A stretch of 64,000 nt of DNA, from assembly GCF_004342445.1 (NCBI RefSeq), contig NZ_SLWW01000001.1:310001-374000 (forward strand), given 5' to 3'. This document shows positions 1-64,000 of the stretch, in pieces. Position numbers and translations under genes: made by a program. Numbering within the stretch: the first letter of the stretch is position 1; each line of letters opens with the position of its first letter. The notes below the pieces were generated by a model. It was not told where the DNA came from. It made no database searches and saw only the letters and a program-made list of their open reading frames with translations. This DNA is from Rhodovulum euryhalinum. GTDB lineage: Bacteria; Pseudomonadota; Alphaproteobacteria; Rhodobacterales; Rhodobacteraceae.

Positions 1-195
1 ACCGTGCAGCGCATCGAGGATGTGGGCCGCCACCGCATCGTGCGCGCCGATCTTCGGGGCTTTGCGGTCAACGCCGTCCTGCCGGAACGGATGCCGTTGC
101 CGGCGGATGCCGACCGCGTGGTGTTCGCCCCCGAACAGATCGGCGTCTTTGTCGACGACTGGCGCGTGGAACCCGCAAGCACAGGGGCAGCCTGA
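1..195 (+). CDS. ABC transporter ATP-binding protein, C-terminal end (glycerol-type importer, GlpT-like), partial
   Basis: Only the last 64 codons are in the window and the frame is open from the left edge. The peptide looks like the final TOBE-type beta domain of a sugar/glycerol ABC ATPase (DVGRHRIVRADLRGF, then FAPEQIGVFVDD). Its TGA overlaps the ATG of the following permease (TGATG), so the two are translationally coupled. The downstream order permease, permease, DUF2160, binding protein matches the rhizobial glpSTPQUV glycerol importer, so this is probably the second ATPase of that system. No Walker motifs can be checked because the rest lies outside the window. Confidence 0.75.
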   Translation, partial: TVQRIEDVGRHRIVRADLRGFAVNAVLPERMPLPADADRVVFAPEQIGVFVDDWRVEPASTGAA

Positions 196-1066
196 TGGAG
201 AAGACCCAGAACAACCGCGCCTGGTTCATGGTCCTGCCGGTCCTGGTACTGGTCGCCTTTTCCGCGATCATCCCCCTGATGACGGTGGTGAACTACGCGT
301 TCAACGACACATTCGGCAACAACGTCTTCTTCTGGGTCGGGCTTGAATGGTTCGAAGAGATGCTGGGCTCGGACCGGATGTGGGAGGCGCTGATGCGCCA
401 GTTGATCTTTTCTGCGGCGATCCTCGCCATCGAGGTGCCGCTGGGCATCGCCGTGGCGCTGTCGATGCCGAAAAAGGGGCTTTGGGCCTCGATCTGCCTG
501 GTTCTGCTGGCCCTGCCGCTGCTGATCCCCTGGAACGTGGTCGGCACGATCTGGCAGGTCTTCGCGCGGGTCGATATCGGTCTTCTGGGCAACACGCTGG
601 CCGAGTTCGGGATCGACTTCAACCTCGGCCAGAATGCCGGCGCCGCCTGGGCCACCGTCATTCTCATGGATGTCTGGCACTGGACCTCGCTGGTCGTTCT
701 GCTGGCCTATGCCGGGCTCCAGTCGATCCCCGAAGCCTATTACCAGGCCGCCCGCATCGACCAGGCCAGCCGGTGGGCGGTGTTTCGCCATGTCGAACTG
801 CCCAAGCTGAAGGGCGTGCTGCTGATCGCCGTCCTGCTGCGGTTCATGGACAGCTTCATGATCTACACCGAACCCTTCGTCGTGACAGGCGGCGGCCCGG
901 GCTCGGCCACCACCTTCCTGTCGATCGACCTTGTCAAGATGGCCCTTGGGCAATTCGACCTCGGCCCCGCCGCCGCCTTCTCGATCATGTATTTCCTCGT
1001 GATCCTGCTGGTCAGCTGGGCCTTCTACACGATCATGGTGAACCTTGACCGCGAGGAGCGGACCGA

Positions 1067-1070
<4 letters not shown>
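195..1070 (+). CDS. glpP: ABC transporter permease, MalF/UgpA type (glycerol importer, GlpP-like)
   Basis: A 291-aa inner-membrane permease with about six hydrophobic segments, the first at residues 11-33. The cytoplasmic EAA loop that docks the ATPase is clear near residues 180-205 (EAYYQAARIDQASRWAVFRH), followed by a proline-rich LPKLK turn. It starts on an ATG overlapping the upstream ATPase stop and overlaps the next permease by 4 nt, so it is an internal operon gene. With its MalG-type partner it should form the transmembrane pore. The glycerol assignment rests on gene order with the DUF2160 gene and the roughly 570-aa binding protein; sequence alone would only support a carbohydrate/polyol importer. 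Confidence 0.85.
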
Positions 1071-1939
<869 letters not shown>

Positions 1940-2000
1940 TGGCGCCGCGCCGCCGCATGACGCGACACGCGCCCCGCCCCGCAGCCGGAGGGATGACGCC

Positions 2001-2402
2001 ATGACGCGCAACCGCTGGACCCTCGTCTCGGCCGCAACGGCCCTTGTGCTTCTGGCGATCCTCGGCCTGCTGCTTGCGGCCGTGCCCCGGGAGGGCGGCG
2101 AGTGGCTCTGGACCGACCAGATGACCAAGGGCGGCTGGATGGCCTGGTCTTTCCCGGTCGCGCTGTTCTTCTGGGTCATCGGCACGATCCTCGTGGTCTT
2201 CACGTTGCTGGCGATCCGGTTTCCGGAAACACCCCGGGTCGGCGTGCTGGGCATCGAGACGACGCGCGGCGACCGGCTGTTCATCACGCTTCTGGGATCC
2301 GCGTTCATCAACATCGCCTGGCTGGGCCTCGACATCGGCCCGCAGCCATGGGCGTTCGCCGCCTGCGCCCTCTACGCGGCGCTCGTCTTCTGGAAGGTCT
2401 GA
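2001..2402 (+). CDS. glpU: DUF2160 small membrane protein of glycerol ABC transporter (GlpU-like)
   Basis: A 133-aa protein with about four hydrophobic segments (residues 8-29, 46-67, 82-104 and 112-130) and a short loop (RFPETPRVGVLGIETTRGD) between the second and third. The family (DUF2160) is found almost exclusively beside glycerol-type ABC permeases and was called GlpU in rhizobia; its molecular role is not established. I chose the ATG at 2001 because GGAGGG lies 8 nt upstream and the N-terminus runs straight into helix 1; the open frame extends further 5' but has no better start. Confidence 0.8.
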   Translation: MTRNRWTLVSAATALVLLAILGLLLAAVPREGGEWLWTDQMTKGGWMAWSFPVALFFWVIGTILVVFTLLAIRFPETPRVGVLGIETTRGDRLFITLLGSAFINIAWLGLDIGPQPWAFAACALYAALVFWKV

Positions 2403-2521
2403 CGCATGCGCCCCGCCCCCGGCCGCCGTCAGCCACCACGCGAGGCACACGTCCGCCGCCCCCGGGAACGGCGCGCCGCGGACGGCTGCAAAACCGAAGT
2501 CAAGGTCAAGGGAGGACCAGG

Positions 2522-4237
2522 ATGAAACGACTGATGATGACGACGGCGGCGGTTTCGCTGACGCTCGGCATGCCGGCCTTTGCCGGCATGGAAGAGGCGA
2601 TGGAGTTTCTCGACTCCGAGATCGGGGGGCTCTCTGTCCTGTCGCGGGAGGACCAGGAAGCAGAGATGCAGTGGTTCGTCGACGCCGCGGCGCCGTTCGA
2701 GGGCATGGAGATCAGGGTCGTCTCCGAAACCATCACCACCCATGAATACGAGGCCCAGGTCCTGGCGCCCGCCTTCAGCGCGATCACCGGCATCAAGGTC
2801 ACCCACGACCTGATCGGCGAGGGAGACGTTGTGGAACGCCTGCAGACCCAGATGCAGTCGGGCGAGAACATCTACGACGCCTACATCAACGACAGCGACC
2901 TGATCGGCACCCACTGGCGCTATCAGCAGGTCCGCAACCTGACCGACTGGATGGCGGGCGAAGGGGCGGACGTGACCAACCCCGGTCTCGACCTCGACGA
3001 CTTCATCGGCACCCAGTTCACCACCGGGCCCGACGGCAAGCTCTATCAACTGCCGGACCAGCAGTTCGCGAACCTCTACTGGTTCCGCTATGACTGGTTC
3101 ACCGATCCCAAGACGATGGAGGATTTCAAGGCCGCCCATGGCTACGACCTCGGCGTGCCGGTCAACTGGTCGGCCTACGAGGACATCGCCGAATTCTTCA
3201 CCGGCCGCGACATGTCCTATATCGGCGGGCCGGACTCGGTCTATGGCAACATGGATTATGGCAAGAAGGATCCCAGCCTCGGCTGGCGCTATACCGACGC
3301 GTGGATGTCGATGGCGGGCATGGGCGATGTCGGCGAGCCGAACGGCCTGCCGGTCGACGAATGGGGCATAAGGGTGAACGAGAACAGTCAGCCGGTGGGC
3401 TCTTGTGTCGCCCGGGGCGGCGCGACGAATTCGCCCGCCGCCGTCTACGCGATCCGCAAGGCGGCGGAATGGCTGGAGAAATACGCCCCACCCGCCGCCG
3501 CCGGCATGAACTTTGCCGAGGCTGGCGCGGTGCCCGCCCAGGGTCAGGTCGCCCAGCAGATGTTCTGGTACACCGCCTTCACCGCCTCGATGGTGGCGCC
3601 GGAACTGCCGGTCATGAACGAGGACGGCACGCCGAAATGGCGAATGGCCCCCAGCCCGCACGGCGTCTACTGGCAGGAGGGCATGAAGGTCGGTTACCAG
3701 GATGCCGGGTCGTGGACGCTGATGAACTCGACCCCCACCGACCGCGCCAAGGCCGCCTGGCTCTATGCCCAGTTCGTGACCTCGAAGACCGTGGACCTCA
3801 AGAAGTCGGATGTGGGCCTGACCTTCATCCGTGAATCGACGATCAACTCGGATCATTTCACCGAGCGCGCGGCCAAGCTTGGCGGGCTGATCGAGTTCTA
3901 CCGCTCGCCCGCCCGTCTGCGCTGGTCGCCCACCGGTACCAACGTGCCCGACTACCCCAAGCTCGCGCAGCTTTGGTGGCAGAACATCGGCGACGCGCTT
4001 TCGGGCGACAAGTCCCCGCAAGAGGCGCTGGACGCACTCTGCGCCGAGCAGGAGCGCGTGCTGGAACGGCTCGAGCGGGCCGGAGTGATGGGTGATCTCG
4101 GACCGAAGCTGAACGAGGAGCAGGACCCGGAATACTGGCTGGGCCAGCCGGGCGCGCCCAAGGCCATGCTTGAGAACGAGGAGGAAGAACCGATCACCGT
4201 GTCCTACGACGAGTTGATCAAGTCCTGGAACCAGTGA
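2522..4237 (+). CDS. glpV: ABC transporter substrate-binding protein, glycerol-type (GlpV-like)
   Basis: A 571-aa periplasmic binding protein. A Sec signal peptide covers about residues 1-20 (MKRLMMTTAAVSLTLGMPAF, then AGM). The mature part is longer than typical family 1 sugar-binding proteins (about 400 aa) and has an N-terminal extension before the lobe beginning EIRVVSETITTHEYE, which fits the GlpV family. Start: ATG at 2522 with GGAGGA 5-10 nt upstream; 119 nt separate it from the DUF2160 gene. As last transporter gene it probably supplies the ligand-capturing component. A GC hairpin follows the stop at about 50 nt. Confidence 0.85.
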   Translation: MKRLMMTTAAVSLTLGMPAFAGMEEAMEFLDSEIGGLSVLSREDQEAEMQWFVDAAAPFEGMEIRVVSETITTHEYEAQVLAPAFSAITGIKVTHDLIGEGDVVERLQTQMQSGENIYDAYINDSDLIGTHWRYQQVRNLTDWMAGEGADVTNPGLDLDDFIGTQFTTGPDGKLYQLPDQQFANLYWFRYDWFTDPKTMEDFKAAHGYDLGVPVNWSAYEDIAEFFTGRDMSYIGGPDSVYGNMDYGKKDPSLGWRYTDAWMSMAGMGDVGEPNGLPVDEWGIRVNENSQPVGSCVARGGATNSPAAVYAIRKAAEWLEKYAPPAAAGMNFAEAGAVPAQGQVAQQMFWYTAFTASMVAPELPVMNEDGTPKWRMAPSPHGVYWQEGMKVGYQDAGSWTLMNSTPTDRAKAAWLYAQFVTSKTVDLKKSDVGLTFIRESTINSDHFTERAAKLGGLIEFYRSPARLRWSPTGTNVPDYPKLAQLWWQNIGDALSGDKSPQEALDALCAEQERVLERLERAGVMGDLGPKLNEEQDPEYWLGQPGAPKAMLENEEEEPITVSYDELIKSWNQ

Positions 4238-4287
4238 CCGGACCGGCGGAGGAGCACGCCTGCCCTCCCACGCGAAACGATCCCGGA

Positions 4288-4307
4288 GCGGCGGAGCGAT
4301 CCGCCGC
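4288..4307 (+). terminator. GC hairpin with GCGA tetraloop after the binding-protein gene
   Basis: GCGGCGGA pairs perfectly with TCCGCCGC around the loop GCGA (a GNRA tetraloop), 50 nt after the GlpV-like stop and about 120 nt before the next gene. There is no T-run, so it may be an attenuating or mRNA-stabilising structure instead of a full terminator. Confidence 0.5.
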
Positions 4308-4425
4308 CCCGACAAGGGGCGGCCTGCCATGCCGCCGGGCCGCGCAACCACCGGCCGCGCCCGATGCCGGGCCAGGCACAACAAATGCCCCGGGGCGGGC
4401 GATGCAGGATCAGGAGGACAGGGGA

Positions 4426-6213
4426 ATGGCCAGGCTTCATGCGGGGGATCTCGTGGTCGAGATGCTGATGGAGTTCGGAGTGGAATACGTCTTCGGGATG
4501 CCCGGGGGCCAGACCACCGCGCTGCATGACGCGATCTCGCGCCGCCAGGACCGGATCCGCCACATCCTGATGCGCGACGAGCGCAACGCGGCCTATGCCG
4601 CCGATGGATACGCCCGCGTGACCGGCAAGGTCGGCGTGTGCGACGCGACCGTGGGCCCCGGCGCGAACCTCTTGCCCGCGGGCTTTCTGGAGGCGTTGAA
4701 CGCCTCGATCCCGATGGTCGGAATCCTGGGCGACGTGCCGCTTGACTGGCTGTCGCTCAAGCAGAAGGGCATCGCCAGCCAGGGCTTCGACCAGGTCGCG
4801 TTCTTCAAGACATGCTGCAAGGACGCCTTGCAGGTGCCGACACTGGCCGCGCTGCCCGAGATGGTGCGCACCGCGTTCCGCATCGCCACCGCGCCAAGGC
4901 CCGGCCCCGTGGCGCTGGTCATCCCGCACGACATTTTCGATGCCGACTGGGATCCAAAGACCCTGCGGGCCACGACCGATGATCGCACCGTGCGCAGCCC
5001 CTACCTGCGCTCGGTTGCGCCGCAATCCGAGATCGACCGGGCCGCCAGGCTGATCCGCAAGTCCAAGCGGCCGGCGCTGGTCTGCGGCGGCGGGGTGCAC
5101 GGTTCGGACGCGGCGGCGGATGTGACCGCCTTTGCCGACCGGCTCGGCGGGCTCGTGGTGACATCGCTTTCCGGCAAGGGCTCGGTGCCCGAGACGCGCG
5201 AGTATTGCGCGGGCGTGCTGAACCCGCTGGGGGCCGAGGCCGCCATCGAGCTGATCATCGAGGCCGACCTGGTGATCTGGTGCGGCTCCAAGGTCAGCCA
5301 GAACACGGGCATGAACTGGACCCTGCCGACACCCGAGCAGGCGACCATCACCATCGACTGCGATCCCCTGGAACATGGCCGGACCTTCCGGCCGACCGTG
5401 CCGCTTCTGGGCGACGTGCGCGAGACGATCCGCGCGCTCGATGCCGCGATGGGCGACAGCCGCGCCGGAAAGCACCGCAAATGGCAAAAGCGGATCGCCG
5501 AGGTCAAGGCCACGTGCGACGCCACAAGGCAGGACGAGATGGCCTCGAACCGGATCCCCGTCCAGCCGCCGCGCATCATGGCCGAGATCGCCGCACGTCT
5601 GGGCGAGAAGGACATCGTCGTGTCCGACGCTTCGTTCGCGGCGGGCTGGATCTCGGGCTATCTGCTGGCGAAGGAACCCGGGCGCAAGTTCATCTTCGCC
5701 CGGGGCCAGGGCGGGCTTGGGTATTCCGTGCCGGGGGCGATCGGCGCGGCAACGGTCGCGCCGAAGGGGGCGCGGATCGTCACCGTCGCGGGTGATGGCG
5801 CATTTTCCTACACGATCGGCGAACTGGCCACCCAGGCCCAGTACAACCAGCGCATCGTCAACGTGGTCATCAACAACGGCAAGCTCGGCTGGATCAACTT
5901 CTGGCAGAAGTTCTACTTCGGCAAGACGCAGTCGGTCGATCTCGAGACCCAGAGCACCGTGCCCGGCTATGCGGCGGCGGCCTCTGCGCTGGGCCTCAAG
6001 GGCTTCTATGTCGAGAAGCCCGACGAGATCGGCCCCGCGCTGGACGCCGCCTTTGCCCATGACGGCCCATCGGTCGTCGAGGTCCGTATCGACGAGATGG
6101 CCACGCCGATCCACTCCTTCAAGCGCCGCCTGAAAGAGCCCGAGGACAAGGAACGCAAACGCCCCGGCACCGTCTACAAGCTGCGCGAGTGGAAGGTCTC
6201 GCCGGACCTCTAG
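4426..6213 (+). CDS. Thiamine-diphosphate-dependent enzyme, acetolactate synthase-like
   Basis: A 595-aa member of the three-domain ThDP family (PYR, central, PP). The PYR domain carries the expected catalytic Glu in MRDERNAAYAADGYARVTG (about residue 50). The PP domain has the metal/ThDP motif GDGAFSYTIGEL through INN (about residues 450-485). The Glu argues against glyoxylate carboligase, which lacks it; substrate is otherwise open (acetolactate synthase-like, or another 2-oxoacid carboligase or decarboxylase). Start: ATG at 4426, preceded by AGGAGG at 4412-4417; an in-frame ATG at 4402 has no such site. It lies 188 nt downstream of the glycerol-type transporter on the same strand, so co-transcription is possible. 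Confidence 0.8.
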   Translation: MARLHAGDLVVEMLMEFGVEYVFGMPGGQTTALHDAISRRQDRIRHILMRDERNAAYAADGYARVTGKVGVCDATVGPGANLLPAGFLEALNASIPMVGILGDVPLDWLSLKQKGIASQGFDQVAFFKTCCKDALQVPTLAALPEMVRTAFRIATAPRPGPVALVIPHDIFDADWDPKTLRATTDDRTVRSPYLRSVAPQSEIDRAARLIRKSKRPALVCGGGVHGSDAAADVTAFADRLGGLVVTSLSGKGSVPETREYCAGVLNPLGAEAAIELIIEADLVIWCGSKVSQNTGMNWTLPTPEQATITIDCDPLEHGRTFRPTVPLLGDVRETIRALDAAMGDSRAGKHRKWQKRIAEVKATCDATRQDEMASNRIPVQPPRIMAEIAARLGEKDIVVSDASFAAGWISGYLLAKEPGRKFIFARGQGGLGYSVPGAIGAATVAPKGARIVTVAGDGAFSYTIGELATQAQYNQRIVNVVINNGKLGWINFWQKFYFGKTQSVDLETQSTVPGYAAAASALGLKGFYVEKPDEIGPALDAAFAHDGPSVVEVRIDEMATPIHSFKRRLKEPEDKERKRPGTVYKLREWKVSPDL

Positions 6214-6513
6214 GCGATCAGCACACCTGCTGTGACCATTCCGGCGCGCGGTCTTGCGGCAAGCGCATGCAAGGCGAGTCCCCGGATGGGCGATTGCGCG
6301 ATGAACTGGGGGCTGGGGCGCATTCAGGGGCCGATGCAAACCGGGGCGGAATTTGGCTCCGGTTCTGCCAATTGTGCGATCCACAAGGCTGCCCCGATGC
6401 CGGGACTGGCCTGATCCATGGGCACGGGCGGCGGCGTGGCATGGCCGCGGAAACGCCCTGTTAGTGAGTCGTCCCTATGAATTCGAAGGGCTGATTGCGC
6501 GAAAGGATGAGTC
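6214..6513. other. Intergenic region between the ThDP enzyme and the chemoreceptor
   Basis: About 300 nt with no convincing gene on either strand; short open frames here have atypical composition and no ribosome-binding sites. I see no strong hairpin. The segment just before 6514 must hold the chemoreceptor promoter, but no clear sigma-70 or sigma-28 element could be recognised. Confidence 0.5.
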
Positions 6514-8403
6514 ATGCCCGAAGCCCTCTACAAGATATCCACTCGGATCTACGCCATCGTCGTTCTGGCGCTTGGCCTGACCGCTTTCCTGTCCGTGTTC
6601 CTTCTGCTGCGGGCCGTCGACAACGCCTATGACATGCGCGCCAAGGAATTACATTCGCTGACCGAGACCGCGATCAGCCTGCTTGCCGAACTGGACGGCA
6701 AGGTCCAGGCGGGCACGCTTGACCCCGAGGAGGCCAGGGAGCAGGGGCGCATCCTGCTGTCGACCTTCCGGTTCGGGCATGACGGATATTTCTTTGCCTT
6801 CGACGAGGCCATGGTGTTCCGGGCGCATCCCTTCAGACCTGAATGGGTTGGCACGGACCAGTCCGGTTTCGAGGACATCAACGGACTGAAGCTGATCCAG
6901 GAAATGAACCAGGTCGTGCGGACCAAGGGGGCGGGTCGCGTCGACTACTGGTTCAACAAGCCCGGCAGCGACGTGCCCGAGATGAAGATGGGCTATGTCA
7001 TGGCGTTCGACCCCTGGGGCTGGCGAATCGGCAGCGGAGCCTATGTGGCGGACATCCGGGCCGATCTGGCCAGCATGCGCAATGCCGCAATCCTGACGCT
7101 GGTGATCAGTCTGGTGCTGCTGTCGGGGGCGTCCTACCTGCTGGTGCGCAGCGTGACGAGACCGCTTTCCGCCATCGTGGCCTCGATGGACGACGTGGCC
7201 CATGCCCGCTACGACACCCGGATCGAGGTCGCAGACCGGCGCGACGAGATCGGCGTTCTGGGCCGCAATCTTGCGGCCTTTCGCGATCAGTTGGCCCGCG
7301 CGGACGAGATGGCCGCCGCGCAGGAACGCGACCGGCTCGACCAGGAGCGGGTGGTGCGGGAATTGCGAACGGCAATGCGAACGCTGGCCGAGGGCGATCT
7401 TACCGCGCCGCTGGAACAGCCGTTCCCCGCCTCCTACGAGGAACTGCGCGCGGATTTCAATTCAACGGTGGACACGTTGAACGATCTGATCGGCGCCCTG
7501 ATCGAGAACGCCCGCGAGATCCACGCACGGGCCGACGAAATCGGGTCGGCCTCGGACGAACTTTCGCGACGGACGGAAAACCAGGCGGCGACGCTTGAGG
7601 AAACCGCTGCGGCCCTGGACGAACTGACCACGAGCGTGCGCGCCGCGGCCGAAGGCGCCTCGGAAGTCGAAAAGGTCGTGAAAGAGGCCGGCAAGGATGC
7701 CGAGGGCAGCGGCCAGGTGGTTGAGAACGCCATCGGCGCAATGTCCTCGATCAAACGCTCGTCGGACGAGATCACCCAGATCATCGGGGTGATCGACGAC
7801 ATCGCGTTCCAGACCAACCTGCTGGCGCTGAACGCCGGCGTCGAGGCAGCGCGGGCCGGCGAGGCGGGGCGCGGCTTTGCCGTCGTCGCGTCCGAGGTGC
7901 GCGCGCTGGCGCAGCGGTCCTCGGACGCGGCCAGAGAGATCAAGACGCTGATCGAGGCGAGTTCGGAACACGTGGATTCCGGCGTGTCGCTGGTCAATCT
8001 CACCGGCGAGGCGCTCCGTCAAATCGTCCAGCGGGTGGGCAACATTGCCCGGCTGGTGACCGACATCGCCACCGGCGCGCAGGAACAGTCGGTGGGCCTG
8101 GGCGAGATCAACGTGGGCGTGACCCAGCTCGACCAGGTGACCCAGCAGAACGCCGCCATGGTCGAGGAATCGACCGCCGCAAGCGCCACGTTGCGGGACG
8201 AGGCCGATGCCTTGCAGCGGATGGTCTTGCGGTTCCGGGTCAGGCGGTCGCCGGGGACAGGCAGATCTTCGTCCGCCCTTCCGGCCCCTGGCGCACGCGA
8301 GTTCGAGCCGGTCGCATTGCCGTCCGGAACCCCGGACCGCGCGACCAAGAACGCAGGGTTCTCGCCGAAGCAGGCAGTAAACGCGGGCTGGCAGGACTTC
8401 TGA
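6514..8403 (+). CDS. Methyl-accepting chemotaxis protein with periplasmic single Cache domain
   Basis: A 629-aa transducer. TM1 is at about residues 13-35; the periplasmic part (about 36-190) has single-Cache (sCache_2) features such as FGHDGYFFAFDE and DPWGWRIGSGAYV; TM2 is at about 190-212; a HAMP segment follows (SVTRPLSAIVASMDD). The signalling domain has the conserved hairpin AFQTNLLALNAGVEAARAGE near residue 430. The tail beyond residue 575 is low complexity. It should sense a small periplasmic ligand (often a short organic acid in this Cache class) and control CheA. Start: ATG at 6514 with AAAGGA upstream. It is a single-gene unit. Confidence 0.93.
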   Translation: MPEALYKISTRIYAIVVLALGLTAFLSVFLLLRAVDNAYDMRAKELHSLTETAISLLAELDGKVQAGTLDPEEAREQGRILLSTFRFGHDGYFFAFDEAMVFRAHPFRPEWVGTDQSGFEDINGLKLIQEMNQVVRTKGAGRVDYWFNKPGSDVPEMKMGYVMAFDPWGWRIGSGAYVADIRADLASMRNAAILTLVISLVLLSGASYLLVRSVTRPLSAIVASMDDVAHARYDTRIEVADRRDEIGVLGRNLAAFRDQLARADEMAAAQERDRLDQERVVRELRTAMRTLAEGDLTAPLEQPFPASYEELRADFNSTVDTLNDLIGALIENAREIHARADEIGSASDELSRRTENQAATLEETAAALDELTTSVRAAAEGASEVEKVVKEAGKDAEGSGQVVENAIGAMSSIKRSSDEITQIIGVIDDIAFQTNLLALNAGVEAARAGEAGRGFAVVASEVRALAQRSSDAAREIKTLIEASSEHVDSGVSLVNLTGEALRQIVQRVGNIARLVTDIATGAQEQSVGLGEINVGVTQLDQVTQQNAAMVEESTAASATLRDEADALQRMVLRFRVRRSPGTGRSSSALPAPGAREFEPVALPSGTPDRATKNAGFSPKQAVNAGWQDF

Positions 8404-8413
8404 GGAAGTCCGC

Positions 8414-8441
8414 TCCCGCCCCTGCGCAGACAGGGGCGGGA
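8414..8441 (+). terminator. Strong hairpin terminator after the chemoreceptor gene
   Basis: A perfect 11-bp stem (TCCCGCCCCTG / CAGGGGCGGGA) with a 6-nt loop lies 11 nt after the chemoreceptor stop. No T-tract follows, which is common for GC-rich alphaproteobacterial terminators. Confidence 0.75.
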
Positions 8442-8917
8442 CAAAGGCAACCGCGCGAAAACACAGCCTGAAAGCGCCCGTGCCCCCGCGCTCGGCCACG
8501 GCTGGCGAATCAAACGTCACGTCAGGGTCCGGACCGATCCGGGACATCGCGGTGCCAGACGACGCCTTGTCCGAGGTAGCGTCCTATATTTCGCGCCAGC
8601 CGCGCGGGCGCTTTACTGCGGCCCCACGGACCCCGCCGACTCCGGTCACCCCACCAGGCCACGATGCCGGAACGGGCGCCCATCTGGTTTTTCACAACCG
8701 CCCCGCTGGCCCTTGCGCGGCGCATCCCCGCATGGGGGTGTGCATCTGCTCTGGCCGGGTGCCGGGCGTCGATGGCTGCGGCCACCATCCGACAATTTCA
8801 GTAAGGTATTGCGCATAGGGGTCGGATGTGCTGTCTTTGTGAATGTTCGATCCAGCCACACGGCGCCTCCGCGGCACCGCGCCAGGCGAACCCAAGTCAA
8901 GTCCCCGGGGTGCGAAC
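8442..8917. other. Intergenic region upstream of the TonB-system operon
   Basis: About 475 nt without a supportable gene. Overlapping short frames on both strands lack ribosome-binding sites. A comparatively AT-rich patch at about 8790-8850 (ACAATTTCAGTAAGGTATTG) is the likeliest promoter zone for the operon starting at 8918; I could not fit a clean -35/-10 pair or a known iron-regulator box. Confidence 0.4.
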
Positions 8918-9349
8918 ATGATCCTGAAAACCCGAGTCCTGCTGTTGGCTGCCGGGCTTGCGGCGCAAGCGCAGCCTGCCATGGCGGACGATCCGCCGGC
9001 GGCGCGGCTGTCGCTGGAACTCAATGCCGTTGCCGAGACCGAGGGCGGCTGCCTGCTCAGCTTCGTCGCCACGAATGGACACGGCACCGACATCGACTCG
9101 GCGGTGTTCGAGACGGTGCTGATGGATGGTGGGGGCCGGGTCGACCGGCTGACGCTCCTTGATTTCGGCGCGCTGCCAGCAGGACGGCCGCGGGTCCGGC
9201 AGTTCGTGGTGCCAAACCTTGCCTGCGGCGATCTGGGCCGGGTGCTGGTCAACGGGGCAAGTGCCTGCGCAGCGGGCGATCTGGGCGAGGCGGCCTGCAC
9301 CGAGGGCTTGATCCTCACGACACGGACGGATGTGGAGTTGGTCGGATGA
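8918..9349 (+). CDS. Small periplasmic protein of the TonB-system operon, unknown function
   Basis: A 143-aa protein with a Sec signal peptide (MILKTRVLLLAAGLAAQAQPAMA, cleavage after residue 23). The mature part is about 120 aa, predicted mostly beta, with four cysteines (in GGCLL, NLACGDL, ASACAAG and EAACTEG) that could form two disulfides. Its stop overlaps the ExbB start by 4 nt, so it is the first gene of the exbB-exbD-exbD-tonB operon and presumably serves the energy-transducing complex or its cargo in the periplasm. I do not recognise the family. The ATG at 8918 is chosen because it begins the signal peptide. Confidence 0.7.
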   Translation: MILKTRVLLLAAGLAAQAQPAMADDPPAARLSLELNAVAETEGGCLLSFVATNGHGTDIDSAVFETVLMDGGGRVDRLTLLDFGALPAGRPRVRQFVVPNLACGDLGRVLVNGASACAAGDLGEAACTEGLILTTRTDVELVG

Positions 9350-9999
9350 TGGACGCGCTGACCGAGACGATCCGGCGCGGCGCCGATCTGGGCGGGCCGG
9401 TTGTGGTGGTGCTGGCCCTGCTGTCGGTCGCGGCGCTGGCGGTGATGCTTTACAAGCTTTGGCAGTTTGCCGCGGCGGGGGTGGGGCGGCACCGGGCGCT
9501 GATGGATGCGGTCGCGGCCTGGGACGCGGGCGACCGGGTCGGCGCGCGACTGGCGCTCGACGCCTCGTCCAGCTATCTCGCCCCGGTGGTGGAAATGGCG
9601 ATGACGGGCGGGGCCGGGGCCGAGCGGCTGGAGGCCGAGGCCGAGGCCCGCTTTGCCCGGCTGGAACGGGGCTTTCGTTTGCTTGACTCGGTGGCGCAGG
9701 TTTCGCCGCTTCTGGGTCTTTTCGGCACGGTGCTGGGCATGATCTCGGCCTTCCAGGCGTTGCAGGACGCGGGCGCGCAGGTCGACCCCGCGATCCTAGC
9801 GGGCGGTATCTGGGTGGCGTTGCTGACCACCGCGGTGGGGCTGGCTGTGGCGATGCCGACCGCGCTGGTGCTCAGCTGGTTCGAAAGCCGGATCGACGCC
9901 GAGCGGGTGCTGGCCGGTCAGGCGATCCAGACCGTGCTGACACCCACAGGCCGGCGGACGGCGGCGGACGGCGTGGCGGGCGCCCCGGTCCATGCGTAG
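9346..9999 (+). CDS. exbB: ExbB/TolQ/MotA-family proton channel protein
   Basis: A 217-aa inner-membrane protein with the ExbB layout: TM1 at about residues 17-38, a long cytoplasmic region, then TM2 and TM3 in the C-terminal half. The characteristic segment LLDSVAQVSPLLGLFGTVLG and GGIWVALLTTAVGLAVAMP mark the MotA/TolQ/ExbB channel domain. It forms the proton channel with ExbD to energise TonB. It overlaps the upstream small gene by 4 nt and exbD by 8 nt. Confidence 0.93.
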   Translation: MMDALTETIRRGADLGGPVVVVLALLSVAALAVMLYKLWQFAAAGVGRHRALMDAVAAWDAGDRVGARLALDASSSYLAPVVEMAMTGGAGAERLEAEAEARFARLERGFRLLDSVAQVSPLLGLFGTVLGMISAFQALQDAGAQVDPAILAGGIWVALLTTAVGLAVAMPTALVLSWFESRIDAERVLAGQAIQTVLTPTGRRTAADGVAGAPVHA

Positions 10000-10378
10000 G
10001 GCGGCGGGGCGACGGCGGCTGTCGCTGACGCCGCTGATCGATGTGATTTTCCTCCTGCTTCTGTTCTTCATGCTCAGCTCGACCTTCACCCGATTTGCCG
10101 AGGTAGACCTGTCCGCCGCGGGCGCAGCCCGTCCCGCCGCACCCGACGCCCGGCCGACATTCCTGCAGCTCGAACCCGAGACGGTACGGCTGAACGGCAC
10201 CGCGTTGTCGCTGGACGACCTGCCCGCAGCTCTGGCCGAGGATGGCGCGATGGACGGGGGGCCGCAGCCCCTTCTCGTCGCGCTGAAGGGCGGGGTGACC
10301 GCGCAACGCCTGACCGATCTCCTGGTGGTGCTGCGCGGGTTGACCGGGCTCGAGGTGACCGTGTTGGGGGCGCCATGA
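9992..10378 (+). CDS. exbD: ExbD-family biopolymer transport protein (first copy)
   Basis: A 128-aa protein with a basic N-terminus (MRRAAGRRRLS), then LTPLIDVIFLLLLFFMLSST: one transmembrane helix with the essential Asp (D in LIDV) that carries protons in ExbD/TolR. A periplasmic C-terminal domain follows. It overlaps exbB by 8 nt and the next exbD by 4 nt. Confidence 0.92.
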   Translation: MRRAAGRRRLSLTPLIDVIFLLLLFFMLSSTFTRFAEVDLSAAGAARPAAPDARPTFLQLEPETVRLNGTALSLDDLPAALAEDGAMDGGPQPLLVALKGGVTAQRLTDLLVVLRGLTGLEVTVLGAP

Positions 10379-10758
10379 GACGGCACGCAAAACGGGCCCC
10401 GCAGGAGCCGACAATCGCGTTGATCAACGTGGTCTTCCTGCTTCTGGTCTTCTTCATCGTCGCGGGAACGCTGGCCCGCCCGCTTGATGCCGACCTGCGG
10501 CTGGTACGTACCGCCGGGCTGGACGGTGCGGCGCCGCCGGATGCGCTGGTGCTGCACCCCGACGGGCGCGTGACCCATGCGGGCGCCGGGATCGACCCGG
10601 CAGCCCATGTCGCGGCGCTGGACGAGACCGCGCGTGCGGTGCTGCGGGTGGTGCCAGACCGAGAGGCACCGGCGGCGGACCTCGTGGCGCTGGGTCGAAC
10701 GCTTCGGTCGGCAGGCGCCGGACGAGTGGTGATCGTGACCGAACGGGGGCTCGAATGA
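10375..10758 (+). CDS. exbD: ExbD-family biopolymer transport protein (second copy)
   Basis: A 127-aa second ExbD. Its helix reads TIALINVVFLLLVFFIVAGT; at the position where the first copy has the proton-carrying Asp (LIDV) this copy has Asn (LINV). That makes a complementary, possibly non-conducting, partner plausible. It overlaps both neighbours by 4 nt. The C-terminal half is a periplasmic TolR/ExbD-like domain. Confidence 0.88.
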   Translation: MRRHAKRAPQEPTIALINVVFLLLVFFIVAGTLARPLDADLRLVRTAGLDGAAPPDALVLHPDGRVTHAGAGIDPAAHVAALDETARAVLRVVPDREAPAADLVALGRTLRSAGAGRVVIVTERGLE

Positions 10759-11588
10759 TCCCCTCCTCGGCAACGGGCAGGATGCTGGCCGCCGGCCTCG
10801 CGCTTGCAGCCCATGGCGCGTTGGCGCTGGCGCTGGTGCCGCCCGGCAAAATCGACATCGCAGGGAGCGCCGGTTCGGTCGAGGCCCGGCTTGGCGCCAG
10901 CTTCGCAGACATGGCGGCAGGGATGCTCACGGCGCTTCAGACCGAAAAGACGGTCGCGGCAGTACAACCACCGCCCGCGCCGCTGCCACTGCCGGTGGCG
11001 CCACCGGCCGCAATGGTGCCTGCACCCGCCCCCGATCTGCTGGCCCCCCTGCCCGCCATGACCGTCCGGGCACCTGATCCCGGCCGGGTCGAGAGCCCAC
11101 CCGCCGAGGCCGCGAAACGGCCCGCACCCCGGCCAGAGCCGCGCCCCGAGCCCGCACGGATAGAGGCGGAACCGGAGCGGGACCCTGAGGAGACACCCCG
11201 CAAGGCGGCCCGTGCAACGCCCCGCGGCAATGCCGATCGCGACGCCCGCGCGGGGCAGGAAACCGGCCGCGAGCAGGCGAAGGCCGCGACCAGCGGCTTG
11301 GGCGGCACCACGGGCGAAACCGGCAACGCGGCAGTCAGCAACTATCCCGGACTCGTGATGCGCAAGCTGGCCCGCGTGCCGCGGCCGCGCCTGGCCGCGC
11401 GCGGTGCGACGGTCGTGGCCTTCCGGATCGCCGACAATGGCAGGCTTGCCACGGCATCCGTCGCCCAGAGTTCGGGAGCGGCCGCGCTCGACCACGCCGC
11501 CCTTCGTCTCGTACAGCGCGCCGCCCCCTTCCCGCCCCCGCCGAGCGGCGCCCAGCGCAGCTTTTCGATCCGGATCGAGGGGCGTTAG
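10755..11588 (+). CDS. tonB: TonB-family energy transducer
   Basis: A 277-aa protein with a single N-terminal anchor (about residues 9-31), a long Pro/Ala/Glu-rich spacer (about 70-180, rich in PAP and PEP) to span the periplasm, and a C-terminal TonB domain beginning YPGLVMRKLARVPRP (about 198) and ending in FSIRIEGR. It transmits proton-motive force from ExbB/ExbD to outer-membrane receptors, presumably the one encoded next. It is the last gene of the five-gene operon. Confidence 0.9.
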   Translation: MIPSSATGRMLAAGLALAAHGALALALVPPGKIDIAGSAGSVEARLGASFADMAAGMLTALQTEKTVAAVQPPPAPLPLPVAPPAAMVPAPAPDLLAPLPAMTVRAPDPGRVESPPAEAAKRPAPRPEPRPEPARIEAEPERDPEETPRKAARATPRGNADRDARAGQETGREQAKAATSGLGGTTGETGNAAVSNYPGLVMRKLARVPRPRLAARGATVVAFRIADNGRLATASVAQSSGAAALDHAALRLVQRAAPFPPPPSGAQRSFSIRIEGR

Positions 11589-11948
11589 GGCTCAACCCAA
11601 CCGGGGCGAAGCGAAATCCATCCCGCCGCCTGTTCGCCGGCCCGGCCCTCAACGAGGCCGGGACCGGCACCTGAAGCTTCGCGTCGCGACATCGCGGCGG
11701 CATGGGGCCGCGCGGCCAGCGCCCGGAACCGCCTTGCGCGCCGGCGGATGCGCCAGATCAATGGTTGACCGTTATAGTAAGATAAATTATCCGGATAGTG
11801 TCCGGGGCCGCGCAAGCAGGCCCGAGGCATTGCCAGGCTTCGACCCAGCCAGATCATCCAGAAAACCGAAGAAACAACCGCAAGTGCGCGGGCGGCGGCC
11901 GTCTTTTCGGCCGTGCCGGGCTGGCGCCCTGTTGCGAGGGGGACAGAC
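11589..11948. other. Intergenic region upstream of the TonB-dependent receptor
   Basis: 360 nt without a supportable gene. It holds a markedly AT-rich island at 11765-11803, containing TTGACC and a small palindrome (separate entry), and further down two CGGCCG copies around TCTTTT shortly before the receptor's ribosome-binding site, which could fold as a leader hairpin. This is the probable iron-responsive promoter of the receptor operon. Confidence 0.45.
11781..11791. promoter_or_regulatory. Possible iron-regulator operator (GATAA-A-TTATC) in the receptor promoter
   Basis: A perfect 5-1-5 palindrome GATAAATTATC lies within an AT-rich stretch of otherwise GC-rich DNA. It resembles the core of Fur/Mur boxes (GATAAT repeats) but is shorter than a full site; a further TTAT at 11772-11775 pairs with the ATAA. 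TTGACC at 11765-11770 could be a -35 element. Position and context fit an iron-responsive operator; the identity of the regulator is inference. Confidence 0.35.
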
Positions 11949-13949
11949 ATGATCGGGCAACCGAACAAGACGGGATTGCGCTCACTGGCCGGGGTCGCGC
12001 TTGGCGCTTTGGCCGGGACCCAGGCACTGGCGCAGGAGGCGGCAGCCAAGGACAGCTATCTGGGCGAAATCGTCATCTCGGCCACCGGATTCGAACAGCA
12101 GATCGCAGACGCGCCCGCGACAATCACCGTGATCTCGGCGGACGATCTGGCGGGCAAGTCCTATGCCGGCATCACCGATGTTCTGGACGACATTCCGGGC
12201 ATCTCGATCGAGACCACCGGCGCGGGCAAGCTGCCCGGCACCAGTTCGATCAACATGCGCGGCCTGGGCGAAAACTATGTGCTGTTCCTTGTCGATGGCA
12301 AGCCGGTGGGCGAGTCGCAGGACGCCTACTACAACGGCTGGGGCGGCGGCCAACGCATCCAGACCCTGCCGCCGCCCAGCGCGATCGAGCGCATCGAGGT
12401 GGTACGCGGCCCGATGTCGGCGCTTTACGGCTCCAGCGCGCTGGGGGGCGTGATCAACATCATCACCAAGCGGACGGCAGATGTCTGGAGCGGCAGCCTG
12501 ACCTATGGCCACACCCTGAACGAGAACGCTGTCGAGGGGAACTCGGCCCAGATCGACTATTACCTGACCGGGCCGCTGATCCGCGACCGGCTGGGCCTGA
12601 CCTTCTACGGCGGGCGCAACAAGCGCGACCCCGACGATTTCCAGGGCGGCCGGTCCGGGCGCGAGCGCGACTCGAACGGGATCAAGCTGAGCTGGGTGAT
12701 GACCGAGGCGCAGGATCTCGACCTGGAATTGCGCAGGACCGTGCAGCGCACGACCAACGACCTGGGCAACGCGACCAGCGATAAACTGGTCAGGACCACC
12801 CGCGACGACCTGTCGCTGACCCACCGTCTGCGCTGGGATAACGGGTTCGAGACGACCTCGTTCCTTGCCCGCGAGAACGTCGATATCGACGAGGGCAACA
12901 ACCTGTCCTCGCACAGCATGCTGACGCTGAACAGCCGCACGCTGATGCAGTTCGGCCGGCACACGGCGACGGCGGGTCTGGAATACAAGCTGGAACAGAC
13001 CGAGCATGACGCCGACCGCTTCCCCGCCGGGGTCAGCGACCCGGAACGCTGGCACCTGTCGCTGTTCGGCGAGGACGACATCGCGCTGACCGAGGATTTC
13101 ACCCTGACGCTGGGCGCGCGATTCGACGACAACGAGAATTACGGCGAGCATGTCACGCCGCGCATCTATGGCGTCTACCACCTGAACGACGCCTTCACGC
13201 TCAAGGGGGGCATAAGCGGTGGCTACCGCGTGCCCTCGCTCAAGCAGGCCGACAGCAATGTGGGCGAGCAGTCCGGCGGCAACGGGCTGTCGGTCGACCA
13301 GGGCAACTCGGACCTCAAGCCCGAGGAAAGCGTCAACTACGAGATCGGCACGATCTGGCAGCCCCGCAGCGACCTTCAGATCGGCCTGACGGCCTATCGC
13401 ACCGACTTCAAGGACCGCATCGGCAAGACGCTGATCTGCGACTCGCCGCTGGCGGCAGACCGCAACGACGTGGCCAATTTCGCCTGCCTCTTCGAGGGCG
13501 AGTTGCGCTACCGGATCAACCAGTACACCAATATCGACCGGGCCGAGATCAACGGCATCGAGGCGACGCTGGACTATCGCCTGGGTCAGGTCGACATCAG
13601 CGCCAACTACACCTTCTCCGACAGCGAGATCACCCGGGGCGCCAATCTCGGCGAGCCGCTGAACGCGCTGCCTAGGCACATGTTCAACCTTGGCTTCGAC
13701 TGGGATGCCACAGACCGGCTGAACCTCTGGACCAAGGCCAAGTACAAGAGCGAGACGAACGAGGTTCTCAGCGCGGACCGCACGCCGGGCTACACCATCG
13801 TCGACATGGGCGCGCGGTATCGGGTCAACGACCGCGTCGACGGCTTTCTCGGCATCTACAACGTCTTCGACAAGAAGATCACGAACGACACCTACGGATC
13901 CTTGCTGGACGGGCGGCGGTACTACCTCGGCCTGACGGCGACGTTCTGA
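11949..13949 (+). CDS. TonB-dependent outer-membrane receptor, ferric-siderophore type
   Basis: A 666-aa receptor. The signal peptide ends at about residue 29 (GTQALAQ). A TonB box-like segment GEIVISA follows, then the plug domain (about 45-165; LDDIPGISIE, SSINMRGLGENYVLFLVDGK, RIEVVRGPMSALYGSSALGG) and a 22-strand-type barrel ending in a C-terminal aromatic (YYLGLTATF). Sequence style is FepA/BfrD/colicin-receptor-like, so a ferric catecholate or other siderophore is likely; heme is less likely since no FRAP/NPNL motif was seen. ATG at 11949 with GAGGGGG upstream. It heads a unit with DUF3649, PepSY and DUF3325 genes, a known iron-uptake gene set. Confidence 0.93.
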   Translation: MIGQPNKTGLRSLAGVALGALAGTQALAQEAAAKDSYLGEIVISATGFEQQIADAPATITVISADDLAGKSYAGITDVLDDIPGISIETTGAGKLPGTSSINMRGLGENYVLFLVDGKPVGESQDAYYNGWGGGQRIQTLPPPSAIERIEVVRGPMSALYGSSALGGVINIITKRTADVWSGSLTYGHTLNENAVEGNSAQIDYYLTGPLIRDRLGLTFYGGRNKRDPDDFQGGRSGRERDSNGIKLSWVMTEAQDLDLELRRTVQRTTNDLGNATSDKLVRTTRDDLSLTHRLRWDNGFETTSFLARENVDIDEGNNLSSHSMLTLNSRTLMQFGRHTATAGLEYKLEQTEHDADRFPAGVSDPERWHLSLFGEDDIALTEDFTLTLGARFDDNENYGEHVTPRIYGVYHLNDAFTLKGGISGGYRVPSLKQADSNVGEQSGGNGLSVDQGNSDLKPEESVNYEIGTIWQPRSDLQIGLTAYRTDFKDRIGKTLICDSPLAADRNDVANFACLFEGELRYRINQYTNIDRAEINGIEATLDYRLGQVDISANYTFSDSEITRGANLGEPLNALPRHMFNLGFDWDATDRLNLWTKAKYKSETNEVLSADRTPGYTIVDMGARYRVNDRVDGFLGIYNVFDKKITNDTYGSLLDGRRYYLGLTATF

Positions 13950-13968
13950 GCGGGCGGAGACGGGAGAG

Positions 13969-14265
13969 ATGGCACATCCGCCCCCCGAGGCCCGCCACCG
14001 GATCGCAATCGCCGTCAGGGCGGCAGCCGCAATTCTCGGCGGTTACCTCATGGCGAATCTTGTCGTGGTCGTCGTCCAGCGCGCGATGCCCGAAAGCGGC
14101 ACCGACGCCTCGCGGCTGGGGGCGATGCTGGGCTTCATCCTGTTCGCCGTGGTGGCGATCTGGGCCTTTTCGGCGCGCAGCACCTGGGCCGCGGTCACCG
14201 GGATCGCCCTGCCCGCGCTGCTGCTGACCCTTGTCCTGTTGGTCCTGCCCGGAGGTGGCGCATGA
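13969..14265 (+). CDS. DUF3649-like small membrane protein of iron-uptake locus
   Basis: A 98-aa protein with three hydrophobic stretches (about residues 14-36, 48-66 and 71-94). Small DUF3649 proteins sit between a ferric-siderophore receptor and a PepSY_TM protein in many proteobacteria, and this gene has exactly that position: 19 nt after the receptor (GGGAGAG ribosome-binding site) and overlapping the PepSY gene by 4 nt. Its biochemical role is unknown; a helper in inner-membrane ferric-siderophore reduction is inferred from context. Confidence 0.7.
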   Translation: MAHPPPEARHRIAIAVRAAAAILGGYLMANLVVVVVQRAMPESGTDASRLGAMLGFILFAVVAIWAFSARSTWAAVTGIALPALLLTLVLLVLPGGGA

Positions 14266-15887
14266 AGGCCGGTTTCAGACAATCCATGGCGTGGCTGCAC
14301 ACCTGGACGGGGCTCCTGCTGGGGTGGCTGCTGTTCGCGGTCTTCCTGACCGGGACCATTGCCTATTTCCGCGAAGAGGTGACGCTCTGGATGCAGCCCG
14401 AACTGCACGGCTCGGTGCCCGGCCCGAACAGCGCGGCGCTGGCGATGCAGCGGCTTGCCGACATCGCCCCCCATGCTGACAACTGGACCATCGCGTTGCC
14501 CTCGCCGCGCAGCACCACCATCGACCTGCTCTGGCGCAAGCCCGGGGAAGAGGGCGGGCGGCGCAGCGGCGAACGGGCGGTGCTGGACGCCACCACCGGC
14601 GAGGTGCTGCACCCACGCGAGACGGCGGGCGGTGATTTCCTCTACCGCTTCCATTTCGAACTGCACGGCCTGCCGCGCGAACTGGCGCGCTGGATCGTCG
14701 GGATCGCGACCATGGCGATGTTCTTGGCGATCCTGAGCGGGGTCATCACCCACAAGAAGATCTTCAAGGATTTCTTTACCTTCCGCCCCCACAAGGGGCA
14801 GCGGTCATGGCTGGACATGCACAACATGACTGCGGTTCTGGCCCTGCCCTTCCACGTGATGATCACCTTTTCGGGGCTGGTGCTGTTCCTCTACACGCTC
14901 TACCCCTTCGTGATCGAGGCGCCCCGGCGCGGGCAACCCCCACAGGCGGCACAGGTTCAACCGCAGCAGATGGAGGCGCCCCCCGGCCAGCATGGCCCGC
15001 GCATGGGCCAGGTGGACACGGCGCCCGCCGACCTGGTGGCGATCGGGCCACTGATGCGCGTCGCCGAAGAGCGGTTCGGCCGCCCGGTCGGCCGTATCGC
15101 CGTCGAAAAGCTGCAATCGCCGCGGCCCGAGATCGTTTTGTCCGCCCGTGGCGCCGACAGCCTGATCGCGCAGGGCGGCGGGGGTGGCGGGGGCGGCACC
15201 GCGCTGCGCTTCGACGGGACGACCGGCGCGCTGATCGGCGCCCCCCCGCCGCGCGAGCTGTCGGCCGTCGCCGCGGTCAATGCCGCGCTCGGCACCCTGC
15301 ACCGCGCCCGCTTTGCAGATACGTGGCTGCGCTGGCTGTTCTTCCTGTCGGGCATCGGCGGCACCGTAATGGTGGGCACGGGCCTGTTCCTGTGGGTATC
15401 GAAACGCGCGGCAAAACATGCCAGGGCGGGGCGTACGCCGTCTGGCTTCCGGCTGGTCGAGCGGCTGAACGTGGGCGGCGTGGTGGGCCTGTCGGTGGCG
15501 ATCGGGGCCTATTTCTGGGCAAACCGTCTCTTGCCGGTCGATCTGACGAACCGGGCCGACCAGGAAATCCGCGTGTTCTTCGGGGTCTGGGCGCTGGCCT
15601 GCCTGCATGCCTTCCTGCGCGGCCCCGCGCGGGCCTGGCCCGAACAGCTTGGTCTTGCCGCGATCCTGTTCGCTGGCATGCCGCTTCTGAATGCGGCGAC
15701 CGGCGGCGGCGATCTGGTCCACACGATCCTGCAGGGCAACTGGATTCTGGCCGGGGTCGATCTGGCGGCACTGCTGGGCGGCCTGGCCTTCGCCTATGCC
15801 GCCCGGGCCACCGCCACGCCCGCCACGGCCAGAACCGCGCGTCCGCCACGCGCCCCTTCCCGCCCCGACGACGTGCCCGGAGAATGA
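14262..15887 (+). CDS. PepSY-domain transmembrane protein (ferric-siderophore reductase-like)
   Basis: A 541-aa PepSY_TM protein. The hallmark start MAWLHTWTGLLLGWLLF is TM1; further helices lie at about 140-160 and 195-215 and in a C-terminal four-helix block (about 355-525). Conserved His in MAWLHTW, FHFELHG, VITHKKIF, LDMHNMTA and LPFHVMI could bind haem or flavin-linked redox centres. Relatives such as Pseudomonas FpvG reduce ferric siderophore in the periplasm. A run of eight glycines lies near residue 308 in the periplasmic domain, probably a flexible linker. It overlaps the upstream gene by 4 nt; the DUF3325 gene follows after 4 nt. Confidence 0.85.
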   Translation: MKAGFRQSMAWLHTWTGLLLGWLLFAVFLTGTIAYFREEVTLWMQPELHGSVPGPNSAALAMQRLADIAPHADNWTIALPSPRSTTIDLLWRKPGEEGGRRSGERAVLDATTGEVLHPRETAGGDFLYRFHFELHGLPRELARWIVGIATMAMFLAILSGVITHKKIFKDFFTFRPHKGQRSWLDMHNMTAVLALPFHVMITFSGLVLFLYTLYPFVIEAPRRGQPPQAAQVQPQQMEAPPGQHGPRMGQVDTAPADLVAIGPLMRVAEERFGRPVGRIAVEKLQSPRPEIVLSARGADSLIAQGGGGGGGGTALRFDGTTGALIGAPPPRELSAVAAVNAALGTLHRARFADTWLRWLFFLSGIGGTVMVGTGLFLWVSKRAAKHARAGRTPSGFRLVERLNVGGVVGLSVAIGAYFWANRLLPVDLTNRADQEIRVFFGVWALACLHAFLRGPARAWPEQLGLAAILFAGMPLLNAATGGGDLVHTILQGNWILAGVDLAALLGGLAFAYAARATATPATARTARPPRAPSRPDDVPGE

Positions 15888-15891
15888 GGCG

Positions 15892-16236
15892 ATGCTGTCC
15901 TGGTTGTCCCTGACCTTGGCCTATGCCGGCTTCGCCGCGCTGGCGCTGTCGATGCCACGGCATTGCGCGCAGCGTCACCCGGGCAAGCCCACCCGCCTTT
16001 CGCAACGCCTGTTTCAGGGGCTTGGCTGGGGCGGGCTCGGGCTGTCACTCTGGCCAGCCATCGCGCATTGGGGCGTTTCCATCGGCCTGACCGCGTGGCT
16101 GGGTCTTGCAACCGTGGCGGCCTTCGCCCTGGGCATGGCACTGAGCCTTGTCGAGTCCGTCGCACCACGCGGTATCATCGCGCTTCCTGCCCTCGCGGGG
16201 ATCACCGCGGCGTGCGCGGCAAGCCTTGCCGGCTGA
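15892..16236 (+). CDS. DUF3325 small membrane protein
   Basis: A 114-aa, four-helix membrane protein (helices near residues 4-20, 45-62, 66-86 and 92-112) with a charged loop RHCAQRHPGKPTR after helix 1. DUF3325 proteins co-occur with PepSY_TM and DUF3649 proteins next to TonB-dependent siderophore receptors. Start ATG at 15892 lies 4 nt after the PepSY stop, so it is the last gene of the receptor unit. Function not known. Confidence 0.75.
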   Translation: MLSWLSLTLAYAGFAALALSMPRHCAQRHPGKPTRLSQRLFQGLGWGGLGLSLWPAIAHWGVSIGLTAWLGLATVAAFALGMALSLVESVAPRGIIALPALAGITAACAASLAG

Positions 16237-16375
16237 ACGCCGACAGGGCAAGGCGACGCGGGAAGAGGAGGCCGCCGACAGGAAGGATTGCCGCCTCAGA
16301 CGCAGGTGGCAGCGCCGTCCGCGAGGCCCGGCGCCGGTTCGAGTCCCGATCCGGCCCTATGCGCCCAAAGATGGA

Positions 16376-18208
16376 TCACAAGGCCGGCGCCCGTGCGTCC
16401 GGCCCAAGGGCCTCCAGCAGGAAATTCTTGCCCTCGTACCGCGCCTGCGCCTTGAGCTCGGTCATGCGCGACGTGATCTCAAGGGTCGATTGGGGGCGAT
16501 AATCCGCGGGGATGCGGATTGCGGCAACCGTACAGGACAAAAGCGGAAACCTGCGAACGGTTCCGTCTCGCGCCCGCCCGACGATGTACCCGGCCTCACG
16601 ATCCTCTGGGCTGTAAAGGCTTTCGGCGACATGGCGGAACCGCTCTCCGATCTCGGCCAGCAGCGCCTCTGCCTTGGCGCAGGCAGACCCCTCGCTGCCG
16701 ATGAAGAAATCGTCGCCACCGATATGGCCAACAAAAACCGCGTAGTCCCGCTCCAGTGATTTCAGGATGGAGGCGATCATCAGGATCGCGCGATCCCCCA
16801 TCTCGAACCCGTACTTGTCGTTGAACGGCTTGAAATTGTCGATGTCCAGATACGAGGCGAGACGGCAGGTATCAGCGTGCTCGACGCAGTGGATCAGAAA
16901 GTCCTGGATCGCATTGTTGCCGGGCAGCCGGGTGAGCGGATTCTGCGCGGCGGCCTGCCTCAGACGGATTTCGTTGGCAAGCTTGAGCAGCGACGTCGAT
17001 GAGAGATATCCGTGGTATTGCAATGACTTCGTGACGATCACCCCATCCCCGGCACGATCCGCGATCAGTTCCAGCCGCGGGGCGAGCGGCGTGGTGCTTT
17101 CGAGGGTCGCAATGGGCCGGACAAAGCTCTTGACCGTGAGCCCGATCGACCTGTTCCTTGCAAGGTCAAGCCCGAAATGGGAATAGATCAGCGATTTGAC
17201 TTCCCTTTCGCGGACGGCGCCGCGCGGCAGGCCGCCCTCGTCGATCGTGGGGAACACGCTTTGTTCGGGTTCCATCGCGATCAGGTCGAACAGGTCGCGC
17301 AGCGTCGAATCCTCCGTCAGGACAGCGACGTCTTCCATGAAGGTGTCGATCGCCAGGTCATCGTTCTGCGACCGCCTGCCGGGTGCCTTCGCCATCAATT
17401 CGGAATAGGCCGGCTCCAATGCGGTAACGTCGACAGACGGACGGGCGATCAGATACCCTTGCACGAGATCGCAATTCGCCTCGCGGCAACTGACCAGTTC
17501 TTCGATCGTTTCGACACCTTCGGCGATCACCCGGCTGCCAAGGGTATGCGCGAGATCCACGATCGAGCTGACCAGCAAGCGCTTTTTCGCATCGCTTGGC
17601 ATCGACTTTATGAAGAACCTGTCGATCTTTATGAAATCCGGGGACGCTTGATAAAGCATCTGCATCCCGGAACTGCCGGTCCCGAAATCGTCGATCGCAA
17701 TCAGGAAACCGGCGTTGCGCAAACCTTCGACCGCCACCTCGAAGGCATCGGGTTCAAGCGGCTGGTGCGCCTCGGACAGTTCAATGCAGATGTCGCGGGC
17801 CCGCATGTCCAGCAGGTCGCACCGAAGGTCGAGGAACGCGCGCAGGTCCCGCCAGCGTTCGAGATTTCGGCCATCGAGATTGATGAACAGCAGCGGGCTG
17901 CCGCTGTGCGGCAAGGCGGATTTCGCGGTCATCGCCTTGGTGATCAGGCAGGAATCGAGTTCGAACAGGCGCCTGATCGAAGCGGCGTGATCGAGCAGCG
18001 CGGCGGGATGGGGAAAACCGAGGTCGTCGAATCCCCGCACAAAGGCCTCATGCGCGAGCACCTTTCCGGAATTGGCGTCGATGATCGGCTGCAGCGCCAC
18101 GCGCAGCAGTTGGTCGGCACCCTCGACAAAGCGTTCGGCCTTGAAATTCCTCAGCCAAACCGGTTGTTCCATACCCATGGCGGCTCTCGTCGCGTATGCT
18201 TGCCCCAT
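16376..18208 (-). CDS. Cyclic-di-GMP protein, EAL-CBS-GGDEF order
   Basis: A 610-aa cytoplasmic protein with no TM segments. Residues ~35-270 form an EAL phosphodiesterase domain: EAFVR in place of EALVR, then INLDGRN, ICIELSE, IAIDDFGTGSS, FIKIDRFF, IAEGVET and QGYLIARP, so the metal-binding acidic residues are present. A central part (~285-415) looks like a CBS pair. The C-terminal GGDEF domain (~430-590) has FVGHIGGDDFFIGSE, i.e. GGDDF at the A-site, and no RxxD inhibitory site at the usual spacing. It probably hydrolyses c-di-GMP, with GTP or c-di-GMP sensing through the degenerate cyclase domain. Start is uncertain: ATGs at 18208, 18178 and 18172 all lack a good ribosome-binding site. 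Confidence 0.85.
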   Translation of the reverse strand: MGQAYATRAAMGMEQPVWLRNFKAERFVEGADQLLRVALQPIIDANSGKVLAHEAFVRGFDDLGFPHPAALLDHAASIRRLFELDSCLITKAMTAKSALPHSGSPLLFINLDGRNLERWRDLRAFLDLRCDLLDMRARDICIELSEAHQPLEPDAFEVAVEGLRNAGFLIAIDDFGTGSSGMQMLYQASPDFIKIDRFFIKSMPSDAKKRLLVSSIVDLAHTLGSRVIAEGVETIEELVSCREANCDLVQGYLIARPSVDVTALEPAYSELMAKAPGRRSQNDDLAIDTFMEDVAVLTEDSTLRDLFDLIAMEPEQSVFPTIDEGGLPRGAVREREVKSLIYSHFGLDLARNRSIGLTVKSFVRPIATLESTTPLAPRLELIADRAGDGVIVTKSLQYHGYLSSTSLLKLANEIRLRQAAAQNPLTRLPGNNAIQDFLIHCVEHADTCRLASYLDIDNFKPFNDKYGFEMGDRAILMIASILKSLERDYAVFVGHIGGDDFFIGSEGSACAKAEALLAEIGERFRHVAESLYSPEDREAGYIVGRARDGTVRRFPLLSCTVAAIRIPADYRPQSTLEITSRMTELKAQARYEGKNFLLEALGPDARAPAL

Positions 18209-18427
18209 GGAATAGTCCGGCAGGGCTTAAATCGCGATGAACGACGCAAGGGGTGCGAGACAATCGTGTCGTCGCATCGGCTTTTCCGGGAAGGTCACGA
18301 CGATGACAGGCTGGCCGCGCCGGTCGATCCGCGCTTTGCGCCAGTCGGGCGGCCACGTCCGACGACAGCGGCACGCAGACGGATGTGACGGCACCGCCGC
18401 ATCCTGCGCGCGGAGGGGAACCGCCCG

Positions 18428-19966
18428 ATGACAGACGAATCCCGGGATCCGGTCACCGCCTTCTTCTCGGATCTGGCCAGCCGGGTCATGCCGGGGCAGG
18501 TTCAGGTGATCGAGACCCACATCTCGCGGGTCTTCCTGATCGGGGATCGTGCCTACAAGCTCAAGCGCCCAGTTCGGCTGCCTTATACCGACGGCTCGAC
18601 GGCCGAGCTGCGCCTTGCCACCTGCCGCAAGGAATTCGATCTCAACGCCCGCACGGCGCCCGGCCTTTACCTGGGCGTGCGGCGGATCACCCGGGCCCCG
18701 GACGGCACCTTGACCTTCGACGGCGGCGGGCCCCTCGTCGATGCCGTGGTCGAGATGGTGCGCTTCGATCAGGAGGCGCTGTTCGACCGGATGGCCGAAA
18801 GGGGCGCGCTGACCGAGAGCCTGATGGCCGCGCTCGCGGAGATCATCGCGCGGTTCCATGCCGAGGCGCCCGTGGTCCATTCCGGGGCGGGCGGCGCCAA
18901 CATCGCGGGCGTTCTTGACATCAACCGCGCGGGGTTTGCCACAAGCGACGCCTTCGCCGAGGCCGAGGTCGCGCGGCTGGACGGCGCGTTCCGGCGCAGG
19001 CTGGACGAGCTGCGCGCCACGCTGGACAGCCGCGAGGCGGCGGGCAAGGTGCGGCGCTGCCACGGTGATCTTCACCTGCGCAACATCTGCCTGTTCGCGG
19101 GGCGTCCCACCCTCTTCGACTGTATCGAGTTCAACGACCAGATCGCCACGGTGGACGTGCTTTACGACCTTGCGTTCCTGTTGATGGATCTGTGGCATCG
19201 CGGGCTGCACCGGCTCGCCAATCTCGTGGCGAACCGGTATTTCGACACATCGGCCAGCGACGACGGGTTCGAGTTGCTGACCTTCTTCATGGCGCTCAGG
19301 GCCGCCGTGCGCGCCCATGTGACCGCCACCTTCGCGATGGGCGCAGGGGTGGATGCGGACCGGCAGCGCGCCATCGCCCGGGACTATTTCGACCTTTCCA
19401 TTGCGCTGCTGGATCACTGGCCAGCCCGCGTCCTTGCGATCGGCGGGCTGTCGGGCAGCGGCAAGACCACGATCGCCGAAGCCCTTGCGCCGCATGTCGG
19501 AGCGCCTCCGGGCGCGCGGCTGGTGGAAAGCGACCTGACGCGAAAGGCGCATTTCGCGGTGCCCAGCGACGCGTGTCTGCCGCCGGAGGCCTATCGCCCC
19601 GAGGTTTCCGACAGGGTCTACAGCCAGCTTGCCACACGCGCGCGGACCATCGCCGCAGCAGGGGCAAGCGTGGTCGTGGCCGCCGTGTTCGACCGGCCCG
19701 ACCGCCGCGCCGAACTTGGGCGCGCACTGGCGGACCATGCCTTTTCAGGCGTCTGGCTGTCCGCCGAGCCCGAGACCCTGCGCGCGCGGGTTCGAACCCG
19801 CCCCAGGGGCGCCTCGGACGCAACCCTGGACGTGCTGGAGGCACAGTTGTGCACCGATCCCGGCCCTATCCGCTGGCCTCGCGTGTGCAGCGAGGGCAGC
19901 GTCACGGAAACCGCCGCGGCCGTTCTGGCCGCGGCGGAATCCACCTCGGACGGCGCGGCGTCCTGA
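18428..19966 (+). CDS. Aminoglycoside-phosphotransferase-like / AAA (P-loop kinase) fusion protein
   Basis: A 512-aa two-domain protein. The N-terminal ~320 residues resemble the APH/choline-kinase fold, with the catalytic loop CHGDLHLRNICLF (~211) and metal-binding FDCIEFND (~227). The C-terminal ~170 residues are a P-loop kinase with Walker A GGLSGSGKTT (~339). This pairing is a widespread uncharacterised family usually annotated as a bifunctional APH/ATP-binding protein; substrate is unknown and antibiotic resistance should not be assumed. ATG at 18428; no operon partner on its strand, and it converges with the VPLPA protein gene (30 nt between stops). Confidence 0.85.
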   Translation: MTDESRDPVTAFFSDLASRVMPGQVQVIETHISRVFLIGDRAYKLKRPVRLPYTDGSTAELRLATCRKEFDLNARTAPGLYLGVRRITRAPDGTLTFDGGGPLVDAVVEMVRFDQEALFDRMAERGALTESLMAALAEIIARFHAEAPVVHSGAGGANIAGVLDINRAGFATSDAFAEAEVARLDGAFRRRLDELRATLDSREAAGKVRRCHGDLHLRNICLFAGRPTLFDCIEFNDQIATVDVLYDLAFLLMDLWHRGLHRLANLVANRYFDTSASDDGFELLTFFMALRAAVRAHVTATFAMGAGVDADRQRAIARDYFDLSIALLDHWPARVLAIGGLSGSGKTTIAEALAPHVGAPPGARLVESDLTRKAHFAVPSDACLPPEAYRPEVSDRVYSQLATRARTIAAAGASVVVAAVFDRPDRRAELGRALADHAFSGVWLSAEPETLRARVRTRPRGASDATLDVLEAQLCTDPGPIRWPRVCSEGSVTETAAAVLAAAESTSDGAAS

Positions 19967-19996
19967 AACGAGCCGCACGCGCCGCTGGGCCGATGC

Positions 19997-20752
19997 TCAG
20001 GCGCGGCGGCGCAGCAGGGCCAGCCCGCCAAGCCCGGCCAGAAGCATCGGCAAGGCGGCCGGCAGAGGGACCGGCGCGGGGGCTGAATCCCTGACACCCA
20101 CGACCGATACCGAGGCGTCCGCGAAGGCGAGGAACGCCCCCAGCGGGCCGAACCCCGCATCGGCGAAACCGCTGGCATCGACCAGCAGGCCGAGCGCGAC
20201 GCTTTCCGACGGCGCGAGGGCGAGATCGAAGCTCCACGATCCCGAACCGCCTGCAAAGGGATCGTTCAGGTCAGCCACGACATTGCGTTCGAACAACTTG
20301 TCAAGCGGATCGTAGCTGAACAGCGACGCGCCTCCGGTGCCGGCGGCCAGCGTCAGACCCGCCCATGCCTCGCCCCCATCAAGGGCAGAAACATCGAGAA
20401 ACCAGTCCAAGACATAGCTGACGACGATCTGGGTGGTGCCGGTATTCGCGACCGAAAGCACACTGGTCGTCGCCCCGCTGGAGAACGCAGTTCCCTGGAA
20501 CCCGCTGTCCCCGGTCGCCGAAATGCTGCCCGCGATTGCCGCGCCCGCTCCGATAAGGTCAACGATATCACCGCTGTCCGGCGCGGCGCTGTCCGGCGTC
20601 GTGACAACCAGTGCATCGGCATACGCATCCCCCTGTGCGTCGGCGTATTCATCGTCGATGAACCCCTCGGCCAGATAGGTGGCAGCCGAACCCGCCACGG
20701 GCGCCGCCACCAGCAGGACGGCGAGCGCCCCGATCCCAAGATAACTCTTCAC
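19997..20752 (-). CDS. VPLPA-CTERM (PEP-CTERM-type) surface-sorted protein
   Basis: A 251-aa exported protein. It has a signal peptide (KSYLGIGALAVLLVAAPVAG, then SAA), a Gly/Ala/Ser/Asp-rich beta-type mature region, and a C-terminal sorting signal: VPLPAALPMLLAGLGGLALL followed by RRRA, i.e. motif, hydrophobic helix and basic tail as in VPLPA-CTERM exosortase substrates. I chose GTG at 20752 because it begins directly at the signal peptide and has GGGGAAA upstream; an ATG at 20788 would add a non-signal 12-residue leader. The gene follows the giant nuclease by 46 nt on the same strand, so they are probably co-transcribed. No exosortase gene is in the window. Confidence 0.85.
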   Translation of the reverse strand: MKSYLGIGALAVLLVAAPVAGSAATYLAEGFIDDEYADAQGDAYADALVVTTPDSAAPDSGDIVDLIGAGAAIAGSISATGDSGFQGTAFSSGATTSVLSVANTGTTQIVVSYVLDWFLDVSALDGGEAWAGLTLAAGTGGASLFSYDPLDKLFERNVVADLNDPFAGGSGSWSFDLALAPSESVALGLLVDASGFADAGFGPLGAFLAFADASVSVVGVRDSAPAPVPLPAALPMLLAGLGGLALLRRRA

Positions 20753-20798
20753 GTGGTTTCCCCTTTCACTATTGCACAGGTCGGACATGCGCTTCTCA

Positions 20799-23700
20799 TC
20801 AGGCGATCATGTCCAGGTGGTCGACGAAGGTGATGTCATCCAGGCTGTCGATACCGCGGATCACGATCCTGTCGCCGTCGCCGTCCATCGTCAGGTAGAC
20901 GGCATTCGCGGTTTCGCTGACCAGTGCAGCGTCGAAGCTGCCGCCGCCCAGATCGACCATGTCCTCGCCCGCCATGTAGTCGCGGATCTGGACCAGGCCA
21001 CGCGTGCCGTCCTCGAAGGCCGCGGCGTCGAACAGGAAGATGTCCGCCCCGCCAAGCCCGGTCGCCATCTCGCTGCGGAAGCTGCCGATCTCGAAGATGT
21101 CGGCCTCTTCGGTCCCGGTCAGGCGGTCGCGGTCGCCCTCGCTGACAATCAGGTTGCGCTCGACCTCGGTTTCGAGGTTCAGCCCGACGATGACCGGATC
21201 GTGGTCCGAGGACCCGAACGGCGAGGCCGGGTCGCCCAGCGCGTCGAACCGGGCGTCGCTGTATTGCTGGGCATAGGCTTCCAGGCTGTTGACGTTCCAG
21301 ATTGTCGCGCCCGCCACCTGGCCCGCGAGGCTTTCGTTGGCGAAGGCGTAGTCCAGCGTGCCGAGGCGTCCGTCGAACTGGTAGGACGTGGCATCCGCAT
21401 CGGCGAGATTGGTGAAGCCCGCATCCTCGATCGCCCGGATCGCGCGTTCCATCGCGTAGGAATTGAAGTCGCCGATGGTCAGGTGATCCGCATCGCCCGA
21501 GCCGGTCGGGTCGGTCGCCAGCCATTCGGCCAGTTCCTTCACCGCCTCGACGCGGGTCAGGGCCGCCGAGCCCTCGACATCGCTGTCGTCGCCGGCCACA
21601 CCGCTCGCGCTGCCCTTGGACTTGAGGTGGTTGACCGAGACGGTGAAGACCTCGCCGGTGGCCACCTCGGTAAAGGACTGCGCGACCGCCGGACGGCTGA
21701 GCGGGCCGCCCGAGGCCAGCGGATCGGTGAACTCGACCGTATCCAGCACCGCGAAGTCGCCCTTGGGCGCGACCGTCGCGGGCTTGAAGATGATCGCCTG
21801 CTTGATCGCGTCGGTCCCGATCTTGCCGGTGGCGATGTAGTCGTAGGTGCCCGCGCCCATCTCGGCGTTGAGCGCGGCGACCAGGGCGGCCACCGCCTCG
21901 TCCGGGGCGGACAGGTCGTTCTCGATCTCGATCAGGCCCACGATGTCGGCGTCGATCGCCTTGATCGCGGCGACGATCTTCGATGTCTGGTCGGCCAGTT
22001 GGTCCGCCGTTGCGGCCCCGCGCGCCGCGCTGTCCTCGGAGGTCAGCGTGGTGAAGTAGTTCAGCACGTTGAACGAGGCGACCTTGAGCCGGCCCTCGAT
22101 GTCCTCGGGGGCGTCGGTCCGCGGGAAGGGGTTGACCGACGTATCGAACGCGACCGCGCCCTGGGTCTCGACCTTGTACTCGTCGAAGGTGAAGTGCATC
22201 ACCCCGTCGATCCGGTTGCCGACGATCCCGTCGCCCACGCGCGGGGCAGAGGACAGGCTGTCATCCTCGGCATTCTCGAACAGCAGGAAGTCGCGCGTGT
22301 TCGCCTCGGCCAGCGCCTCGGCCTCGGCCGAGAAGCTTTCGAAGGCCTGGGTCGGCTGGACCAGCGGCGCGCCCGAGGTCACGCCCACCTCGCCGAAGCG
22401 GGTGAAGGTGTCGGTGACGCTCAGCACCTCGCCATCGGCCGCGACCACGGTCACGCGCATGCCTTCCACGCTTTCGTAGAAGGTCGCCGGATCGGTGCCG
22501 CCCGGCAGCGGCAGCGAGACCGTGACCGATGTCGGAAGTTCGACCCCCTGCGCCTCGACCACCAGGCTCTGGATGGTCTTGAGCTGGGTGTTCTGGAAGT
22601 ACTCGTCGACGATCGCCTCCAGCGTCACCAGATCGCCCACCTGAACCGAGGGATCGGAGCCGGTGTAGACGAACACGCCTTCGGAGGTGGCGGCATCGCC
22701 ATCGGCGTCACCGTCCTCTTCCTGCAGGAAGAAGCCGTTGAGCGCATCGCTGACCACCGTCACCACCGCCTGCACCGTCACCGTCTGGCCGACGAGGCCG
22801 GACGAGAAGCCCGCGCCCTGGATCGTCGAGATCAGGGTGTAGTCGGGTGCGGTGCGCTCGGTCGGGATGTAGCCCGGCGAGGCGATGGCGGGCTCGGTGC
22901 CGTCGGTGCCGCCAAGCTCGGTGGTGGCCGACATGTCCTCGAAGCCCGCAAGCGACGAGAAGCTGGCGGACGGCACGTCGTAGGACCGCCCGCTTGCCGC
23001 GGCGCCGCCATCGGGGTAGCTGGCGGTGGCGATGGGCGTGTCGGTCAGCGCCAGCCCGTCGCCCTCGGCATCGAGGAAGAGGCCCGCGGCATCGCCGCCC
23101 GCGCCCAGCCCCGCGCCATCGGCCCAGCCGATCTGCACGTCCGAAAGGTCGGCGTCGTCGCCCCAGACCGCGGCGAACGCGGCCGCGTCGGCGGCCTGGC
23201 CGATCACGATGATCGCGCTTTCGCCGGGGGCAAGGCTGTCGACGCCCTGCACCTGGTCGGCCACGGTCGGATCGAGGCTTTCGTCGTCATAGAAAAGCGC
23301 GCCGTCGGTCGCCGCCGTCCAGGCCGCGGTGCCGGTGTTGGTCACCTCGATCCAGTCGGCGGTCAGGTCGGTGCCGTCCTGGCCGAACCACAGTTCGGTG
23401 ATCTGCAGATCGGCCGTGCCGCCCGCGCGCGACGGGTTGACCGCGCCGAAGCTGTCGGTGCCCACGGTCGGGTCGGTGTCGAACTCGGCCGGGTCCACCG
23501 TGCTGCCATCCGCGGCATAAACCACGGCATCGCCCGGCGCATTGACGGCATACCAGTCGCCGCGGCTGGCGTCGCGGAACATCAGTTCGGGCTCGGTGCC
23601 GGTATAGGCGAAGGCCACCCCGCCCAGCGCGGCATCGTCGGCGTAGCTGTCGGCGAAATCCGCGGCGCTGTCGGCGCTGCCGATGGCGTCGAGAATGGTG

Positions 23701-26700
23701 CCGAAGGCCGACAGGTCGTCCACCACGCCGTCATTGTCGGTGTCGATGTCGGTCACGGCTGCGGCGCCGGTGAAGGCGTCGGTCAGGATGAAGGTGAAGG
23801 ACGGATTTTCCAGGTCTGCCACCTCGACCGTGGCGATGCCGTTGGCATCGAAGCTGCCGGTGACGTTCTCGGCGCGGTCCACCCGGCCGTCGACGCCATC
23901 GTTCTCGACCGAGACCAGCCACAGATCGAACATCGCCCCGGCCGCGCCCGACAGTTCCACGGTCTGGGTCACGGGGTCGGTGCCGTCCGGGTTCGGCTGG
24001 AACTCGGCGATCAGGATGGGTGTCGGCGGCGCGATGAAGTCGCCGAGGTCATAGACCACCGTATCGCCCGAGATTTCATAGGCCGCGACGATCTGCGCCA
24101 CGCCCGACAGGCTTTCTGCCGCAGGGATGAAGGCAATCGTCTCGGGGCCGATGAAGTCGTCGATGCCCGCGCCCAGGTCGTTGCCGAAACCGGGGATGTA
24201 GTCGACGAAGTAGGCGGCCGTGGGCTCGGAGATGTTGTAGATCACGATGCCGCTGTCGCGCTCGAGCCCGATGAAGGCGTAAAGCGCGCCGTTCACCTCG
24301 CCGGTGACGACCGCCTCGGGCTCGGGGCCCTTGGCGTCGGACCGGTTGTCGTCCTCGGTCGCGATGGGTTCGCCGTCGTCGTTGTTGAACCGCTCGGGCG
24401 CCACCTCGGACAGGATGCGCTCGAACTCGGACCCGCTGTCGAAGACCACGTTGCCGTCGGCGTCGAAGATCGTGAACGACCGCGAACCGAAGGCGTGCAG
24501 GACGTCGATATCCCCGTCGCCATCGGTGTCGCCGTCGATGGTCGAGATCACCAGCCGTTCCAGCCCGGTGGTGTCGACCGAGGCGTCGATGGCGAGGCCC
24601 GGGATGTCGCCATCCAGGATGTCGCCCACGCGGGCTTCGTCGCCGCCCTCGTCGCCGTCGCCGCGGCCGTCGCCTTCGTTGGCGGTGATGATGTAGGTCG
24701 CGCCGTCCACCTCGAAGGCGTCGATCGCGTCGGGCATCCGCAGGCCCACGAGGTTATCGTAGGTGCGGATCGAGATCAGCCCGTCGTCGTTGGCGTCAAG
24801 GCCCGACCCCTCCTGCGAATGATCCACCGTGCCCAGCGGGATCAGGTCGATCGCGCCGGTGGCAAGGTCGATCTTCGCGAAGGCGTTCGCCTCCTGCAGC
24901 GACACATAGGCGGTCGTGCCGTCATCGGTGACGGCGATGTATTCGGGCTCCAGCCCCTCCAGGTAGGAGGCCCCCGGCGCCAGCCGCACGCCCTCGACCG
25001 CCGCGAGCGACCCGAAGGTCAGGGTCTGGACGGTCGGGTTGACCAGGTTCGACACGTCGATGATCGAGACCGAGCCGACCGGATCGACAGTGATGTCGCT
25101 TTCGGCGTTGAACTCGCCCTCGTTGGCGACAAGGATCTTCGTCCCGTCCGGGCTGAAGGTCACCATGTCGGGCAGGTTGCCCGTCACCACACGGTCGATC
25201 ACCAGCCCCGTGGCGCCGTCGATCAGTGCGACATAGCCCGACTGGCCCAGCACGTCCGCGCCGGACACGATGTCGGTAGACGAAACCGCGGCCGCGATCA
25301 GGCCGTTCTTGACCGCAACCGACTGCACACCGGCAAAGCCCGGCAGATAGGTCAGGTCGATGCTGGCCGACAGCGAACCGGACGCGATGTCCCAGACGTC
25401 GATCCGGCCGAGCGCGCCGTTGGTCACGTAGGCCTTGCCATCCTCGGTCGCCACGACCTCGGATCCGCCTTCGCCCGCACCGCTGTCGAACACCGCGGCG
25501 ATGCCGATGTCGCCCAGTTCCCCGGTCGCCTCGGGGGCGTCGAGGTCGAAGCCCTCGAACACCGCATCGTCGCGGAAATTCAGGTTCTGGATCCGGGTGT
25601 CGCCGTCGCGGCCGGTTTCCCCTTCGGCGAAGGGCGTGTCCTCGTAGTTGTCCTTCAGGTATTCCGCCAGCGCATCCTGTTCGGTGCCGTCATTTGCGAA
25701 GGTCGCCTCGCCGGTCTGGACGCCGTCCTCGGCAAGGAAAACCTTGTTCACCCGCGCGATCACGTCCGCGTCGCCCACCTCGCCCACAGTCGGATCGGTA
25801 TTGGTGTTGGGGAAGGGATAGCCGTCACCCGCCCCGATGAAGGCGCCCGCCGCGTCGAAGCGGGGGGCCGACAGGAAGTCGAGCGTCACGACGCGGAATT
25901 CCTCGGCCGGGTCGCCCGCGATCTCGCCGCTGCGGACGAGTTCGGCGATCAGGTCGCCCGCCTCGGTGAAGATGCCGGCCTCGAGCACGCGGTCGCCCGC
26001 AGGCAGGTCGGGATCGTACGAGAGCCGCAGGCCGCCGATCTGCGGGAAGGCGCCCGCCGCGGCAGGGATCGCGCTGACGCCATGTTCCAGCAGCCCGACC
26101 AGTTCCGCCTTGGTCAGCGTCAGCAGCACCAGACCGTTGTTGAAGGCCAGCGAGGTCTGGATGTCGTTCTGGCTGATGCCGCCCGCGGGTTTGATGAGGT
26201 TACCGTCGCTGTCGACCACCGCCTCGTTCGGCAGGCGGACCGGGGCGCTGCCGCCCGGCGGCACGATGGTCTGCCCGATCGAGGCGCGGATGCCGCCGCC
26301 GTTCTTGATCGAGACCACGACGGTCGAATCGATCTCCTGTGCGGCGGCGAGGTTCGCGTCCGCCGTCAGGTTGCCGAGGTTGGTTTCCTGCGTCCGCACG
26401 CCGTCCGGGTTGGTCGCGGTATCCGCGCCCGAGCGGTTACCGTTCAGGAACACGTCCGACGCGCCGAAGACGTTGCCCTCGGTGGCGAGGATCTGCGCCT
26501 CGATGGCATCGGCGATGGCCTGGATTTCGGGATCGACCAGCCCGGCCGCGCCCAGATCGGCCACGCCCTGCGCATCGGTCGCGTAGGCGCCGGAGATGGA
26601 GGAATCATAGCTTTCGGCGATCACGTTGCCGTCGGCGTCGAAGTCCAGCACCAGCCTGCCCACATACTTGTAACTGCCGTCAGTGTTGACGACCGCGGTC

Positions 26701-27707
26701 ACGCTGCCGCCCGCGTTGGTGACGAATTCGGGATAGCCGCCCTGCACGCTGTCGCCGTCGCGCACGCGGTCGGTTTCGTCGAAGAGGCGCGTGTTGGACC
26801 CGCCCGCGACGATGATGTCGACATTCGCCAGACGCCCGGCCAGTTCCATCTCGATGCCGATCTGCTGCATGTGGGCCAGCAGGATCACCTTATTCATGGC
26901 CGGATTGGCGGCGAGCAGCGCATCGACCTCGGCCTGGATGATCGCGGCCAGCGCGTCGAGCTCGGCAGGAGTGGGGTTCGTGCCCGCCCAGCCCGGCGAG
27001 ATGGTCACGCCGCCGGGGCTGGAGATCGAGGCCAGCGTCGGCGTGGTCGCGCCGACGACGCCGATCAGCTCGCCATTCACGTCGATCACGGTGGACGAGG
27101 TCACCGAATTGCCCTGCGGCGCCTGCCCGCCCGCGATTTCCAGCGGCGCGAGGTTGGCGTCGGTCGAGAAATCGAGGTTGGTCGACAGATACGGCATGTC
27201 GGTGCCGCCGAAATCGAGTCCTTCAAGCGCGGTGCCCACCAGCGCCGAGAAATCGCCCGTCGCGGTGCCCGCGATCAGCGCGGCCAGCGACGTGGTGTTG
27301 AAGTCGAATTCGTGGTTGCCGAACGCGATCGCCTGGAAGCCAAGCTCGTTCTGGATCTGGATGTCCGCGATCCCGGCCGTCCCGAAGGCCCCGGCCGAGG
27401 CGTCGTAGAACAGGCCCGGGATGAACGCGTCGCCCGAGGACAGGACGATGGTGTTGTCCTCGACACCGTCCGACCCCAGGTCCTGCGCCTTCAGCGCGTT
27501 CAGCACCGCCGAGAAGCGCGGCGCATCGAGAATCGCGGCCGCCCCGGCTTCCTGGTCGGCGGCATGCAGAAGTTCCAACGTGAAGACCGCGGATTCGGCC
27601 ATCGCCGCGCCCTCGGCGAACGCACCAAGTTCGGGGGCGATATCGATGCCCGCACCGGCCTCGGCGGTCTGGTTGCGCTCGGGATGGGACTCTTCGTCGT
27701 AGGTCAT
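20799..27707 (-). CDS. Giant secreted 5'-nucleotidase / ExeM-NucH-type extracellular nuclease
   Basis: A 2302-aa acidic secreted protein. Residues ~30-650: metallophosphatase/5'-nucleotidase (HAADQEAG, VLSSGDAFIPG, IAFGNHEFD, and GGSNTRL where UshA has GHxH). Residues ~750-1220: choice-of-anchor I beta-propeller-like repeats (GKAYVTNGALGRIDVWDI). Residues ~1430-1530: lamin-tail-like (ITELWFG, DWIEVTNTG). Residues ~1620-1700: the OB-type domain of ExeM nucleases. Residues ~1870-2170: endonuclease/exonuclease/phosphatase catalytic domain (VASFNVLNYF, IVGLIEIEND, VNHLKSKG, TIGDFNSY, SSDHDPV). The last ~120 residues (LTGTEEADIFEIG, LGGADIFLFD) look like a type I secretion end; there is no Sec signal. 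ATG at 27707 has AGGAA upstream. It would degrade extracellular DNA and release phosphate from nucleotides. Confidence 0.85.
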   Translation of the reverse strand: MTYDEESHPERNQTAEAGAGIDIAPELGAFAEGAAMAESAVFTLELLHAADQEAGAAAILDAPRFSAVLNALKAQDLGSDGVEDNTIVLSSGDAFIPGLFYDASAGAFGTAGIADIQIQNELGFQAIAFGNHEFDFNTTSLAALIAGTATGDFSALVGTALEGLDFGGTDMPYLSTNLDFSTDANLAPLEIAGGQAPQGNSVTSSTVIDVNGELIGVVGATTPTLASISSPGGVTISPGWAGTNPTPAELDALAAIIQAEVDALLAANPAMNKVILLAHMQQIGIEMELAGRLANVDIIVAGGSNTRLFDETDRVRDGDSVQGGYPEFVTNAGGSVTAVVNTDGSYKYVGRLVLDFDADGNVIAESYDSSISGAYATDAQGVADLGAAGLVDPEIQAIADAIEAQILATEGNVFGASDVFLNGNRSGADTATNPDGVRTQETNLGNLTADANLAAAQEIDSTVVVSIKNGGGIRASIGQTIVPPGGSAPVRLPNEAVVDSDGNLIKPAGGISQNDIQTSLAFNNGLVLLTLTKAELVGLLEHGVSAIPAAAGAFPQIGGLRLSYDPDLPAGDRVLEAGIFTEAGDLIAELVRSGEIAGDPAEEFRVVTLDFLSAPRFDAAGAFIGAGDGYPFPNTNTDPTVGEVGDADVIARVNKVFLAEDGVQTGEATFANDGTEQDALAEYLKDNYEDTPFAEGETGRDGDTRIQNLNFRDDAVFEGFDLDAPEATGELGDIGIAAVFDSGAGEGGSEVVATEDGKAYVTNGALGRIDVWDIASGSLSASIDLTYLPGFAGVQSVAVKNGLIAAAVSSTDIVSGADVLGQSGYVALIDGATGLVIDRVVTGNLPDMVTFSPDGTKILVANEGEFNAESDITVDPVGSVSIIDVSNLVNPTVQTLTFGSLAAVEGVRLAPGASYLEGLEPEYIAVTDDGTTAYVSLQEANAFAKIDLATGAIDLIPLGTVDHSQEGSGLDANDDGLISIRTYDNLVGLRMPDAIDAFEVDGATYIITANEGDGRGDGDEGGDEARVGDILDGDIPGLAIDASVDTTGLERLVISTIDGDTDGDGDIDVLHAFGSRSFTIFDADGNVVFDSGSEFERILSEVAPERFNNDDGEPIATEDDNRSDAKGPEPEAVVTGEVNGALYAFIGLERDSGIVIYNISEPTAAYFVDYIPGFGNDLGAGIDDFIGPETIAFIPAAESLSGVAQIVAAYEISGDTVVYDLGDFIAPPTPILIAEFQPNPDGTDPVTQTVELSGAAGAMFDLWLVSVENDGVDGRVDRAENVTGSFDANGIATVEVADLENPSFTFILTDAFTGAAAVTDIDTDNDGVVDDLSAFGTILDAIGSADSAADFADSYADDAALGGVAFAYTGTEPELMFRDASRGDWYAVNAPGDAVVYAADGSTVDPAEFDTDPTVGTDSFGAVNPSRAGGTADLQITELWFGQDGTDLTADWIEVTNTGTAAWTAATDGALFYDDESLDPTVADQVQGVDSLAPGESAIIVIGQAADAAAFAAVWGDDADLSDVQIGWADGAGLGAGGDAAGLFLDAEGDGLALTDTPIATASYPDGGAAASGRSYDVPSASFSSLAGFEDMSATTELGGTDGTEPAIASPGYIPTERTAPDYTLISTIQGAGFSSGLVGQTVTVQAVVTVVSDALNGFFLQEEDGDADGDAATSEGVFVYTGSDPSVQVGDLVTLEAIVDEYFQNTQLKTIQSLVVEAQGVELPTSVTVSLPLPGGTDPATFYESVEGMRVTVVAADGEVLSVTDTFTRFGEVGVTSGAPLVQPTQAFESFSAEAEALAEANTRDFLLFENAEDDSLSSAPRVGDGIVGNRIDGVMHFTFDEYKVETQGAVAFDTSVNPFPRTDAPEDIEGRLKVASFNVLNYFTTLTSEDSAARGAATADQLADQTSKIVAAIKAIDADIVGLIEIENDLSAPDEAVAALVAALNAEMGAGTYDYIATGKIGTDAIKQAIIFKPATVAPKGDFAVLDTVEFTDPLASGGPLSRPAVAQSFTEVATGEVFTVSVNHLKSKGSASGVAGDDSDVEGSAALTRVEAVKELAEWLATDPTGSGDADHLTIGDFNSYAMERAIRAIEDAGFTNLADADATSYQFDGRLGTLDYAFANESLAGQVAGATIWNVNSLEAYAQQYSDARFDALGDPASPFGSSDHDPVIVGLNLETEVERNLIVSEGDRDRLTGTEEADIFEIGSFRSEMATGLGGADIFLFDAAAFEDGTRGLVQIRDYMAGEDMVDLGGGSFDAALVSETANAVYLTMDGDGDRIVIRGIDSLDDITFVDHLDMIA

Positions 27708-28046
27708 GTCATACGTTCCTGTTCGGCGAAAATGGCAAGGAAAACAGTCCTGATGATCGTTGCAGGGGAAATGGGCGCTCGCCGCATGCGCGCGCGGCAT
27801 CGTCACGGGCGGCCCCACCGGCATGACGATAGCCATGGAAAAGAAATGCGCCGGATTCCGCGCTCAAGCTTCGACCCCCAACCTGCACCTCGGAATCAGG
27901 GTTAACGGCCTTGTGTTACAGACCGACGACAACGGACCGACCTTGGCGGCAGGTTTGCGGGGCGAGACCTGGAGAAGGGACAGGGTGCCGTGATGGGCGG
28001 GGCGTCGAACGCAGGCCGGATCTCGCCGCCGGGCCGCAAGACGTCG
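27708..28046. other. Promoter region of the giant nuclease gene
   Basis: No gene is supportable here. A weak two-repeat element resembling a Pho box lies at 27915-27932 on the minus strand (TTGTCGT and CTGTAAC at 11-bp spacing, five of seven matches each to CTGTCAT). It is about 210 nt upstream of the start codon, so its role is uncertain. Confidence 0.35.
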
Positions 28047-28074
28047 AAGGCAGCGCCGTTGCGGGCGCTGCCTT
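28047..28074 (-). terminator. Hairpin terminator downstream of the phytase-like gene (distal)
   Basis: A perfect 11-bp stem AAGGCAGCGCC / GGCGCTGCCTT with a 6-nt loop. It lies 66 nt past the stop of the minus-strand phytase-like gene and before the nuclease promoter region, so it insulates the two transcription units. Confidence 0.75.
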
Positions 28075-28102
28075 GTTCACTCCCCGGATTACGCGCCCGC
28101 CG

Positions 28103-28123
28103 CGCGGGACCGCCGGTCCCGCG
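28103..28123 (-). terminator. Hairpin terminator downstream of the phytase-like gene (proximal)
   Basis: A perfect 9-bp stem CGCGGGACC / GGTCCCGCG with a 3-nt loop, 17 nt after the stop of the phytase-like gene. With the hairpin at 28047-28074 it makes a tandem terminator. Confidence 0.7.
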
Positions 28124-28139
28124 TCCGGGCACCGTGATG

Positions 28140-30296
28140 TCAGGGCCGGACCGCGAAGAACATCGTCTCGCCCGAATGGTCGTCGACGCCGTCATTGTCG
28201 GTCGCGATCCACATCGTGCCGTCCGCCGCGATCGCCAGCCCCTCGACCTTGTCGAGCACATAGCCCCCCGTCGCGGTCAGGTCGGGGATCAGGTCGCGCA
28301 CCTCCTGCTTGGCCACCAAGGGCAGGTCACCGCCCAGCGCCGCGGGCTGCATGTCGGACAGCGCCACGCGATAGACCTTCTTGGTCGCCGCCGAGGTGCC
28401 AAGCTGGTTGTCACGCTCGACGATGTAGACGTGATCGCCATGGGCCACGATCTCGCTGAGCCCGACCCAGCCCTTGGCGGGGGTGTCGAGCGGATAGCGC
28501 ACCGCGCCCCATTCCTCGGTTTCGGTGTTGTAGGCCACCAGCTTGACCTGCCCCTTGGGGTCGTCCTTCCACTCGCGCTGGATCGCCATCCACAGCGTGT
28601 CGCCGATCTTGGTGACACCCTCGAAGCCGAACCGCGTCTCGACCGCCGCAAGCTCGGCCGGGATCGCGATTTCCTGCTTGATCGCGCCCTTGGCGTTCAC
28701 GTGATACAGCGCATGCGGCACCAGCTTGGCAGTGTTGCCTTCCGAGGCCAGCCAGAACCCGCCCTTGCCGTCCAGCGCGATGCCCTCGATGTCGAGCTTC
28801 TGGGCGGGCTGGCCCGCGCGAGTCACCGGGATCGCGCCGACGATCCGGGCGGGCGCCTGCGTGGTGTCGATCCTGAAGATCGTGGGCTGGAAGCCGTAGA
28901 AGCTGTCGTTCACCGCCCAGACCACGCCGTCCGCGTCCGCCGCCAGGCCCGAGATCGCGCCCCAGCCGGTCAGCGGCTCCAGCCCCTCGGACGTCAGATG
29001 CGGATAGGCCGGCGCCGCGTCCTGATATTCGTAGATCATCACGTGCGAGCGCGCGCCGCCGTCCGCCCCGAGATCGGCCTCGTTGGCCGAAACCAGCAGG
29101 TTGCGCGCCGGGATCGCCACATAGCCTTCGGGGCCCACACCCGAGGGCAGAAGCTGTTTCAGCACCGGCGCCGCGGGGTCGGTCACGTCGTAGACACCGA
29201 CGACCGAGGCGCGCTCGGCTCCGACAAACACCATGGGCGTGCTGCCAAAGGTGGCGAAGGTGGCGCTTTCGGGCTCGACGCCCTTCGCATCCGACCGCCG
29301 GTCGGGATAGTGGCCGATCTGCACGATGGCGTGTTCGAAGGACGCGCCGCTGTCGTAGACGACCGTGCCGTCCTTGGCGAAGATCGTCCAGCCGCGGGTG
29401 CCACCCTCGTAGTCGCCCTCGTTGGCGGTGGCGAAGTGATCGGCGTCGATCCAGGCGACGGCGTCGGGCTCGCGCAGGCGGCCCGGCTGGCTTTCGGCAA
29501 AGACCAGGGCGGCCTTCTCGTCGGTGGCGTCGATGCCGGTCAGATCGACGGCCCCGGCGGAGAAATGGGACAGCACCGCGCCATCCTTCGAGACCACGAC
29601 GATGTGGTTGTTTTCCTGCAACGTGACCACCGTCTCACCCGCGGCGTTGATCGAGACGTATTCGGGCTCGGGGTCCTCGGGCGCGACCGCGGCGAGGCCG
29701 GTCAGATCCACCGTTTTCAGGCTGGCGCAGTCCACCGCGCCGTCCGTGATGGCGACCAGCGCCAGATGGCCCGCGGGCATCTGCGGGATGATGCCGTCGT
29801 TCAGGTCCTCGTCGCGCTCGTTCTCGATGGCGATGGCGAGAAAGCTGCCATCGGGGGCCTTGGCGATGCTGTCGGGCTGGCCGCCCAGATCGCAGGAGGC
29901 GGTTTCGGTCTTGCTGTCCAGATCGACCGTGGCCAGACGGCCCGAGGGCGCGGTGTAACTGTCCGAGGTGTTGACCGCGACGTAGGCGGTGCGGCCCAGA
30001 ACGGCGACCGAGGTGGGTTCGCCGCCCATGTCGAGGTTGCCCAGCGGTTTGGGCTGGGCCGGCTCGGTGATGTCGATCAGGCCGATCACGCCCAGCGGGC
30101 TGTCGGTATAGACCAGCGTCATGCCGTCCGCGGTCGCGTCGATGATCTCGGCCGAGGTCGCGCGGGCGGTATCCTCGCCTGCGGCCATGTTCGCGACGAC
30201 CGGGAACGAGGCGATGCGGTTGAAGTTCATCTCGGCACCGGCGGCGCCGGCCGAAAGGGCGATCACGGAGGTCAGGCCCAGAAGGCGCTTGGTCAT
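28140..30296 (-). CDS. Secreted esterase-like / phytase-family beta-propeller protein
   Basis: A 718-aa exported protein with a Sec signal peptide (MTKRLLGLTSVIALSAGAAG, then AE). The N-terminal half resembles choice-of-anchor I propellers (PLGVIGLIDITEPAQPK, VFVGAERASVVGVYDVT). The C-terminal ~290 residues match the esterase-like activity of phytase family (AISGLAADADGVVWAVNDSF, KLDIEGIALDGKGGFWLASE, GFEGVTKIGDTLWMAIQREW, KVEGLAIAADGTMWIATDND). It probably hydrolyses organic phosphate esters in the periplasm or outside; direct enzymology is thin for the family. ATG at 30296 with GAGGA upstream. A three-repeat Pho-box-like element lies 50-78 nt upstream, and tandem hairpins follow the stop. 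Confidence 0.82.
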   Translation of the reverse strand: MTKRLLGLTSVIALSAGAAGAEMNFNRIASFPVVANMAAGEDTARATSAEIIDATADGMTLVYTDSPLGVIGLIDITEPAQPKPLGNLDMGGEPTSVAVLGRTAYVAVNTSDSYTAPSGRLATVDLDSKTETASCDLGGQPDSIAKAPDGSFLAIAIENERDEDLNDGIIPQMPAGHLALVAITDGAVDCASLKTVDLTGLAAVAPEDPEPEYVSINAAGETVVTLQENNHIVVVSKDGAVLSHFSAGAVDLTGIDATDEKAALVFAESQPGRLREPDAVAWIDADHFATANEGDYEGGTRGWTIFAKDGTVVYDSGASFEHAIVQIGHYPDRRSDAKGVEPESATFATFGSTPMVFVGAERASVVGVYDVTDPAAPVLKQLLPSGVGPEGYVAIPARNLLVSANEADLGADGGARSHVMIYEYQDAAPAYPHLTSEGLEPLTGWGAISGLAADADGVVWAVNDSFYGFQPTIFRIDTTQAPARIVGAIPVTRAGQPAQKLDIEGIALDGKGGFWLASEGNTAKLVPHALYHVNAKGAIKQEIAIPAELAAVETRFGFEGVTKIGDTLWMAIQREWKDDPKGQVKLVAYNTETEEWGAVRYPLDTPAKGWVGLSEIVAHGDHVYIVERDNQLGTSAATKKVYRVALSDMQPAALGGDLPLVAKQEVRDLIPDLTATGGYVLDKVEGLAIAADGTMWIATDNDGVDDHSGETMFFAVRP

Positions 30297-30345
30297 GGCT
30301 ATCCTCGGAAACAGGTTTTCTTCGGCCTGCTCCTGCGCCCGCCGA

Positions 30346-30374
30346 ATGACAGCGGGACAACGGTTTGATGTCAG
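30346..30374 (-). promoter_or_regulatory. Pho-box-like element: three 11-bp-spaced repeats between the phytase-like gene and plcP
   Basis: Read on the minus strand the element is CTGACAT-CAAA-CCGTTGT-CCCG-CTGTCAT. Repeats start exactly 11 bp apart, the spacing of PhoB half-sites (consensus CTGTCAT), with 6/7, 3/7 and 7/7 matches. It lies in the 209-nt region shared by the divergent phytase-like gene (start 30296) and plcP (start 30506), so PhoB could control both. The sequence is seen directly; PhoB binding is inferred. Confidence 0.65.
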
Positions 30375-30505
30375 TTTCGTGAAATGCCGACCCTTCTGCG
30401 CCCGTCGTCCGGACAGTGTCGCTGGGCACGCTGAAGGCGTCATACGGATGTTGCACGGGCGCGGTACTTCCCGGGGAACGCGCAGCCTAAATCTGGGGTA
30501 ATCCC

Positions 30506-31315
30506 GTGAAGTGCCGCACCATATTTATATCGGACATCCATCTTGGCACCCGCGGGTGCCAGGCCGAGATGCTTCTCGACTTCCTGTCGCGCCACGAGGC
30601 AGAGCGAATCTTCCTGATCGGGGACATCTTCGACGGCTGGCAGCTCAGGCGCAGCTGGCACTGGCCGCAATCGCATAACGACGTGGTGCAAGAGATGCTT
30701 GCCCGCGCGCGGCGCGGGGTCGAGGTCTGCTATATCCCCGGCAATCACGACGAGGCACTTCGGGCCTATCCGGGCACCCATTTCGGGGGCATCGAGGTTG
30801 TATCCCAGGCCAACCACGTCACCGCCGACGGGCAACGGCTGCTGATCACGCATGGTGACCAGTTCGACTCGATCATCGTCAACGCCAAGTGGCTCGCGCA
30901 TGTGGGTGACCGGGCCTACAGCGTCGCACTCTGGCTCAACACCCGTCTCAACCGGTTCCGCAAGCTCTGGGGCGGGCAGTACTGGTCGCTCTCGAACTGG
31001 GCCAAGCAGCAGGTCAAGCAGGCGGTGAACTACATCAGCGAATACGAACAGGTGCTGGCCGCCGAGGCACGCCGCGGCGGCTATGACGGCATCGTCTGCG
31101 GCCATATCCACAAGGCCGAACTGACGCGGATCGACGGGCTTTGCTATGCCAATTGCGGCGACTGGGTGGAAAGCTGCACCGCCCTGGTCGAACATCCCGA
31201 TGGCCGGCTGGAACTGATCGACTGGGCCGAGACGACGCGCGGGCGCAGCACGGGCCGCGAGGGGCTGCGGCTTCTGGGCGGGCGGCGGCGCCTTCAGGAT
31301 CAGGAGGCGGCATGA
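30506..31315 (+). CDS. plcP: Metallophosphoesterase, PlcP-type phospholipase C (LpxH-like fold)
   Basis: A 269-aa calcineurin-like phosphoesterase with the full metal-site series: SDIHLG (9-14), GDIFDGW (38-44), PGNHDE (~76), THGDQFD (~114) and GHIHKAE (~196). Automated annotation usually calls this family UDP-2,3-diacylglucosamine diphosphatase, but its stop overlaps btaA by 4 nt and a Pho-box-like element lies upstream. In Sinorhizobium and roseobacters the gene in this setting is PlcP, which cleaves phosphatidylcholine/ethanolamine to diacylglycerol under phosphate limitation; BtaA then uses the diacylglycerol. Start is GTG at 30506 with GGGGT upstream. Confidence 0.82.
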   Translation: MKCRTIFISDIHLGTRGCQAEMLLDFLSRHEAERIFLIGDIFDGWQLRRSWHWPQSHNDVVQEMLARARRGVEVCYIPGNHDEALRAYPGTHFGGIEVVSQANHVTADGQRLLITHGDQFDSIIVNAKWLAHVGDRAYSVALWLNTRLNRFRKLWGGQYWSLSNWAKQQVKQAVNYISEYEQVLAAEARRGGYDGIVCGHIHKAELTRIDGLCYANCGDWVESCTALVEHPDGRLELIDWAETTRGRSTGREGLRLLGGRRRLQDQEAA

Positions 31316-32550
31316 CCAGTCCGATCCTTCCCGCAGCAGGCGTCGCGGACCAGCTTGGCGCCGCGGTGCACCAGAATGGCGCGCTCAGCGTCACGGGCCT
31401 GCTGGAGCGGGGTTTCTCGCGCCTGTTCCAGGGCCTTGTCTACGCGCAGATCTGGGAAGACCCGGTCGCCGACATGCAGGCACTGGGTCTGGCCGAGGGC
31501 GAACGGGTCGTGTGCATCGCCTCGGGCGGGTGCAACGTCATGTCCTACCTGACACGCCGCCCGGCAGAGGTCGCTGCGGTGGACCTTTCGCCCGCCCATG
31601 TCGCCTTGCTTCGGCTGAAAGGCGCGGCGGCGCGGCATCTGCCCGACCAGGGCGCGTTCTTCGACTTCTTCGGTCATGCCGACCGTCGCGGGAACATCGC
31701 GGCCTATGACCGGTTTCTGGCACCGCATCTCGATGCCGAGACCCGCGCCTGGTGGGAAGGCCGCGCCTGGGGCCGCCGCCGGATCGGGATCTTCGCCCGC
31801 GGCGCCTATCGCTATGGCCTTCTCGGCCGGTTTCTCGGTGCGACGCAGACGGTCGCCCGGCTGGCGGGCGTAGACCTGGACCGGCTGCTGGCCTGCCGGA
31901 CGCTGGACGAGCAGCGTCATTTCTACGAGACCGAGATCGCGCCGCTGTTCGACCGGCCGCTGATCCGGTTCCTCGCCAGCCGCCGCGCGGCTCTGTTCGG
32001 GCTGGGCATCCCGCCCGCCCAGCACGACAAGCTGGCCGCCGATGGCGGCGGCGACGTGGTCCCGGTGCTGCGCGAACGGGTGCGCAAGCTGATGTGCGAC
32101 TTCCCCGTGGCCGGGAACTACTTCGCCTGGCAGGCCTGCCGACGCCGCTATGGTGGCACCTCGGGCGGCGCGGTGCCGCCCTATCTCGACCCGGCGAATT
32201 TCGACACGGTGCGGGCGATGGCGGACCGCGTGTCGGTGCGGAACCGCTCGGTCACCGAGTATCTGGGCGAACGGCCCGCGGGCTCGGTCGATTGCACGGT
32301 GCTGCTGGATGCGCAGGACTGGATGACCGATGCGCAACTGACCGCGCTCTGGTCGGAACTGACCCGCACCGCCGCGCCCGGCGCGCGGGTACTGTTCCGG
32401 ACCGGCGGCATCCCCGACATCCTGCCGGGCCGGGTGCCCGCGGCGATCCTGGGGCGCTGGGCCTATGATGCCGACGCGTCGCGACTCGCGTCGGCCGCGG
32501 ACCGCTCGGCCATCTACGGCGCCGTGCATCTTTACCGCTTCCGGGGCTAG
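31312..32550 (+). CDS. btaA: BtaA: S-adenosylmethionine:diacylglycerol 3-amino-3-carboxypropyltransferase
   Basis: A 412-aa member of the DUF3419/BtaA family. It has the SAM-binding segment VVCIASGGCNVMSYL (~63-77), followed by AVDLSPAHVALL, and family motifs VYAQIWEDP (~43) and the C-terminal LFRTGG. BtaA transfers the aminocarboxypropyl group of SAM to diacylglycerol, forming diacylglyceryl-homoserine, the first step to the phosphorus-free lipid DGTS. ATG at 31312 with CAGGAGG upstream, overlapping plcP by 4 nt; btaB follows after 4 nt. Confidence 0.93.
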   Translation: MTSPILPAAGVADQLGAAVHQNGALSVTGLLERGFSRLFQGLVYAQIWEDPVADMQALGLAEGERVVCIASGGCNVMSYLTRRPAEVAAVDLSPAHVALLRLKGAAARHLPDQGAFFDFFGHADRRGNIAAYDRFLAPHLDAETRAWWEGRAWGRRRIGIFARGAYRYGLLGRFLGATQTVARLAGVDLDRLLACRTLDEQRHFYETEIAPLFDRPLIRFLASRRAALFGLGIPPAQHDKLAADGGGDVVPVLRERVRKLMCDFPVAGNYFAWQACRRRYGGTSGGAVPPYLDPANFDTVRAMADRVSVRNRSVTEYLGERPAGSVDCTVLLDAQDWMTDAQLTALWSELTRTAAPGARVLFRTGGIPDILPGRVPAAILGRWAYDADASRLASAADRSAIYGAVHLYRFRG

Positions 32551-32554
32551 GCGC

Positions 32555-33196
32555 ATGACCGACCGCACCGCCGATCACGCCGCGCTGATGGATGCGACCT
32601 ACCGCTACCAGCGGCTCATCTACGATGCGACCCGCGCCTGGTACCTGCTGGGCCGCGACCTGCTGATCGCGGACCTTGCGCCGCCGCCCGAAGCGCGCGT
32701 GCTGGAAATCGCCTGCGGCACCGGGCGCAACCTGATGAAGATCGCGGCGCGCTATCCGGGTCGGCGGCTTTATGGCCTCGACATCTCGCGCCAGATGCTG
32801 AGGACCGCCGAGGCCAAGCTGGGGCGCCGGGCGTGGCTGGCCGAGGGCGACGCCTGCCGCTTTGACGGGCTGCGCCTGTTCGACAGCGCCGGGTTCGACC
32901 GGATCGTGATCTCCTATGCCGTCTCGATGATCCCCGACTGGCAGGGCGCGATCCGGGCGGCGGCCCAGCACCTCGCGCCGGGCGGGACGCTGCATATCGT
33001 CGACTTTCACGACCAGGCGGGTCTGCCGCGCGCGTTCCGCAGGGCGCTATGGTCCTGGCTGGCGCGGTTTCACGTCACGCCACGCACCGATCTGGCCGAG
33101 GTGGCCCGGCGGATCGCGGCGGAGACGGGCTGCACGGCGACCCACCGGTCGCTTTTCCGCGGCTATGCGCAATATGTGGTGATCGAGCGGCCCTGA
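32555..33196 (+). CDS. btaB: BtaB: diacylglyceryl-homoserine N-methyltransferase
   Basis: A 213-aa class I SAM-dependent methyltransferase with motif I VLEIACGTGRNL (~46-57), motif II LYGLDIS (~68) and ISYAVSMIPDW (~125). It sits 4 nt behind btaA. BtaB adds three methyl groups to give the betaine lipid DGTS. The stop directly abuts the stop of the convergent PHP gene (33197), so the two units have no room for separate terminators and their transcripts must overlap. Confidence 0.93.
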   Translation: MTDRTADHAALMDATYRYQRLIYDATRAWYLLGRDLLIADLAPPPEARVLEIACGTGRNLMKIAARYPGRRLYGLDISRQMLRTAEAKLGRRAWLAEGDACRFDGLRLFDSAGFDRIVISYAVSMIPDWQGAIRAAAQHLAPGGTLHIVDFHDQAGLPRAFRRALWSWLARFHVTPRTDLAEVARRIAAETGCTATHRSLFRGYAQYVVIERP

Positions 33197-34117
33197 TCAG
33201 CGCCAGTGAGGGTTCGACCAGGCCCGCCGCCCCGCCGCATCCACCACCGTCACCCGCAACCAGGGCGAGGCCGCGCAGCGGGCATCAAGGGGCAGTCTCG
33301 CGCGCGTCATCGAGCCACCATGGCAGGCGACGGCGGCCGCGCCGCGGCCCTGCACGATGATCGTGGCGGCGGCGGAACACTCGACCTCGACCGCATCCCC
33401 TGTCACCGCGACCGACCGGAGTTCCGGCCCCTCGGTCGAATAGAAATGCCCCGCCTTCAGCGCGGCCAGAAGCGCCTCGGGGCTGTTCTCGGCGGCCTTG
33501 ACCATCACCCAGCCGCCGAAATGGTCGGGCTCGGTGAAATGGGCGTCGTCGGTGGCGACCAGCGACAGCCGCCGCCCCTCGGTCAGCAGCAGATCCGCGA
33601 TGGCGAAGCCGTCGGCCCGGTCGCAGCCCACCCGGCAGCCGTGGTTGTAGACCTCGACCGCGTGGGCGGCCTCGAGGCTGCGCGCGTCCGCCAGCGTCAG
33701 CCCCGACCATTGCGGGTGCGCGATGGCGACGAAGGCGCCTGCGGCCACCGCGCGGGCGGCGATCTCGGGGCCGGTTTCCTGACCCTCGACCGGCTTGAAG
33801 TCGGGCGCGTTGCCGGGGGCGAAATCGGCTGGCAGACCCACGGCGAGGATGTGCCACAGCTCGCCGTTCGCCTGCGCGCCGGAATGAAGTTCAGCACCCA
33901 GGATCGTGGTGAAGCGGTCGGTGCGGTAGGCGGTGGTATCGACGATCGGATAGCCGTAGCGGCCCACGAAATGGTCGGTCAGCGCGATGAAATCATAGCC
34001 TTCGGCGGCATAGCGGCGGCACACCTCTTCCGGCGGCAGAAGCCCGTCCGAGACGTTGGAATGGGTGTGCAGGTTGCCGCGGAAGAACCGCCCCGGCGCG
34101 GTGAAGGTGTCGATCAT
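33197..34117 (-). CDS. PHP-domain metallo-phosphoesterase (CehA/McbA-like)
   Basis: A 306-aa protein. Residues 1-230 form a PHP domain with metal ligands visible in NLHTHSNVSDG (~15-25), ALTDHF (~45), GAELHSG (~74), IAHPQW (~134) and TDDAHF (~191). The last ~70 residues are beta-rich. CehA/McbA-type proteins hydrolyse phosphodiester or carbamate bonds; the substrate here is unknown. Its start overlaps the stop of the Pot-type permease by 4 nt, so it is the fifth gene of that importer operon and may act on the imported compound after uptake. Confidence 0.82.
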   Translation of the reverse strand: MIDTFTAPGRFFRGNLHTHSNVSDGLLPPEEVCRRYAAEGYDFIALTDHFVGRYGYPIVDTTAYRTDRFTTILGAELHSGAQANGELWHILAVGLPADFAPGNAPDFKPVEGQETGPEIAARAVAAGAFVAIAHPQWSGLTLADARSLEAAHAVEVYNHGCRVGCDRADGFAIADLLLTEGRRLSLVATDDAHFTEPDHFGGWVMVKAAENSPEALLAALKAGHFYSTEGPELRSVAVTGDAVEVECSAAATIIVQGRGAAAVACHGGSMTRARLPLDARCAASPWLRVTVVDAAGRRAWSNPHWR

Positions 34118-34917
34118 TCCGTCCTCTGCGCGCCCCGCCGTTCACGTTCCTTGAGAATGCCCCAGGCCACGGCGAAGGCGATGGTGGCCAGGATGAACAG
34201 GATGCCGATCGCGTTGACCACGGGCGACAGCCCGAAGCGCATCCGCGAGCCGATCTCGGTCACCAGCGTGTGCTGGCCGCCGATGGCGAACATCGTGGTG
34301 TTGTAGTTCTCGAAGCTCTGCAGGAAGGCGATCACCGCCGCGGTCAGGATCGTCGGGCGCAGGAAGGGCAGTGTGATGCGCCGGAACGCCTGCAGCGGCG
34401 TCGCGCCGAGGTCGAGCGCGGCCTCTTCCAGCGTGGCGTCCTGCCGCTGCAGCCGCGCCATGAACATCAGCATGGCATAGGAGGCGATGAAGGTGGTCTG
34501 GGCGAGGATCGCGGTGAACAGGCCCCCCGCCACCTCGAAATTGCGCCAGAAGATCACCGTCGAAATGCCGAGGATGATCCCCGGTGTCAGCAATGGCGAG
34601 ACCATCACTGCGTACATCAGCCCGCCCGCGCGGTTGCCCAACCGGCCCAGCAGCAGCGCGCCGGCCAGCCCCATCGGCAGCGCCAGCGCGATCACCGCCC
34701 CCGCGATGACGAAGGAATTGCGCAGCCCCGACCACATCCGGTCGTCGTGCCAGAGCTCGACGAACCAGTTGAGCGTGAAGCCGCGCCAGACCGTGACCGA
34801 GGGCGGCGAATAGGCGTTGAAGCCCGCCAGCACCATGATCATCAGCGGCAGGAACATGTAGGCGAAGAACAGCCCCATGTAGAGCCTCAGCACCATGCCG
34901 CTGCCCGTCCGCATCAT
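34114..34917 (-). CDS. ABC transporter permease, PotC type
   Basis: A 267-aa permease with six TM segments and a clear EAA loop (ATLEEAALDLGATPLQAFRR, ~165-185). Start is at one of two adjacent ATGs; the first overlaps the PotB-type stop as ATGA. It forms a heterodimeric pore with the PotB-like subunit. The Pot family imports spermidine/putrescine, but many members take up other cationic or phosphorylated small molecules, so the substrate is open. Confidence 0.88.
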   Translation of the reverse strand: MMRTGSGMVLRLYMGLFFAYMFLPLMIMVLAGFNAYSPPSVTVWRGFTLNWFVELWHDDRMWSGLRNSFVIAGAVIALALPMGLAGALLLGRLGNRAGGLMYAVMVSPLLTPGIILGISTVIFWRNFEVAGGLFTAILAQTTFIASYAMLMFMARLQRQDATLEEAALDLGATPLQAFRRITLPFLRPTILTAAVIAFLQSFENYNTTMFAIGGQHTLVTEIGSRMRFGLSPVVNAIGILFILATIAFAVAWGILKERERRGAQRTE

Positions 34918-35963
34918 TTCGCGATGTCCCTCAGGCGGACCTTCAAGAGCTTCATCATCAGGAAGACAAAACCGGTACAGACCAGAAGCAGGCTGAAGGC
35001 ATAGGCCGCGCCCACGTTCCAGTTGGTGGCCTGGAAGAAGCGGTTGTAGACCAGCTGCGTGAACCACGGATCCGCCGTGCCGCGGGTCATGATGTAGGGC
35101 ACGGCATAGGACCCCGCCGACAGCATGAAGGTCATGATGCAGCCGACCGCGATGCCGGGGCGCGCGTGCGGCAGCACGATCCGGCGGTGGATCTGCCAGG
35201 TCTTCGCGCCCAGGTCGCGGGCGGCCTCGATCTGGTTGGTGTCCAGCGTTTCCAGCACGTTGTAGAGCGGGAACACCATGAACAGGATATAGGCATAGAC
35301 CATCGCCACGAAGACGCCCGTGCCGCTTTCGAGGAAGGGCACCGGGCCGATGCCGACCAGCCCCAGGGCTGCGTTCAGCGGCCCGCCATAGTTCAGGATC
35401 ATCTGCCAGGCGAAGACGCGCAGAAGCTCGTTGATCGCATAGGGAATCACGAGGGCCAACATGATCAGCGCGGCGCGGCGCGGCGGTTCCAGCTTGGCGA
35501 TGGCATAGGCGATGGGATAGCAGACGACAAAGGCGATGGCGGTCACCGCCAGCGAGGCGAGGATCGTCTTGGCGAAGATCCATAGATGCGCCTGCCCCAT
35601 CTGGGCATAGTTCGCCAGCGTCCAGGTCTTGACCGGCGTGCTTTCCTCGGCCTCCAGCCGGGCGATCTCGGCCTCGATCCCGGCGCGTTCGGCGTCGAGG
35701 CGGGCAAGTTCCGCGTTCAGGCTCGACGGCGTCTTGACCTTCTCGGCCGCGGCGCGGTCCAGCGCCAGCACGTCCAGCCGGTTATACAGCGCGTCGATCC
35801 GGACCGACAGTTCCGCTGCCCCCGCGGGCCGGTCCATCCGCCAGAACGATTGTTCGATCATGATGACCTGGGGGGCCGCGATCAGGCCGAGCACCCAGAT
35901 GCCCGTCAGCAGCACGATCACCGCAGAAAGCGGCGCGCCGAAGCTGCGGCGCAGGCTAGTCAT
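34914..35963 (-). CDS. ABC transporter permease, PotB type, with periplasmic coiled-coil insertion
   Basis: A 349-aa PotB-like permease (EAA loop NQIEAARDLGAKTWQIHRR, ~250). It is about 50-60 residues longer than typical PotB. Between TM1 (~13-33) and the conserved W-T-L-A-N-Y segment (~114-119), residues ~52-106 form a charged heptad-like helix (LNAELARLDAERAGIEAEIA) that is predicted coiled coil and would lie in the periplasm. It overlaps the ATPase gene by 8 nt and the PotC-like gene by 4 nt. Confidence 0.88.
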   Translation of the reverse strand: MTSLRRSFGAPLSAVIVLLTGIWVLGLIAAPQVIMIEQSFWRMDRPAGAAELSVRIDALYNRLDVLALDRAAAEKVKTPSSLNAELARLDAERAGIEAEIARLEAEESTPVKTWTLANYAQMGQAHLWIFAKTILASLAVTAIAFVVCYPIAYAIAKLEPPRRAALIMLALVIPYAINELLRVFAWQMILNYGGPLNAALGLVGIGPVPFLESGTGVFVAMVYAYILFMVFPLYNVLETLDTNQIEAARDLGAKTWQIHRRIVLPHARPGIAVGCIMTFMLSAGSYAVPYIMTRGTADPWFTQLVYNRFFQATNWNVGAAYAFSLLLVCTGFVFLMMKLLKVRLRDIAK

Positions 35964-37053
35964 CGGCGGTGTCTCCGGGCGGCAGGATCACGCCCGCGCT
36001 GTCCGAGAACCCCAAGTGCAGCGGGCCGTCGGGCAGCGGGTCCGTGCCGGCGTTCACGCGCTGGACGGTCAACTGCCCGGCGCCGGTCTCGACCACCAGC
36101 GTCGAGAAGGCGCCCTCCATGTCGCGGCGCACCAGCTTGCCGGTCAGGGTATTGGCGGGCGTTTCGCGCCCGGCCAGCAGGTGCAGCCGTTCGGGGCGCA
36201 GGAACAGGATGGCCTCCGCACCGGAGCTTAGACCCGCAGGATTCTCCGCCACGAAAGCACCCTCGGGCGTCGCGATGCGCGCCTTGCCGTCCGAGGCGGT
36301 CTCGATCCGGCCGGGCAGGCGGTTGGTCTCGCCCACGAAGGTGGCGACGAAGGCGGTTTCCGGGCGGTGATAGACGTCGTCGGCGCTGCCCACCTGCACG
36401 ATCCAGCCGCGGTTCATCACCGCCACCCGATCGGACATGGTCAGCGCCTCGCCCTGGTCGTGGGTGATGTAGACGAAGGTGATCCCGGTGGCCTTCTGCA
36501 ACTGCTTGAGTTCCGCCCGCATGTGCTGGCGCAGCTTCAGATCCAGTGCCGACAGCGGCTCGTCCAGCAGCAGGACGGCGGGTTCCACCGCCAGCGCGCG
36601 CGCGATCGCCACCCGCTGCCGCTGGCCGCCCGACAATTCGCCCGGCAGCTTGTCGGCCTGACCGTCGAGGGCCACCATGCGCAGCAACTCGTGCGCCTTG
36701 TCGCGGCGCTGCGCCTTTTTCCAGCCGCGCATTTCCAGCCCGAAGGCCACGTTCTCCCACACGCTCATCAGTGGGAACAGCGCGAGGTTCTGGAAGATCA
36801 GCGCGGTCGGCCGGTCGGACGGCCCGATCCCCGCCATCGGCTGCCCGCCGATCCGCACCTCGCCCTCGGACGGGTCGAGAAACCCCGACAGAAGCCGCAG
36901 GATCGTCGTCTTGCCACAGCCCGAGGGCCCGAGGATCGAGAAGAACTCGCTTGCCCGGATCGTCAGGTCGGTCGGGTGGACGGCCTGGAATTCGCCGAAG
37001 CGCACGGCGGCGCCGTCAAGCGCGATGTCCATGCCGCGGGTGTCTGGGGTCAT
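35956..37053 (-). CDS. ABC transporter ATP-binding protein, PotA type
   Basis: A 365-aa ATPase with Walker A LGPSGCGKTT (~41-50), Q-loop FQNLALFP, signature LSGGQRQRVAIARAL (~137), Walker B LLLDEPLSALD (~160) and H-loop ITHDQ (~195), followed by a C-terminal TOBE domain (~270-360). It energises the Pot-type importer. ATG at 37053 was chosen as the first Met with plausible spacing to potD; neither it nor the internal ATG at 37032 has a clear ribosome-binding site. An intercistronic hairpin lies just upstream. Confidence 0.9.
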   Translation of the reverse strand: MTPDTRGMDIALDGAAVRFGEFQAVHPTDLTIRASEFFSILGPSGCGKTTILRLLSGFLDPSEGEVRIGGQPMAGIGPSDRPTALIFQNLALFPLMSVWENVAFGLEMRGWKKAQRRDKAHELLRMVALDGQADKLPGELSGGQRQRVAIARALAVEPAVLLLDEPLSALDLKLRQHMRAELKQLQKATGITFVYITHDQGEALTMSDRVAVMNRGWIVQVGSADDVYHRPETAFVATFVGETNRLPGRIETASDGKARIATPEGAFVAENPAGLSSGAEAILFLRPERLHLLAGRETPANTLTGKLVRRDMEGAFSTLVVETGAGQLTVQRVNAGTDPLPDGPLHLGFSDSAGVILPPGDTADD

Positions 37054-37073
37054 ACGGGGGGCTTTCGAAACGA

Positions 37074-37103
37074 ACGGCGCGAGGGGAATGCCCCCCGCGC
37101 CGT
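37074..37103 (-). terminator. Intercistronic hairpin between the PotD-like and PotA-like genes
   Basis: ACGGCGCG pairs with CGCGCCGT, and inside it GGGG pairs with CCCC, giving a long GC stem in the 61-nt gap after the binding-protein gene. Such structures usually protect the binding-protein mRNA and reduce read-through, giving the binding protein excess over the membrane components. Confidence 0.6.
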
Positions 37104-37114
37104 CACGCACGCGA

Positions 37115-38245
37115 TCACGCGTTTGTCAGCTTCTCGACATATTCCTCGCGCACGGCCGAGAACCAGGGTGTGAACATCGGCCACCACCAAAGCTTCTCGA
37201 TCGAGTCGCCAGGATAGGCGAAGGCGAAGGCCTCCTTGTTGGCCTCGCTCAGGTGATCGGCAGACCCCACCGCCGCCGAGTTGTAGCCGGTCGCGTTGGA
37301 GAACATGCCGCCGATTTCCGGGCTGAGCAGGAAGTTGAGGAATTCGTAGGCCTGATCGACGTTCTCGGCGCCCGAGGGAATCGCCGCGGTGTCCATCCAC
37401 GCCAGCGCGCCCTCTTTCGGCGCGCCGTAGCGCCACTTGGGATCGACGTCGATATGCAGCTTGATGCCGGTGGTGTCCCAGGTCTGGCCGATGGTGCAGC
37501 CCGCGTCGGTGAAGGCGCCGGTCGCCTCGGTCGCGTTGTTCCAGAACGCGCCGAGGTTCGCCTTGTGCTTGGCGGCAAAGGCCACGCAGGCGTCGAAGAT
37601 GCGGCGGTTGTCCTCTTCGGTCTTGTAGACGTCCATGCCGCGGTTCGAGGGCACCTCGCCGATGGCGTCGAGGTAGAGCGCAAGGCTCGTCAGCACCGAT
37701 TTCTGGCGCACGGCGACCTTGCCCGCCAGCCCGTCGGCCCAGAGATGGGCATAGGACAGCTCGCCCGGCGCGATATCGAGGGCGCTCGAATCCCAGGTGA
37801 TGCCCTCGGTGCCCCAGTCGAACGGCACCAGATACCGCTTGCCGCGGTGGGCCGCGCCCAGTTCCAGCGAGGACCGCCACAGCGCGGGCTGGATCTGGTC
37901 GACCTTCAGCTTGGTCTCGTCGATCTCGGCCAGTAGGTTGCCTTCGTCATAGTTCGGCCGGGTGTCCACCGACGGGAACAGGATGTCGAAGCCCTTGCCG
38001 CCCGCGGCGCGCAGCTTGGAGGCGGCCTCTTCGTTCGAGCCGTAGGTCGAGACGTTGACCGTGATGCCGGTGGCCTTGGTGAAGGCCTCGGTGATCTCGC
38101 CCGACTGGAAGTAGTCGCCCCAGGCGAACACGTTGACCTCGCCCGACGAGGCGAGCGCGCGGCGCGCGATCAGCGGCGCGGCAAGCGCTGCCGTGCCGGT
38201 GGCCAGCACCGCGCGGCGGGTAAGGGGAAGGGCTTTCCTCTGCAT
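37115..38245 (-). CDS. ABC transporter substrate-binding protein, PotD type
   Basis: A 376-aa family 1/PotD-like binding protein. The N-terminus LTRRAVLATGTAALAAPLIA carries a twin-arginine motif, so Tat export is likely. The mature protein starts with VNVFAWGDYFQSGE, the usual PotD opening strand. It heads the operon PotD-A-B-C-PHP. ATG at 38245 with AGGAG upstream. Polyamine as ligand cannot be assumed; the operon's phosphoesterase suggests a phosphorylated or phosphonate substrate is also possible. Confidence 0.88.
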   Translation of the reverse strand: MQRKALPLTRRAVLATGTAALAAPLIARRALASSGEVNVFAWGDYFQSGEITEAFTKATGITVNVSTYGSNEEAASKLRAAGGKGFDILFPSVDTRPNYDEGNLLAEIDETKLKVDQIQPALWRSSLELGAAHRGKRYLVPFDWGTEGITWDSSALDIAPGELSYAHLWADGLAGKVAVRQKSVLTSLALYLDAIGEVPSNRGMDVYKTEEDNRRIFDACVAFAAKHKANLGAFWNNATEATGAFTDAGCTIGQTWDTTGIKLHIDVDPKWRYGAPKEGALAWMDTAAIPSGAENVDQAYEFLNFLLSPEIGGMFSNATGYNSAAVGSADHLSEANKEAFAFAYPGDSIEKLWWWPMFTPWFSAVREEYVEKLTNA

Positions 38246-38328
38246 CTCGTAATCTCCTGACAGACGGCATGACGGGGTGCGTCCTGCACCCGTTCCCGAC
38301 GCCGTTAACCGCGGGATGTGACAGACAT

Positions 38329-38343
38329 GTGTCGCAGCGACAC
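38329..38343. promoter_or_regulatory. Palindromic operator candidate GTGTCGC-A-GCGACAC
   Basis: A perfect 7-1-7 palindrome in the 260-nt divergent region between the PotD-like gene and the FabI-like gene. A dimeric regulator could bind here and control one or both arms. It is too compact to be a useful terminator, and the binding protein is unknown. Confidence 0.45.
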
Positions 38344-38505
38344 GATACCGGGACAGGCGCCGATGGCAAGCGGTTGGCCATGGGACATCCCCCGCGGACA
38401 ACCAAAAGCGCCTGCGGAACAACCCATGGCGGATTTCGCGGGACTGTAACACGGCCGACATGTGGCGGCCCTAGGCTGCCCCGGCACGGAATATCAGGAG
38501 TCCCC

Positions 38506-39270
38506 ATGTTCTCACTCGAAGGCCAGACCGCCCTGGTCGTGGGCGTCGCGAATGAGCAGTCGATCGCCTGGGGGTGCGCCCGGGCGCTACGCGCCCAGGG
38601 AGCACGGCTGGCGATGACCTGGCTCAACGACAAGGCCGAACCCCATGTCCGCCCGCTGGCGGAACAGATCGGCGCCGAGATCGTCGCGCCGCTCGACGTG
38701 CGCGACGCGGTCCAGATGGACCCGCTGTTCGCCGAGATCGCCGCGCGCTGGGGCCGGCTGGACACGCTGGTCCATTCCATCGCCTTCTGCCCGCGCGACG
38801 ATCTGCACGGGCGGGTGATCGACTGTTCGGCCGAGGGTTTCGGGCTGGCGATGGACATCTCGGTCCATTCCTTCCTGCGGATGATCCGCCGGGCAGAGCC
38901 GCTGATGCCCGAGGGCGGCACCTGCATCACAGTCTCGTTCCAGGGCGCAAGCCGGGTGGTCGAGCACTACAATGTCATGGGCCCAGTCAAGGCCGCGCTC
39001 GAATCGGCGGTGCGCTATGCTGCCGCCGAACTGGGGCCCAAGGGCATCTCGGTCCACGCGCTCAGCCCCGGGCCGCTGGCGACGCGGGCAGCCTCGGGGA
39101 TCGCCGAGTTCGACGAACTGCTCGATGCCGCCGCCAGCCGCGCGCCGACCCATCACCTGGCCACGATCGAGGATGTGGGCGCCTATTGCGCCTTTCTCGC
39201 CAGCCGCGAGGCCGCCAACGTCACCGGCGGGGTGCACCCCGTCGATGGCGGCTACTCCATCGTCGCATAA
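38506..39270 (+). CDS. fabI: FabI-like enoyl-[acyl-carrier-protein] reductase
   Basis: A 254-aa SDR of the FabI class: cofactor motif VGVANEQSIAWGCARAL (~11-27) and active-site Tyr155/Lys162 in YNVMGPVKAALE. The first active-site Tyr of FabI (Tyr146 in E. coli, in TYLG) is Phe145 here (SFQG). The enzyme should reduce an enoyl-thioester with NAD(P)H, but the substitution and operon partners suggest a specialised paralogue rather than the housekeeping enzyme. ATG at 38506 with CAGGAG 5 nt upstream. The DUF3141 gene follows after 12 nt. Confidence 0.85.
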   Translation: MFSLEGQTALVVGVANEQSIAWGCARALRAQGARLAMTWLNDKAEPHVRPLAEQIGAEIVAPLDVRDAVQMDPLFAEIAARWGRLDTLVHSIAFCPRDDLHGRVIDCSAEGFGLAMDISVHSFLRMIRRAEPLMPEGGTCITVSFQGASRVVEHYNVMGPVKAALESAVRYAAAELGPKGISVHALSPGPLATRAASGIAEFDELLDAAASRAPTHHLATIEDVGAYCAFLASREAANVTGGVHPVDGGYSIVA

Positions 39271-39282
39271 GGACAAGAACGC

Positions 39283-41757
39283 ATGCAGACCGCCTCGCCC
39301 CGCCCCTCGACGCTTGAAGCCGCGGACATGATTTCCGAAACGCTCGGGGGCATGGGCGCCCTGCCGCAGGACTGGCTGGCCGGCGCCGGCGCCCATGCCG
39401 GAGAGTTGCTTGACGGCGCGCAGCTGATGCGCACCGTCGCCGCCCGGCACGGCAACGTGATCTTCGACGGCCACACCGCCCGGGCGCGCGCCGCGTTCGA
39501 GGCGCTGTCGGCGGCCGGCACCGCCAGTGCCCGGAACGAGACGCCCCTGCCATCGGCCCTTGCCGACTGGATGCGCGATGCGGGCGAGCGCTGGGTGCTG
39601 ACGCTGGATCTGTTGCGCGAGCGGGGCGACATCTTCCGCGCGCACGAGGCCGCGGGCTGCCCGCCGGTGCTGATCTACGACTACGAGATGATCGTCGACG
39701 GCGCCGACCTGGACCACCCCTGCAACTACCAGCTCTTGCGGATCGTCCCGCCCGAGGGTGTCGAGGTGCACGACTTCAAGCGGCCCTACATCATCATCGA
39801 CCCGCGTGCGGGGCACGGCGGCGGCATCGGCGGGTTCAAGCCCGACAGCCAGGTCGGCGTGGCGCTGGCCGATGGCCACCCGGTCTATTTCGTGGCCTTC
39901 GGGCGCACACCCGTTCCGGGCCAGACGCTGGCCGACGTCACCCGCGCCGAGGCCGAGTTCGTGCGCGAGGTCACCCGCCGCCATCCCGACGCCTCCAAGC
40001 CCGTCGTCATCGGCAATTGCCAGGGCGGCTGGGCCACACTGCTGCTGGCGGCGTCCAACCCCGACCTCACGGGCCCGATCGTACTGAACGGCGCGCCGGT
40101 GGCCACCTGGTCGGGCGAGGTGGGCAAGCACCCGATGCGCTACAACGCCGGGATCCTCGGCGGCACCTGGCAGCCGATGCTGTGGTCGGACCTGGGCGGC
40201 GGCGTCTTCGACGGCGCGAACCTGGTGATGAACTTCGAGATGCTGAACCCCGGCCGCACCTGGTTCCGCAAGTATGCCGACATGATGGCCGATATCGACG
40301 ATCCCAAGGCCCGCCAGCGGTTCCTGGAATTCGAACGCTGGTGGGGCGGCTTCTTCATGCTGAACGAGGCCGAGATCCGCTGGATCGTCGAACAGCTTTT
40401 CGTCGGCAACCGCCTGACCAGGAACACCGCGATGCTGGAACCCGGCCGGCTGGTCGACATCAAGCAGATCCGTGCGCCGATCATCGTCTTCGCCAGCCAC
40501 GGCGACAACATCACGCCGCCCCAGCAGGCGCTGAACTGGATCCTCGACGCCTATGCCGGGGTCGACGAGATCCGCATCCGCGGCCAGCGCATCGTCTACA
40601 TGGTGCACGAAGAGGTCGGCCACCTGGGCATCTTCGTCTCCTCGACCATCGCGAAAAAGGAACATACCGAGGTCTCGTCCACGCTGAAGACCATCGAGGC
40701 GCTGGCGCCCGGGCTCTACGAGATGAGGATCGACGCGGTGAAGGGCGCGGGCACGGCCAAGAGCTTTCACGTCAGCTTTGCCGAGCGCAGCTTTGCCGAT
40801 CTCGAGGCACTGGGCGGCACCCGCGACGAAGAGGTGGCCTTCGCCGCGGTGGCGCGGGCCAGCCAGATGCAGTCCGAGGCCTATGACACGCTGGTCCGTC
40901 CGGTGCTGCGCGCAACCGTCAGCCCCCGCGCGGCCGAGGCGGCACGCGCGCTGCACCCGCTGCGCACCCAGCGGCTGGCGCTGTCCTCGCTGAACCCCGC
41001 GATGGCGGCCCTTGCCACCGCCGCCGAACGGGTCCGCGAGGCCCGCGAGCCTGCCGATCCGGCCAACCCCTTCCTGGCACTGGAGCGGGTGGCCATCGAC
41101 GTCACCGAGCAATGGATCGACCTCGCCCGCGACCTGCGCGACGCGGCCTACGAGATGAGCTTTCACATGATGTGGAACAACCCCTGGGCGCGCGCCTTCG
41201 GCCAGTCCCAGGCGCCGCGCCGCACCCGCAAGACCGAGGACGAACTGCGCGCGCTGCCCATCGTGCAGGCCGCGCTGGCGCACGTGGCCCAGGGCGGCTT
41301 CGTCGAGGCGGTGATCCGGATGCTGGTGCTGCTGGCCGAGAGCCGCCAATCGGTCCGGCGCGACCGGCTTGAACGCTCGGCCCGGGTGCTGAACCGCGAT
41401 GCGCCGTTCCGCGACCTGCCGATGGAGGTGCGCGCCCACATCATCCACGAACAGACCCTGATCGCCACCTACGACCCCGAAGGCGCCATCGCCACGCTGC
41501 CGCGCCTGTTGCCCGACCCCGAGGCGCGCGATCTGGCCGCCCGCGTCGTCCAGTATGTCCCCGGCCCTATCGACGAGATGGCGCCGCACACGCTGGAGAT
41601 GCTGAACCGGTTCCGCAGCGTGCTGGGGCTTGGCCCGGTGACCGCCGACGTGCTGGACGACCCGCTGGCCGAGGCGCCCGAGGGGACGGGGGATGCGGCC
41701 CCGGCCGCCCGTCCGCGCCGCCGCGCCGCCCCGCGCACCGGGGAGGCCGCCGAATGA
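39283..41757 (+). CDS. DUF3141 protein, PHA-synthase-like alpha/beta hydrolase
   Basis: An 824-aa protein. The central alpha/beta-hydrolase domain (~110-460) has a lipase box with cysteine nucleophile, GNCQGG (Cys246), as in polyhydroxyalkanoate synthases, and plausible triad partners Asp408 (ASHGDN) and His447 (EEVGHLG). The C-terminal ~350 residues are helical with an Ala/Arg-rich tail and match nothing I recognise. DUF3141 proteins are usually annotated as poly(3-hydroxyalkanoate) synthetase-like but their reaction is not settled. The stop overlaps the next gene by 4 nt, tying it to the CoA-transferase. Confidence 0.83.
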
Positions 41758-42407
41758 AGGCGGCGCTGAAGCCCGAGGACGCGGCCGCGATGATCCCCGA
41801 AGGCGCGGTGCTCTTGATCGGCGGGTTCATGGGCGTGGGCTCGCCGCACCGGCTGATCGACGCGATTGTGGCCCGCGGCGTCAGCGGGCTGACCATCGTC
41901 GGCAACGACACCTGCCGGCCGGGCCAGGGCGTGGGCAAGCTGATCGACGCGGGCCTCGTGACCCGCGCCATCGTCAGCCATATCGGCCTGAACCCCGAGG
42001 CCCAGCGCCGGATGATCGCGGGCGAAATGGAGATCGAACTGGTCCCCCAGGGCACGCTGGTCGAACGCATCCGCGCGGGCGGCGTGGGCCTCGGCGGCGT
42101 GCTGACCCCGACCGGCGTCGGCACGCTGGTCGAGGAGGGCAAGCAGGTGATCGAGATCGATGGCCAGAAGTTCCTGCTGGAAAAGCCGATCCGCGGCGAT
42201 TTCGCGCTGCTGGACGCGCGCCAGGCCGATTACGTGGGCAACCTCGAATACACGCTGACCGCGCACAACTTCAATCCGATCATGGCGCTGGCCGCCGACA
42301 CGGTGATCGCCGAGCCGCACCACATCCTGCCCGTGGGCATGATCCCGCCCGACGCGGTCAAGACGCCGGGCGTGCTGGTCGACTACCTTCTGGAAAGGGC
42401 GCAGTGA
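41754..42407 (+). CDS. atoD: 3-oxoacid CoA-transferase subunit A (AtoD/ScoA-like)
   Basis: A 217-aa alpha subunit of a class I CoA-transferase: [20 protein letters not shown] (~16-35), the CoA-binding TIVGNDT (~47) and the SHIGLNP segment (~74). It overlaps the DUF3141 gene and the beta subunit (41754/41757 and 42407). The heterodimer would activate acetoacetate or another short 3-oxoacid or carboxylate by CoA exchange. Confidence 0.9.
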
Positions 42408-43060
42408 TGGACGCCAAGGAAATCATCGCCCGCCGCGTCGCGCGGGAACTGAGCCCCGGGATGCTGGTCAATCTCGGCATCGGGCTGCCCTCGATGGTGG
42501 CAAGCTTCGTGCCCGATGGCCTGCAGGTGTTCTTTCAGGCCGAGAACGGCGTGATCGGCCTTGGCGCCCGCCCGCCCGAGGGGATGGAGGACCGCGACCT
42601 GACCGATGCGGGCGGCGGCTTCGTCACCGCCGTGCCGGGCGCGGCCTCGATCGACAGCGCGATGAGCTTCGGGCTGATCCGGGGCGGGCATCTGGACATG
42701 ACGGTGCTGGGTGGGTTGCAGGTCGACGAGAAGGGGCATCTGGCGAACTGGATGGTACCCGGCAAGATGGTACCCGGCATGGGCGGCGCGATGGATCTGG
42801 TCACCGGGGCGCGGCGCGTGGTGGTGGCGATGGTCCACGCCTCGCGCGGCGAGCCCAAGATCGTGCCGGAATGTACCCTTCCGCTGACCGCCGCCCGCCG
42901 GGTCAGCCTGATCGTGACCGAGATGGCCGTGATCGAGCCGACCGACGAGGGTCTCGTGCTGCGCGAAACCGGGCCGGGTGTCTCGGCAAAAGATGTCGTG
43001 GCCGCGACCGCCGCAAGGCTGATCGTTCCGCCGGATATCCCGAAGATGGACTTGGCGTGA
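42407..43060 (+). CDS. atoA: 3-oxoacid CoA-transferase subunit B (AtoA/ScoB-like)
   Basis: A 217-aa beta subunit with the catalytic glutamate in QAENGVIGLG (~45), LVNLGIGLPSMV (~20) and GGLQVDEKGHLANWMVPGK. ATG at 42407 overlaps the A-subunit stop by 1 nt (TGATG). It is the last gene of the FabI-DUF3141-AtoDA unit; 12 nt separate its stop from the convergent ABC permease. Confidence 0.9.
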   Translation: MDAKEIIARRVARELSPGMLVNLGIGLPSMVASFVPDGLQVFFQAENGVIGLGARPPEGMEDRDLTDAGGGFVTAVPGAASIDSAMSFGLIRGGHLDMTVLGGLQVDEKGHLANWMVPGKMVPGMGGAMDLVTGARRVVVAMVHASRGEPKIVPECTLPLTAARRVSLIVTEMAVIEPTDEGLVLRETGPGVSAKDVVAATAARLIVPPDIPKMDLA

Positions 43061-43072
43061 TGCGAGGGCGTG

Positions 43073-44836
43073 TCACGTCGACACCGCCTGGGCCGGCGGC
43101 ACATCTGCCAGCCGCCAGGGCAGCGCCCCGGGTGCACGGTTCCGCACGATCCGGTCCGCGGCAAGCGCAAGGACCAGGACCAGCATCAGCGACAGCACCG
43201 ACACCGCCGCCGCACCGGTCGAGTTGCCCTCCTGTTGCAGCGCAAAGATCATCACGCCGACCGTCTCGGTTCCCGCCGACCACAGCAGCGCCGACAGTGT
43301 CAGTTCGTTGAAGGCGGTCATCGCGATCAGCACCCCGCCCGCGACCGCGGAAGGCGCGGCCAAGGGGGCGAAGATGCGCAGGATGCGCCGCGCGCTGCCC
43401 GCACCCGCGATCCGGGCGGCCTCGTCCAGCGCAGGCTCCAGCGCCTGCGCCACGCCCGCCAACGGCCGCAGCACCAGCGGCAGGAACCGGGCGAGATAGG
43501 CCACCAGCAGGATCGTGGCCGTGCCATAGATCGAGATGTTCAGGCCCGGCAGCGGCGGCAGGAACACCAGGATCATCGCCAGCGCCAGCACCGTGCCCGG
43601 CACCACGAAGGGCGCGTCGGCCAGCAGGTCGAGACGGCGCAGCAGCGGGTGGCGGCGCACCGCGACAAACCAGGCAAAGGGCAGCGCCACCGCGGCCGAG
43701 ATCAGCGCCGCCGCCATGGACAGCGCCAGCGAATTGCCAAAGGCGCGGCGGATGGTGGGATCGGTCAGCGCGTCGGCGAAATTGGCGAGCGTGAGGGTGC
43801 CAAGGCTCAGCCGCACGCCCAATGCCGGAACCAGCGCGGTGGCCAGCAGCGCCGCGATGGGCGCCAATGTCAGAAGGCCCAGCGCCGCCCACAGCGCAAT
43901 GCCCGCGGGCCACTGCCAGCGCCCGGCCTCGAACCCCGCAAAGGACTGGCCCCGGCCGACCGGCACCGCCAGCCGACGGATCAGCACGGCCCTAAGCGCC
44001 AGCGCCGCGCCAGCCATCGCGATCAGCGCCAGCGCCAGCACCGCGACCTGCCCCAGCACCTGCGGGCCGAATCCGTTCAGGCGCTGGTAGATCAGCGTGG
44101 TCAGCATCGTGAACCGCCCCGGGATGCCCAACAGCGCAGGCACCCCGAAATTGCCGACCGCGGCGGCAAAGGCAAGGATTGCGCCCGCCAGCACCTGCGG
44201 CAGGCAGAGCGGAAGGATCACCCGGGCAAGGATGCGCGGCACCCCCGCGCCCGCGATCCGGGCGGCCTCGACCAGATCGGCGGGGATCGCGATCAGCCCC
44301 GCGCGGACGGCGAGGAACACCAGCGGCATGTGCTCGATCCCCATCAGCCAGACGATTCCGCCCCCGGAATAGAGCGGGTTGCGCACCCCCGGCGGCGGGG
44401 CAAGGCCGAGGGGCGCCAGTATTGGCGAGGTGCTGCCGAACAGTTCGATCCACGCCAGCGCCATGATCTGCGAGGGGATCAGCAGCGGCGAGAGCGCGAG
44501 GAAAGTCAGCGCGATGCGGCCGGGCAGCCGCACCAGCCCCAGCAGCAACGCCAGCGCGGTGCCCAGCGAGACCGACACCAGAGCCGCCCCGGCCGAGGCC
44601 CATAGCGTGTTGACCAAGGCGCGCCGGGCCGCACGGCTGTCGAACGCTTCGCGGATCAGGCCGAGCGTGCGGCCCGCCTCGTCGGGTCCGAACGCCTCGG
44701 CCAGCAGGCTGGCCAGCGGCCATAGCCCGGTCAACACCACGTAGGATGCGATCAGGGCAACGATCAGGTGATCGCCGCCCCGCAGGAGAAGGGCGCGCGC
44801 GCCGGGCGGCGCCGGATTGTGTGCTGTCTCAGCCAC
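43073..44836 (-). CDS. ABC transporter permease, fused double-length (Fbp/Afu type)
   Basis: A 587-aa permease with two homologous halves and about 12 TM segments. Each half has an EAA loop (DLVEAARIAGAGVPRILAR at about residue 200; PALDEAARIAGAGSARRIL at about 465). This single-chain arrangement is typical of Fe(III)/hexose-phosphate FbpB/AfuB permeases. I chose the GTG at 44836 because it overlaps the binding-protein stop by 8 nt; an in-frame ATG at 44875 would overlap by 47 nt. Neither has an ideally spaced ribosome-binding site. Confidence 0.85.
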   Translation of the reverse strand: MAETAHNPAPPGARALLLRGGDHLIVALIASYVVLTGLWPLASLLAEAFGPDEAGRTLGLIREAFDSRAARRALVNTLWASAGAALVSVSLGTALALLLGLVRLPGRIALTFLALSPLLIPSQIMALAWIELFGSTSPILAPLGLAPPPGVRNPLYSGGGIVWLMGIEHMPLVFLAVRAGLIAIPADLVEAARIAGAGVPRILARVILPLCLPQVLAGAILAFAAAVGNFGVPALLGIPGRFTMLTTLIYQRLNGFGPQVLGQVAVLALALIAMAGAALALRAVLIRRLAVPVGRGQSFAGFEAGRWQWPAGIALWAALGLLTLAPIAALLATALVPALGVRLSLGTLTLANFADALTDPTIRRAFGNSLALSMAAALISAAVALPFAWFVAVRRHPLLRRLDLLADAPFVVPGTVLALAMILVFLPPLPGLNISIYGTATILLVAYLARFLPLVLRPLAGVAQALEPALDEAARIAGAGSARRILRIFAPLAAPSAVAGGVLIAMTAFNELTLSALLWSAGTETVGVMIFALQQEGNSTGAAAVSVLSLMLVLVLALAADRIVRNRAPGALPWRLADVPPAQAVST

Positions 44837-45818
44837 CGAAGAGATCGGCAAAGGCCTCCTTGGTCGCCCGGTCATCCGCCAGCATCGTCGACGGATCGGC
44901 GGCGAGGATCCTTAGCGTCGCCGGGTCGGGATAGCCTGCGGGCTGCGCCACGCCTCCAAGGATCGGGAAATAGCCCTGCGCCACCGACTGTTCCTGCGCC
45001 GTGCGGCCAAGCTGCCAGTCGACGAAGACCTTGGCGGCCTCGACATTGTCGCTGTCCTTCAGGATCGCGACGGGCTGGGTGATGGCGGACACCCCCTCGG
45101 CCGGGAACACGAAGTCCACCGGTGAACCCTTGGCCTTGGCGTTCAGCGCCATGTATTCGATGATGATGCCATAGGCCTTTTCGCCGCGCGCCACGGCCTC
45201 GATCACGGTGCCGTTGCCCTGCCCGGCCACCGCGCCGTTGTCGGCCAGCGTCTCGTAATACGTCCAGCCGAACTCGGGCTGCTGCACCATGGTTCCCACA
45301 TGGATCACCGCCGCACCGGAATAGAGCGGGCTGGGCATGATGGTCTGCGCCGCGATCTCGGGTTTGGTCAGGTCGGCCCAGGACGTGGGCGCCTCGGTCA
45401 CCAGGTTGGTGTTGTAGACGATGCCGGTGGTGATCAGCTTGGTTCCGAAGAAGGTCTTGTCGGGGTCGATCACGTCGGCCGGGATGCCCGCAACCGGGGC
45501 CTCGGCATAGGCCAGCAGGCGGCCGTCGGTCTTGAGCTGCGTCATCGCCACGGCGTCGGCGATCAGCATCACGTCGGCAGGGGTGCCACCGGCGGCAAAT
45601 TCGGCCTGCAGCTTGGACATCAGCTCGGTGGTGCCGGTGCGGAACACCTCGACCGTGATCTCGGGGTGGTCCTTGTTGAACGCCTCGACCACGGCGGCCA
45701 TCTGGTCGCTGGGCTGCGAGGTGTAGACGGTGATGGTTCCCGACGCCTGCGCGTGCGCGCCCCCTGACAGGGCGGTTGCGGCAAGAAGGCCGAGGGCGAT
45801 GGAACGCAGCGAGATCAT
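44829..45818 (-). CDS. ABC transporter substrate-binding protein, Fbp/Afu type
   Basis: A 329-aa binding protein with a Sec signal peptide (MISLRSIALGLLAATALSGG, then AHA). The mature start GTITVYTSQPSDQM is the family pattern of FbpA/AfuA-type proteins. Some members bind Fe(III); others, such as Actinobacillus AfuA, bind sugar phosphates. Neighbouring phosphatase and MBL hydrolase genes favour an organophosphate ligand, by inference. ATG at 45818 with GGGAGA upstream. Confidence 0.87.
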   Translation of the reverse strand: MISLRSIALGLLAATALSGGAHAQASGTITVYTSQPSDQMAAVVEAFNKDHPEITVEVFRTGTTELMSKLQAEFAAGGTPADVMLIADAVAMTQLKTDGRLLAYAEAPVAGIPADVIDPDKTFFGTKLITTGIVYNTNLVTEAPTSWADLTKPEIAAQTIMPSPLYSGAAVIHVGTMVQQPEFGWTYYETLADNGAVAGQGNGTVIEAVARGEKAYGIIIEYMALNAKAKGSPVDFVFPAEGVSAITQPVAILKDSDNVEAAKVFVDWQLGRTAQEQSVAQGYFPILGGVAQPAGYPDPATLRILAADPSTMLADDRATKEAFADLFGG

Positions 45819-45859
45819 GGTCTTTCTCCCGGGTGGCTGGTGGTGATCCGGTGCCGGTA

Positions 45860-46462
45860 TCAGCCCGGCGCGACAGATCCGTGACAGAAGCGCGGCGGCC
45901 CGATGCCGTCCACCGGCTGCGCCTGCCAGCCGCCCCGGGGCTGCGGCGCCCACAGCAGGATCTGCCCATTGCCCGGCCTGAGGTAGGGGGCATCCCCCCC
46001 GATCAGCGCGTGAAGCACGCGGGCGACACCGGAATGGGCCACGATCAGCACCGGGGGCGGGCCGTCGATTTCGGCAAGCGCGGCGGCGACCCGGGCATGG
46101 AAGGTCTCGGGGCCCTCGCCGCCGGGCGGGGTCTCGTCCCGGACAAGGGCCGAGCGCGGCCCGCCCTCCAGGGCGCCCCAGCCACGTTCCTTCAGCCCGG
46201 CGAGCAGGTGCGGCGCCAGCCCCAGCGCCCCGGCCACGGGCTGCGCGGTGTCCCGCGCGCGCCGGAGCGGCGAACACCACAGGCTGGCCGGGCGCAGGGG
46301 TCCGGGCAGCGCCGCAAGGCGTTCGGCGGCGGCCTGCGCCTGGTCGCGGCCCCGCGCCGTCAGTGGCAGGTCCATCCATCCGGTCACGCGGTCGGTGGCG
46401 TTGGTCTCGGTCTCGCCGTGGCGGAGGAACAGGAAGGGCCGCTCGAACAGCGGGATCACCAC
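45860..46462 (-). CDS. Histidine phosphatase family protein
   Basis: A 200-aa member of the phosphoglycerate-mutase-like superfamily: catalytic LRHGETETN (~13-21), EGPETF (~118) and second histidine in VAHSGVARVLHAL (~142). No signal peptide, so cytoplasmic. It overlaps the MBL gene by 7 nt (GTG start at 46462) and precedes the binding protein by 41 nt. Inside an ABC-importer operon it probably removes phosphate from an imported phosphoester. Confidence 0.87.
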   Translation of the reverse strand: MVIPLFERPFLFLRHGETETNATDRVTGWMDLPLTARGRDQAQAAAERLAALPGPLRPASLWCSPLRRARDTAQPVAGALGLAPHLLAGLKERGWGALEGGPRSALVRDETPPGGEGPETFHARVAAALAEIDGPPPVLIVAHSGVARVLHALIGGDAPYLRPGNGQILLWAPQPRGGWQAQPVDGIGPPRFCHGSVAPG

Positions 46463-47541
46463 GTCATCTCCGGACCAGTGCAGAAGGGCGCGCCGGGCAG
46501 GGCCGCGGCAAGGGCGGCGCGCAGGTGCGGGGGGCAGAAGGCGGGCATCGCGACCCGGGGTTTGGTTGCGGCCAGCAGCGCGCGGGTGTCCGACAACCGG
46601 GGGTGCACGTTCCAGCGCATGTGGCCCGCGTGTCCCTCGCAGACCAGCGCAGCGGCGGGCGTGCCCGCCCCGAGATACCCGGTGAACAGGATGCGCGCCT
46701 CGCCCGTCACGGCGAACCGGGCGGCAAGCGGGGCGGAAAGGCCGCTGGCGGCATCGGCCGAGACGGCGATCATTGCGCCCCGGGCCGGGCTGTCCACGTC
46801 AAGCGGGCTTGCCTTCGCCAGCAGGTCTCGCAAGGTCCCCGCGGCACCGTCCGCCAGCCAATCGGGCCGGGCCAGCAGGGTTTCGGCAACGCGGCGGTGC
46901 GCGGGGCAAAGCGCCACCCCGACCCCGGCCGCAAGGGCCGCGCAGGCGATGTCGAGCCCGCGTCCATCGGCAGGGGATGGCAGCAGCACCGGCGCGGACG
47001 AAAGCAGGCCAAGGAGTTCAGCCTGTTGCACCGCGAGGGCTGTGTCGGCCACGCCATAGCTTGCGTCCAGAACCACGGCCTCGGCGGGGGGCGGCATCTC
47101 GAAGGGCCAGACGCTGGGCCCCGTCGCGCAGTCGCCGGTATAAAGCAGCCCGCCCGCCCCGCCGATCCGCATCCAGACCGCACCGGGCGCATGGCCCGCG
47201 GCGCCGGTCTCGACCTCGACGCCCACGATCTCGACTCGCCCGCGCCTTGGCAGCGCCACGCCAACCGGGCCCGGCGGCGGGCCGGAAAGGACAAAGACCG
47301 GCGGCGAAGCATGAACCGGCGGGCTTCCGACCAGAGGGGCCAGTTGCAACGCCCCGGCATGGTCGGCATGGCCGTGCGAGAGAAGGATCGCATCGACCGG
47401 CCCGACCCCGGCCAGATCGGGCAGGCGACCGGCATCCGGCCCCGTCCCGAGGTCCAGCATCAGCCGCGCCCCGCCGAGTTCCAGCAGGAAACAGGCCGGT
47501 CCCTTGGCGTCGAAGCCCGACAGGGCAACCAGCCGCGGCAT
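46456..47541 (-). CDS. MBL-fold metallo-hydrolase
   Basis: A 361-aa cytoplasmic metallo-beta-lactamase-fold hydrolase. The metal motif is LSHGHADHAG (~54-63); further ligands are likely GHAPGAV (~108) and LYTGDCATG (~125). It is longer than single-domain MBL proteins because of a Leu/Ala-rich C-terminal part. It overlaps the ATPase stop (ATGA) and the histidine phosphatase. A phosphodiesterase role comparable to PhnP is possible, but sequence does not fix the substrate. Confidence 0.8.
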   Translation of the reverse strand: MPRLVALSGFDAKGPACFLLELGGARLMLDLGTGPDAGRLPDLAGVGPVDAILLSHGHADHAGALQLAPLVGSPPVHASPPVFVLSGPPPGPVGVALPRRGRVEIVGVEVETGAAGHAPGAVWMRIGGAGGLLYTGDCATGPSVWPFEMPPPAEAVVLDASYGVADTALAVQQAELLGLLSSAPVLLPSPADGRGLDIACAALAAGVGVALCPAHRRVAETLLARPDWLADGAAGTLRDLLAKASPLDVDSPARGAMIAVSADAASGLSAPLAARFAVTGEARILFTGYLGAGTPAAALVCEGHAGHMRWNVHPRLSDTRALLAATKPRVAMPAFCPPHLRAALAAALPGAPFCTGPEMTW

Positions 47542-48632
47542 CAGGCGCCGACCGGCTGGGGCGCGGCGGCCACGGTGCGCGCGGCGCCCTCGCGCGGCAG
47601 GACCCAGCCGCCCTTGAGGCTCAGGCCGATCAGGGTGCCGAGGGCGACCGGCATCTCGCTGCGCACCTCCAGCGGGTCGGCGGCGTCGATTCCCTCGGGC
47701 AGGGCCGAGAGCACGTGGTCGCCGCCCTCGAACCGCAGGCCGATCACCCGCGCGGCGATGTCGCCCGCGCCCTCGGCCAGCCGCAGATCGCGCGGCCGCA
47801 GGCAGAGCCAGGCGGGACCGGGACCGGCAACGCCGGGCACCTCGGCGTTCCGCGGGCCGAGGCGCACGATAACGCGGCCGTCGCTTGTGGACAGGGCCTC
47901 GACCGGCAGGGTGCAGCCCTGCCCGACGAAACGCGCGACCATCGGCGTCGCGGGGCGGCGGAACACCTGGTCGGGCGGCGCCACCTGTTCCAGCCGACCG
48001 CGATTCATCACCCCCACCAGCCCGGCGACCGACAGCGCCTCGGACTGGTCATGGGTGACGAAGACGAACGTGGTGCCGGACTGGTGGTGGATGCGGCGGA
48101 ATTCGGCCAGCATCGACTGGCGCAGATGGGCGTCGAGATTGGCAAGCGGTTCATCCAGCAGGATCAGGCCGGGGCGCACGGCCAGGCTGCGGGCCAGCGC
48201 AACGCGCTGCCGCTGTCCGCCCGACAACTCGTGCGGGCGGCGGCGGGCGAACTCCTCCAGCCCGACCGAGCGCAACGCCTCGGCCACCCGCCGCGCCCGA
48301 TCGGGGCCGGACAGCCGGTTCAGCCCGAAGGCCACGTTGCCCGCAACCGTCATGTGCGGCCAGAGCGCGTAGGACTGGAAGACCATCCCCAGGCACCGCT
48401 CGCCCGGCTCGACGAAGAGACCCGCCCCGGCGACGGGCCGCCCACCCAGCCGGATTGTGCCCCCATCGGGCCGTTCCAGCCCCGCGATCAGCCTCAAGAG
48501 CGTTGTCTTGCCGCAGCCGGAGGGGCCGAGAAGGGCAAAGAACGTCGCCTCGGGCACCGCCAGATCGACACCATCCACCGCCGCGGTCCCGCCGAAGCGA
48601 AGGCTCAGCTTTTCGGTCTTTATGTCCGCCAT
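47541..48632 (-). CDS. ABC transporter ATP-binding protein, Fbp/Pot type
   Basis: A 363-aa ATPase with Walker A LGPSGCGKTT (~37), signature LSGGQRQRVALARSLA (~134), Walker B LILLDEPLANLD and H-loop VTHDQSEAL, plus a TOBE domain. It is the first gene of the five-gene minus-strand operon ATPase, MBL hydrolase, histidine phosphatase, binding protein, permease. Start is probably the ATG at 48632 (MADIKTEKLSLRFGG); upstream ATGs at 48650 and 48662 would add a basic leader. 99 nt separate it from the preceding Ugp-type ATPase gene on the same strand, so one long transcript is possible. Confidence 0.88.
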   Translation of the reverse strand: MADIKTEKLSLRFGGTAAVDGVDLAVPEATFFALLGPSGCGKTTLLRLIAGLERPDGGTIRLGGRPVAGAGLFVEPGERCLGMVFQSYALWPHMTVAGNVAFGLNRLSGPDRARRVAEALRSVGLEEFARRRPHELSGGQRQRVALARSLAVRPGLILLDEPLANLDAHLRQSMLAEFRRIHHQSGTTFVFVTHDQSEALSVAGLVGVMNRGRLEQVAPPDQVFRRPATPMVARFVGQGCTLPVEALSTSDGRVIVRLGPRNAEVPGVAGPGPAWLCLRPRDLRLAEGAGDIAARVIGLRFEGGDHVLSALPEGIDAADPLEVRSEMPVALGTLIGLSLKGGWVLPREGAARTVAAAPQPVGA

Positions 48633-48731
48633 TCGCCGCCTGTTTCTCATGGAATGATCCAACGCCAGAATGACCGGACCAGACCCGCCGCGAAAGACCC
48701 CATCGCCGCCAGGCCGAAGGCCGGATGCACG

Positions 48732-49778
48732 TCAGACCAGTCGCACGCCATCCGCGTCGAACAGGTGCACACGCTCGGGGATCGGGGCGACGGGCAGCCG
48801 GTCGCCGGGCCGCACCCGCGTTTCGCCCGGCACGCGCATCAGGACCGGCGCCGCCCCGATCTCGCCATGCAGGAAGGCATCGGCGCCGTGGGGTTCGACC
48901 AGGTGCACCATCATCTCGGGCGCCGCCTCGCCGGGGGCGAGCCGGAGGTGTTCGGGGCGAACGCCCAGATGTACCGGCCCCTCGGACGCGGTGGCCCGGA
49001 CCGGGTGATCCCCCAGCGCAGAACGCACCCGGCCGCGGCCCAGTTCCGCGGGCAGCACATTCATCGCCGGCGCCCCGATGAAACGGGCAACGAACAGCGA
49101 CGCGGGCCGGTCGTACAGATCGTGCGGCTGGCCCGCCTGCTCGATCCGGCCACCGTTCATCACCACCAGAAGATCGGCCATCGTCATCGCCTCGACCTGA
49201 TCATGGGTGACATACAGCGCCGTGCGCCCCAGCCGCTGCTGCAAGCGGCGGATTTCCACCCGCATCTCACCCCGAAGCTGGGCGTCAAGGTTCGACAGCG
49301 GCTCGTCGAACAGGAACAGGGCCGGATCGCGCACGATGGCCCGGCCCATCGCCACGCGCTGGCGCTGGCCGCCCGACAACTGGCGCGGTTTCTTGTCGAG
49401 GTGGTCCTCCAGGCGCAACAGACGCGCGGTCTCGGCCACCTTGTCCGCGATCCGCGCCCGGTCCTCGCCGCGAATCTCCATGCCGAAGGCGATGTTGCGC
49501 GCCACGCTCAGGTGCGGCAGCAGAGCGTAATTCTGGAAAACCATCGCCACCCGGCGTGCCCGGGGCGGCTGATCGGTGACGTCGTGCCCGCCGATGGCGA
49601 TCCGGCCCGAATCCGGCGTCTCGAGGCCCGCCACCAGCCGCAACAGCGTGGACTTGCCGCAGCCCGAGGGGCCGACGACGACGCAGAACTGCCCCTCGGG
49701 CACGACGAGGTCCAGCCCCCGGATCACCGGCTGCCCGTCAAAGGATTTCCGCAGATCGCCAAGCGCCAGACCCGTCAT
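48732..49778 (-). CDS. ugpC: ABC transporter ATP-binding protein, UgpC/MalK type
   Basis: A 348-aa ATPase with Walker A VGPSGCGKST (~35), signature LSGGQRQRVAMGRAIV (~131), Walker B FLFDEPLSNLD, H-loop VTHDQVEAM and a C-terminal regulatory TOBE domain. It is divergent from the Ugp-type permeases and binding protein (49929 onward) and probably serves them. ATG at 49778 has AGGAGAGG upstream and is preferred to the GTG at 49784. A Pho-box-like repeat lies 41-58 nt upstream. Confidence 0.87.
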   Translation of the reverse strand: MTGLALGDLRKSFDGQPVIRGLDLVVPEGQFCVVVGPSGCGKSTLLRLVAGLETPDSGRIAIGGHDVTDQPPRARRVAMVFQNYALLPHLSVARNIAFGMEIRGEDRARIADKVAETARLLRLEDHLDKKPRQLSGGQRQRVAMGRAIVRDPALFLFDEPLSNLDAQLRGEMRVEIRRLQQRLGRTALYVTHDQVEAMTMADLLVVMNGGRIEQAGQPHDLYDRPASLFVARFIGAPAMNVLPAELGRGRVRSALGDHPVRATASEGPVHLGVRPEHLRLAPGEAAPEMMVHLVEPHGADAFLHGEIGAAPVLMRVPGETRVRPGDRLPVAPIPERVHLFDADGVRLV

Positions 49779-49818
49779 CGCCACCTCTCCTGACCGTGGC
49801 CCCGACTACCCCCGCGAT

Positions 49819-49836
49819 GCGACAGGTGCGTGACGG
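49819..49836 (-). promoter_or_regulatory. Pho-box-like repeat in front of the UgpC-like gene
   Basis: On the minus strand CCGTCAC-GCAC-CTGTCGC: two 7-mers, 5/7 matches each to CTGTCAT, starting 11 bp apart as in PhoB sites. It lies 41 nt upstream of the ugpC-like start. Ugp systems are classical Pho-regulon members, which supports the reading; binding is unproven. Confidence 0.5.
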
Positions 49837-49848
49837 ATCCGGGCCGGA

Positions 49849-49866
49849 CCGTCATCGAAAATTCAT
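49849..49866 (+). promoter_or_regulatory. Pho-box-like repeat in front of the UgpA-like gene
   Basis: On the plus strand CCGTCAT-CGAA-AATTCAT: 6/7 and 4/7 matches to CTGTCAT with 11-bp spacing, 62 nt upstream of the UgpA-like start. Together with the opposite-facing element at 49819-49836 it could give coordinated divergent PhoB control. Confidence 0.45.
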
Positions 49867-49928
49867 GCGCGCTATACCCCTGCGCCACCAAATCCAGGCA
49901 CCAGTTCCGCGTCGGGCAGGGGCAAGAC

Positions 49929-50870
49929 ATGATTCACGAACGCAGTCTGAGTGTGCAGGACGCCGCCCTGCCGCGCGCGCGCACCGCCGCGCGTGCGGCC
50001 CGCCGCGCGCCCGGTCTGCGGGCGCTGGCCCTGCTGGCCCCGACGCTGGCGTTCCTGCTGCTGTTCACCTATTGGCCGATCCTCGCCTCGCTGGTCCAGT
50101 CGGTGCGGATCGAGACCTTCGGCAGCACCGAGACGACCACCGGCCTGGGCAATTTCGTCCGGCTGTGGGAGGATGCGGGCTTTCGCCGGGCGCTGGTGAA
50201 CAACGCGGTCTATGCCGCGGGCACGATCGGGCCGGGCATCGCGCTGGCGCTGGCGCTGGCGGTGGGGTTGCAGGAGGCGACGGGCTTCAACACGGCGCTG
50301 CGCAGCGTCGTGTTCTTCCCTGTGATGATCCCGCTGGTGGCCGCGGCAGCGCTGTTTTCGTTCGTATTCCTGCCGGGGATCGGGCTGATCGACCACTACC
50401 TCGGCAAGCTGGGGGCGGCACAGGTCAACTGGCTTGGCAATCCCGACATCGCGCTGTTTTCCCTGATCGGGCTGACGATCTGGAAGAACGCGGGCTATTA
50501 CATGCTGTTCTTCCTCGCCGGGCTTCAGGCCATCCCGCAGGACCTGTACGAGGCCGCGCGGATCGAGGGTGCGGGGGGCTGGGCACGGTTCCGGCGGGTC
50601 ACGCTGCCGCTGCTGGGGCCGACCTTCGCCTTCGTCTTCGTGATCGCGCTGATCAACGCGGTGACCCAGATCGACCATGTGGTGGTGCTGACCAAGGGCG
50701 GGCCGTCGGACAGCACCAACCTGCTGTTGTTCTACATCTACCAGCAGGCGCACGAGAACTATGACCACGGCAAGGCGGCCGCGGCCACGGTCGTCACGCT
50801 GGCGCTGCTGCTGTCGCTGTCCGTTCTGTCCCTGCGCACCCTGGAACGGGGGACGCATTATGAAAGCTGA
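49929..50870 (+). CDS. ugpA: ABC transporter permease, UgpA type
   Basis: A 313-aa permease with an Ala/Arg-rich cytoplasmic leader of about 35 residues, six TM helices and the EAA loop QDLYEAARIEGAGGWARFRR (~205). ATG at 49929 preferred (GGGGCAAG upstream); an open frame extends 99 nt further 5' but without supporting features and through the Pho-box-like element. It overlaps the next permease by 11 nt. Confidence 0.87.
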   Translation: MIHERSLSVQDAALPRARTAARAARRAPGLRALALLAPTLAFLLLFTYWPILASLVQSVRIETFGSTETTTGLGNFVRLWEDAGFRRALVNNAVYAAGTIGPGIALALALAVGLQEATGFNTALRSVVFFPVMIPLVAAAALFSFVFLPGIGLIDHYLGKLGAAQVNWLGNPDIALFSLIGLTIWKNAGYYMLFFLAGLQAIPQDLYEAARIEGAGGWARFRRVTLPLLGPTFAFVFVIALINAVTQIDHVVVLTKGGPSDSTNLLLFYIYQQAHENYDHGKAAAATVVTLALLLSLSVLSLRTLERGTHYES

Positions 50871-51690
50871 CGCGCAGGCACGCTGGCTGGCGACCGGGCT
50901 TTTGTGCCTTGTGGCGCTGATGTGGTCCACGCCGCTGTTGTGGATGGCGGTCGCCGCCTTCCGCCCGCAGAATTTCGGCGGGCTCGACATGGCCTCGCTG
51001 ATGCCCGACTTCGTGCCCACGCTGGCCAATTTCGCCGAGGCGTTGTCTAGCGCCGATTTCCCCCGGCTTTACCTGAACACGGTCCTCGTGTGCGGCGGCA
51101 TCCTTGCCGTGCAGCTTGTCACCGTCACGATGGCGGGCTTCGCCTTTGCGCGGCTGAGGTTCCGGGGGGCGGGCGTGGTGTTTTACCTGCTGCTGATGCA
51201 GCTGATGATCGTGCCGCCGGTGCTGATCGTGCCGAACCTCGTCACGGTCACCAAGCTGGGGCTCTACGACACGCTGCTGGCGGTGATGCTGCCCTATTTC
51301 GGCTCGGCCTTCGGGGTGTTCCTGATGCGCCAGACCTTCCGCACCATCCCGCGCGACTTCGAGGAGGCGGCGATCGTCGAGGGCGCGAGCCTTTTCCAGA
51401 TCGTGACCCGCGTGCTGGTGCCACTGGCCCGGCCGGGCATGGTGGCCTTCGCCATCGTCTCGGTCGTCAGCCACTGGAACGAGTTTCTCTGGCCGCTGAT
51501 GGTGATTTCCGACCCCGACCACCAGACCCTGACCATCGGTCTGGCCAGCTTCACCCGCGGTGCGGAAAGCGCCAGCCAGTGGGGCGTGATCGCGGCGGGC
51601 ACCTTCCTGGTGGGCGGGCCGCTGATCGCGGCCTTCGCGCTGTTCCAGCGACAGTTCGTCAATTCCTTCCTCTTTTCCGGCGTCAAATAG
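50860..51690 (+). CDS. ugpE: ABC transporter permease, UgpE type
   Basis: A 276-aa MalG/UgpE-like permease; EAA loop RDFEEAAIVEGASLFQIVTR (~167). ATG at 50860 overlaps ugpA by 11 nt and the gene ends 9 nt before the binding protein. It pairs with the UgpA-like subunit. Confidence 0.88.
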   Translation: MKADAQARWLATGLLCLVALMWSTPLLWMAVAAFRPQNFGGLDMASLMPDFVPTLANFAEALSSADFPRLYLNTVLVCGGILAVQLVTVTMAGFAFARLRFRGAGVVFYLLLMQLMIVPPVLIVPNLVTVTKLGLYDTLLAVMLPYFGSAFGVFLMRQTFRTIPRDFEEAAIVEGASLFQIVTRVLVPLARPGMVAFAIVSVVSHWNEFLWPLMVISDPDHQTLTIGLASFTRGAESASQWGVIAAGTFLVGGPLIAAFALFQRQFVNSFLFSGVK

Positions 51691-51699
51691 GAGAGACCC

Positions 51700-53016
51700 A
51701 TGTTCGACTGGAAATCCATCGCCGCGGCCGGTGCCGTCGCGCTGACCCTCGCCCCCGGGGCCGAGGCCAAGACCGAAATCGAGCTTTATTTCCCCGTCCC
51801 GGTCGAGGGCAAGCTCGCCTCGGAAATGAAGACCCTGATCGAGCGGTTCAACACCGAACACCCCGAAATCGAGGTCACCCCGGTCTATACCGGCAGCTAC
51901 GACGAGACCGCGATCAAGACCCGCGCCGCGATCAAGGCGGGCAACCCGCCGGGCGCCGTCATCATGTCGGCGAACTTCATCCTCGAATACCAGATCAACG
52001 GCGAGATTGAGGCCCTTGACCCCTTCATCGCCGCCGACGGGCTGACGAACGAGGCGTTCATGGACACCTTCTGGCCCGCGCTGCACCGCAACGCGGCCTT
52101 CGGCGGGCATGTCTGGGCGGTGCCGTTCCACAACTCGACGCCGCTTCTGTACATCAATGCCGAGCATTTCCGCGCAGCCGGGCTGGACCCGGAAAACCCG
52201 CCCGCGACCTGGGCCGAGTTCACCGAGGCCGCCAGGAAACTGACCGTGACCGAGAACGGCCAGACCACGCGCTGGGGCTTCATGCTGCCGGGCAACTACG
52301 ACTATCTGGGCTGGATGATGACCGCGCTGGCGATGTCGAACGGCGGCGAATACTACAACCCTTATTACGGCGGCGAGGTCTATTACGACCAGCCATCCAT
52401 GCTGGGGGCCGTCACCTTCGTCGACGACCTGGTGCACACCCACAAGGTGATGCCCGAGGGCGTGACCGACGGCAAGGCGGTCTCGACCGCGTTCTTCGCC
52501 GGGCAGGCGTCGATGGTGGCGCTGTCCACCGGTTCGCTGTCGTTCATCCGCGAGAACATGACCCAGGATTACCGCGTCGCCTTCATGCCGCGGAACCTGC
52601 GCAATGCGGTGGCGATCGGCGGCGCCTCGCTGATGATGCCCAAGGGCCTGTCGGACGAGAAGAAGGCCGCGGCGTGGGAGCTGATGGGCTGGCTGACCAG
52701 CCCCGAAATCGCCGGGCACTGGAGCCGCTTCACCGGCTATTTCGCGCCCAACAAGGGGGCCTACGACCTGCCCGAGATGAAGGACTTCCTGGCGCAGAAC
52801 CCCGATGCCAGGGTGGCGCTGGACCAGCTGGCCTATGCCCAGCCGTGGTTCGCGACCTACAACACCGTGGCGGTGCGCAAGGCGCTTGAGGACGAGGTGC
52901 AGGCGGTTCTGTCGGGCCGCAAGACCCCGGCCGAGGCGGTCGCCGCCGCCCAGGCCGGTGCCGACTCGCTGATGGCGCCCTATGTCGCGCAAACCGCGCT
53001 GAACCTGCCCAAGTGA
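51700..53016 (+). CDS. ugpB: ABC transporter substrate-binding protein, UgpB type (glycerol-3-phosphate / glycerophosphodiester)
   Basis: A 438-aa binding protein with a signal peptide ending near residue 23 (PGAEA). Segments recall E. coli UgpB: PFHNSTPLLYINAEHF followed by AAGLDPENPPATW (~140-170), STGSLSFIRE (~270), AIGGASLMMPKG (~305), FTGYFAPNKGAYDL (~345) and SGRKTPAEAV near the end. It should bind glycerol-3-phosphate or glycerophosphodiesters. Downstream, a strong hairpin separates it from a GpdQ-like phosphodiesterase gene that would hydrolyse such diesters. Confidence 0.8.
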   Translation: MFDWKSIAAAGAVALTLAPGAEAKTEIELYFPVPVEGKLASEMKTLIERFNTEHPEIEVTPVYTGSYDETAIKTRAAIKAGNPPGAVIMSANFILEYQINGEIEALDPFIAADGLTNEAFMDTFWPALHRNAAFGGHVWAVPFHNSTPLLYINAEHFRAAGLDPENPPATWAEFTEAARKLTVTENGQTTRWGFMLPGNYDYLGWMMTALAMSNGGEYYNPYYGGEVYYDQPSMLGAVTFVDDLVHTHKVMPEGVTDGKAVSTAFFAGQASMVALSTGSLSFIRENMTQDYRVAFMPRNLRNAVAIGGASLMMPKGLSDEKKAAAWELMGWLTSPEIAGHWSRFTGYFAPNKGAYDLPEMKDFLAQNPDARVALDQLAYAQPWFATYNTVAVRKALEDEVQAVLSGRKTPAEAVAAAQAGADSLMAPYVAQTALNLPK

Positions 53017-53022
53017 CCGGCA

Positions 53023-53049
53023 GGCGGCCCCGCCCGGCGCGGGGCCGCC
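53023..53049 (+). terminator. Intercistronic hairpin after the UgpB-like gene
   Basis: A perfect 11-bp GC stem (GGCGGCCCCGC / GCGGGGCCGCC) with a 5-nt loop, starting 6 nt after the binding-protein stop and 20 nt before the phosphodiesterase start. It probably stabilises the binding-protein message and limits downstream expression. Confidence 0.7.
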
Positions 53050-53068
53050 CCCTACCAAAGGACAGACC

Positions 53069-53893
53069 ATGATCGTCGCCCAGATCACCGACCTGCACCT
53101 GCGCCCCGAGGGCAAGCCCGCCTACCGGGTGGCCGAGACCAACATGCTGGCCGCCCGCGCCATCGCCGCGCTGCGCGCGCTGACGCCGGCGCCGGACGTG
53201 GTGGTGATCACCGGCGATCTGACCGATTGCGGGCTGGCCGAGGAATACGCGCTGCTGCACCGGCTGCTGGCCCAACTGCCGATGCCGGTGCTGATGGTGC
53301 CCGGCAACCACGACCGGCGCGAGGGACTGCTGGCCGCCTTTCCCGGTGCCGCCGACGGGCGGGGCTTCGCGGGCTTTGTCCACGACGCGGGACCCCTGCG
53401 GCTGATCGGGCTCGACACGCTGGTGCCTGGCGCCTCGCACGGGGCGCTGTGCGCCGGCCGGCTGGCGGCACTCGACGCCGCCCTGTCCGAACGACCCGAC
53501 GCGCCGACGCTGATCTTCCTGCACCACCCGCCCTTTGCATGCGGCATCCGCCACATGGACCGGATCGCGCTGGCCGAGGGGGCCGCGGAATTCGCCCGCA
53601 TCGTCGCCGCCCACCCCCAGGTGGAACGGGTGCTGGCCGGCCACCATCATCGCCCGATCCAGGCGCGCTGGGCGGGCACGCTGGCGATGGTCGCGCCCTC
53701 GGTCGCACACCAGGTCGTGCTGGACCTGACCGAGGACGGCCCGCCCGCCTTTGCGATGGAACCCCCGGCCTTCCTGCTGCATGTCTGGCACGGGGGCGCG
53801 CTGGTCACCCACCAGGCCTATGTCGAGACCGCGCCGGGGCCGTTCCCCTTCGTCCTCGATCCCGACTATCCGGGGCAGTCCCAGCCGGGCTGA
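53069..53893 (+). CDS. Cyclic-nucleotide/glycerophosphodiester phosphodiesterase, GpdQ/CpdA-like
   Basis: A 274-aa class III calcineurin-like phosphodiesterase with all metal-site motifs: ITDLHLRPEG (~6-15), ITGDLTDCG (~47), PGNHDRR (~80), LHHPPF (~151) and AGHHHRPIQ (~190). GpdQ enzymes cleave glycerophosphodiesters to glycerol-3-phosphate, matching the Ugp-type importer 53 nt upstream. No signal peptide, so it acts after uptake. Cyclic-AMP phosphodiesterase activity is a possible alternative. Confidence 0.85.
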   Translation: MIVAQITDLHLRPEGKPAYRVAETNMLAARAIAALRALTPAPDVVVITGDLTDCGLAEEYALLHRLLAQLPMPVLMVPGNHDRREGLLAAFPGAADGRGFAGFVHDAGPLRLIGLDTLVPGASHGALCAGRLAALDAALSERPDAPTLIFLHHPPFACGIRHMDRIALAEGAAEFARIVAAHPQVERVLAGHHHRPIQARWAGTLAMVAPSVAHQVVLDLTEDGPPAFAMEPPAFLLHVWHGGALVTHQAYVETAPGPFPFVLDPDYPGQSQPG

Positions 53894-53928
53894 CCGCAGC
53901 CGCCCGCCACGGCGGCCAGCGATCCAAG

Positions 53929-54071
53929 CTATCCGATGGGAAATCCCCCTCCCACCGCAGAGAACAAGGCGCTCTTGCCGCAGCCCGATGACCCCGCCAG
54001 CGCGGTGACCGATCCGGCCAGCACGTCATGGGCGACCCCATCCCCCGAACCCGTGGCAGGGGCCCGCTCAT
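53929..54071 (-). pseudogene. Remnant of an ABC transporter ATPase gene (frameshifted and truncated)
   Basis: An ATG at 54071 overlaps the permease stop as ATGA, the normal junction for the next ABC gene, and begins MSGPLPRVRG, like an ATPase N-terminus. After ~15 codons the homologous sequence continues in another frame: GDGVAHDVLAGSVTALAG, then the complete Walker A GSSGCGKS (53971-53994) and ALF. This second frame ends at TAG 53931-53929, so only about 45 of ~250 residues remain. Signature, Walker B and H-loop are absent, and past this point the sequence runs into the downstream end of the convergent GpdQ-like gene. This is direct evidence for a frameshift plus large deletion. Confidence 0.75.
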
Positions 54072-54844
54072 GGTGCCGCGCCCCGGCCGTCGTCCCGCCA
54101 GGGAAACGCGCGCCGCTGCAGCGGCTGGATCAGCGCCAGATCGACCACGATCAGCACACCCACCACCACCATGACCCAGGCCATCATCGCCGCCGTATCG
54201 ACATGGGCGCGCGCGGTCGCCAGCCCGTCGCCGATGCCGCCCGCCCCGGCCAGCAGTTCCGCCATCACCGCCACCTTCCACGACATCGCCAGCGTCGCGG
54301 CAAGCGCGGGGAAGACATGGACCAGCATGTTCGGCACGTGCATGTGGACGATCCGCACGGCAAGCGGCACGCGGAACACCCGCGCCATACGGATCAGCCC
54401 GCCATCAAGGCTTTGCACGCCCGAGACGGCGGCGGCGAAAACCAGCGGGCCGGTGGCCACGGCAACTGTGAAGACAACCGCCCAATACCCGCCGAACCAC
54501 AGGATCGCCAGCACCACCCAGGCGATCGCGGGGATGCCCAGCAACACGACCGCGACCGGCTGGAGCGCGCGCTGCGCGTCCTGGCGCAGCCCTGCAAGGG
54601 TGCCCGCGGCGATCCCCGCCAGCGCGCCGGCGACCCAGCCAAGCCCGGCATGGCCGGCCGTCCGGGCAAGTTCCGGGCCGACAGCCCCCTCGCGAAGCAT
54701 CCGCCAGAGCGCCACCGCGGTATCGTCGAGCCCGGGCAGGACCAGCGGACCGTAGGCGCGGTGTCCCGCTTCCCACAGAAGCAGCAGCAGGGCGATGCCC
54801 GACAGGCTCCACAGCCGCGATACCCGGGGGGATGTGCGCGCCAC
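54068..54844 (-). CDS. ABC transporter permease, NitT/TauT (SsuC/TauC) type
   Basis: A 258-aa permease with about six TM segments, an N-terminal TMD (LWSLSGIALLLLLWEAGHRA) and the TauC-family core AELLAGAGGIGDGLATARAH (~210). It follows the binding-protein gene by 9 nt and precedes the ATPase remnant with a 4-nt overlap. Without a local ATPase, it would need one encoded elsewhere. Substrates of the class include sulfonates, nitrate, pyrimidine precursors and riboflavin; the ligand is unknown here. Confidence 0.85.
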   Translation of the reverse strand: MARTSPRVSRLWSLSGIALLLLLWEAGHRAYGPLVLPGLDDTAVALWRMLREGAVGPELARTAGHAGLGWVAGALAGIAAGTLAGLRQDAQRALQPVAVVLLGIPAIAWVVLAILWFGGYWAVVFTVAVATGPLVFAAAVSGVQSLDGGLIRMARVFRVPLAVRIVHMHVPNMLVHVFPALAATLAMSWKVAVMAELLAGAGGIGDGLATARAHVDTAAMMAWVMVVVGVLIVVDLALIQPLQRRAFPWRDDGRGAAP

Positions 54845-54853
54845 GGGTTCGCC

Positions 54854-55843
54854 TCAGCCCCAGTAGAACCCGGCATCGGGCAGCCGGTTGCCGACGATCC
54901 CCGGGGCCAGCGCCATCAGGTGGCCGAAATAGGTCTCGATATCGGCCCGCGCCGCACGCGCCGTGGTCACGTCGAGCCGCACGAAGGGCAGCGAGCGGGC
55001 AACCACCTCGGCCGAAAGCCCCAGCAGCGGACCCGTCGCCGCCCCGGCCGCGCCGGGATGGGCACCCGCCCAGGCGCCCGCCTCGACACAGGCCGCATGG
55101 GCGGCGGCGACAATGTCGGGCGCGGCGTCCAGAAACGCTTCGCTGACTGCCAGCCCCACCTGCGGAATACGCGGTCCGCGGCCGGTATGGGCACCGTAAA
55201 GCGTGGTCACGTCAAGCGCCCGGAACAGCGGAACCCCGGCCTGCGCCGCGCGCATCAGCGCCGCGGTGGCGGCCGGTTCGTGCATCACCGCGACATCACC
55301 CCGGCCGGACAGGAACACCGGCACCGCCTCGCCGGGCGATCCGACATAGTCGAGCGTCACGTCGCGGTCGGGGTCCAGCCCGGCCCAGCCCAGCACCATG
55401 CGGAACAGCAGGTCCGGCGCCTCGTTCTTGTTCGACAGAAGGACGCGCCGGCCCGCCAGATCCTCGACCGCCGTGATGCCCTCGTCCCGCGCCATCACGT
55501 AGAGCACGCCCCAGGAGACGACGTTGACCATCCGCGTACCGCCGCCGCGGTTGAAGAAATTGGCGGCGGCATAGGTCGAGGACGCGAACAGACGGAACGC
55601 GCCCGAGGCGATCCCGGCGCGCAACTGATCGGTGCTGTTCCAGACATCGAACCGCGCGCCCGGGGCGGCGGCCTGCATCCGGTCCGAAGCGGCGGCGCGG
55701 GCGAACACCGCCGAGGGCGTCGCGGGCATCCCCCACAGGGTCAGCGGCTCTGCCCCGGCCTTGGCCAGCCCCGCGGCCGACAGCGCAGCAAGACCGCACA
55801 GAACGCCGCGCCGGTCAAGCGGTGCTGTCGGAACACGGGTCAT
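54854..55843 (-). CDS. ABC transporter substrate-binding protein, NitT/TauT (NMT1-like)
   Basis: A 329-aa exported protein; the N-terminus DRRGVLCGLAALSAAGLAKA carries a twin-arginine-like motif and a cleavage site near residue 31. The body is of the NMT1/SsuA-like fold (TLWGMPATPSAVFARAA, GRRVLLSNKNEAPDLLFRMV, DVTLDYVGSPGEAVPVFLSG). It starts 38 nt after the hydrogenase gene stop on the same strand, so it is probably in the hydrogenase operon. Ligand unknown. Confidence 0.85.
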   Translation of the reverse strand: MTRVPTAPLDRRGVLCGLAALSAAGLAKAGAEPLTLWGMPATPSAVFARAAASDRMQAAAPGARFDVWNSTDQLRAGIASGAFRLFASSTYAAANFFNRGGGTRMVNVVSWGVLYVMARDEGITAVEDLAGRRVLLSNKNEAPDLLFRMVLGWAGLDPDRDVTLDYVGSPGEAVPVFLSGRGDVAVMHEPAATAALMRAAQAGVPLFRALDVTTLYGAHTGRGPRIPQVGLAVSEAFLDAAPDIVAAAHAACVEAGAWAGAHPGAAGAATGPLLGLSAEVVARSLPFVRLDVTTARAARADIETYFGHLMALAPGIVGNRLPDAGFYWG

Positions 55844-55881
55844 GGCGGGTCTCCTCGGGGGCGCGGCGGCGGCATCCGTGA

Positions 55882-57729
55882 CTAGTACAGCATCATGCTT
55901 GCGGTGATGTCGTCCCAGATCTCCTTGACGGTGTGGGTCAGTGCGCGCTGCCGGTCCTCGTAGCTGGTGTGTAGAAGGTGGTGCGCGGTCGCGGAATTCG
56001 GTTCGCCGAGAAAGTCGCGATAGAGCGCCTGAACCTGCGGGTTGTTGTGGGACTGGCGCACCTTCGCGGCGCGGTCGACGTTGTAGATCGTCTCGCGCCG
56101 TTTCAGCGCCAACGGCAGGTAGGCCTGCTTGGACCGGAGCGAGCCACCCCCGTCGACGCAGCCGCCGGGGCAGGCCATCACCTCGATGAAGTCGTAGTCG
56201 GCCTCGCCCGCCAGCACCTTTTCGACCAGCGCGCGGGTGCCGCCCAGCCCGTGGACCATCGCGACACTGACCTCGCCCACCGCACCGCCCAGATCGACCC
56301 GGGCCTCGCGCACACCCTCGAATCCGCGCAACTGGGTCAGCTCGATGCGGTCAAGTTCGCGGCCGTTGACAATGGCATAGATCGTGCGCAGCGCAGCCTC
56401 CATCACGCCGCCGGTGGTGCCGAAGATCGCGCCCGCGCCGGAATACTCGGCCATCCACGGGCTGTCGAAGGCCGAGGGCGCCAGGTGCTTGAGGTCGATC
56501 CCCTCGCGCCGCAGAAGGCGGGCGAATTCGCGGGTGGTCAGCACCACGTCGGTGTCGGGCAAGCCGTCACGGGTCAGTTGCGGGCGCGCCGCCTCGTCCT
56601 TCTTGGCGACGCAGGGCATGATCGAGATCACGCGGATGCGGGCGGGGTCCACGCCCAGCTTTTCGGGCAGGTAAGTCTTGGCCACCGTCGACAGCACCTG
56701 CTGCGGCGACCGGGTGGAGGACAGGAACGGCAGTATCTCGGGATAGTGGATTTCGGCGAAGTTGATCCAGGCCGGGCAGCACGAGGTAAAGGTGGGCCGC
56801 CTGCGCTCCTTCAGCCGCGACAGCAGTTCGGTGCCTTCCTCCATGATCACCACGTCGGCAGCGAAATTGGTGTCGAGCACCACGTCGATGCCGATCTTGC
56901 GGCAGGCGGCAACGATCTGGCCCTCGACATTGGTGCCCGCGGGCATGCCGAATTCCTCGCCGAAGGCGACACGGACGGCGGGGGCGAACTGCACCACCGT
57001 CACGATGTCCGGGTCGCAGATGTAGTCCAGCGCAAGGTCGGTCTCGTCGCGTTCGCCCAGCGCGCCGGTGGGGCAGACCAGCACGCATTGCCCGCAGGAC
57101 ACGCAGGCGGACGAGGGGTAATCGTCGGCATCGCGCAGCGCCACCACCCGGTCAAGCCCGGTGCCCTCCATCGCCAGCGCGTCGACCTGCTGGTGGTGGC
57201 GGCAGATCGCGACGCAGCGCTGGCAGCGCACGCAGCGGCGCATGTCGCGCACCATCGCGGGCGAGGTCAGGTCGATGGGCCGCGCTTCGGTCCGGGCGCG
57301 GTCGAAGAAGCGGTTTTCCGTCAGCCCGACGAACTGCGCCAGATCCTGCAGTTCGCAATCGCCGTGGCGGATGCAGGTGGCGCAGTCCTGAAGGTGGTCG
57401 GCCATCAGCAGTTCGACCTGCAACCGCTGCATCTCGCGCGCCTTCCGGGACCGGGTCCGCACCTCCATCCCCTCGCGGACGGGGGTGTTGCAGGCGGTGA
57501 CGATCTGCGCCTCGTCCCGGCCCGCCTGCACGATCTCGACAAGGCAGACGCGGCAGGTGCCGGGCGTGTGGTCGATATCGTCCAGTTCGCAGAGCGTCGG
57601 AACGTAGATGTCGTGCCGCCGCGCGCAGGCCAGGATCGTCTCGTTCGGGAAACCGCGGCAGTCCGTGCCGTTCAGGATCAGGGCGATCGTGGCCTCGGCG
57701 GGATCGCGGGCGGGGTCGGGGGTGCACAT
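55882..57729 (-). CDS. hydA: [FeFe]-hydrogenase, modular catalytic subunit (HydA)
   Basis: A 615-aa cytoplasmic iron-sulfur enzyme. Cluster motifs in order: [2Fe-2S] Cys47, Cys59, Cys62 and Cys80; His-ligated [4Fe-4S] in HLQDCATCIRHGDC (112-125); two [4Fe-4S] sites in CVRCQRCVAIC (166-176) and CVSCGQCVLVCP (209-220). The H-cluster domain has L1 TSCCPAW (315-321), L2 MPCVAKKDE (371-379) and L3 MACPGGCVDGGG (518-529), giving all four H-cluster cysteines and the proton-relay Cys. The C-terminal small-subunit segment (YRDFLGEP, HHLLHTSY) is also intact. It should interconvert protons and H2. No HydE, HydF or HydG maturase gene is in the window. ATG at 57729 with GAGGG upstream, 13 nt after the flavoprotein gene. 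The family is rare in Alphaproteobacteria. Confidence 0.9.
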   Translation of the reverse strand: MCTPDPARDPAEATIALILNGTDCRGFPNETILACARRHDIYVPTLCELDDIDHTPGTCRVCLVEIVQAGRDEAQIVTACNTPVREGMEVRTRSRKAREMQRLQVELLMADHLQDCATCIRHGDCELQDLAQFVGLTENRFFDRARTEARPIDLTSPAMVRDMRRCVRCQRCVAICRHHQQVDALAMEGTGLDRVVALRDADDYPSSACVSCGQCVLVCPTGALGERDETDLALDYICDPDIVTVVQFAPAVRVAFGEEFGMPAGTNVEGQIVAACRKIGIDVVLDTNFAADVVIMEEGTELLSRLKERRRPTFTSCCPAWINFAEIHYPEILPFLSSTRSPQQVLSTVAKTYLPEKLGVDPARIRVISIMPCVAKKDEAARPQLTRDGLPDTDVVLTTREFARLLRREGIDLKHLAPSAFDSPWMAEYSGAGAIFGTTGGVMEAALRTIYAIVNGRELDRIELTQLRGFEGVREARVDLGGAVGEVSVAMVHGLGGTRALVEKVLAGEADYDFIEVMACPGGCVDGGGSLRSKQAYLPLALKRRETIYNVDRAAKVRQSHNNPQVQALYRDFLGEPNSATAHHLLHTSYEDRQRALTHTVKEIWDDITASMMLY

Positions 57730-57742
57730 GGTCGGGCCCTCG

Positions 57743-59728
57743 CTAGGGGATCGAATGGCGGGTGACGACGGAATAGACGCGGTAGCAGCGCATGCAGCGT
57801 TGCGCCTCGGCATAGGCCGCGCGAGCGCTGATGGTCTGCTCCACCTCCTCGAACATGTGCTTGCGCAACTCGGGGTCGAGTTCGGGGTTGTGCACGCGAT
57901 ACGCATTGCGCACCGGGGTTTCCACCACATCGTTGGCGAGAAACCGGTTGTCGGCGATCAGCTTGCGCATCCGCGCCCGCTTGAAGAACCGGACCGAGCC
58001 ACGCTGGATCCAGTCGTCGATGTTGCGCGCGGCGTTCTGCCCGGCGGCCATGGCATAGATCAGCGTCGAAGGCCCGGTGGTGCAGTCGCCCCCGGCAAAG
58101 ACCCCCGGCCGCGAGGTGGCCAGCGTGTCGTCGGCCGCCACGCAGTTCCAGCGGTCGAGCGCGACGCCGTCGCCCTGGACCAGCGCGCCATCCTCGACCT
58201 GCTGTCCGATCGCGGCGATCACATGATCGCAGGGGAGGACATGTTCGCTGCCCGCAACCGGGCGCACCTTGCGCCGGCCACTCTCGTCGGGGTCGGTCTG
58301 GTCCATGCGCACCAGTTCGACGCCGGTGACCCGCCCGTTTTCGGTCAGGATGCGGGTCGGGTTGGTGAGGGTAAGGAACCGGATGCCCTCGGCTTCGGCG
58401 GCCTCGATCTCTTCGGCATCGGCGGGCATGTCCTCGCGGGTGCGGCGATAGACGACATGCACCTGATCCGCACCCAGCCGCAACGCCGAGCGGACGCAAT
58501 CCATCGCGACATTGCCGCCGCCGACCACCACCACCTCGCCCGACAGCGCGAGCGGCGCGATGCCGTCGACATGGTCATGCACCTTCAGCAGGAAGTCGAT
58601 GCCGCTGAAATAGCCCCGCAGCCCGGCATCCTCGCCCGCGATGCCCAGCCGCGACCCCGCCTGGCAGCCAAGCCCGAGAAAGACCGCCTTGTAGCCCCGG
58701 GCGAACAGGTCGTCGATGCTGAAATCCCGCCCCAGTTGCTGGCCGAACAGGAACCGCCCGCCCAGATCGGCGATGATCTCGGTCTCCATCGCCAGCGTGT
58801 CCTTGGGCAGGCGGTAGCTGGGGATGCCGATCTGCGCCATGCCGCCCGCCTGGTGCGATTTCTCGAAGACATCGACATGATAGCCACCCAGCAGCAGGTG
58901 ATAGGCGCAGGCGATGCCCGCCGGGCCCGCGCCCACCACCGCCACCTTCATGCCGTCGGCCAGCGGCTTGCGGATCATGTCGCGGGTGAATTTCAGCGCG
59001 TGCGGGCCGCTTTGCTGGTCGGCGACATAGCGTTTCAGCGTCTTGATGCCGACCGCCTCGTCCACGAACTTGCGCCGGCAGGCCTGTTCGCAATAGCGCA
59101 CGCAGACCCGACCGCAGGTGGCGGCCATCGGGTATTGCTGGAGCAGCACGCCCAGGCTGTTCTCGGGCTTGCCGTCGCGGATGTAATCGATGTAGCGCGG
59201 CACGTTCACCTTGGACGGGCATGCCTCGATGCAGGGCGCGGTGACATAGGCCATGCCGTGCTGCGCCGGAACGGGTCGTCCGGGCGCGGTCTCGGCCTCG
59301 ATGCGGCCGCGGAAATGGTGCAGCGCGTCCAGCAGCGCGACCGCGCAGGTCTGCCCGAGGCCGCAAAGCGATGTCTGGCGCATCTGCTCGCCCAGCATCT
59401 CGATCCGGTCGAGGTCGAGCGAGGGGGCCAGCCCCCGCCGCATGCCGTCCAGCGCATCGCGCACCAGAACCGTGCCCATCCGGCAGGGGGTGCAGACGCC
59501 GCAGGACTGCTCGGCCGCCTTTGCCATGTAGTGGTAGAGCGAGTCCACCAAGCTGACCGTCTCGTCGAACACGAAAAAGCCGCGGTCGCCAAAGAAGGCG
59601 CGGATCGGGTTGCCCGCGTCGAACTCGTCGAAGTTCTTCAGGTCGTAATCGGGCGCCCCGGTGTGGTCGGGTGGCGTCTGCCGATCATAGACGATCCCGT
59701 CCCAGACCCCGTATGCCACATGTGTCAT
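57743..59728 (-). CDS. NuoF [4Fe-4S] domain / GltD-like FAD-NAD(P) oxidoreductase fusion
   Basis: A 661-aa electron-transfer flavoprotein. Residues ~1-150 correspond to the C-terminal part of NuoF/HydB with the N3-type cluster SCGVCTPCR (~71-79) and CGLG (~119), but without the N-terminal FMN-binding Rossmann part. Residues ~165-250 carry the GltD cysteine motifs (CIEACP, CGRVCVRYCEQAC). FAD site VAVVGAGPAGIACAYHLL (~260), NAD(P) site VVVVGGGNVAMDCVRSAL (~385) with VVYRRTREDMP, and the C-terminal FAD loop VFAGGDCTTGPSTLIYAMA follow. It probably passes electrons between NAD(P)H and the adjacent hydrogenase. ATG at 59728 preferred (GAGGCCAGG upstream). Confidence 0.85.
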   Translation of the reverse strand: MTHVAYGVWDGIVYDRQTPPDHTGAPDYDLKNFDEFDAGNPIRAFFGDRGFFVFDETVSLVDSLYHYMAKAAEQSCGVCTPCRMGTVLVRDALDGMRRGLAPSLDLDRIEMLGEQMRQTSLCGLGQTCAVALLDALHHFRGRIEAETAPGRPVPAQHGMAYVTAPCIEACPSKVNVPRYIDYIRDGKPENSLGVLLQQYPMAATCGRVCVRYCEQACRRKFVDEAVGIKTLKRYVADQQSGPHALKFTRDMIRKPLADGMKVAVVGAGPAGIACAYHLLLGGYHVDVFEKSHQAGGMAQIGIPSYRLPKDTLAMETEIIADLGGRFLFGQQLGRDFSIDDLFARGYKAVFLGLGCQAGSRLGIAGEDAGLRGYFSGIDFLLKVHDHVDGIAPLALSGEVVVVGGGNVAMDCVRSALRLGADQVHVVYRRTREDMPADAEEIEAAEAEGIRFLTLTNPTRILTENGRVTGVELVRMDQTDPDESGRRKVRPVAGSEHVLPCDHVIAAIGQQVEDGALVQGDGVALDRWNCVAADDTLATSRPGVFAGGDCTTGPSTLIYAMAAGQNAARNIDDWIQRGSVRFFKRARMRKLIADNRFLANDVVETPVRNAYRVHNPELDPELRKHMFEEVEQTISARAAYAEAQRCMRCYRVYSVVTRHSIP

Positions 59729-59813
59729 CCTGGCCTCGTTCCTTGCGCCCGATCCGGCGGCGGGCACCGGGTCTGCGGCTGCGCAAGGGTCGCGGCTGGT
59801 GTCACGCCGGACA

Positions 59814-59827
59814 ATGATCCAGCGCAA
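59814..59827 (-). promoter_or_regulatory. Weak FNR-like site upstream of the hydrogenase operon
   Basis: On the minus strand TTGCG-CTGG-ATCAT, 7 of 10 matches to TTGAT-N4-ATCAA, 86 nt upstream of the flavoprotein start in a 152-nt gap. An oxygen-responsive FNR/FnrL control would suit a hydrogenase, but the match is weak. Confidence 0.2.
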
Positions 59828-59880
59828 GAACCGCCGCGATGCGCGGTCGCGCGGCAGAACGGCGCGGCAGGCTTGCGACG

Positions 59881-61146
59881 TCAGCGCCCGCGCAGATGCG
59901 CGAGTACCTCTTCGGCTACGTCCTGGCGGACCTGCCTGCGGTCGCGCAACTGGCGGGCCACGCGCTCGATCTCGTCACCCACCGCCCCGGCGGCGATGGC
60001 GACGTTCTGCGCGTGCAGCGCCATGTGGCCGCTCTGGATACCCTCGGTCGCCAGCGCCCGAAGCGCGCCGAAATTCTGCGCCAGCCCGACCGCGGCGACG
60101 ATCCGCGCCAGCGCCCCGGCCGAGTCCACCCCCAGCAGCGCCAGAGACGCCTGCGCGACCGGGTGGACCCGCGTCGCGCCCCCGACAAGGCCCAGCGACA
60201 GCGGCAGTTCGATGCTGCCCGCCAGGTCGCCCGCCGCCGTCTTTTCCCAGCGCGACAGGGCGGTATAGCGGCCCGAGCGCGCGGCATAGGCATGCGCGCC
60301 GGCCTCGATCGCGCGGGTGTCGTTGCCGGTGGCCAGTACCACGGCCGAGACGCCGTTCATGATGCCCTTGTTGTGGGTGGTCGCGCGGTAGGGGTCGACG
60401 GCGGCGAACTCGGCGCCGAGGCACATCGCCTCGACCACGTCCGGCCCGCCGATCTCGGCCGCGGGCCAGGTGGCACGTGCGCGTGCCACGCGGCGGTCGG
60501 CCAGGTTCGACAGGATCCGGAACAGCGCCCGGCCGCCGGTCCACTCGGCGATCCTGGGGCCCGCGGCTTCGGCCATGGAATTGACCGTGTTCGCGCCCAT
60601 CGCGTCGCGCGTGTCGACCACCAGGTGCACCACCAGCATCGGCCCCGACGGCGCGTCCAGCACCCGCGCTTCCACTTCGCAGAGGCCGCCGCCCAGCTTG
60701 TGCAGCATCGGGTCGATCTCGGCGCAAAGCGCGGCGAGGTCGTCGAACCGCTCCAGCACCATCAGCCGCGCGGCCTGCGGGTCGGCCAGCCCGACGATCT
60801 GGATCTGCGCAATCGTCAGCGAACCGGAATAGGAGGTGAAGAAGCCCCCCGTGCCCCGGCAGCGTTTCGCGGCGTTGCCCACGGCGGCGATGACCGAGCT
60901 TTCCTCGGTCGCCATCGGCACCAGCACGTCGCGCCCGTCGACGCGCATGTTGGTGGCGACCCCCAGCGGCACCGGCATCACGCCGACCGCGTTCTCGATC
61001 AGCCGTTCGACCAGCGCGCCCTCGACGGGGCCGGTCTCGGCCAGCTTGTCCGACAGCGCAAGGCCCGTTGCCTCGTCCAGCAGGCGCAGGCGGTCCGCGC
61101 GGGTCAGGGCGCCGAAACCGGGCAGGCGGGAGGTCGGGTCGGTCAT
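59881..61146 (-). CDS. mvaA: Class II (degradative-type) HMG-CoA reductase
   Basis: A 421-aa enzyme with the class II signature ENAVGVMPVPLGVATN (51-66). Catalytic residues align with Pseudomonas mevalonii MvaA at a constant offset of 7: Lys260 (THNKGIMNG), Asp276 (TGNDTR), His374 (SGHMALHAQN) and a Glu at 81/82 (ATEESS). It oxidises mevalonate plus CoA to HMG-CoA, or the reverse. Alphaproteobacteria make isoprenoids by the MEP route as a rule, and the gene lies behind a TRAP transporter, so catabolism of mevalonate is the best reading. No HMG-CoA lyase gene is visible in the window. Confidence 0.92.
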   Translation of the reverse strand: MTDPTSRLPGFGALTRADRLRLLDEATGLALSDKLAETGPVEGALVERLIENAVGVMPVPLGVATNMRVDGRDVLVPMATEESSVIAAVGNAAKRCRGTGGFFTSYSGSLTIAQIQIVGLADPQAARLMVLERFDDLAALCAEIDPMLHKLGGGLCEVEARVLDAPSGPMLVVHLVVDTRDAMGANTVNSMAEAAGPRIAEWTGGRALFRILSNLADRRVARARATWPAAEIGGPDVVEAMCLGAEFAAVDPYRATTHNKGIMNGVSAVVLATGNDTRAIEAGAHAYAARSGRYTALSRWEKTAAGDLAGSIELPLSLGLVGGATRVHPVAQASLALLGVDSAGALARIVAAVGLAQNFGALRALATEGIQSGHMALHAQNVAIAAGAVGDEIERVARQLRDRRQVRQDVAEEVLAHLRGR

Positions 61147-61173
61147 GGTGCAGTCTCCGGTTCGGCGGGGATC

Positions 61174-61929
61174 TCAGCCCCGGATCAGATAGCCGCCATC
61201 CACCGGGATCGCCGCCCCGGTGACGAAACGCGCGGCCGGCGTAGCCAGGAACAGCGCGGTGCCCGCCACGTCCTCGGGCCGGCCCCAGTCGCCGGCCGGG
61301 GTACGGGCGCGCACGCGCGCGTCGAGATCGGGCATGTCGCGGCGGGCCTGCCGGGTCAGGCGGGTGTCGATCCAGCCGGGCAGGATGCAGTTGGCCTTGA
61401 TGCCCTCGCCCGCCCAGGCGACCGCCAGGCTGCGGGTCAGTTGCACCACGCCGCCCTTGGCCGCGGCGTAGGGCGCGGTCATGTCGTTGGCCAGCACCGA
61501 CATCATCGAGCCCAGCGTCACGATCCGCCCGTCGCCGCCGCGGGCCAGGTGGGGGTAACAGGCCCGCGCCATCAGGAAGGTGCCCTTCAGGCTGGCATCC
61601 ACCACTGCGTCCCAGTCGGCCAGCGTCACCGTCTCGGGCCGCATCCGGCGGTTGAGCCCGGCGGCGCAAACCAGCACGTCGATGCCGCCCATCGCCTCGG
61701 CCGCCCCTTCGGTCACGCGGGCGCAATCAGCCTCGGATGCCACGTCGCCCTGCATGAATCGCACCACGCCATGCTCCGCCAGTGCGGCCTCGGCGGTTTC
61801 GCCCGTCTCGGCCGACCGGCCGGTGACGACCGCCCGCGCGCCAGCCTTAAGGAACGCGCGCGCGATGGCCAGCCCGATGCCGCTGGTGCCGCCGGTGACG
61901 AGAACGCGCCGCCCCTGAAGATCGAACAT
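61174..61929 (-). CDS. Short-chain dehydrogenase/reductase
   Basis: A 251-aa classical SDR: cofactor motif TGGTSGIGLAIARAF (~13-27), NAAG-equivalent CAAGLNR (~88), catalytic Ser in LGSMMSV and YAAAKGG (~152), and C-terminal FVTGAAIPVDGGYLIRG. It lies 27 nt before the HMG-CoA reductase and 9 nt after the TRAP permease. In a mevalonate pathway it could oxidise a hydroxyacid intermediate such as 3-hydroxybutyrate, but substrate specificity cannot be read from the sequence. Confidence 0.87.
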   Translation of the reverse strand: MFDLQGRRVLVTGGTSGIGLAIARAFLKAGARAVVTGRSAETGETAEAALAEHGVVRFMQGDVASEADCARVTEGAAEAMGGIDVLVCAAGLNRRMRPETVTLADWDAVVDASLKGTFLMARACYPHLARGGDGRIVTLGSMMSVLANDMTAPYAAAKGGVVQLTRSLAVAWAGEGIKANCILPGWIDTRLTRQARRDMPDLDARVRARTPAGDWGRPEDVAGTALFLATPAARFVTGAAIPVDGGYLIRG

Positions 61930-61938
61930 CGTGCCCCC

Positions 61939-63282
61939 TCAGTTCACCGTGATGCCTGGCAGCCACAGCACGATCCCCGGAAACGCGATGCAAAGCGCGA
62001 GGCCCAGCAGTTGCAGCAGCACGAAGGGGATGATCCCGGCATAGATGTGCCGGATCGTGACACCCCGGGGCGCAATGCCCCGCAGGTAGAACAGCGCATA
62101 GCCGAAGGGTGGTGTCAGGAAACTGGTCTGCAGGTTCACCGCCACAAGGATCGCGAACCACAACAGCGTGATACCGGAATTCTCGAACCCGAAATCCAGC
62201 CCGGCGATGATCGGCGCGAAAAGCGGCAGCACCACATAGCTGATCTCGATCCATTCGAGGAAGAAGCCCAGCACGAAGATCAGCGCCATGATCAGGAACA
62301 GTGTCTGGTAGGGCCCCGAGGCCAGCGCCATTACCGCATCCTCGATCATGTAGTCGCCGCCCACCCGCTTGAAGATCGCGCTGAAGACGGTCGCGCCGAT
62401 CGCCACGCCCAGGATCATCGCCGTGGTCAGCGCCGTGTCGCGCACACACCCCACGAGGTTGGCCCAGGTCAGCTGCCCCGTCGCGGCGGCCAGCAGCGTG
62501 GCCCCCGCGGCGCCGATGCCCGCGGCCTCGGTCGGCGTCGCCACCCCCGCCACGATCGAGCCCAGCACGCCGAGGATCAGCAGCGCAGGCGCCACGAGTT
62601 GCTTCAGCAGAGAGGCCGCCATCGCCCAGCCCGCATCGTCGTCCGTCGTGTCACGCGGCGGGGCCAGCGCGGGGTTCCGCCAGGCGACGATCAGGATGTA
62701 CAGCGCATAAAGCCCGCCCAGCATCAGCCCAGGGATCGCGGCGCCCATGAACAGACCGCCGATCGACACCTGCAGGATGTCGCCCATCAGCACCAGCATG
62801 ATCGAGGGCGGGATCAGGATGCCCAGCGTTCCCGCCGAACAGATCGTTCCAGCTGCCAGCGATTTCGAATAATTCTGCTTCATCATCACCGGCAGCGCCA
62901 TCAGCCCCAGCATCACCACCGAGGCCCCCACGATCCCGGTGCTGGCGGCCATCACCACGCCCACGATGGTCACCGACAGCGCCAGCCCGCCGGGGCGGCG
63001 GGCGAACATCCGTTCCAGCGACAGCAGCAGGTTGCGGGCGATGTCGGACTTTTCCAGCATCAGCCCCATGAACACGAACAGCGGCACCGCCATCAGCAGC
63101 CAGTTGGTCAGCGTGCCGGTGAAGATCCGCGAGACGATCGTGTTCAGGAAGACCGGCGGGATGTCGGCGATGAAGGTGAACAGAACCCCGATACCCGCCA
63201 GCACGAAGGCCACCGGATAGCCCGAGAAGACGCCCGCCATCAGCGCGAGCACCATCATCAGGGGCATCAGGTAGTCACCCAT
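61939..63282 (-). CDS. dctM: TRAP transporter large permease (DctM type)
   Basis: A 447-aa, roughly 12-helix membrane protein. Family features: VPLFVFMGLMLEKSDIA (~65-80), the GTLGILIPPSIMLVLMGDIL segment (~145-170), and VATPTEAAGIGAAGATLL (~255). It imports a small acid with Na+ or H+ together with DctQ and the periplasmic DctP. ATG at 63282 overlaps dctQ by 8 nt. Confidence 0.92.
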   Translation of the reverse strand: MGDYLMPLMMVLALMAGVFSGYPVAFVLAGIGVLFTFIADIPPVFLNTIVSRIFTGTLTNWLLMAVPLFVFMGLMLEKSDIARNLLLSLERMFARRPGGLALSVTIVGVVMAASTGIVGASVVMLGLMALPVMMKQNYSKSLAAGTICSAGTLGILIPPSIMLVLMGDILQVSIGGLFMGAAIPGLMLGGLYALYILIVAWRNPALAPPRDTTDDDAGWAMAASLLKQLVAPALLILGVLGSIVAGVATPTEAAGIGAAGATLLAAATGQLTWANLVGCVRDTALTTAMILGVAIGATVFSAIFKRVGGDYMIEDAVMALASGPYQTLFLIMALIFVLGFFLEWIEISYVVLPLFAPIIAGLDFGFENSGITLLWFAILVAVNLQTSFLTPPFGYALFYLRGIAPRGVTIRHIYAGIIPFVLLQLLGLALCIAFPGIVLWLPGITVN

Positions 63283-63865
63283 TCCAGGTCTCCGGCACCG
63301 AATCCTCGGCGCCCAGCAGGCGGGCCGTCTCCAGCAGGACCCGGCCCAGCGCCGCGAGCGCAAGGAAAACGAAGCCGATCGGCATCAGCGCCTTGACCAG
63401 ATAGCGGTCGGCAAGTCCGCCATAGTCGGACTGTTCGCCCGTCTTCCACGCGAATTCCACGAAACCGAGGCTGAGCCAGCCGATCACCGCGCAGAAGGGC
63501 AAGAGGAACAGCAGGTCGCCCAAGAGGTTCACCCCCGCCTTTCCGCGCCGCCCGAAGGCGGAATACAGCAGGTCCACGCGGACATGGCGATCCTCGGCCA
63601 GCGCAAAGGCAAGGCCCGGCATCACCATCACCGCCATCAGGTGCCATTGAAGTTCCGCCAGCCCCGACATGGTAAGCGACCGGCCGAAAAGGGGCAGGTC
63701 GGCCTGCCATTCGGCCAGCGTACTCAGGCGGAACTGCGCGCCGATCACCGCCAGCAGAACCAGCGCCAGCAACGGCAGCAGCAGCCAGGCCGCCGCCCGG
63801 CCCGGCCACGCGCCGATCTGCATCAGCACGCGGCCGGTGCGCTCCATCCTCGACGGAAGCGACAT
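63275..63865 (-). CDS. dctQ: TRAP transporter small permease (DctQ type)
   Basis: A 196-aa protein with four hydrophobic segments and the DctQ pattern ALAEDRHVRVDLLY (~87-100). It starts at an ATG 7 nt after the stop of the binding-protein gene (63873) and overlaps dctM by 8 nt. It forms the membrane complex with DctM. Confidence 0.9.
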   Translation of the reverse strand: MSLPSRMERTGRVLMQIGAWPGRAAAWLLLPLLALVLLAVIGAQFRLSTLAEWQADLPLFGRSLTMSGLAELQWHLMAVMVMPGLAFALAEDRHVRVDLLYSAFGRRGKAGVNLLGDLLFLLPFCAVIGWLSLGFVEFAWKTGEQSDYGGLADRYLVKALMPIGFVFLALAALGRVLLETARLLGAEDSVPETWNG

Positions 63866-63872
63866 GCCCGGG

Positions 63873-64000
63873 TCACTCGGACGGGATGGTTTGCAGGCTG
63901 GTCCAGTCCTGCGCCTTGGAGAGGTAGTCCTGGATCGAGGCATAGGCCTCGGCGAAAAGCGGGTCCTTGGCGGCCTCTTCCTCCAGCACCTCCTTCGAGG
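63873..64000 (-). CDS. TRAP transporter solute-binding protein (DctP type), C-terminal end, partial
   Basis: The window holds the last 41 codons. The peptide (KDPLFAEAYASIQDYLSKAQ, then DWTSLQTIPSE) is the typical C-terminal tail of DctP-family binding proteins. The gene continues beyond the right edge. It heads the operon dctP, dctQ, dctM, SDR, HMG-CoA reductase. Confidence 0.75.
   Translation of the reverse strand, partial: SKEVLEEEAAKDPLFAEAYASIQDYLSKAQDWTSLQTIPSE

Follow-up and report, generated by a model that had tools for sequence, protein, structure and literature searches.

The window, a 64,000-nucleotide stretch of Rhodovulum euryhalinum DNA, encodes what is by gene structure and profile an intact group A [FeFe]-hydrogenase at positions 55882-57729 of the minus strand. 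HydE, HydF and HydG were all absent, at the thresholds used, from 17/17 searchable genomes of its clade, yet the listed active-site positions are invariant there and the gene is under purifying selection. From these sequence data, the protein (HydA*) and the adjoining GltDF may well be the two subunits of a functioning NAD(P)H-linked H-domain oxidoreductase, which would most likely have remained a hydrogenase.

Gene structure and class

55882..57729, minus strand: hydA, encoding HydA*, a modular group A [FeFe]-hydrogenase of 615 aa; ATG start at 57729
56146..57000, minus strand: H domain of HydA*, residues 244-528 (PF02906)
55951..56109, minus strand: small-subunit segment of HydA* (Fe_hyd_SSU), residues 541-593
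57743..59728, minus strand: gltDF, 661 aa; NuoF C-terminal [4Fe-4S] domain fused to a GltD-type flavoprotein

HydA* contains Fe_hyd_lg_C, Fe_hyd_SSU, Fer2_4, NADH-G_4Fe-4S_3 and ferredoxin-type [4Fe-4S] domains. Its cluster make-up comprises a [2Fe-2S], a His/Cys [4Fe-4S] and two [4Fe-4S] clusters, the H domain and the small-subunit segment. It scores 519 bits against the TIGR02512 'group A' profile, over the cut-off of 405.95. With the domain set intact and the partner gene adjoining, this supports an earlier note's claim of a modular [FeFe]-hydrogenase operon, which is here a gene pair of group A. Nar1/NARF-like proteins lack the catalytic set (proton relay cysteine and diiron pocket). HydA* has the full set and is not such a protein, as was also claimed. 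Its best matches were the NCBIfam profile NF040763 (NADH-dependent group A6) and the HydA sequences of PDB entries 8a6t and 7q4v. The NF040763 score, 718 bits, lies below the curated cut-off of 765, and the profile matches 23/23 rows of alignment A2 at E 1e-3, by E-value and not by cut-off. The AlphaFold model of HydA* is of moderate quality (mean pLDDT 72.8).

The gltDF gene ends 13 bases upstream of hydA on the same strand and is directly upstream of hydA in 42/43 relative loci, the exception (L027) being at a contig edge. GltDF combines PF10589 (NuoF C-terminal 4Fe-4S) with Fer4_20 and Pyr_redox_2; the last two, arranged as in GltD, are over their cut-offs. GltD-type NCBIfam profiles score 300-428 bits on GltDF, each below its own cut-off. 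GltDF is presumed to be the electron partner of HydA*.

Active-site residues and selection

The four motifs reported earlier (TSCCPAW, MPCVAKKDE, MACPGGC and GGGSL) are all present in HydA*. By numbering counted from PDB alignments, the H-cluster cysteines C318, C373, C520 and C524 are equivalent to CpI C300, C355, C499 and C503, and C317, E298, S337, E301 and R305 to the CpI proton path residues C299, E279, S319, E282 and R286 given in PMC6226526. Substitution of C299 with A or S, or of E279 with A or Q, leaves <1% activity in CpI (PMC6226526), so that the retention of both residues in HydA* points to H2/H+ chemistry. The 20 cluster and active-site motif cysteines are conserved in 44/44 rows, and the four H-cluster cysteines and the proton relay C317 are likewise present in all 44.

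Within the clade, all 48/48 positions listed for the H-cluster and the proton path stay the same across 19/19 proteins, while 290/615 positions of HydA* vary over a tree length of 2.2 changes per site. The active-site cavity therefore seems to be under selection despite the missing HydEFG. Comparison rows outside the 19-row clade vary at R286, Q325, Q326, A415 and S509. A set of 16 diiron-site and proton-path positions is unchanged in the clade (P 4e-16 at the mean rate; P 9e-5 against random draws of 16 from the H domain); both sets were picked by us. The median hydA dN/dS is 0.17 (152 pairs, rough NG86), and the aligned HydA stretches contain no internal stop.

These data bear on whether HydA* is a non-functional relic of recent loss, its apo-protein drifting, the reading to which we give the least credence. 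It agrees with earlier authors, cited in PMC4967309, who took maturase-less alphaproteobacterial HydA to be probably inactive or to serve a different role, and with the remnant ABC ATPase of the window's unit described below. Purifying selection, the constancy of the chosen positions over that tree length, the absence of internal stops, the apparent maturase-free transfer between orders and the retention of gltDF beside hydA in those 42 loci all stand against it. The earlier suggestion that the enzyme is not functional is thus unsupported by the sequence record, and the selection argues against the published 'inactive' verdict.

The earlier note had also singled out the GGGSL ending of L3. The motif is correct but is no mark of decay: L3 reads GGG(S/T/N)L in 44/44 close-clade rows, HydEFG-bearing members among them, and is therefore inherited. 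The same co-occurrence with HydEFG rules out a degenerate L3 as the cause of maturase loss.

Absence of HydEFG

HydEFG is generally regarded as required for an active [FeFe]-hydrogenase, and HydA produced without it is inactive. To our knowledge, it is the only route to the [2Fe] subsite. Profile searches of the window's own genome (99.96% complete) gave 0 matches for HydE and 0 for HydG. HydF over the cut-off was also absent; the 10 matches were to generic GTPase domains, the best at 69 bits against 325.6. The idea that HydA* is matured from elsewhere in the genome thus fails, and the absence of hydEFG that the earlier note had named as one half of what would overturn its reading was found. 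The 17 clade genomes searched exclude L011 and L051. No replacement maturase was recognised.

Maturases that are present and were missed, having diverged beyond the reach of the models or lying on DNA outside the assemblies, are improbable. Profile models impose cut-offs and draft assemblies contain gaps, as L036 and G442 (below) illustrate, and HydF in relatives is reported only at E 1e-30. However, the own genome is 99.96% complete, and the oversight would have to extend to all three genes in 17/17 genomes, while the maturases of maturase-bearing relatives match at E 3e-78 to 4e-195. Even at E 1e-3, HydG has no match in the own genome or in 13/16 other clade genomes; the remaining three, all Cohaesibacter, score just 24-28 bits where the cut-off is 312.

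Among genomes with HydA*, HydG is over the cut-off in 21/41 and HydF is found in 22 of the same 41; HydE is present in 9/27 tested, and the identical 9 carry HydF among those 27. Three drafts in this set are unsafe: L033 (labelled Verrucomicrobium) and L035 (labelled Eisenbacteria), where HydG is not over the cut-off, and L036, which has HydE and HydF while HydG is missing. A further PF02906 match occurs in 18/21 HydG-bearing genomes, two of these matches being weak or partial, which raised the idea that HydA* is never a HydEFG client. Roseiarcus and Oleispirillum have only one PF02906 match, and hydE, hydF and hydG lie close to gltDF-hydA, which rules this idea out. PF02906 matches only once in 15/16 other genomes of the maturase-less clade, and G402 has a second, canonical-type match.

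The rarity of [FeFe]-hydrogenases in Alphaproteobacteria, noted before, holds: PF02906 occurs in 1/394 family-sample genomes (the own genome), and a relative of the window's H domain at E 1e-20 in 19/385 class-sample genomes, the own genome counted. The H domains of the 18 others are 40-54% identical to the window's. The class-sample maturase screen, which covers HydG and HydF, found HydG over the cut-off in 9/18 and HydF in 12/18; in a tenth genome (G442) HydG lies in two pieces on separate contigs, both below the cut-off. Neither protein was found in 6/18 (G477, G528, G529, G604, G621 and G639), with one HydF match of 106 bits in G477. These six lie outside the window's clade, and the HydA* tree holds one more maturase-less case, Rhodoplanes serenus (L037), apart from that clade. 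Maturase loss unique to the window's clade is thereby ruled out.

Gene tree and apparent transfer

HydA* falls in a 19-row clade with UFBoot/SH-aLRT support of 100/100 (94 in a quick tree), and an apparently old maturase loss is shared by its 17 searchable genomes. A single clade of the Rhodobacterales rows is rejected (p-AU 1e-4). The HydA gene tree thus conflicts with taxonomy, and the unit seems to have crossed from one order to another unaccompanied by maturases. Contamination or an assembly artefact is ruled out by the G+C fit (cassette 0.692, window 0.684), by Rhodovulum as the nearest HydA rows in the tree and by the flanks. Among the loci examined, no relative shares the whole flanking gene order. 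A plasmid-borne unit was also considered and rejected: 347 plasmid records match, all at <60% identity, so PLSDB holds no close relative.

The neighbouring ABC unit

54854..55843, minus strand: ABC substrate-binding protein (SsuA/NMT1-like), 38 bases after hydA; Tat-like leader by eye
54068..54844, minus strand: ABC permease of the same unit
53929..54067, minus strand: ABC ATPase remnant, ending just after Walker A
59814..59827, minus strand: weak FNR-like element TTGCGCTGGATCAT, 99 bases before gltDF

Only gltDF and the ABC transporter are neighbours common to the whole clade. In the 18 other clade loci the ATPase is an open frame with Walker A and signature. The ABC genes adjoin hydA in 18/18 of these loci and in 9 Pleomorphomonas-type loci, and in Pleomorphomonas they co-occur with its own HydEFG. 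They occupy the place held by hydEFG genes in other loci. None of the loci with hydEFG close by has the full set; L036 has one ATPase-like match. Profile and fold searches for the substrate gave only the broad SsuA/PqqT/Thi5 class. The FNR-like element matches 7/10 consensus bases (shuffle p ~0.1), and a comparable element is found in five relatives (L010-L013, L048).

The ABC unit raises the possibility of a scavenged cofactor, in which a diiron precursor from maturase-bearing neighbours enters through the linked importer. Apo-HydA can be activated by synthetic diiron complexes, and the position of the unit would fit. The nearest named-ligand matches of the binding-protein model are PqqT, SsuA and Thi5, which makes an organic anion plausible as the ligand. 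But Pleomorphomonas has the unit alongside its own HydEFG, the window's ATPase is broken and we know of no diiron importer; we consider such scavenging highly unlikely.

It is a real possibility, if a somewhat doubtful one, that the protein has been repurposed. Its H domain would then bind no more than the [4Fe-4S] subcluster, or would have a different ligand in the vacant [2Fe] site, and HydA*-GltDF would carry out NAD(P)H-linked transfer of electrons to some non-proton substrate, perhaps imported by the ABC transporter. The maturase-less clade and the distribution of the ABC genes are consistent with this, as are the clade-specific cysteines C24 (19/19 vs 0/25) and C238 (18/19 vs 0/25) and 12 more group-specific positions. 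However, just S530 of these 14 is among the 48 listed positions, and the C299-E279-S319-E282 path and the diiron-site surroundings, neither of which a protein with just a [4Fe-4S] cluster is known to need, are unchanged.

Comparison with known systems

HydDB describes [FeFe] group A2 as 'glutamate synthase-linked (putative)', with its role given as undetermined (PMC5037454). Like A2, the window's system pairs a group A HydA with an adjacent GltD-type protein and has a proposed H2-to-NAD link. Judged by the rule as described there (downstream GltD, no NuoF domain), it differs in that GltDF is upstream and has PF10589; its maturases are also absent. The domain order of HydA* is identical to that of group A6 and of the 8a6t and 7q4v HydA, but no full NuoF or NuoE gene lies beside hydA, L3 is GGG(S/T/N)L, and GltD replaces the N-terminal part of NuoF. 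Unlike electron-bifurcating A3 (HydABC, with a full NuoF as HydB and NuoE as HydC), the window has only the NuoF C-terminal domain. The closest comparisons with linked maturases are Roseiarcus fermentans (L171; HydA 70%, GltDF 65% identical) and Oleispirillum naphthae (L172; 65% and 61%), which differ in lacking an ABC unit and in carrying hydE, hydF and hydG nearby, all on that same strand.

The Fe-only hydrogenase of Rhodospirillum rubrum is reportedly the title subject of Kim et al. 2008. HydA without maturases is already in print: PMC4967309 and PMC3785491 report no HydEFG for the R. rubrum [FeFe]-hydrogenase, which shares that lack with HydA*, and for some eukaryotes, respectively. Documented here, unlike in those accounts, are a whole clade with a partner gene, the tree conflict and selection.

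Discussion

We propose that HydA* and GltDF form a complex in which electrons would pass from NAD(P)H to the FAD and two [4Fe-4S] clusters of the GltD part, to the [4Fe-4S] cluster of the NuoF part, and then through the [2Fe-2S] and [4Fe-4S] chain of HydA* to the H-cluster, with flow in either direction. NADP(H) would be usable, and H2 would be the probable substrate. The ancestor would have been matured by HydEFG, whose genes are still near gltDF-hydA in Roseiarcus and Oleispirillum. HydEFG would then have been lost in one lineage, after which gltDF-hydA and the ABC transporter may have spread between Rhodobacterales and Hyphomicrobiales, the maturase-less lineage keeping its active-site residues. 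We infer that the diiron site comes from a HydEFG-independent route or source. Against a working hydrogenase weigh HydEFG as the sole known source of the [2Fe] subsite, the failure to recognise a replacement maturase and the broken ATPase of the window's ABC unit; active-site residues may also be kept for folding or another ligand.

A more far-reaching possibility, though a somewhat doubtful one, is that bacteria can make a catalytic H-cluster independently of HydEFG, the gltDF-hydA unit being passed between orders in working form although no maturases travel with it. If true, such a route bears also on the maturase-less HydA in R. rubrum and some eukaryotes. For genome surveys, hydA by itself is no predictor of H2 metabolism. 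A widely scattered clade that keeps its active-site residues without HydEFG makes it testable whether the H-cluster is built or used otherwise, in culturable type strains of Rhodovulum, Rhodopseudomonas, Cohaesibacter, Tropicimonas and Rhodobium. Either outcome would be instructive, revealing a new way to assemble a cofactor sought after in biotechnology or a second function of the hydrogenase fold that depends on the proton channel.

Results

Organization of the hydA region

The window's [FeFe]-hydrogenase gene and its partner lie on the minus strand, and the features discussed here are listed below.

Features of the window
55882-57729, minus strand: hydA, from the likeliest start (57729) of ORF 55882-57930(-), 615-residue product
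57743-59728, minus strand: gltDF, 661 residues, ending 13 bases upstream of hydA on the same strand
38 bases downstream of hydA: ABC substrate-binding protein gene, frame open
after the binding-protein gene, downstream of hydA: ABC permease gene, frame open
53929-54067: ABC ATPase remnant, ending just past Walker A
59814-59827: FNR-like element, statistically weak, common to six Rhodovulum/Rhodobacter-type loci including the window
59881-63943, upstream of gltDF: degradative-type HMG-CoA reductase (TIGR00532, 405 bits) and SDR genes
41754-42407: CoA-transferase, further off
20799-27836: 2345-aa protein with choice-of-anchor I and 5'-nucleotidase C-terminal domains

In a profile search HydA scored 519 bits against TIGR02512 (group A [FeFe]-hydrogenase; cut-off 406). 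It contains large-subunit, small-subunit, [2Fe-2S], NuoG-type and ferredoxin domains, and its best PDB sequence matches are the HydA1 subunits 8a6t and 7q4v. GltDF combines a NuoF C-terminal [4Fe-4S] domain with a GltD-type flavoprotein. In HydA* (the window's HydA and its close relatives), 20 motif cysteines are invariant in 44/44 rows and the L3 motif reads DGGG(S/T/N)L in all 44 proteins; the cysteines C76 to C217, C645 and C648 are invariant in 40/40 GltDF rows. ORFs near the HMG-CoA reductase gene look by eye like TRAP transporter subunits; together with that reductase gene and the SDR and CoA-transferase genes, they possibly serve mevalonate use.

Distribution of HydA*

Six exact peptide patterns run against 84,980 species genomes, an approach that under-samples relatives, gave at least 77 loci among the best 80 matches. 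Among the matches listed, 43 loci (L010-L052) are 65-87% identical to the window's HydA and the next is 45% identical. By title these are mostly Alphaproteobacteria, with a few drafts labelled otherwise. At 42 of these 43 loci, of which contig edges cut three, GltDF lies directly upstream of hydA*; in the exception (L027) the contig starts too close to hydA*. PF02906 occurs once in the window's own genome and in no other of 394 genomes of the family sample. Among 385 genomes of the class sample, only the window's own has the HydA* type; in a further 18 the H domain shares 40-54% identity with the window's.

Maturases were not found in the searched genomes of the window's clade

The earlier note had described a complete modular [FeFe]-hydrogenase operon without maturases nearby, and our searches extend that lack to the genome (3.79 Mb, 44 contigs, 99.96% complete). 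The HydE and HydG models had no match there at E 1e-3, and HydF had 10 generic GTPase-domain matches (best 69 bits, cut-off 325.6). We searched genomes holding 41 of the 43 close loci; absence here means absence from profile searches of mostly draft genomes. HydG was over cut-off in 21/41 HydA* genomes and in all six further genomes taken as controls. HydE, searched in 27 of the 41 and one control, was over cut-off together with HydF in the same 9/27 and in that control. In the remaining 14, HydF, counted in relatives only at E 1e-30, was over cut-off in 13; the exception was a draft labelled Verrucomicrobium. One draft (L036) has HydE and HydF, with HydG not over cut-off.

A careful tree built from all 44 HydA* proteins puts the window in a 19-member clade with support 100/100 (94 in a quick tree with outgroups), comprising Rhodovulum, Rhodobacter sp., Tropicimonas, Aliiruegeria, Rhodopseudomonas, Cohaesibacter, Rhodobium and one draft. 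None of HydE, HydF and HydG was over cut-off in any of the 17 clade genomes searched, own included, a count that leaves out L011 and L051. Three Cohaesibacter genomes gave matches of 41-44 bits for HydE (cut-off 254.6) and 24-28 bits for HydG (cut-off 312). A separate row outside this clade, Rhodoplanes serenus (L037), is likewise maturase-less.

In six alphaproteobacterial genomes of the class sample (G477, G528, G529, G604, G621 and G639), too, no match over cut-off was obtained for either HydG or HydF. Their H domains share 44-49% identity with that of the window. Completeness is 96-100% for five of the genomes, and four of these five are small (1.1-1.5 Mb); loci L205-L209 belong to five of the six. 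A HydA type of ~690-700 aa with MAC(S/V)GGCLGGGGEPKS occurs at L169 (1499-3604) and L205 (5382-7454). Its hosts are an uncultured Tropicimonas draft (G402) and G621, neither of which has HydG or HydF over cut-off.

Origin of the maturase-less state

In Roseiarcus (G417, contig 66, 2.0-11.6 kb) the order on one strand is hydG, hydF, hydE, gltDF, hydA*, and in Oleispirillum (G430, contig 5, 111.0-120.1 kb) it is hydE, hydG, hydF, gltDF, hydA*. Each genome has a single PF02906 match, which makes it very likely that HydEFG serves the HydA*-GltDF pair in these two organisms. Maturase loss in the window's lineage is therefore the natural reading, its polarity coming from this operon argument on an unrooted tree.

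Constraining the 12 Rhodobacterales rows to stay together (the window assumed to be one of them), a group named after a first tree had been seen, lowered the log-likelihood by 90 and was rejected (p-AU 1e-4). Since all searchable clade members are without maturases, the simplest reading is that the gltDF-hydA unit moved between orders after their loss; several parallel losses are a less simple possibility.

All three ABC genes adjoin hydA*-gltDF in 18/18 other clade loci and also in nine loci of the Pleomorphomonas type, from genomes that carry HydG; no locus with hydEFG genes nearby has the full set. The ATPase gene of each of the 18 clade loci keeps an open frame with both Walker A and the signature motif, and our Walker B pattern matched 10/18. 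The binding-protein model (pLDDT 90) resembles 3hn0, PqqT, SsuA and Thi5, a likeness of a predicted structure that names no substrate. In the flanks compared, gltDF, hydA and the ABC genes are the only ORF families common to most of the clade's loci, and annotation was limited to such widely shared families; a replacement maturase close to hydA* is therefore improbable. One maturase-less draft (L021) has a 664-aa ORF soon after hydA* (11307-13301), NuoF-like in that it resembles the corresponding part of GltDF.

Conservation of the active site

We tabulated 48 positions drawn from the three motifs, the environment of the diiron site and the proton path, with numbering of the reference hydrogenase CpI counted from PDB alignments. 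All 48 are invariant in 19/19 clade rows; the comparison set of 22 rows (L036 and those of the 21 genomes with HydG) varies at R286, Q325, Q326, A415 and S509. The clade tree is 2.2 changes per site long, and 290/615 positions vary overall, 122/285 in the H domain. None of 16 diiron-site or proton-path positions, picked by us with the four ligand Cys left out, varies in the clade. The probability is ~4e-16 at the mean rate, the fairer test of relaxation, and 9e-5 when 16 are drawn from the H domain, the fairer test of chance. Median dN/dS (NG86, rough on GC-rich synonymous sites) is 0.17 over 152 usable pairs. In CpI, the available part of PMC6226526 gives activity below 1% for C299 to A/S and E279 to A/Q. 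The clade is set apart from the comparison rows by 14 positions; of the 48, only S530 (CpI 509) is one of these. Two cysteines mark the clade: C24 (19/19 clade rows versus 0/25 other HydA* rows) and C238 (18/19 versus 0/25).

Discussion

Alphaproteobacterial [FeFe]-hydrogenases, such as that of R. rubrum, were judged in earlier studies probably inactive or of different role because the genomes lacked maturases, according to excerpts of PMC4967309. For Pleomorphomonas oryzae the same excerpts describe maturases together with two hydrogenases of type M3, and one of these two hydrogenases may be its HydA*; Rhodovulum, Tropicimonas, palustris and GltD are not mentioned in the paper's main text. 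HydDB group A2 is termed 'glutamate synthase-linked (putative)', role undetermined, in the portion available of PMC5037454, and PMC3785491, in the part seen, reports maturase homologs in some, not all, eukaryotes with [FeFe]-hydrogenase. Titles and abstract openings in the open-licence literature yielded no paper on the window's HydA* clade, which is weak evidence of novelty.

By domain logic, electrons would pass from NAD(P)H to FAD and two [4Fe-4S] clusters in the GltD part, then through the NuoF-domain [4Fe-4S] to the [2Fe-2S] and [4Fe-4S] clusters of HydA* and on to the H-cluster. We infer that HydA* and GltDF form one complex, NADP(H)-specific and H2-active. The step at issue is the [2Fe] subsite, either built without HydEFG or its cavity reused. 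In the second case the cavity would have taken on another role that requires these same residues and the proton path, a reading we hold as possible rather than probable. Judging from sequence, the chances are about even that HydA* is a working H2 enzyme whose [2Fe] subsite would come by another route or from another source.
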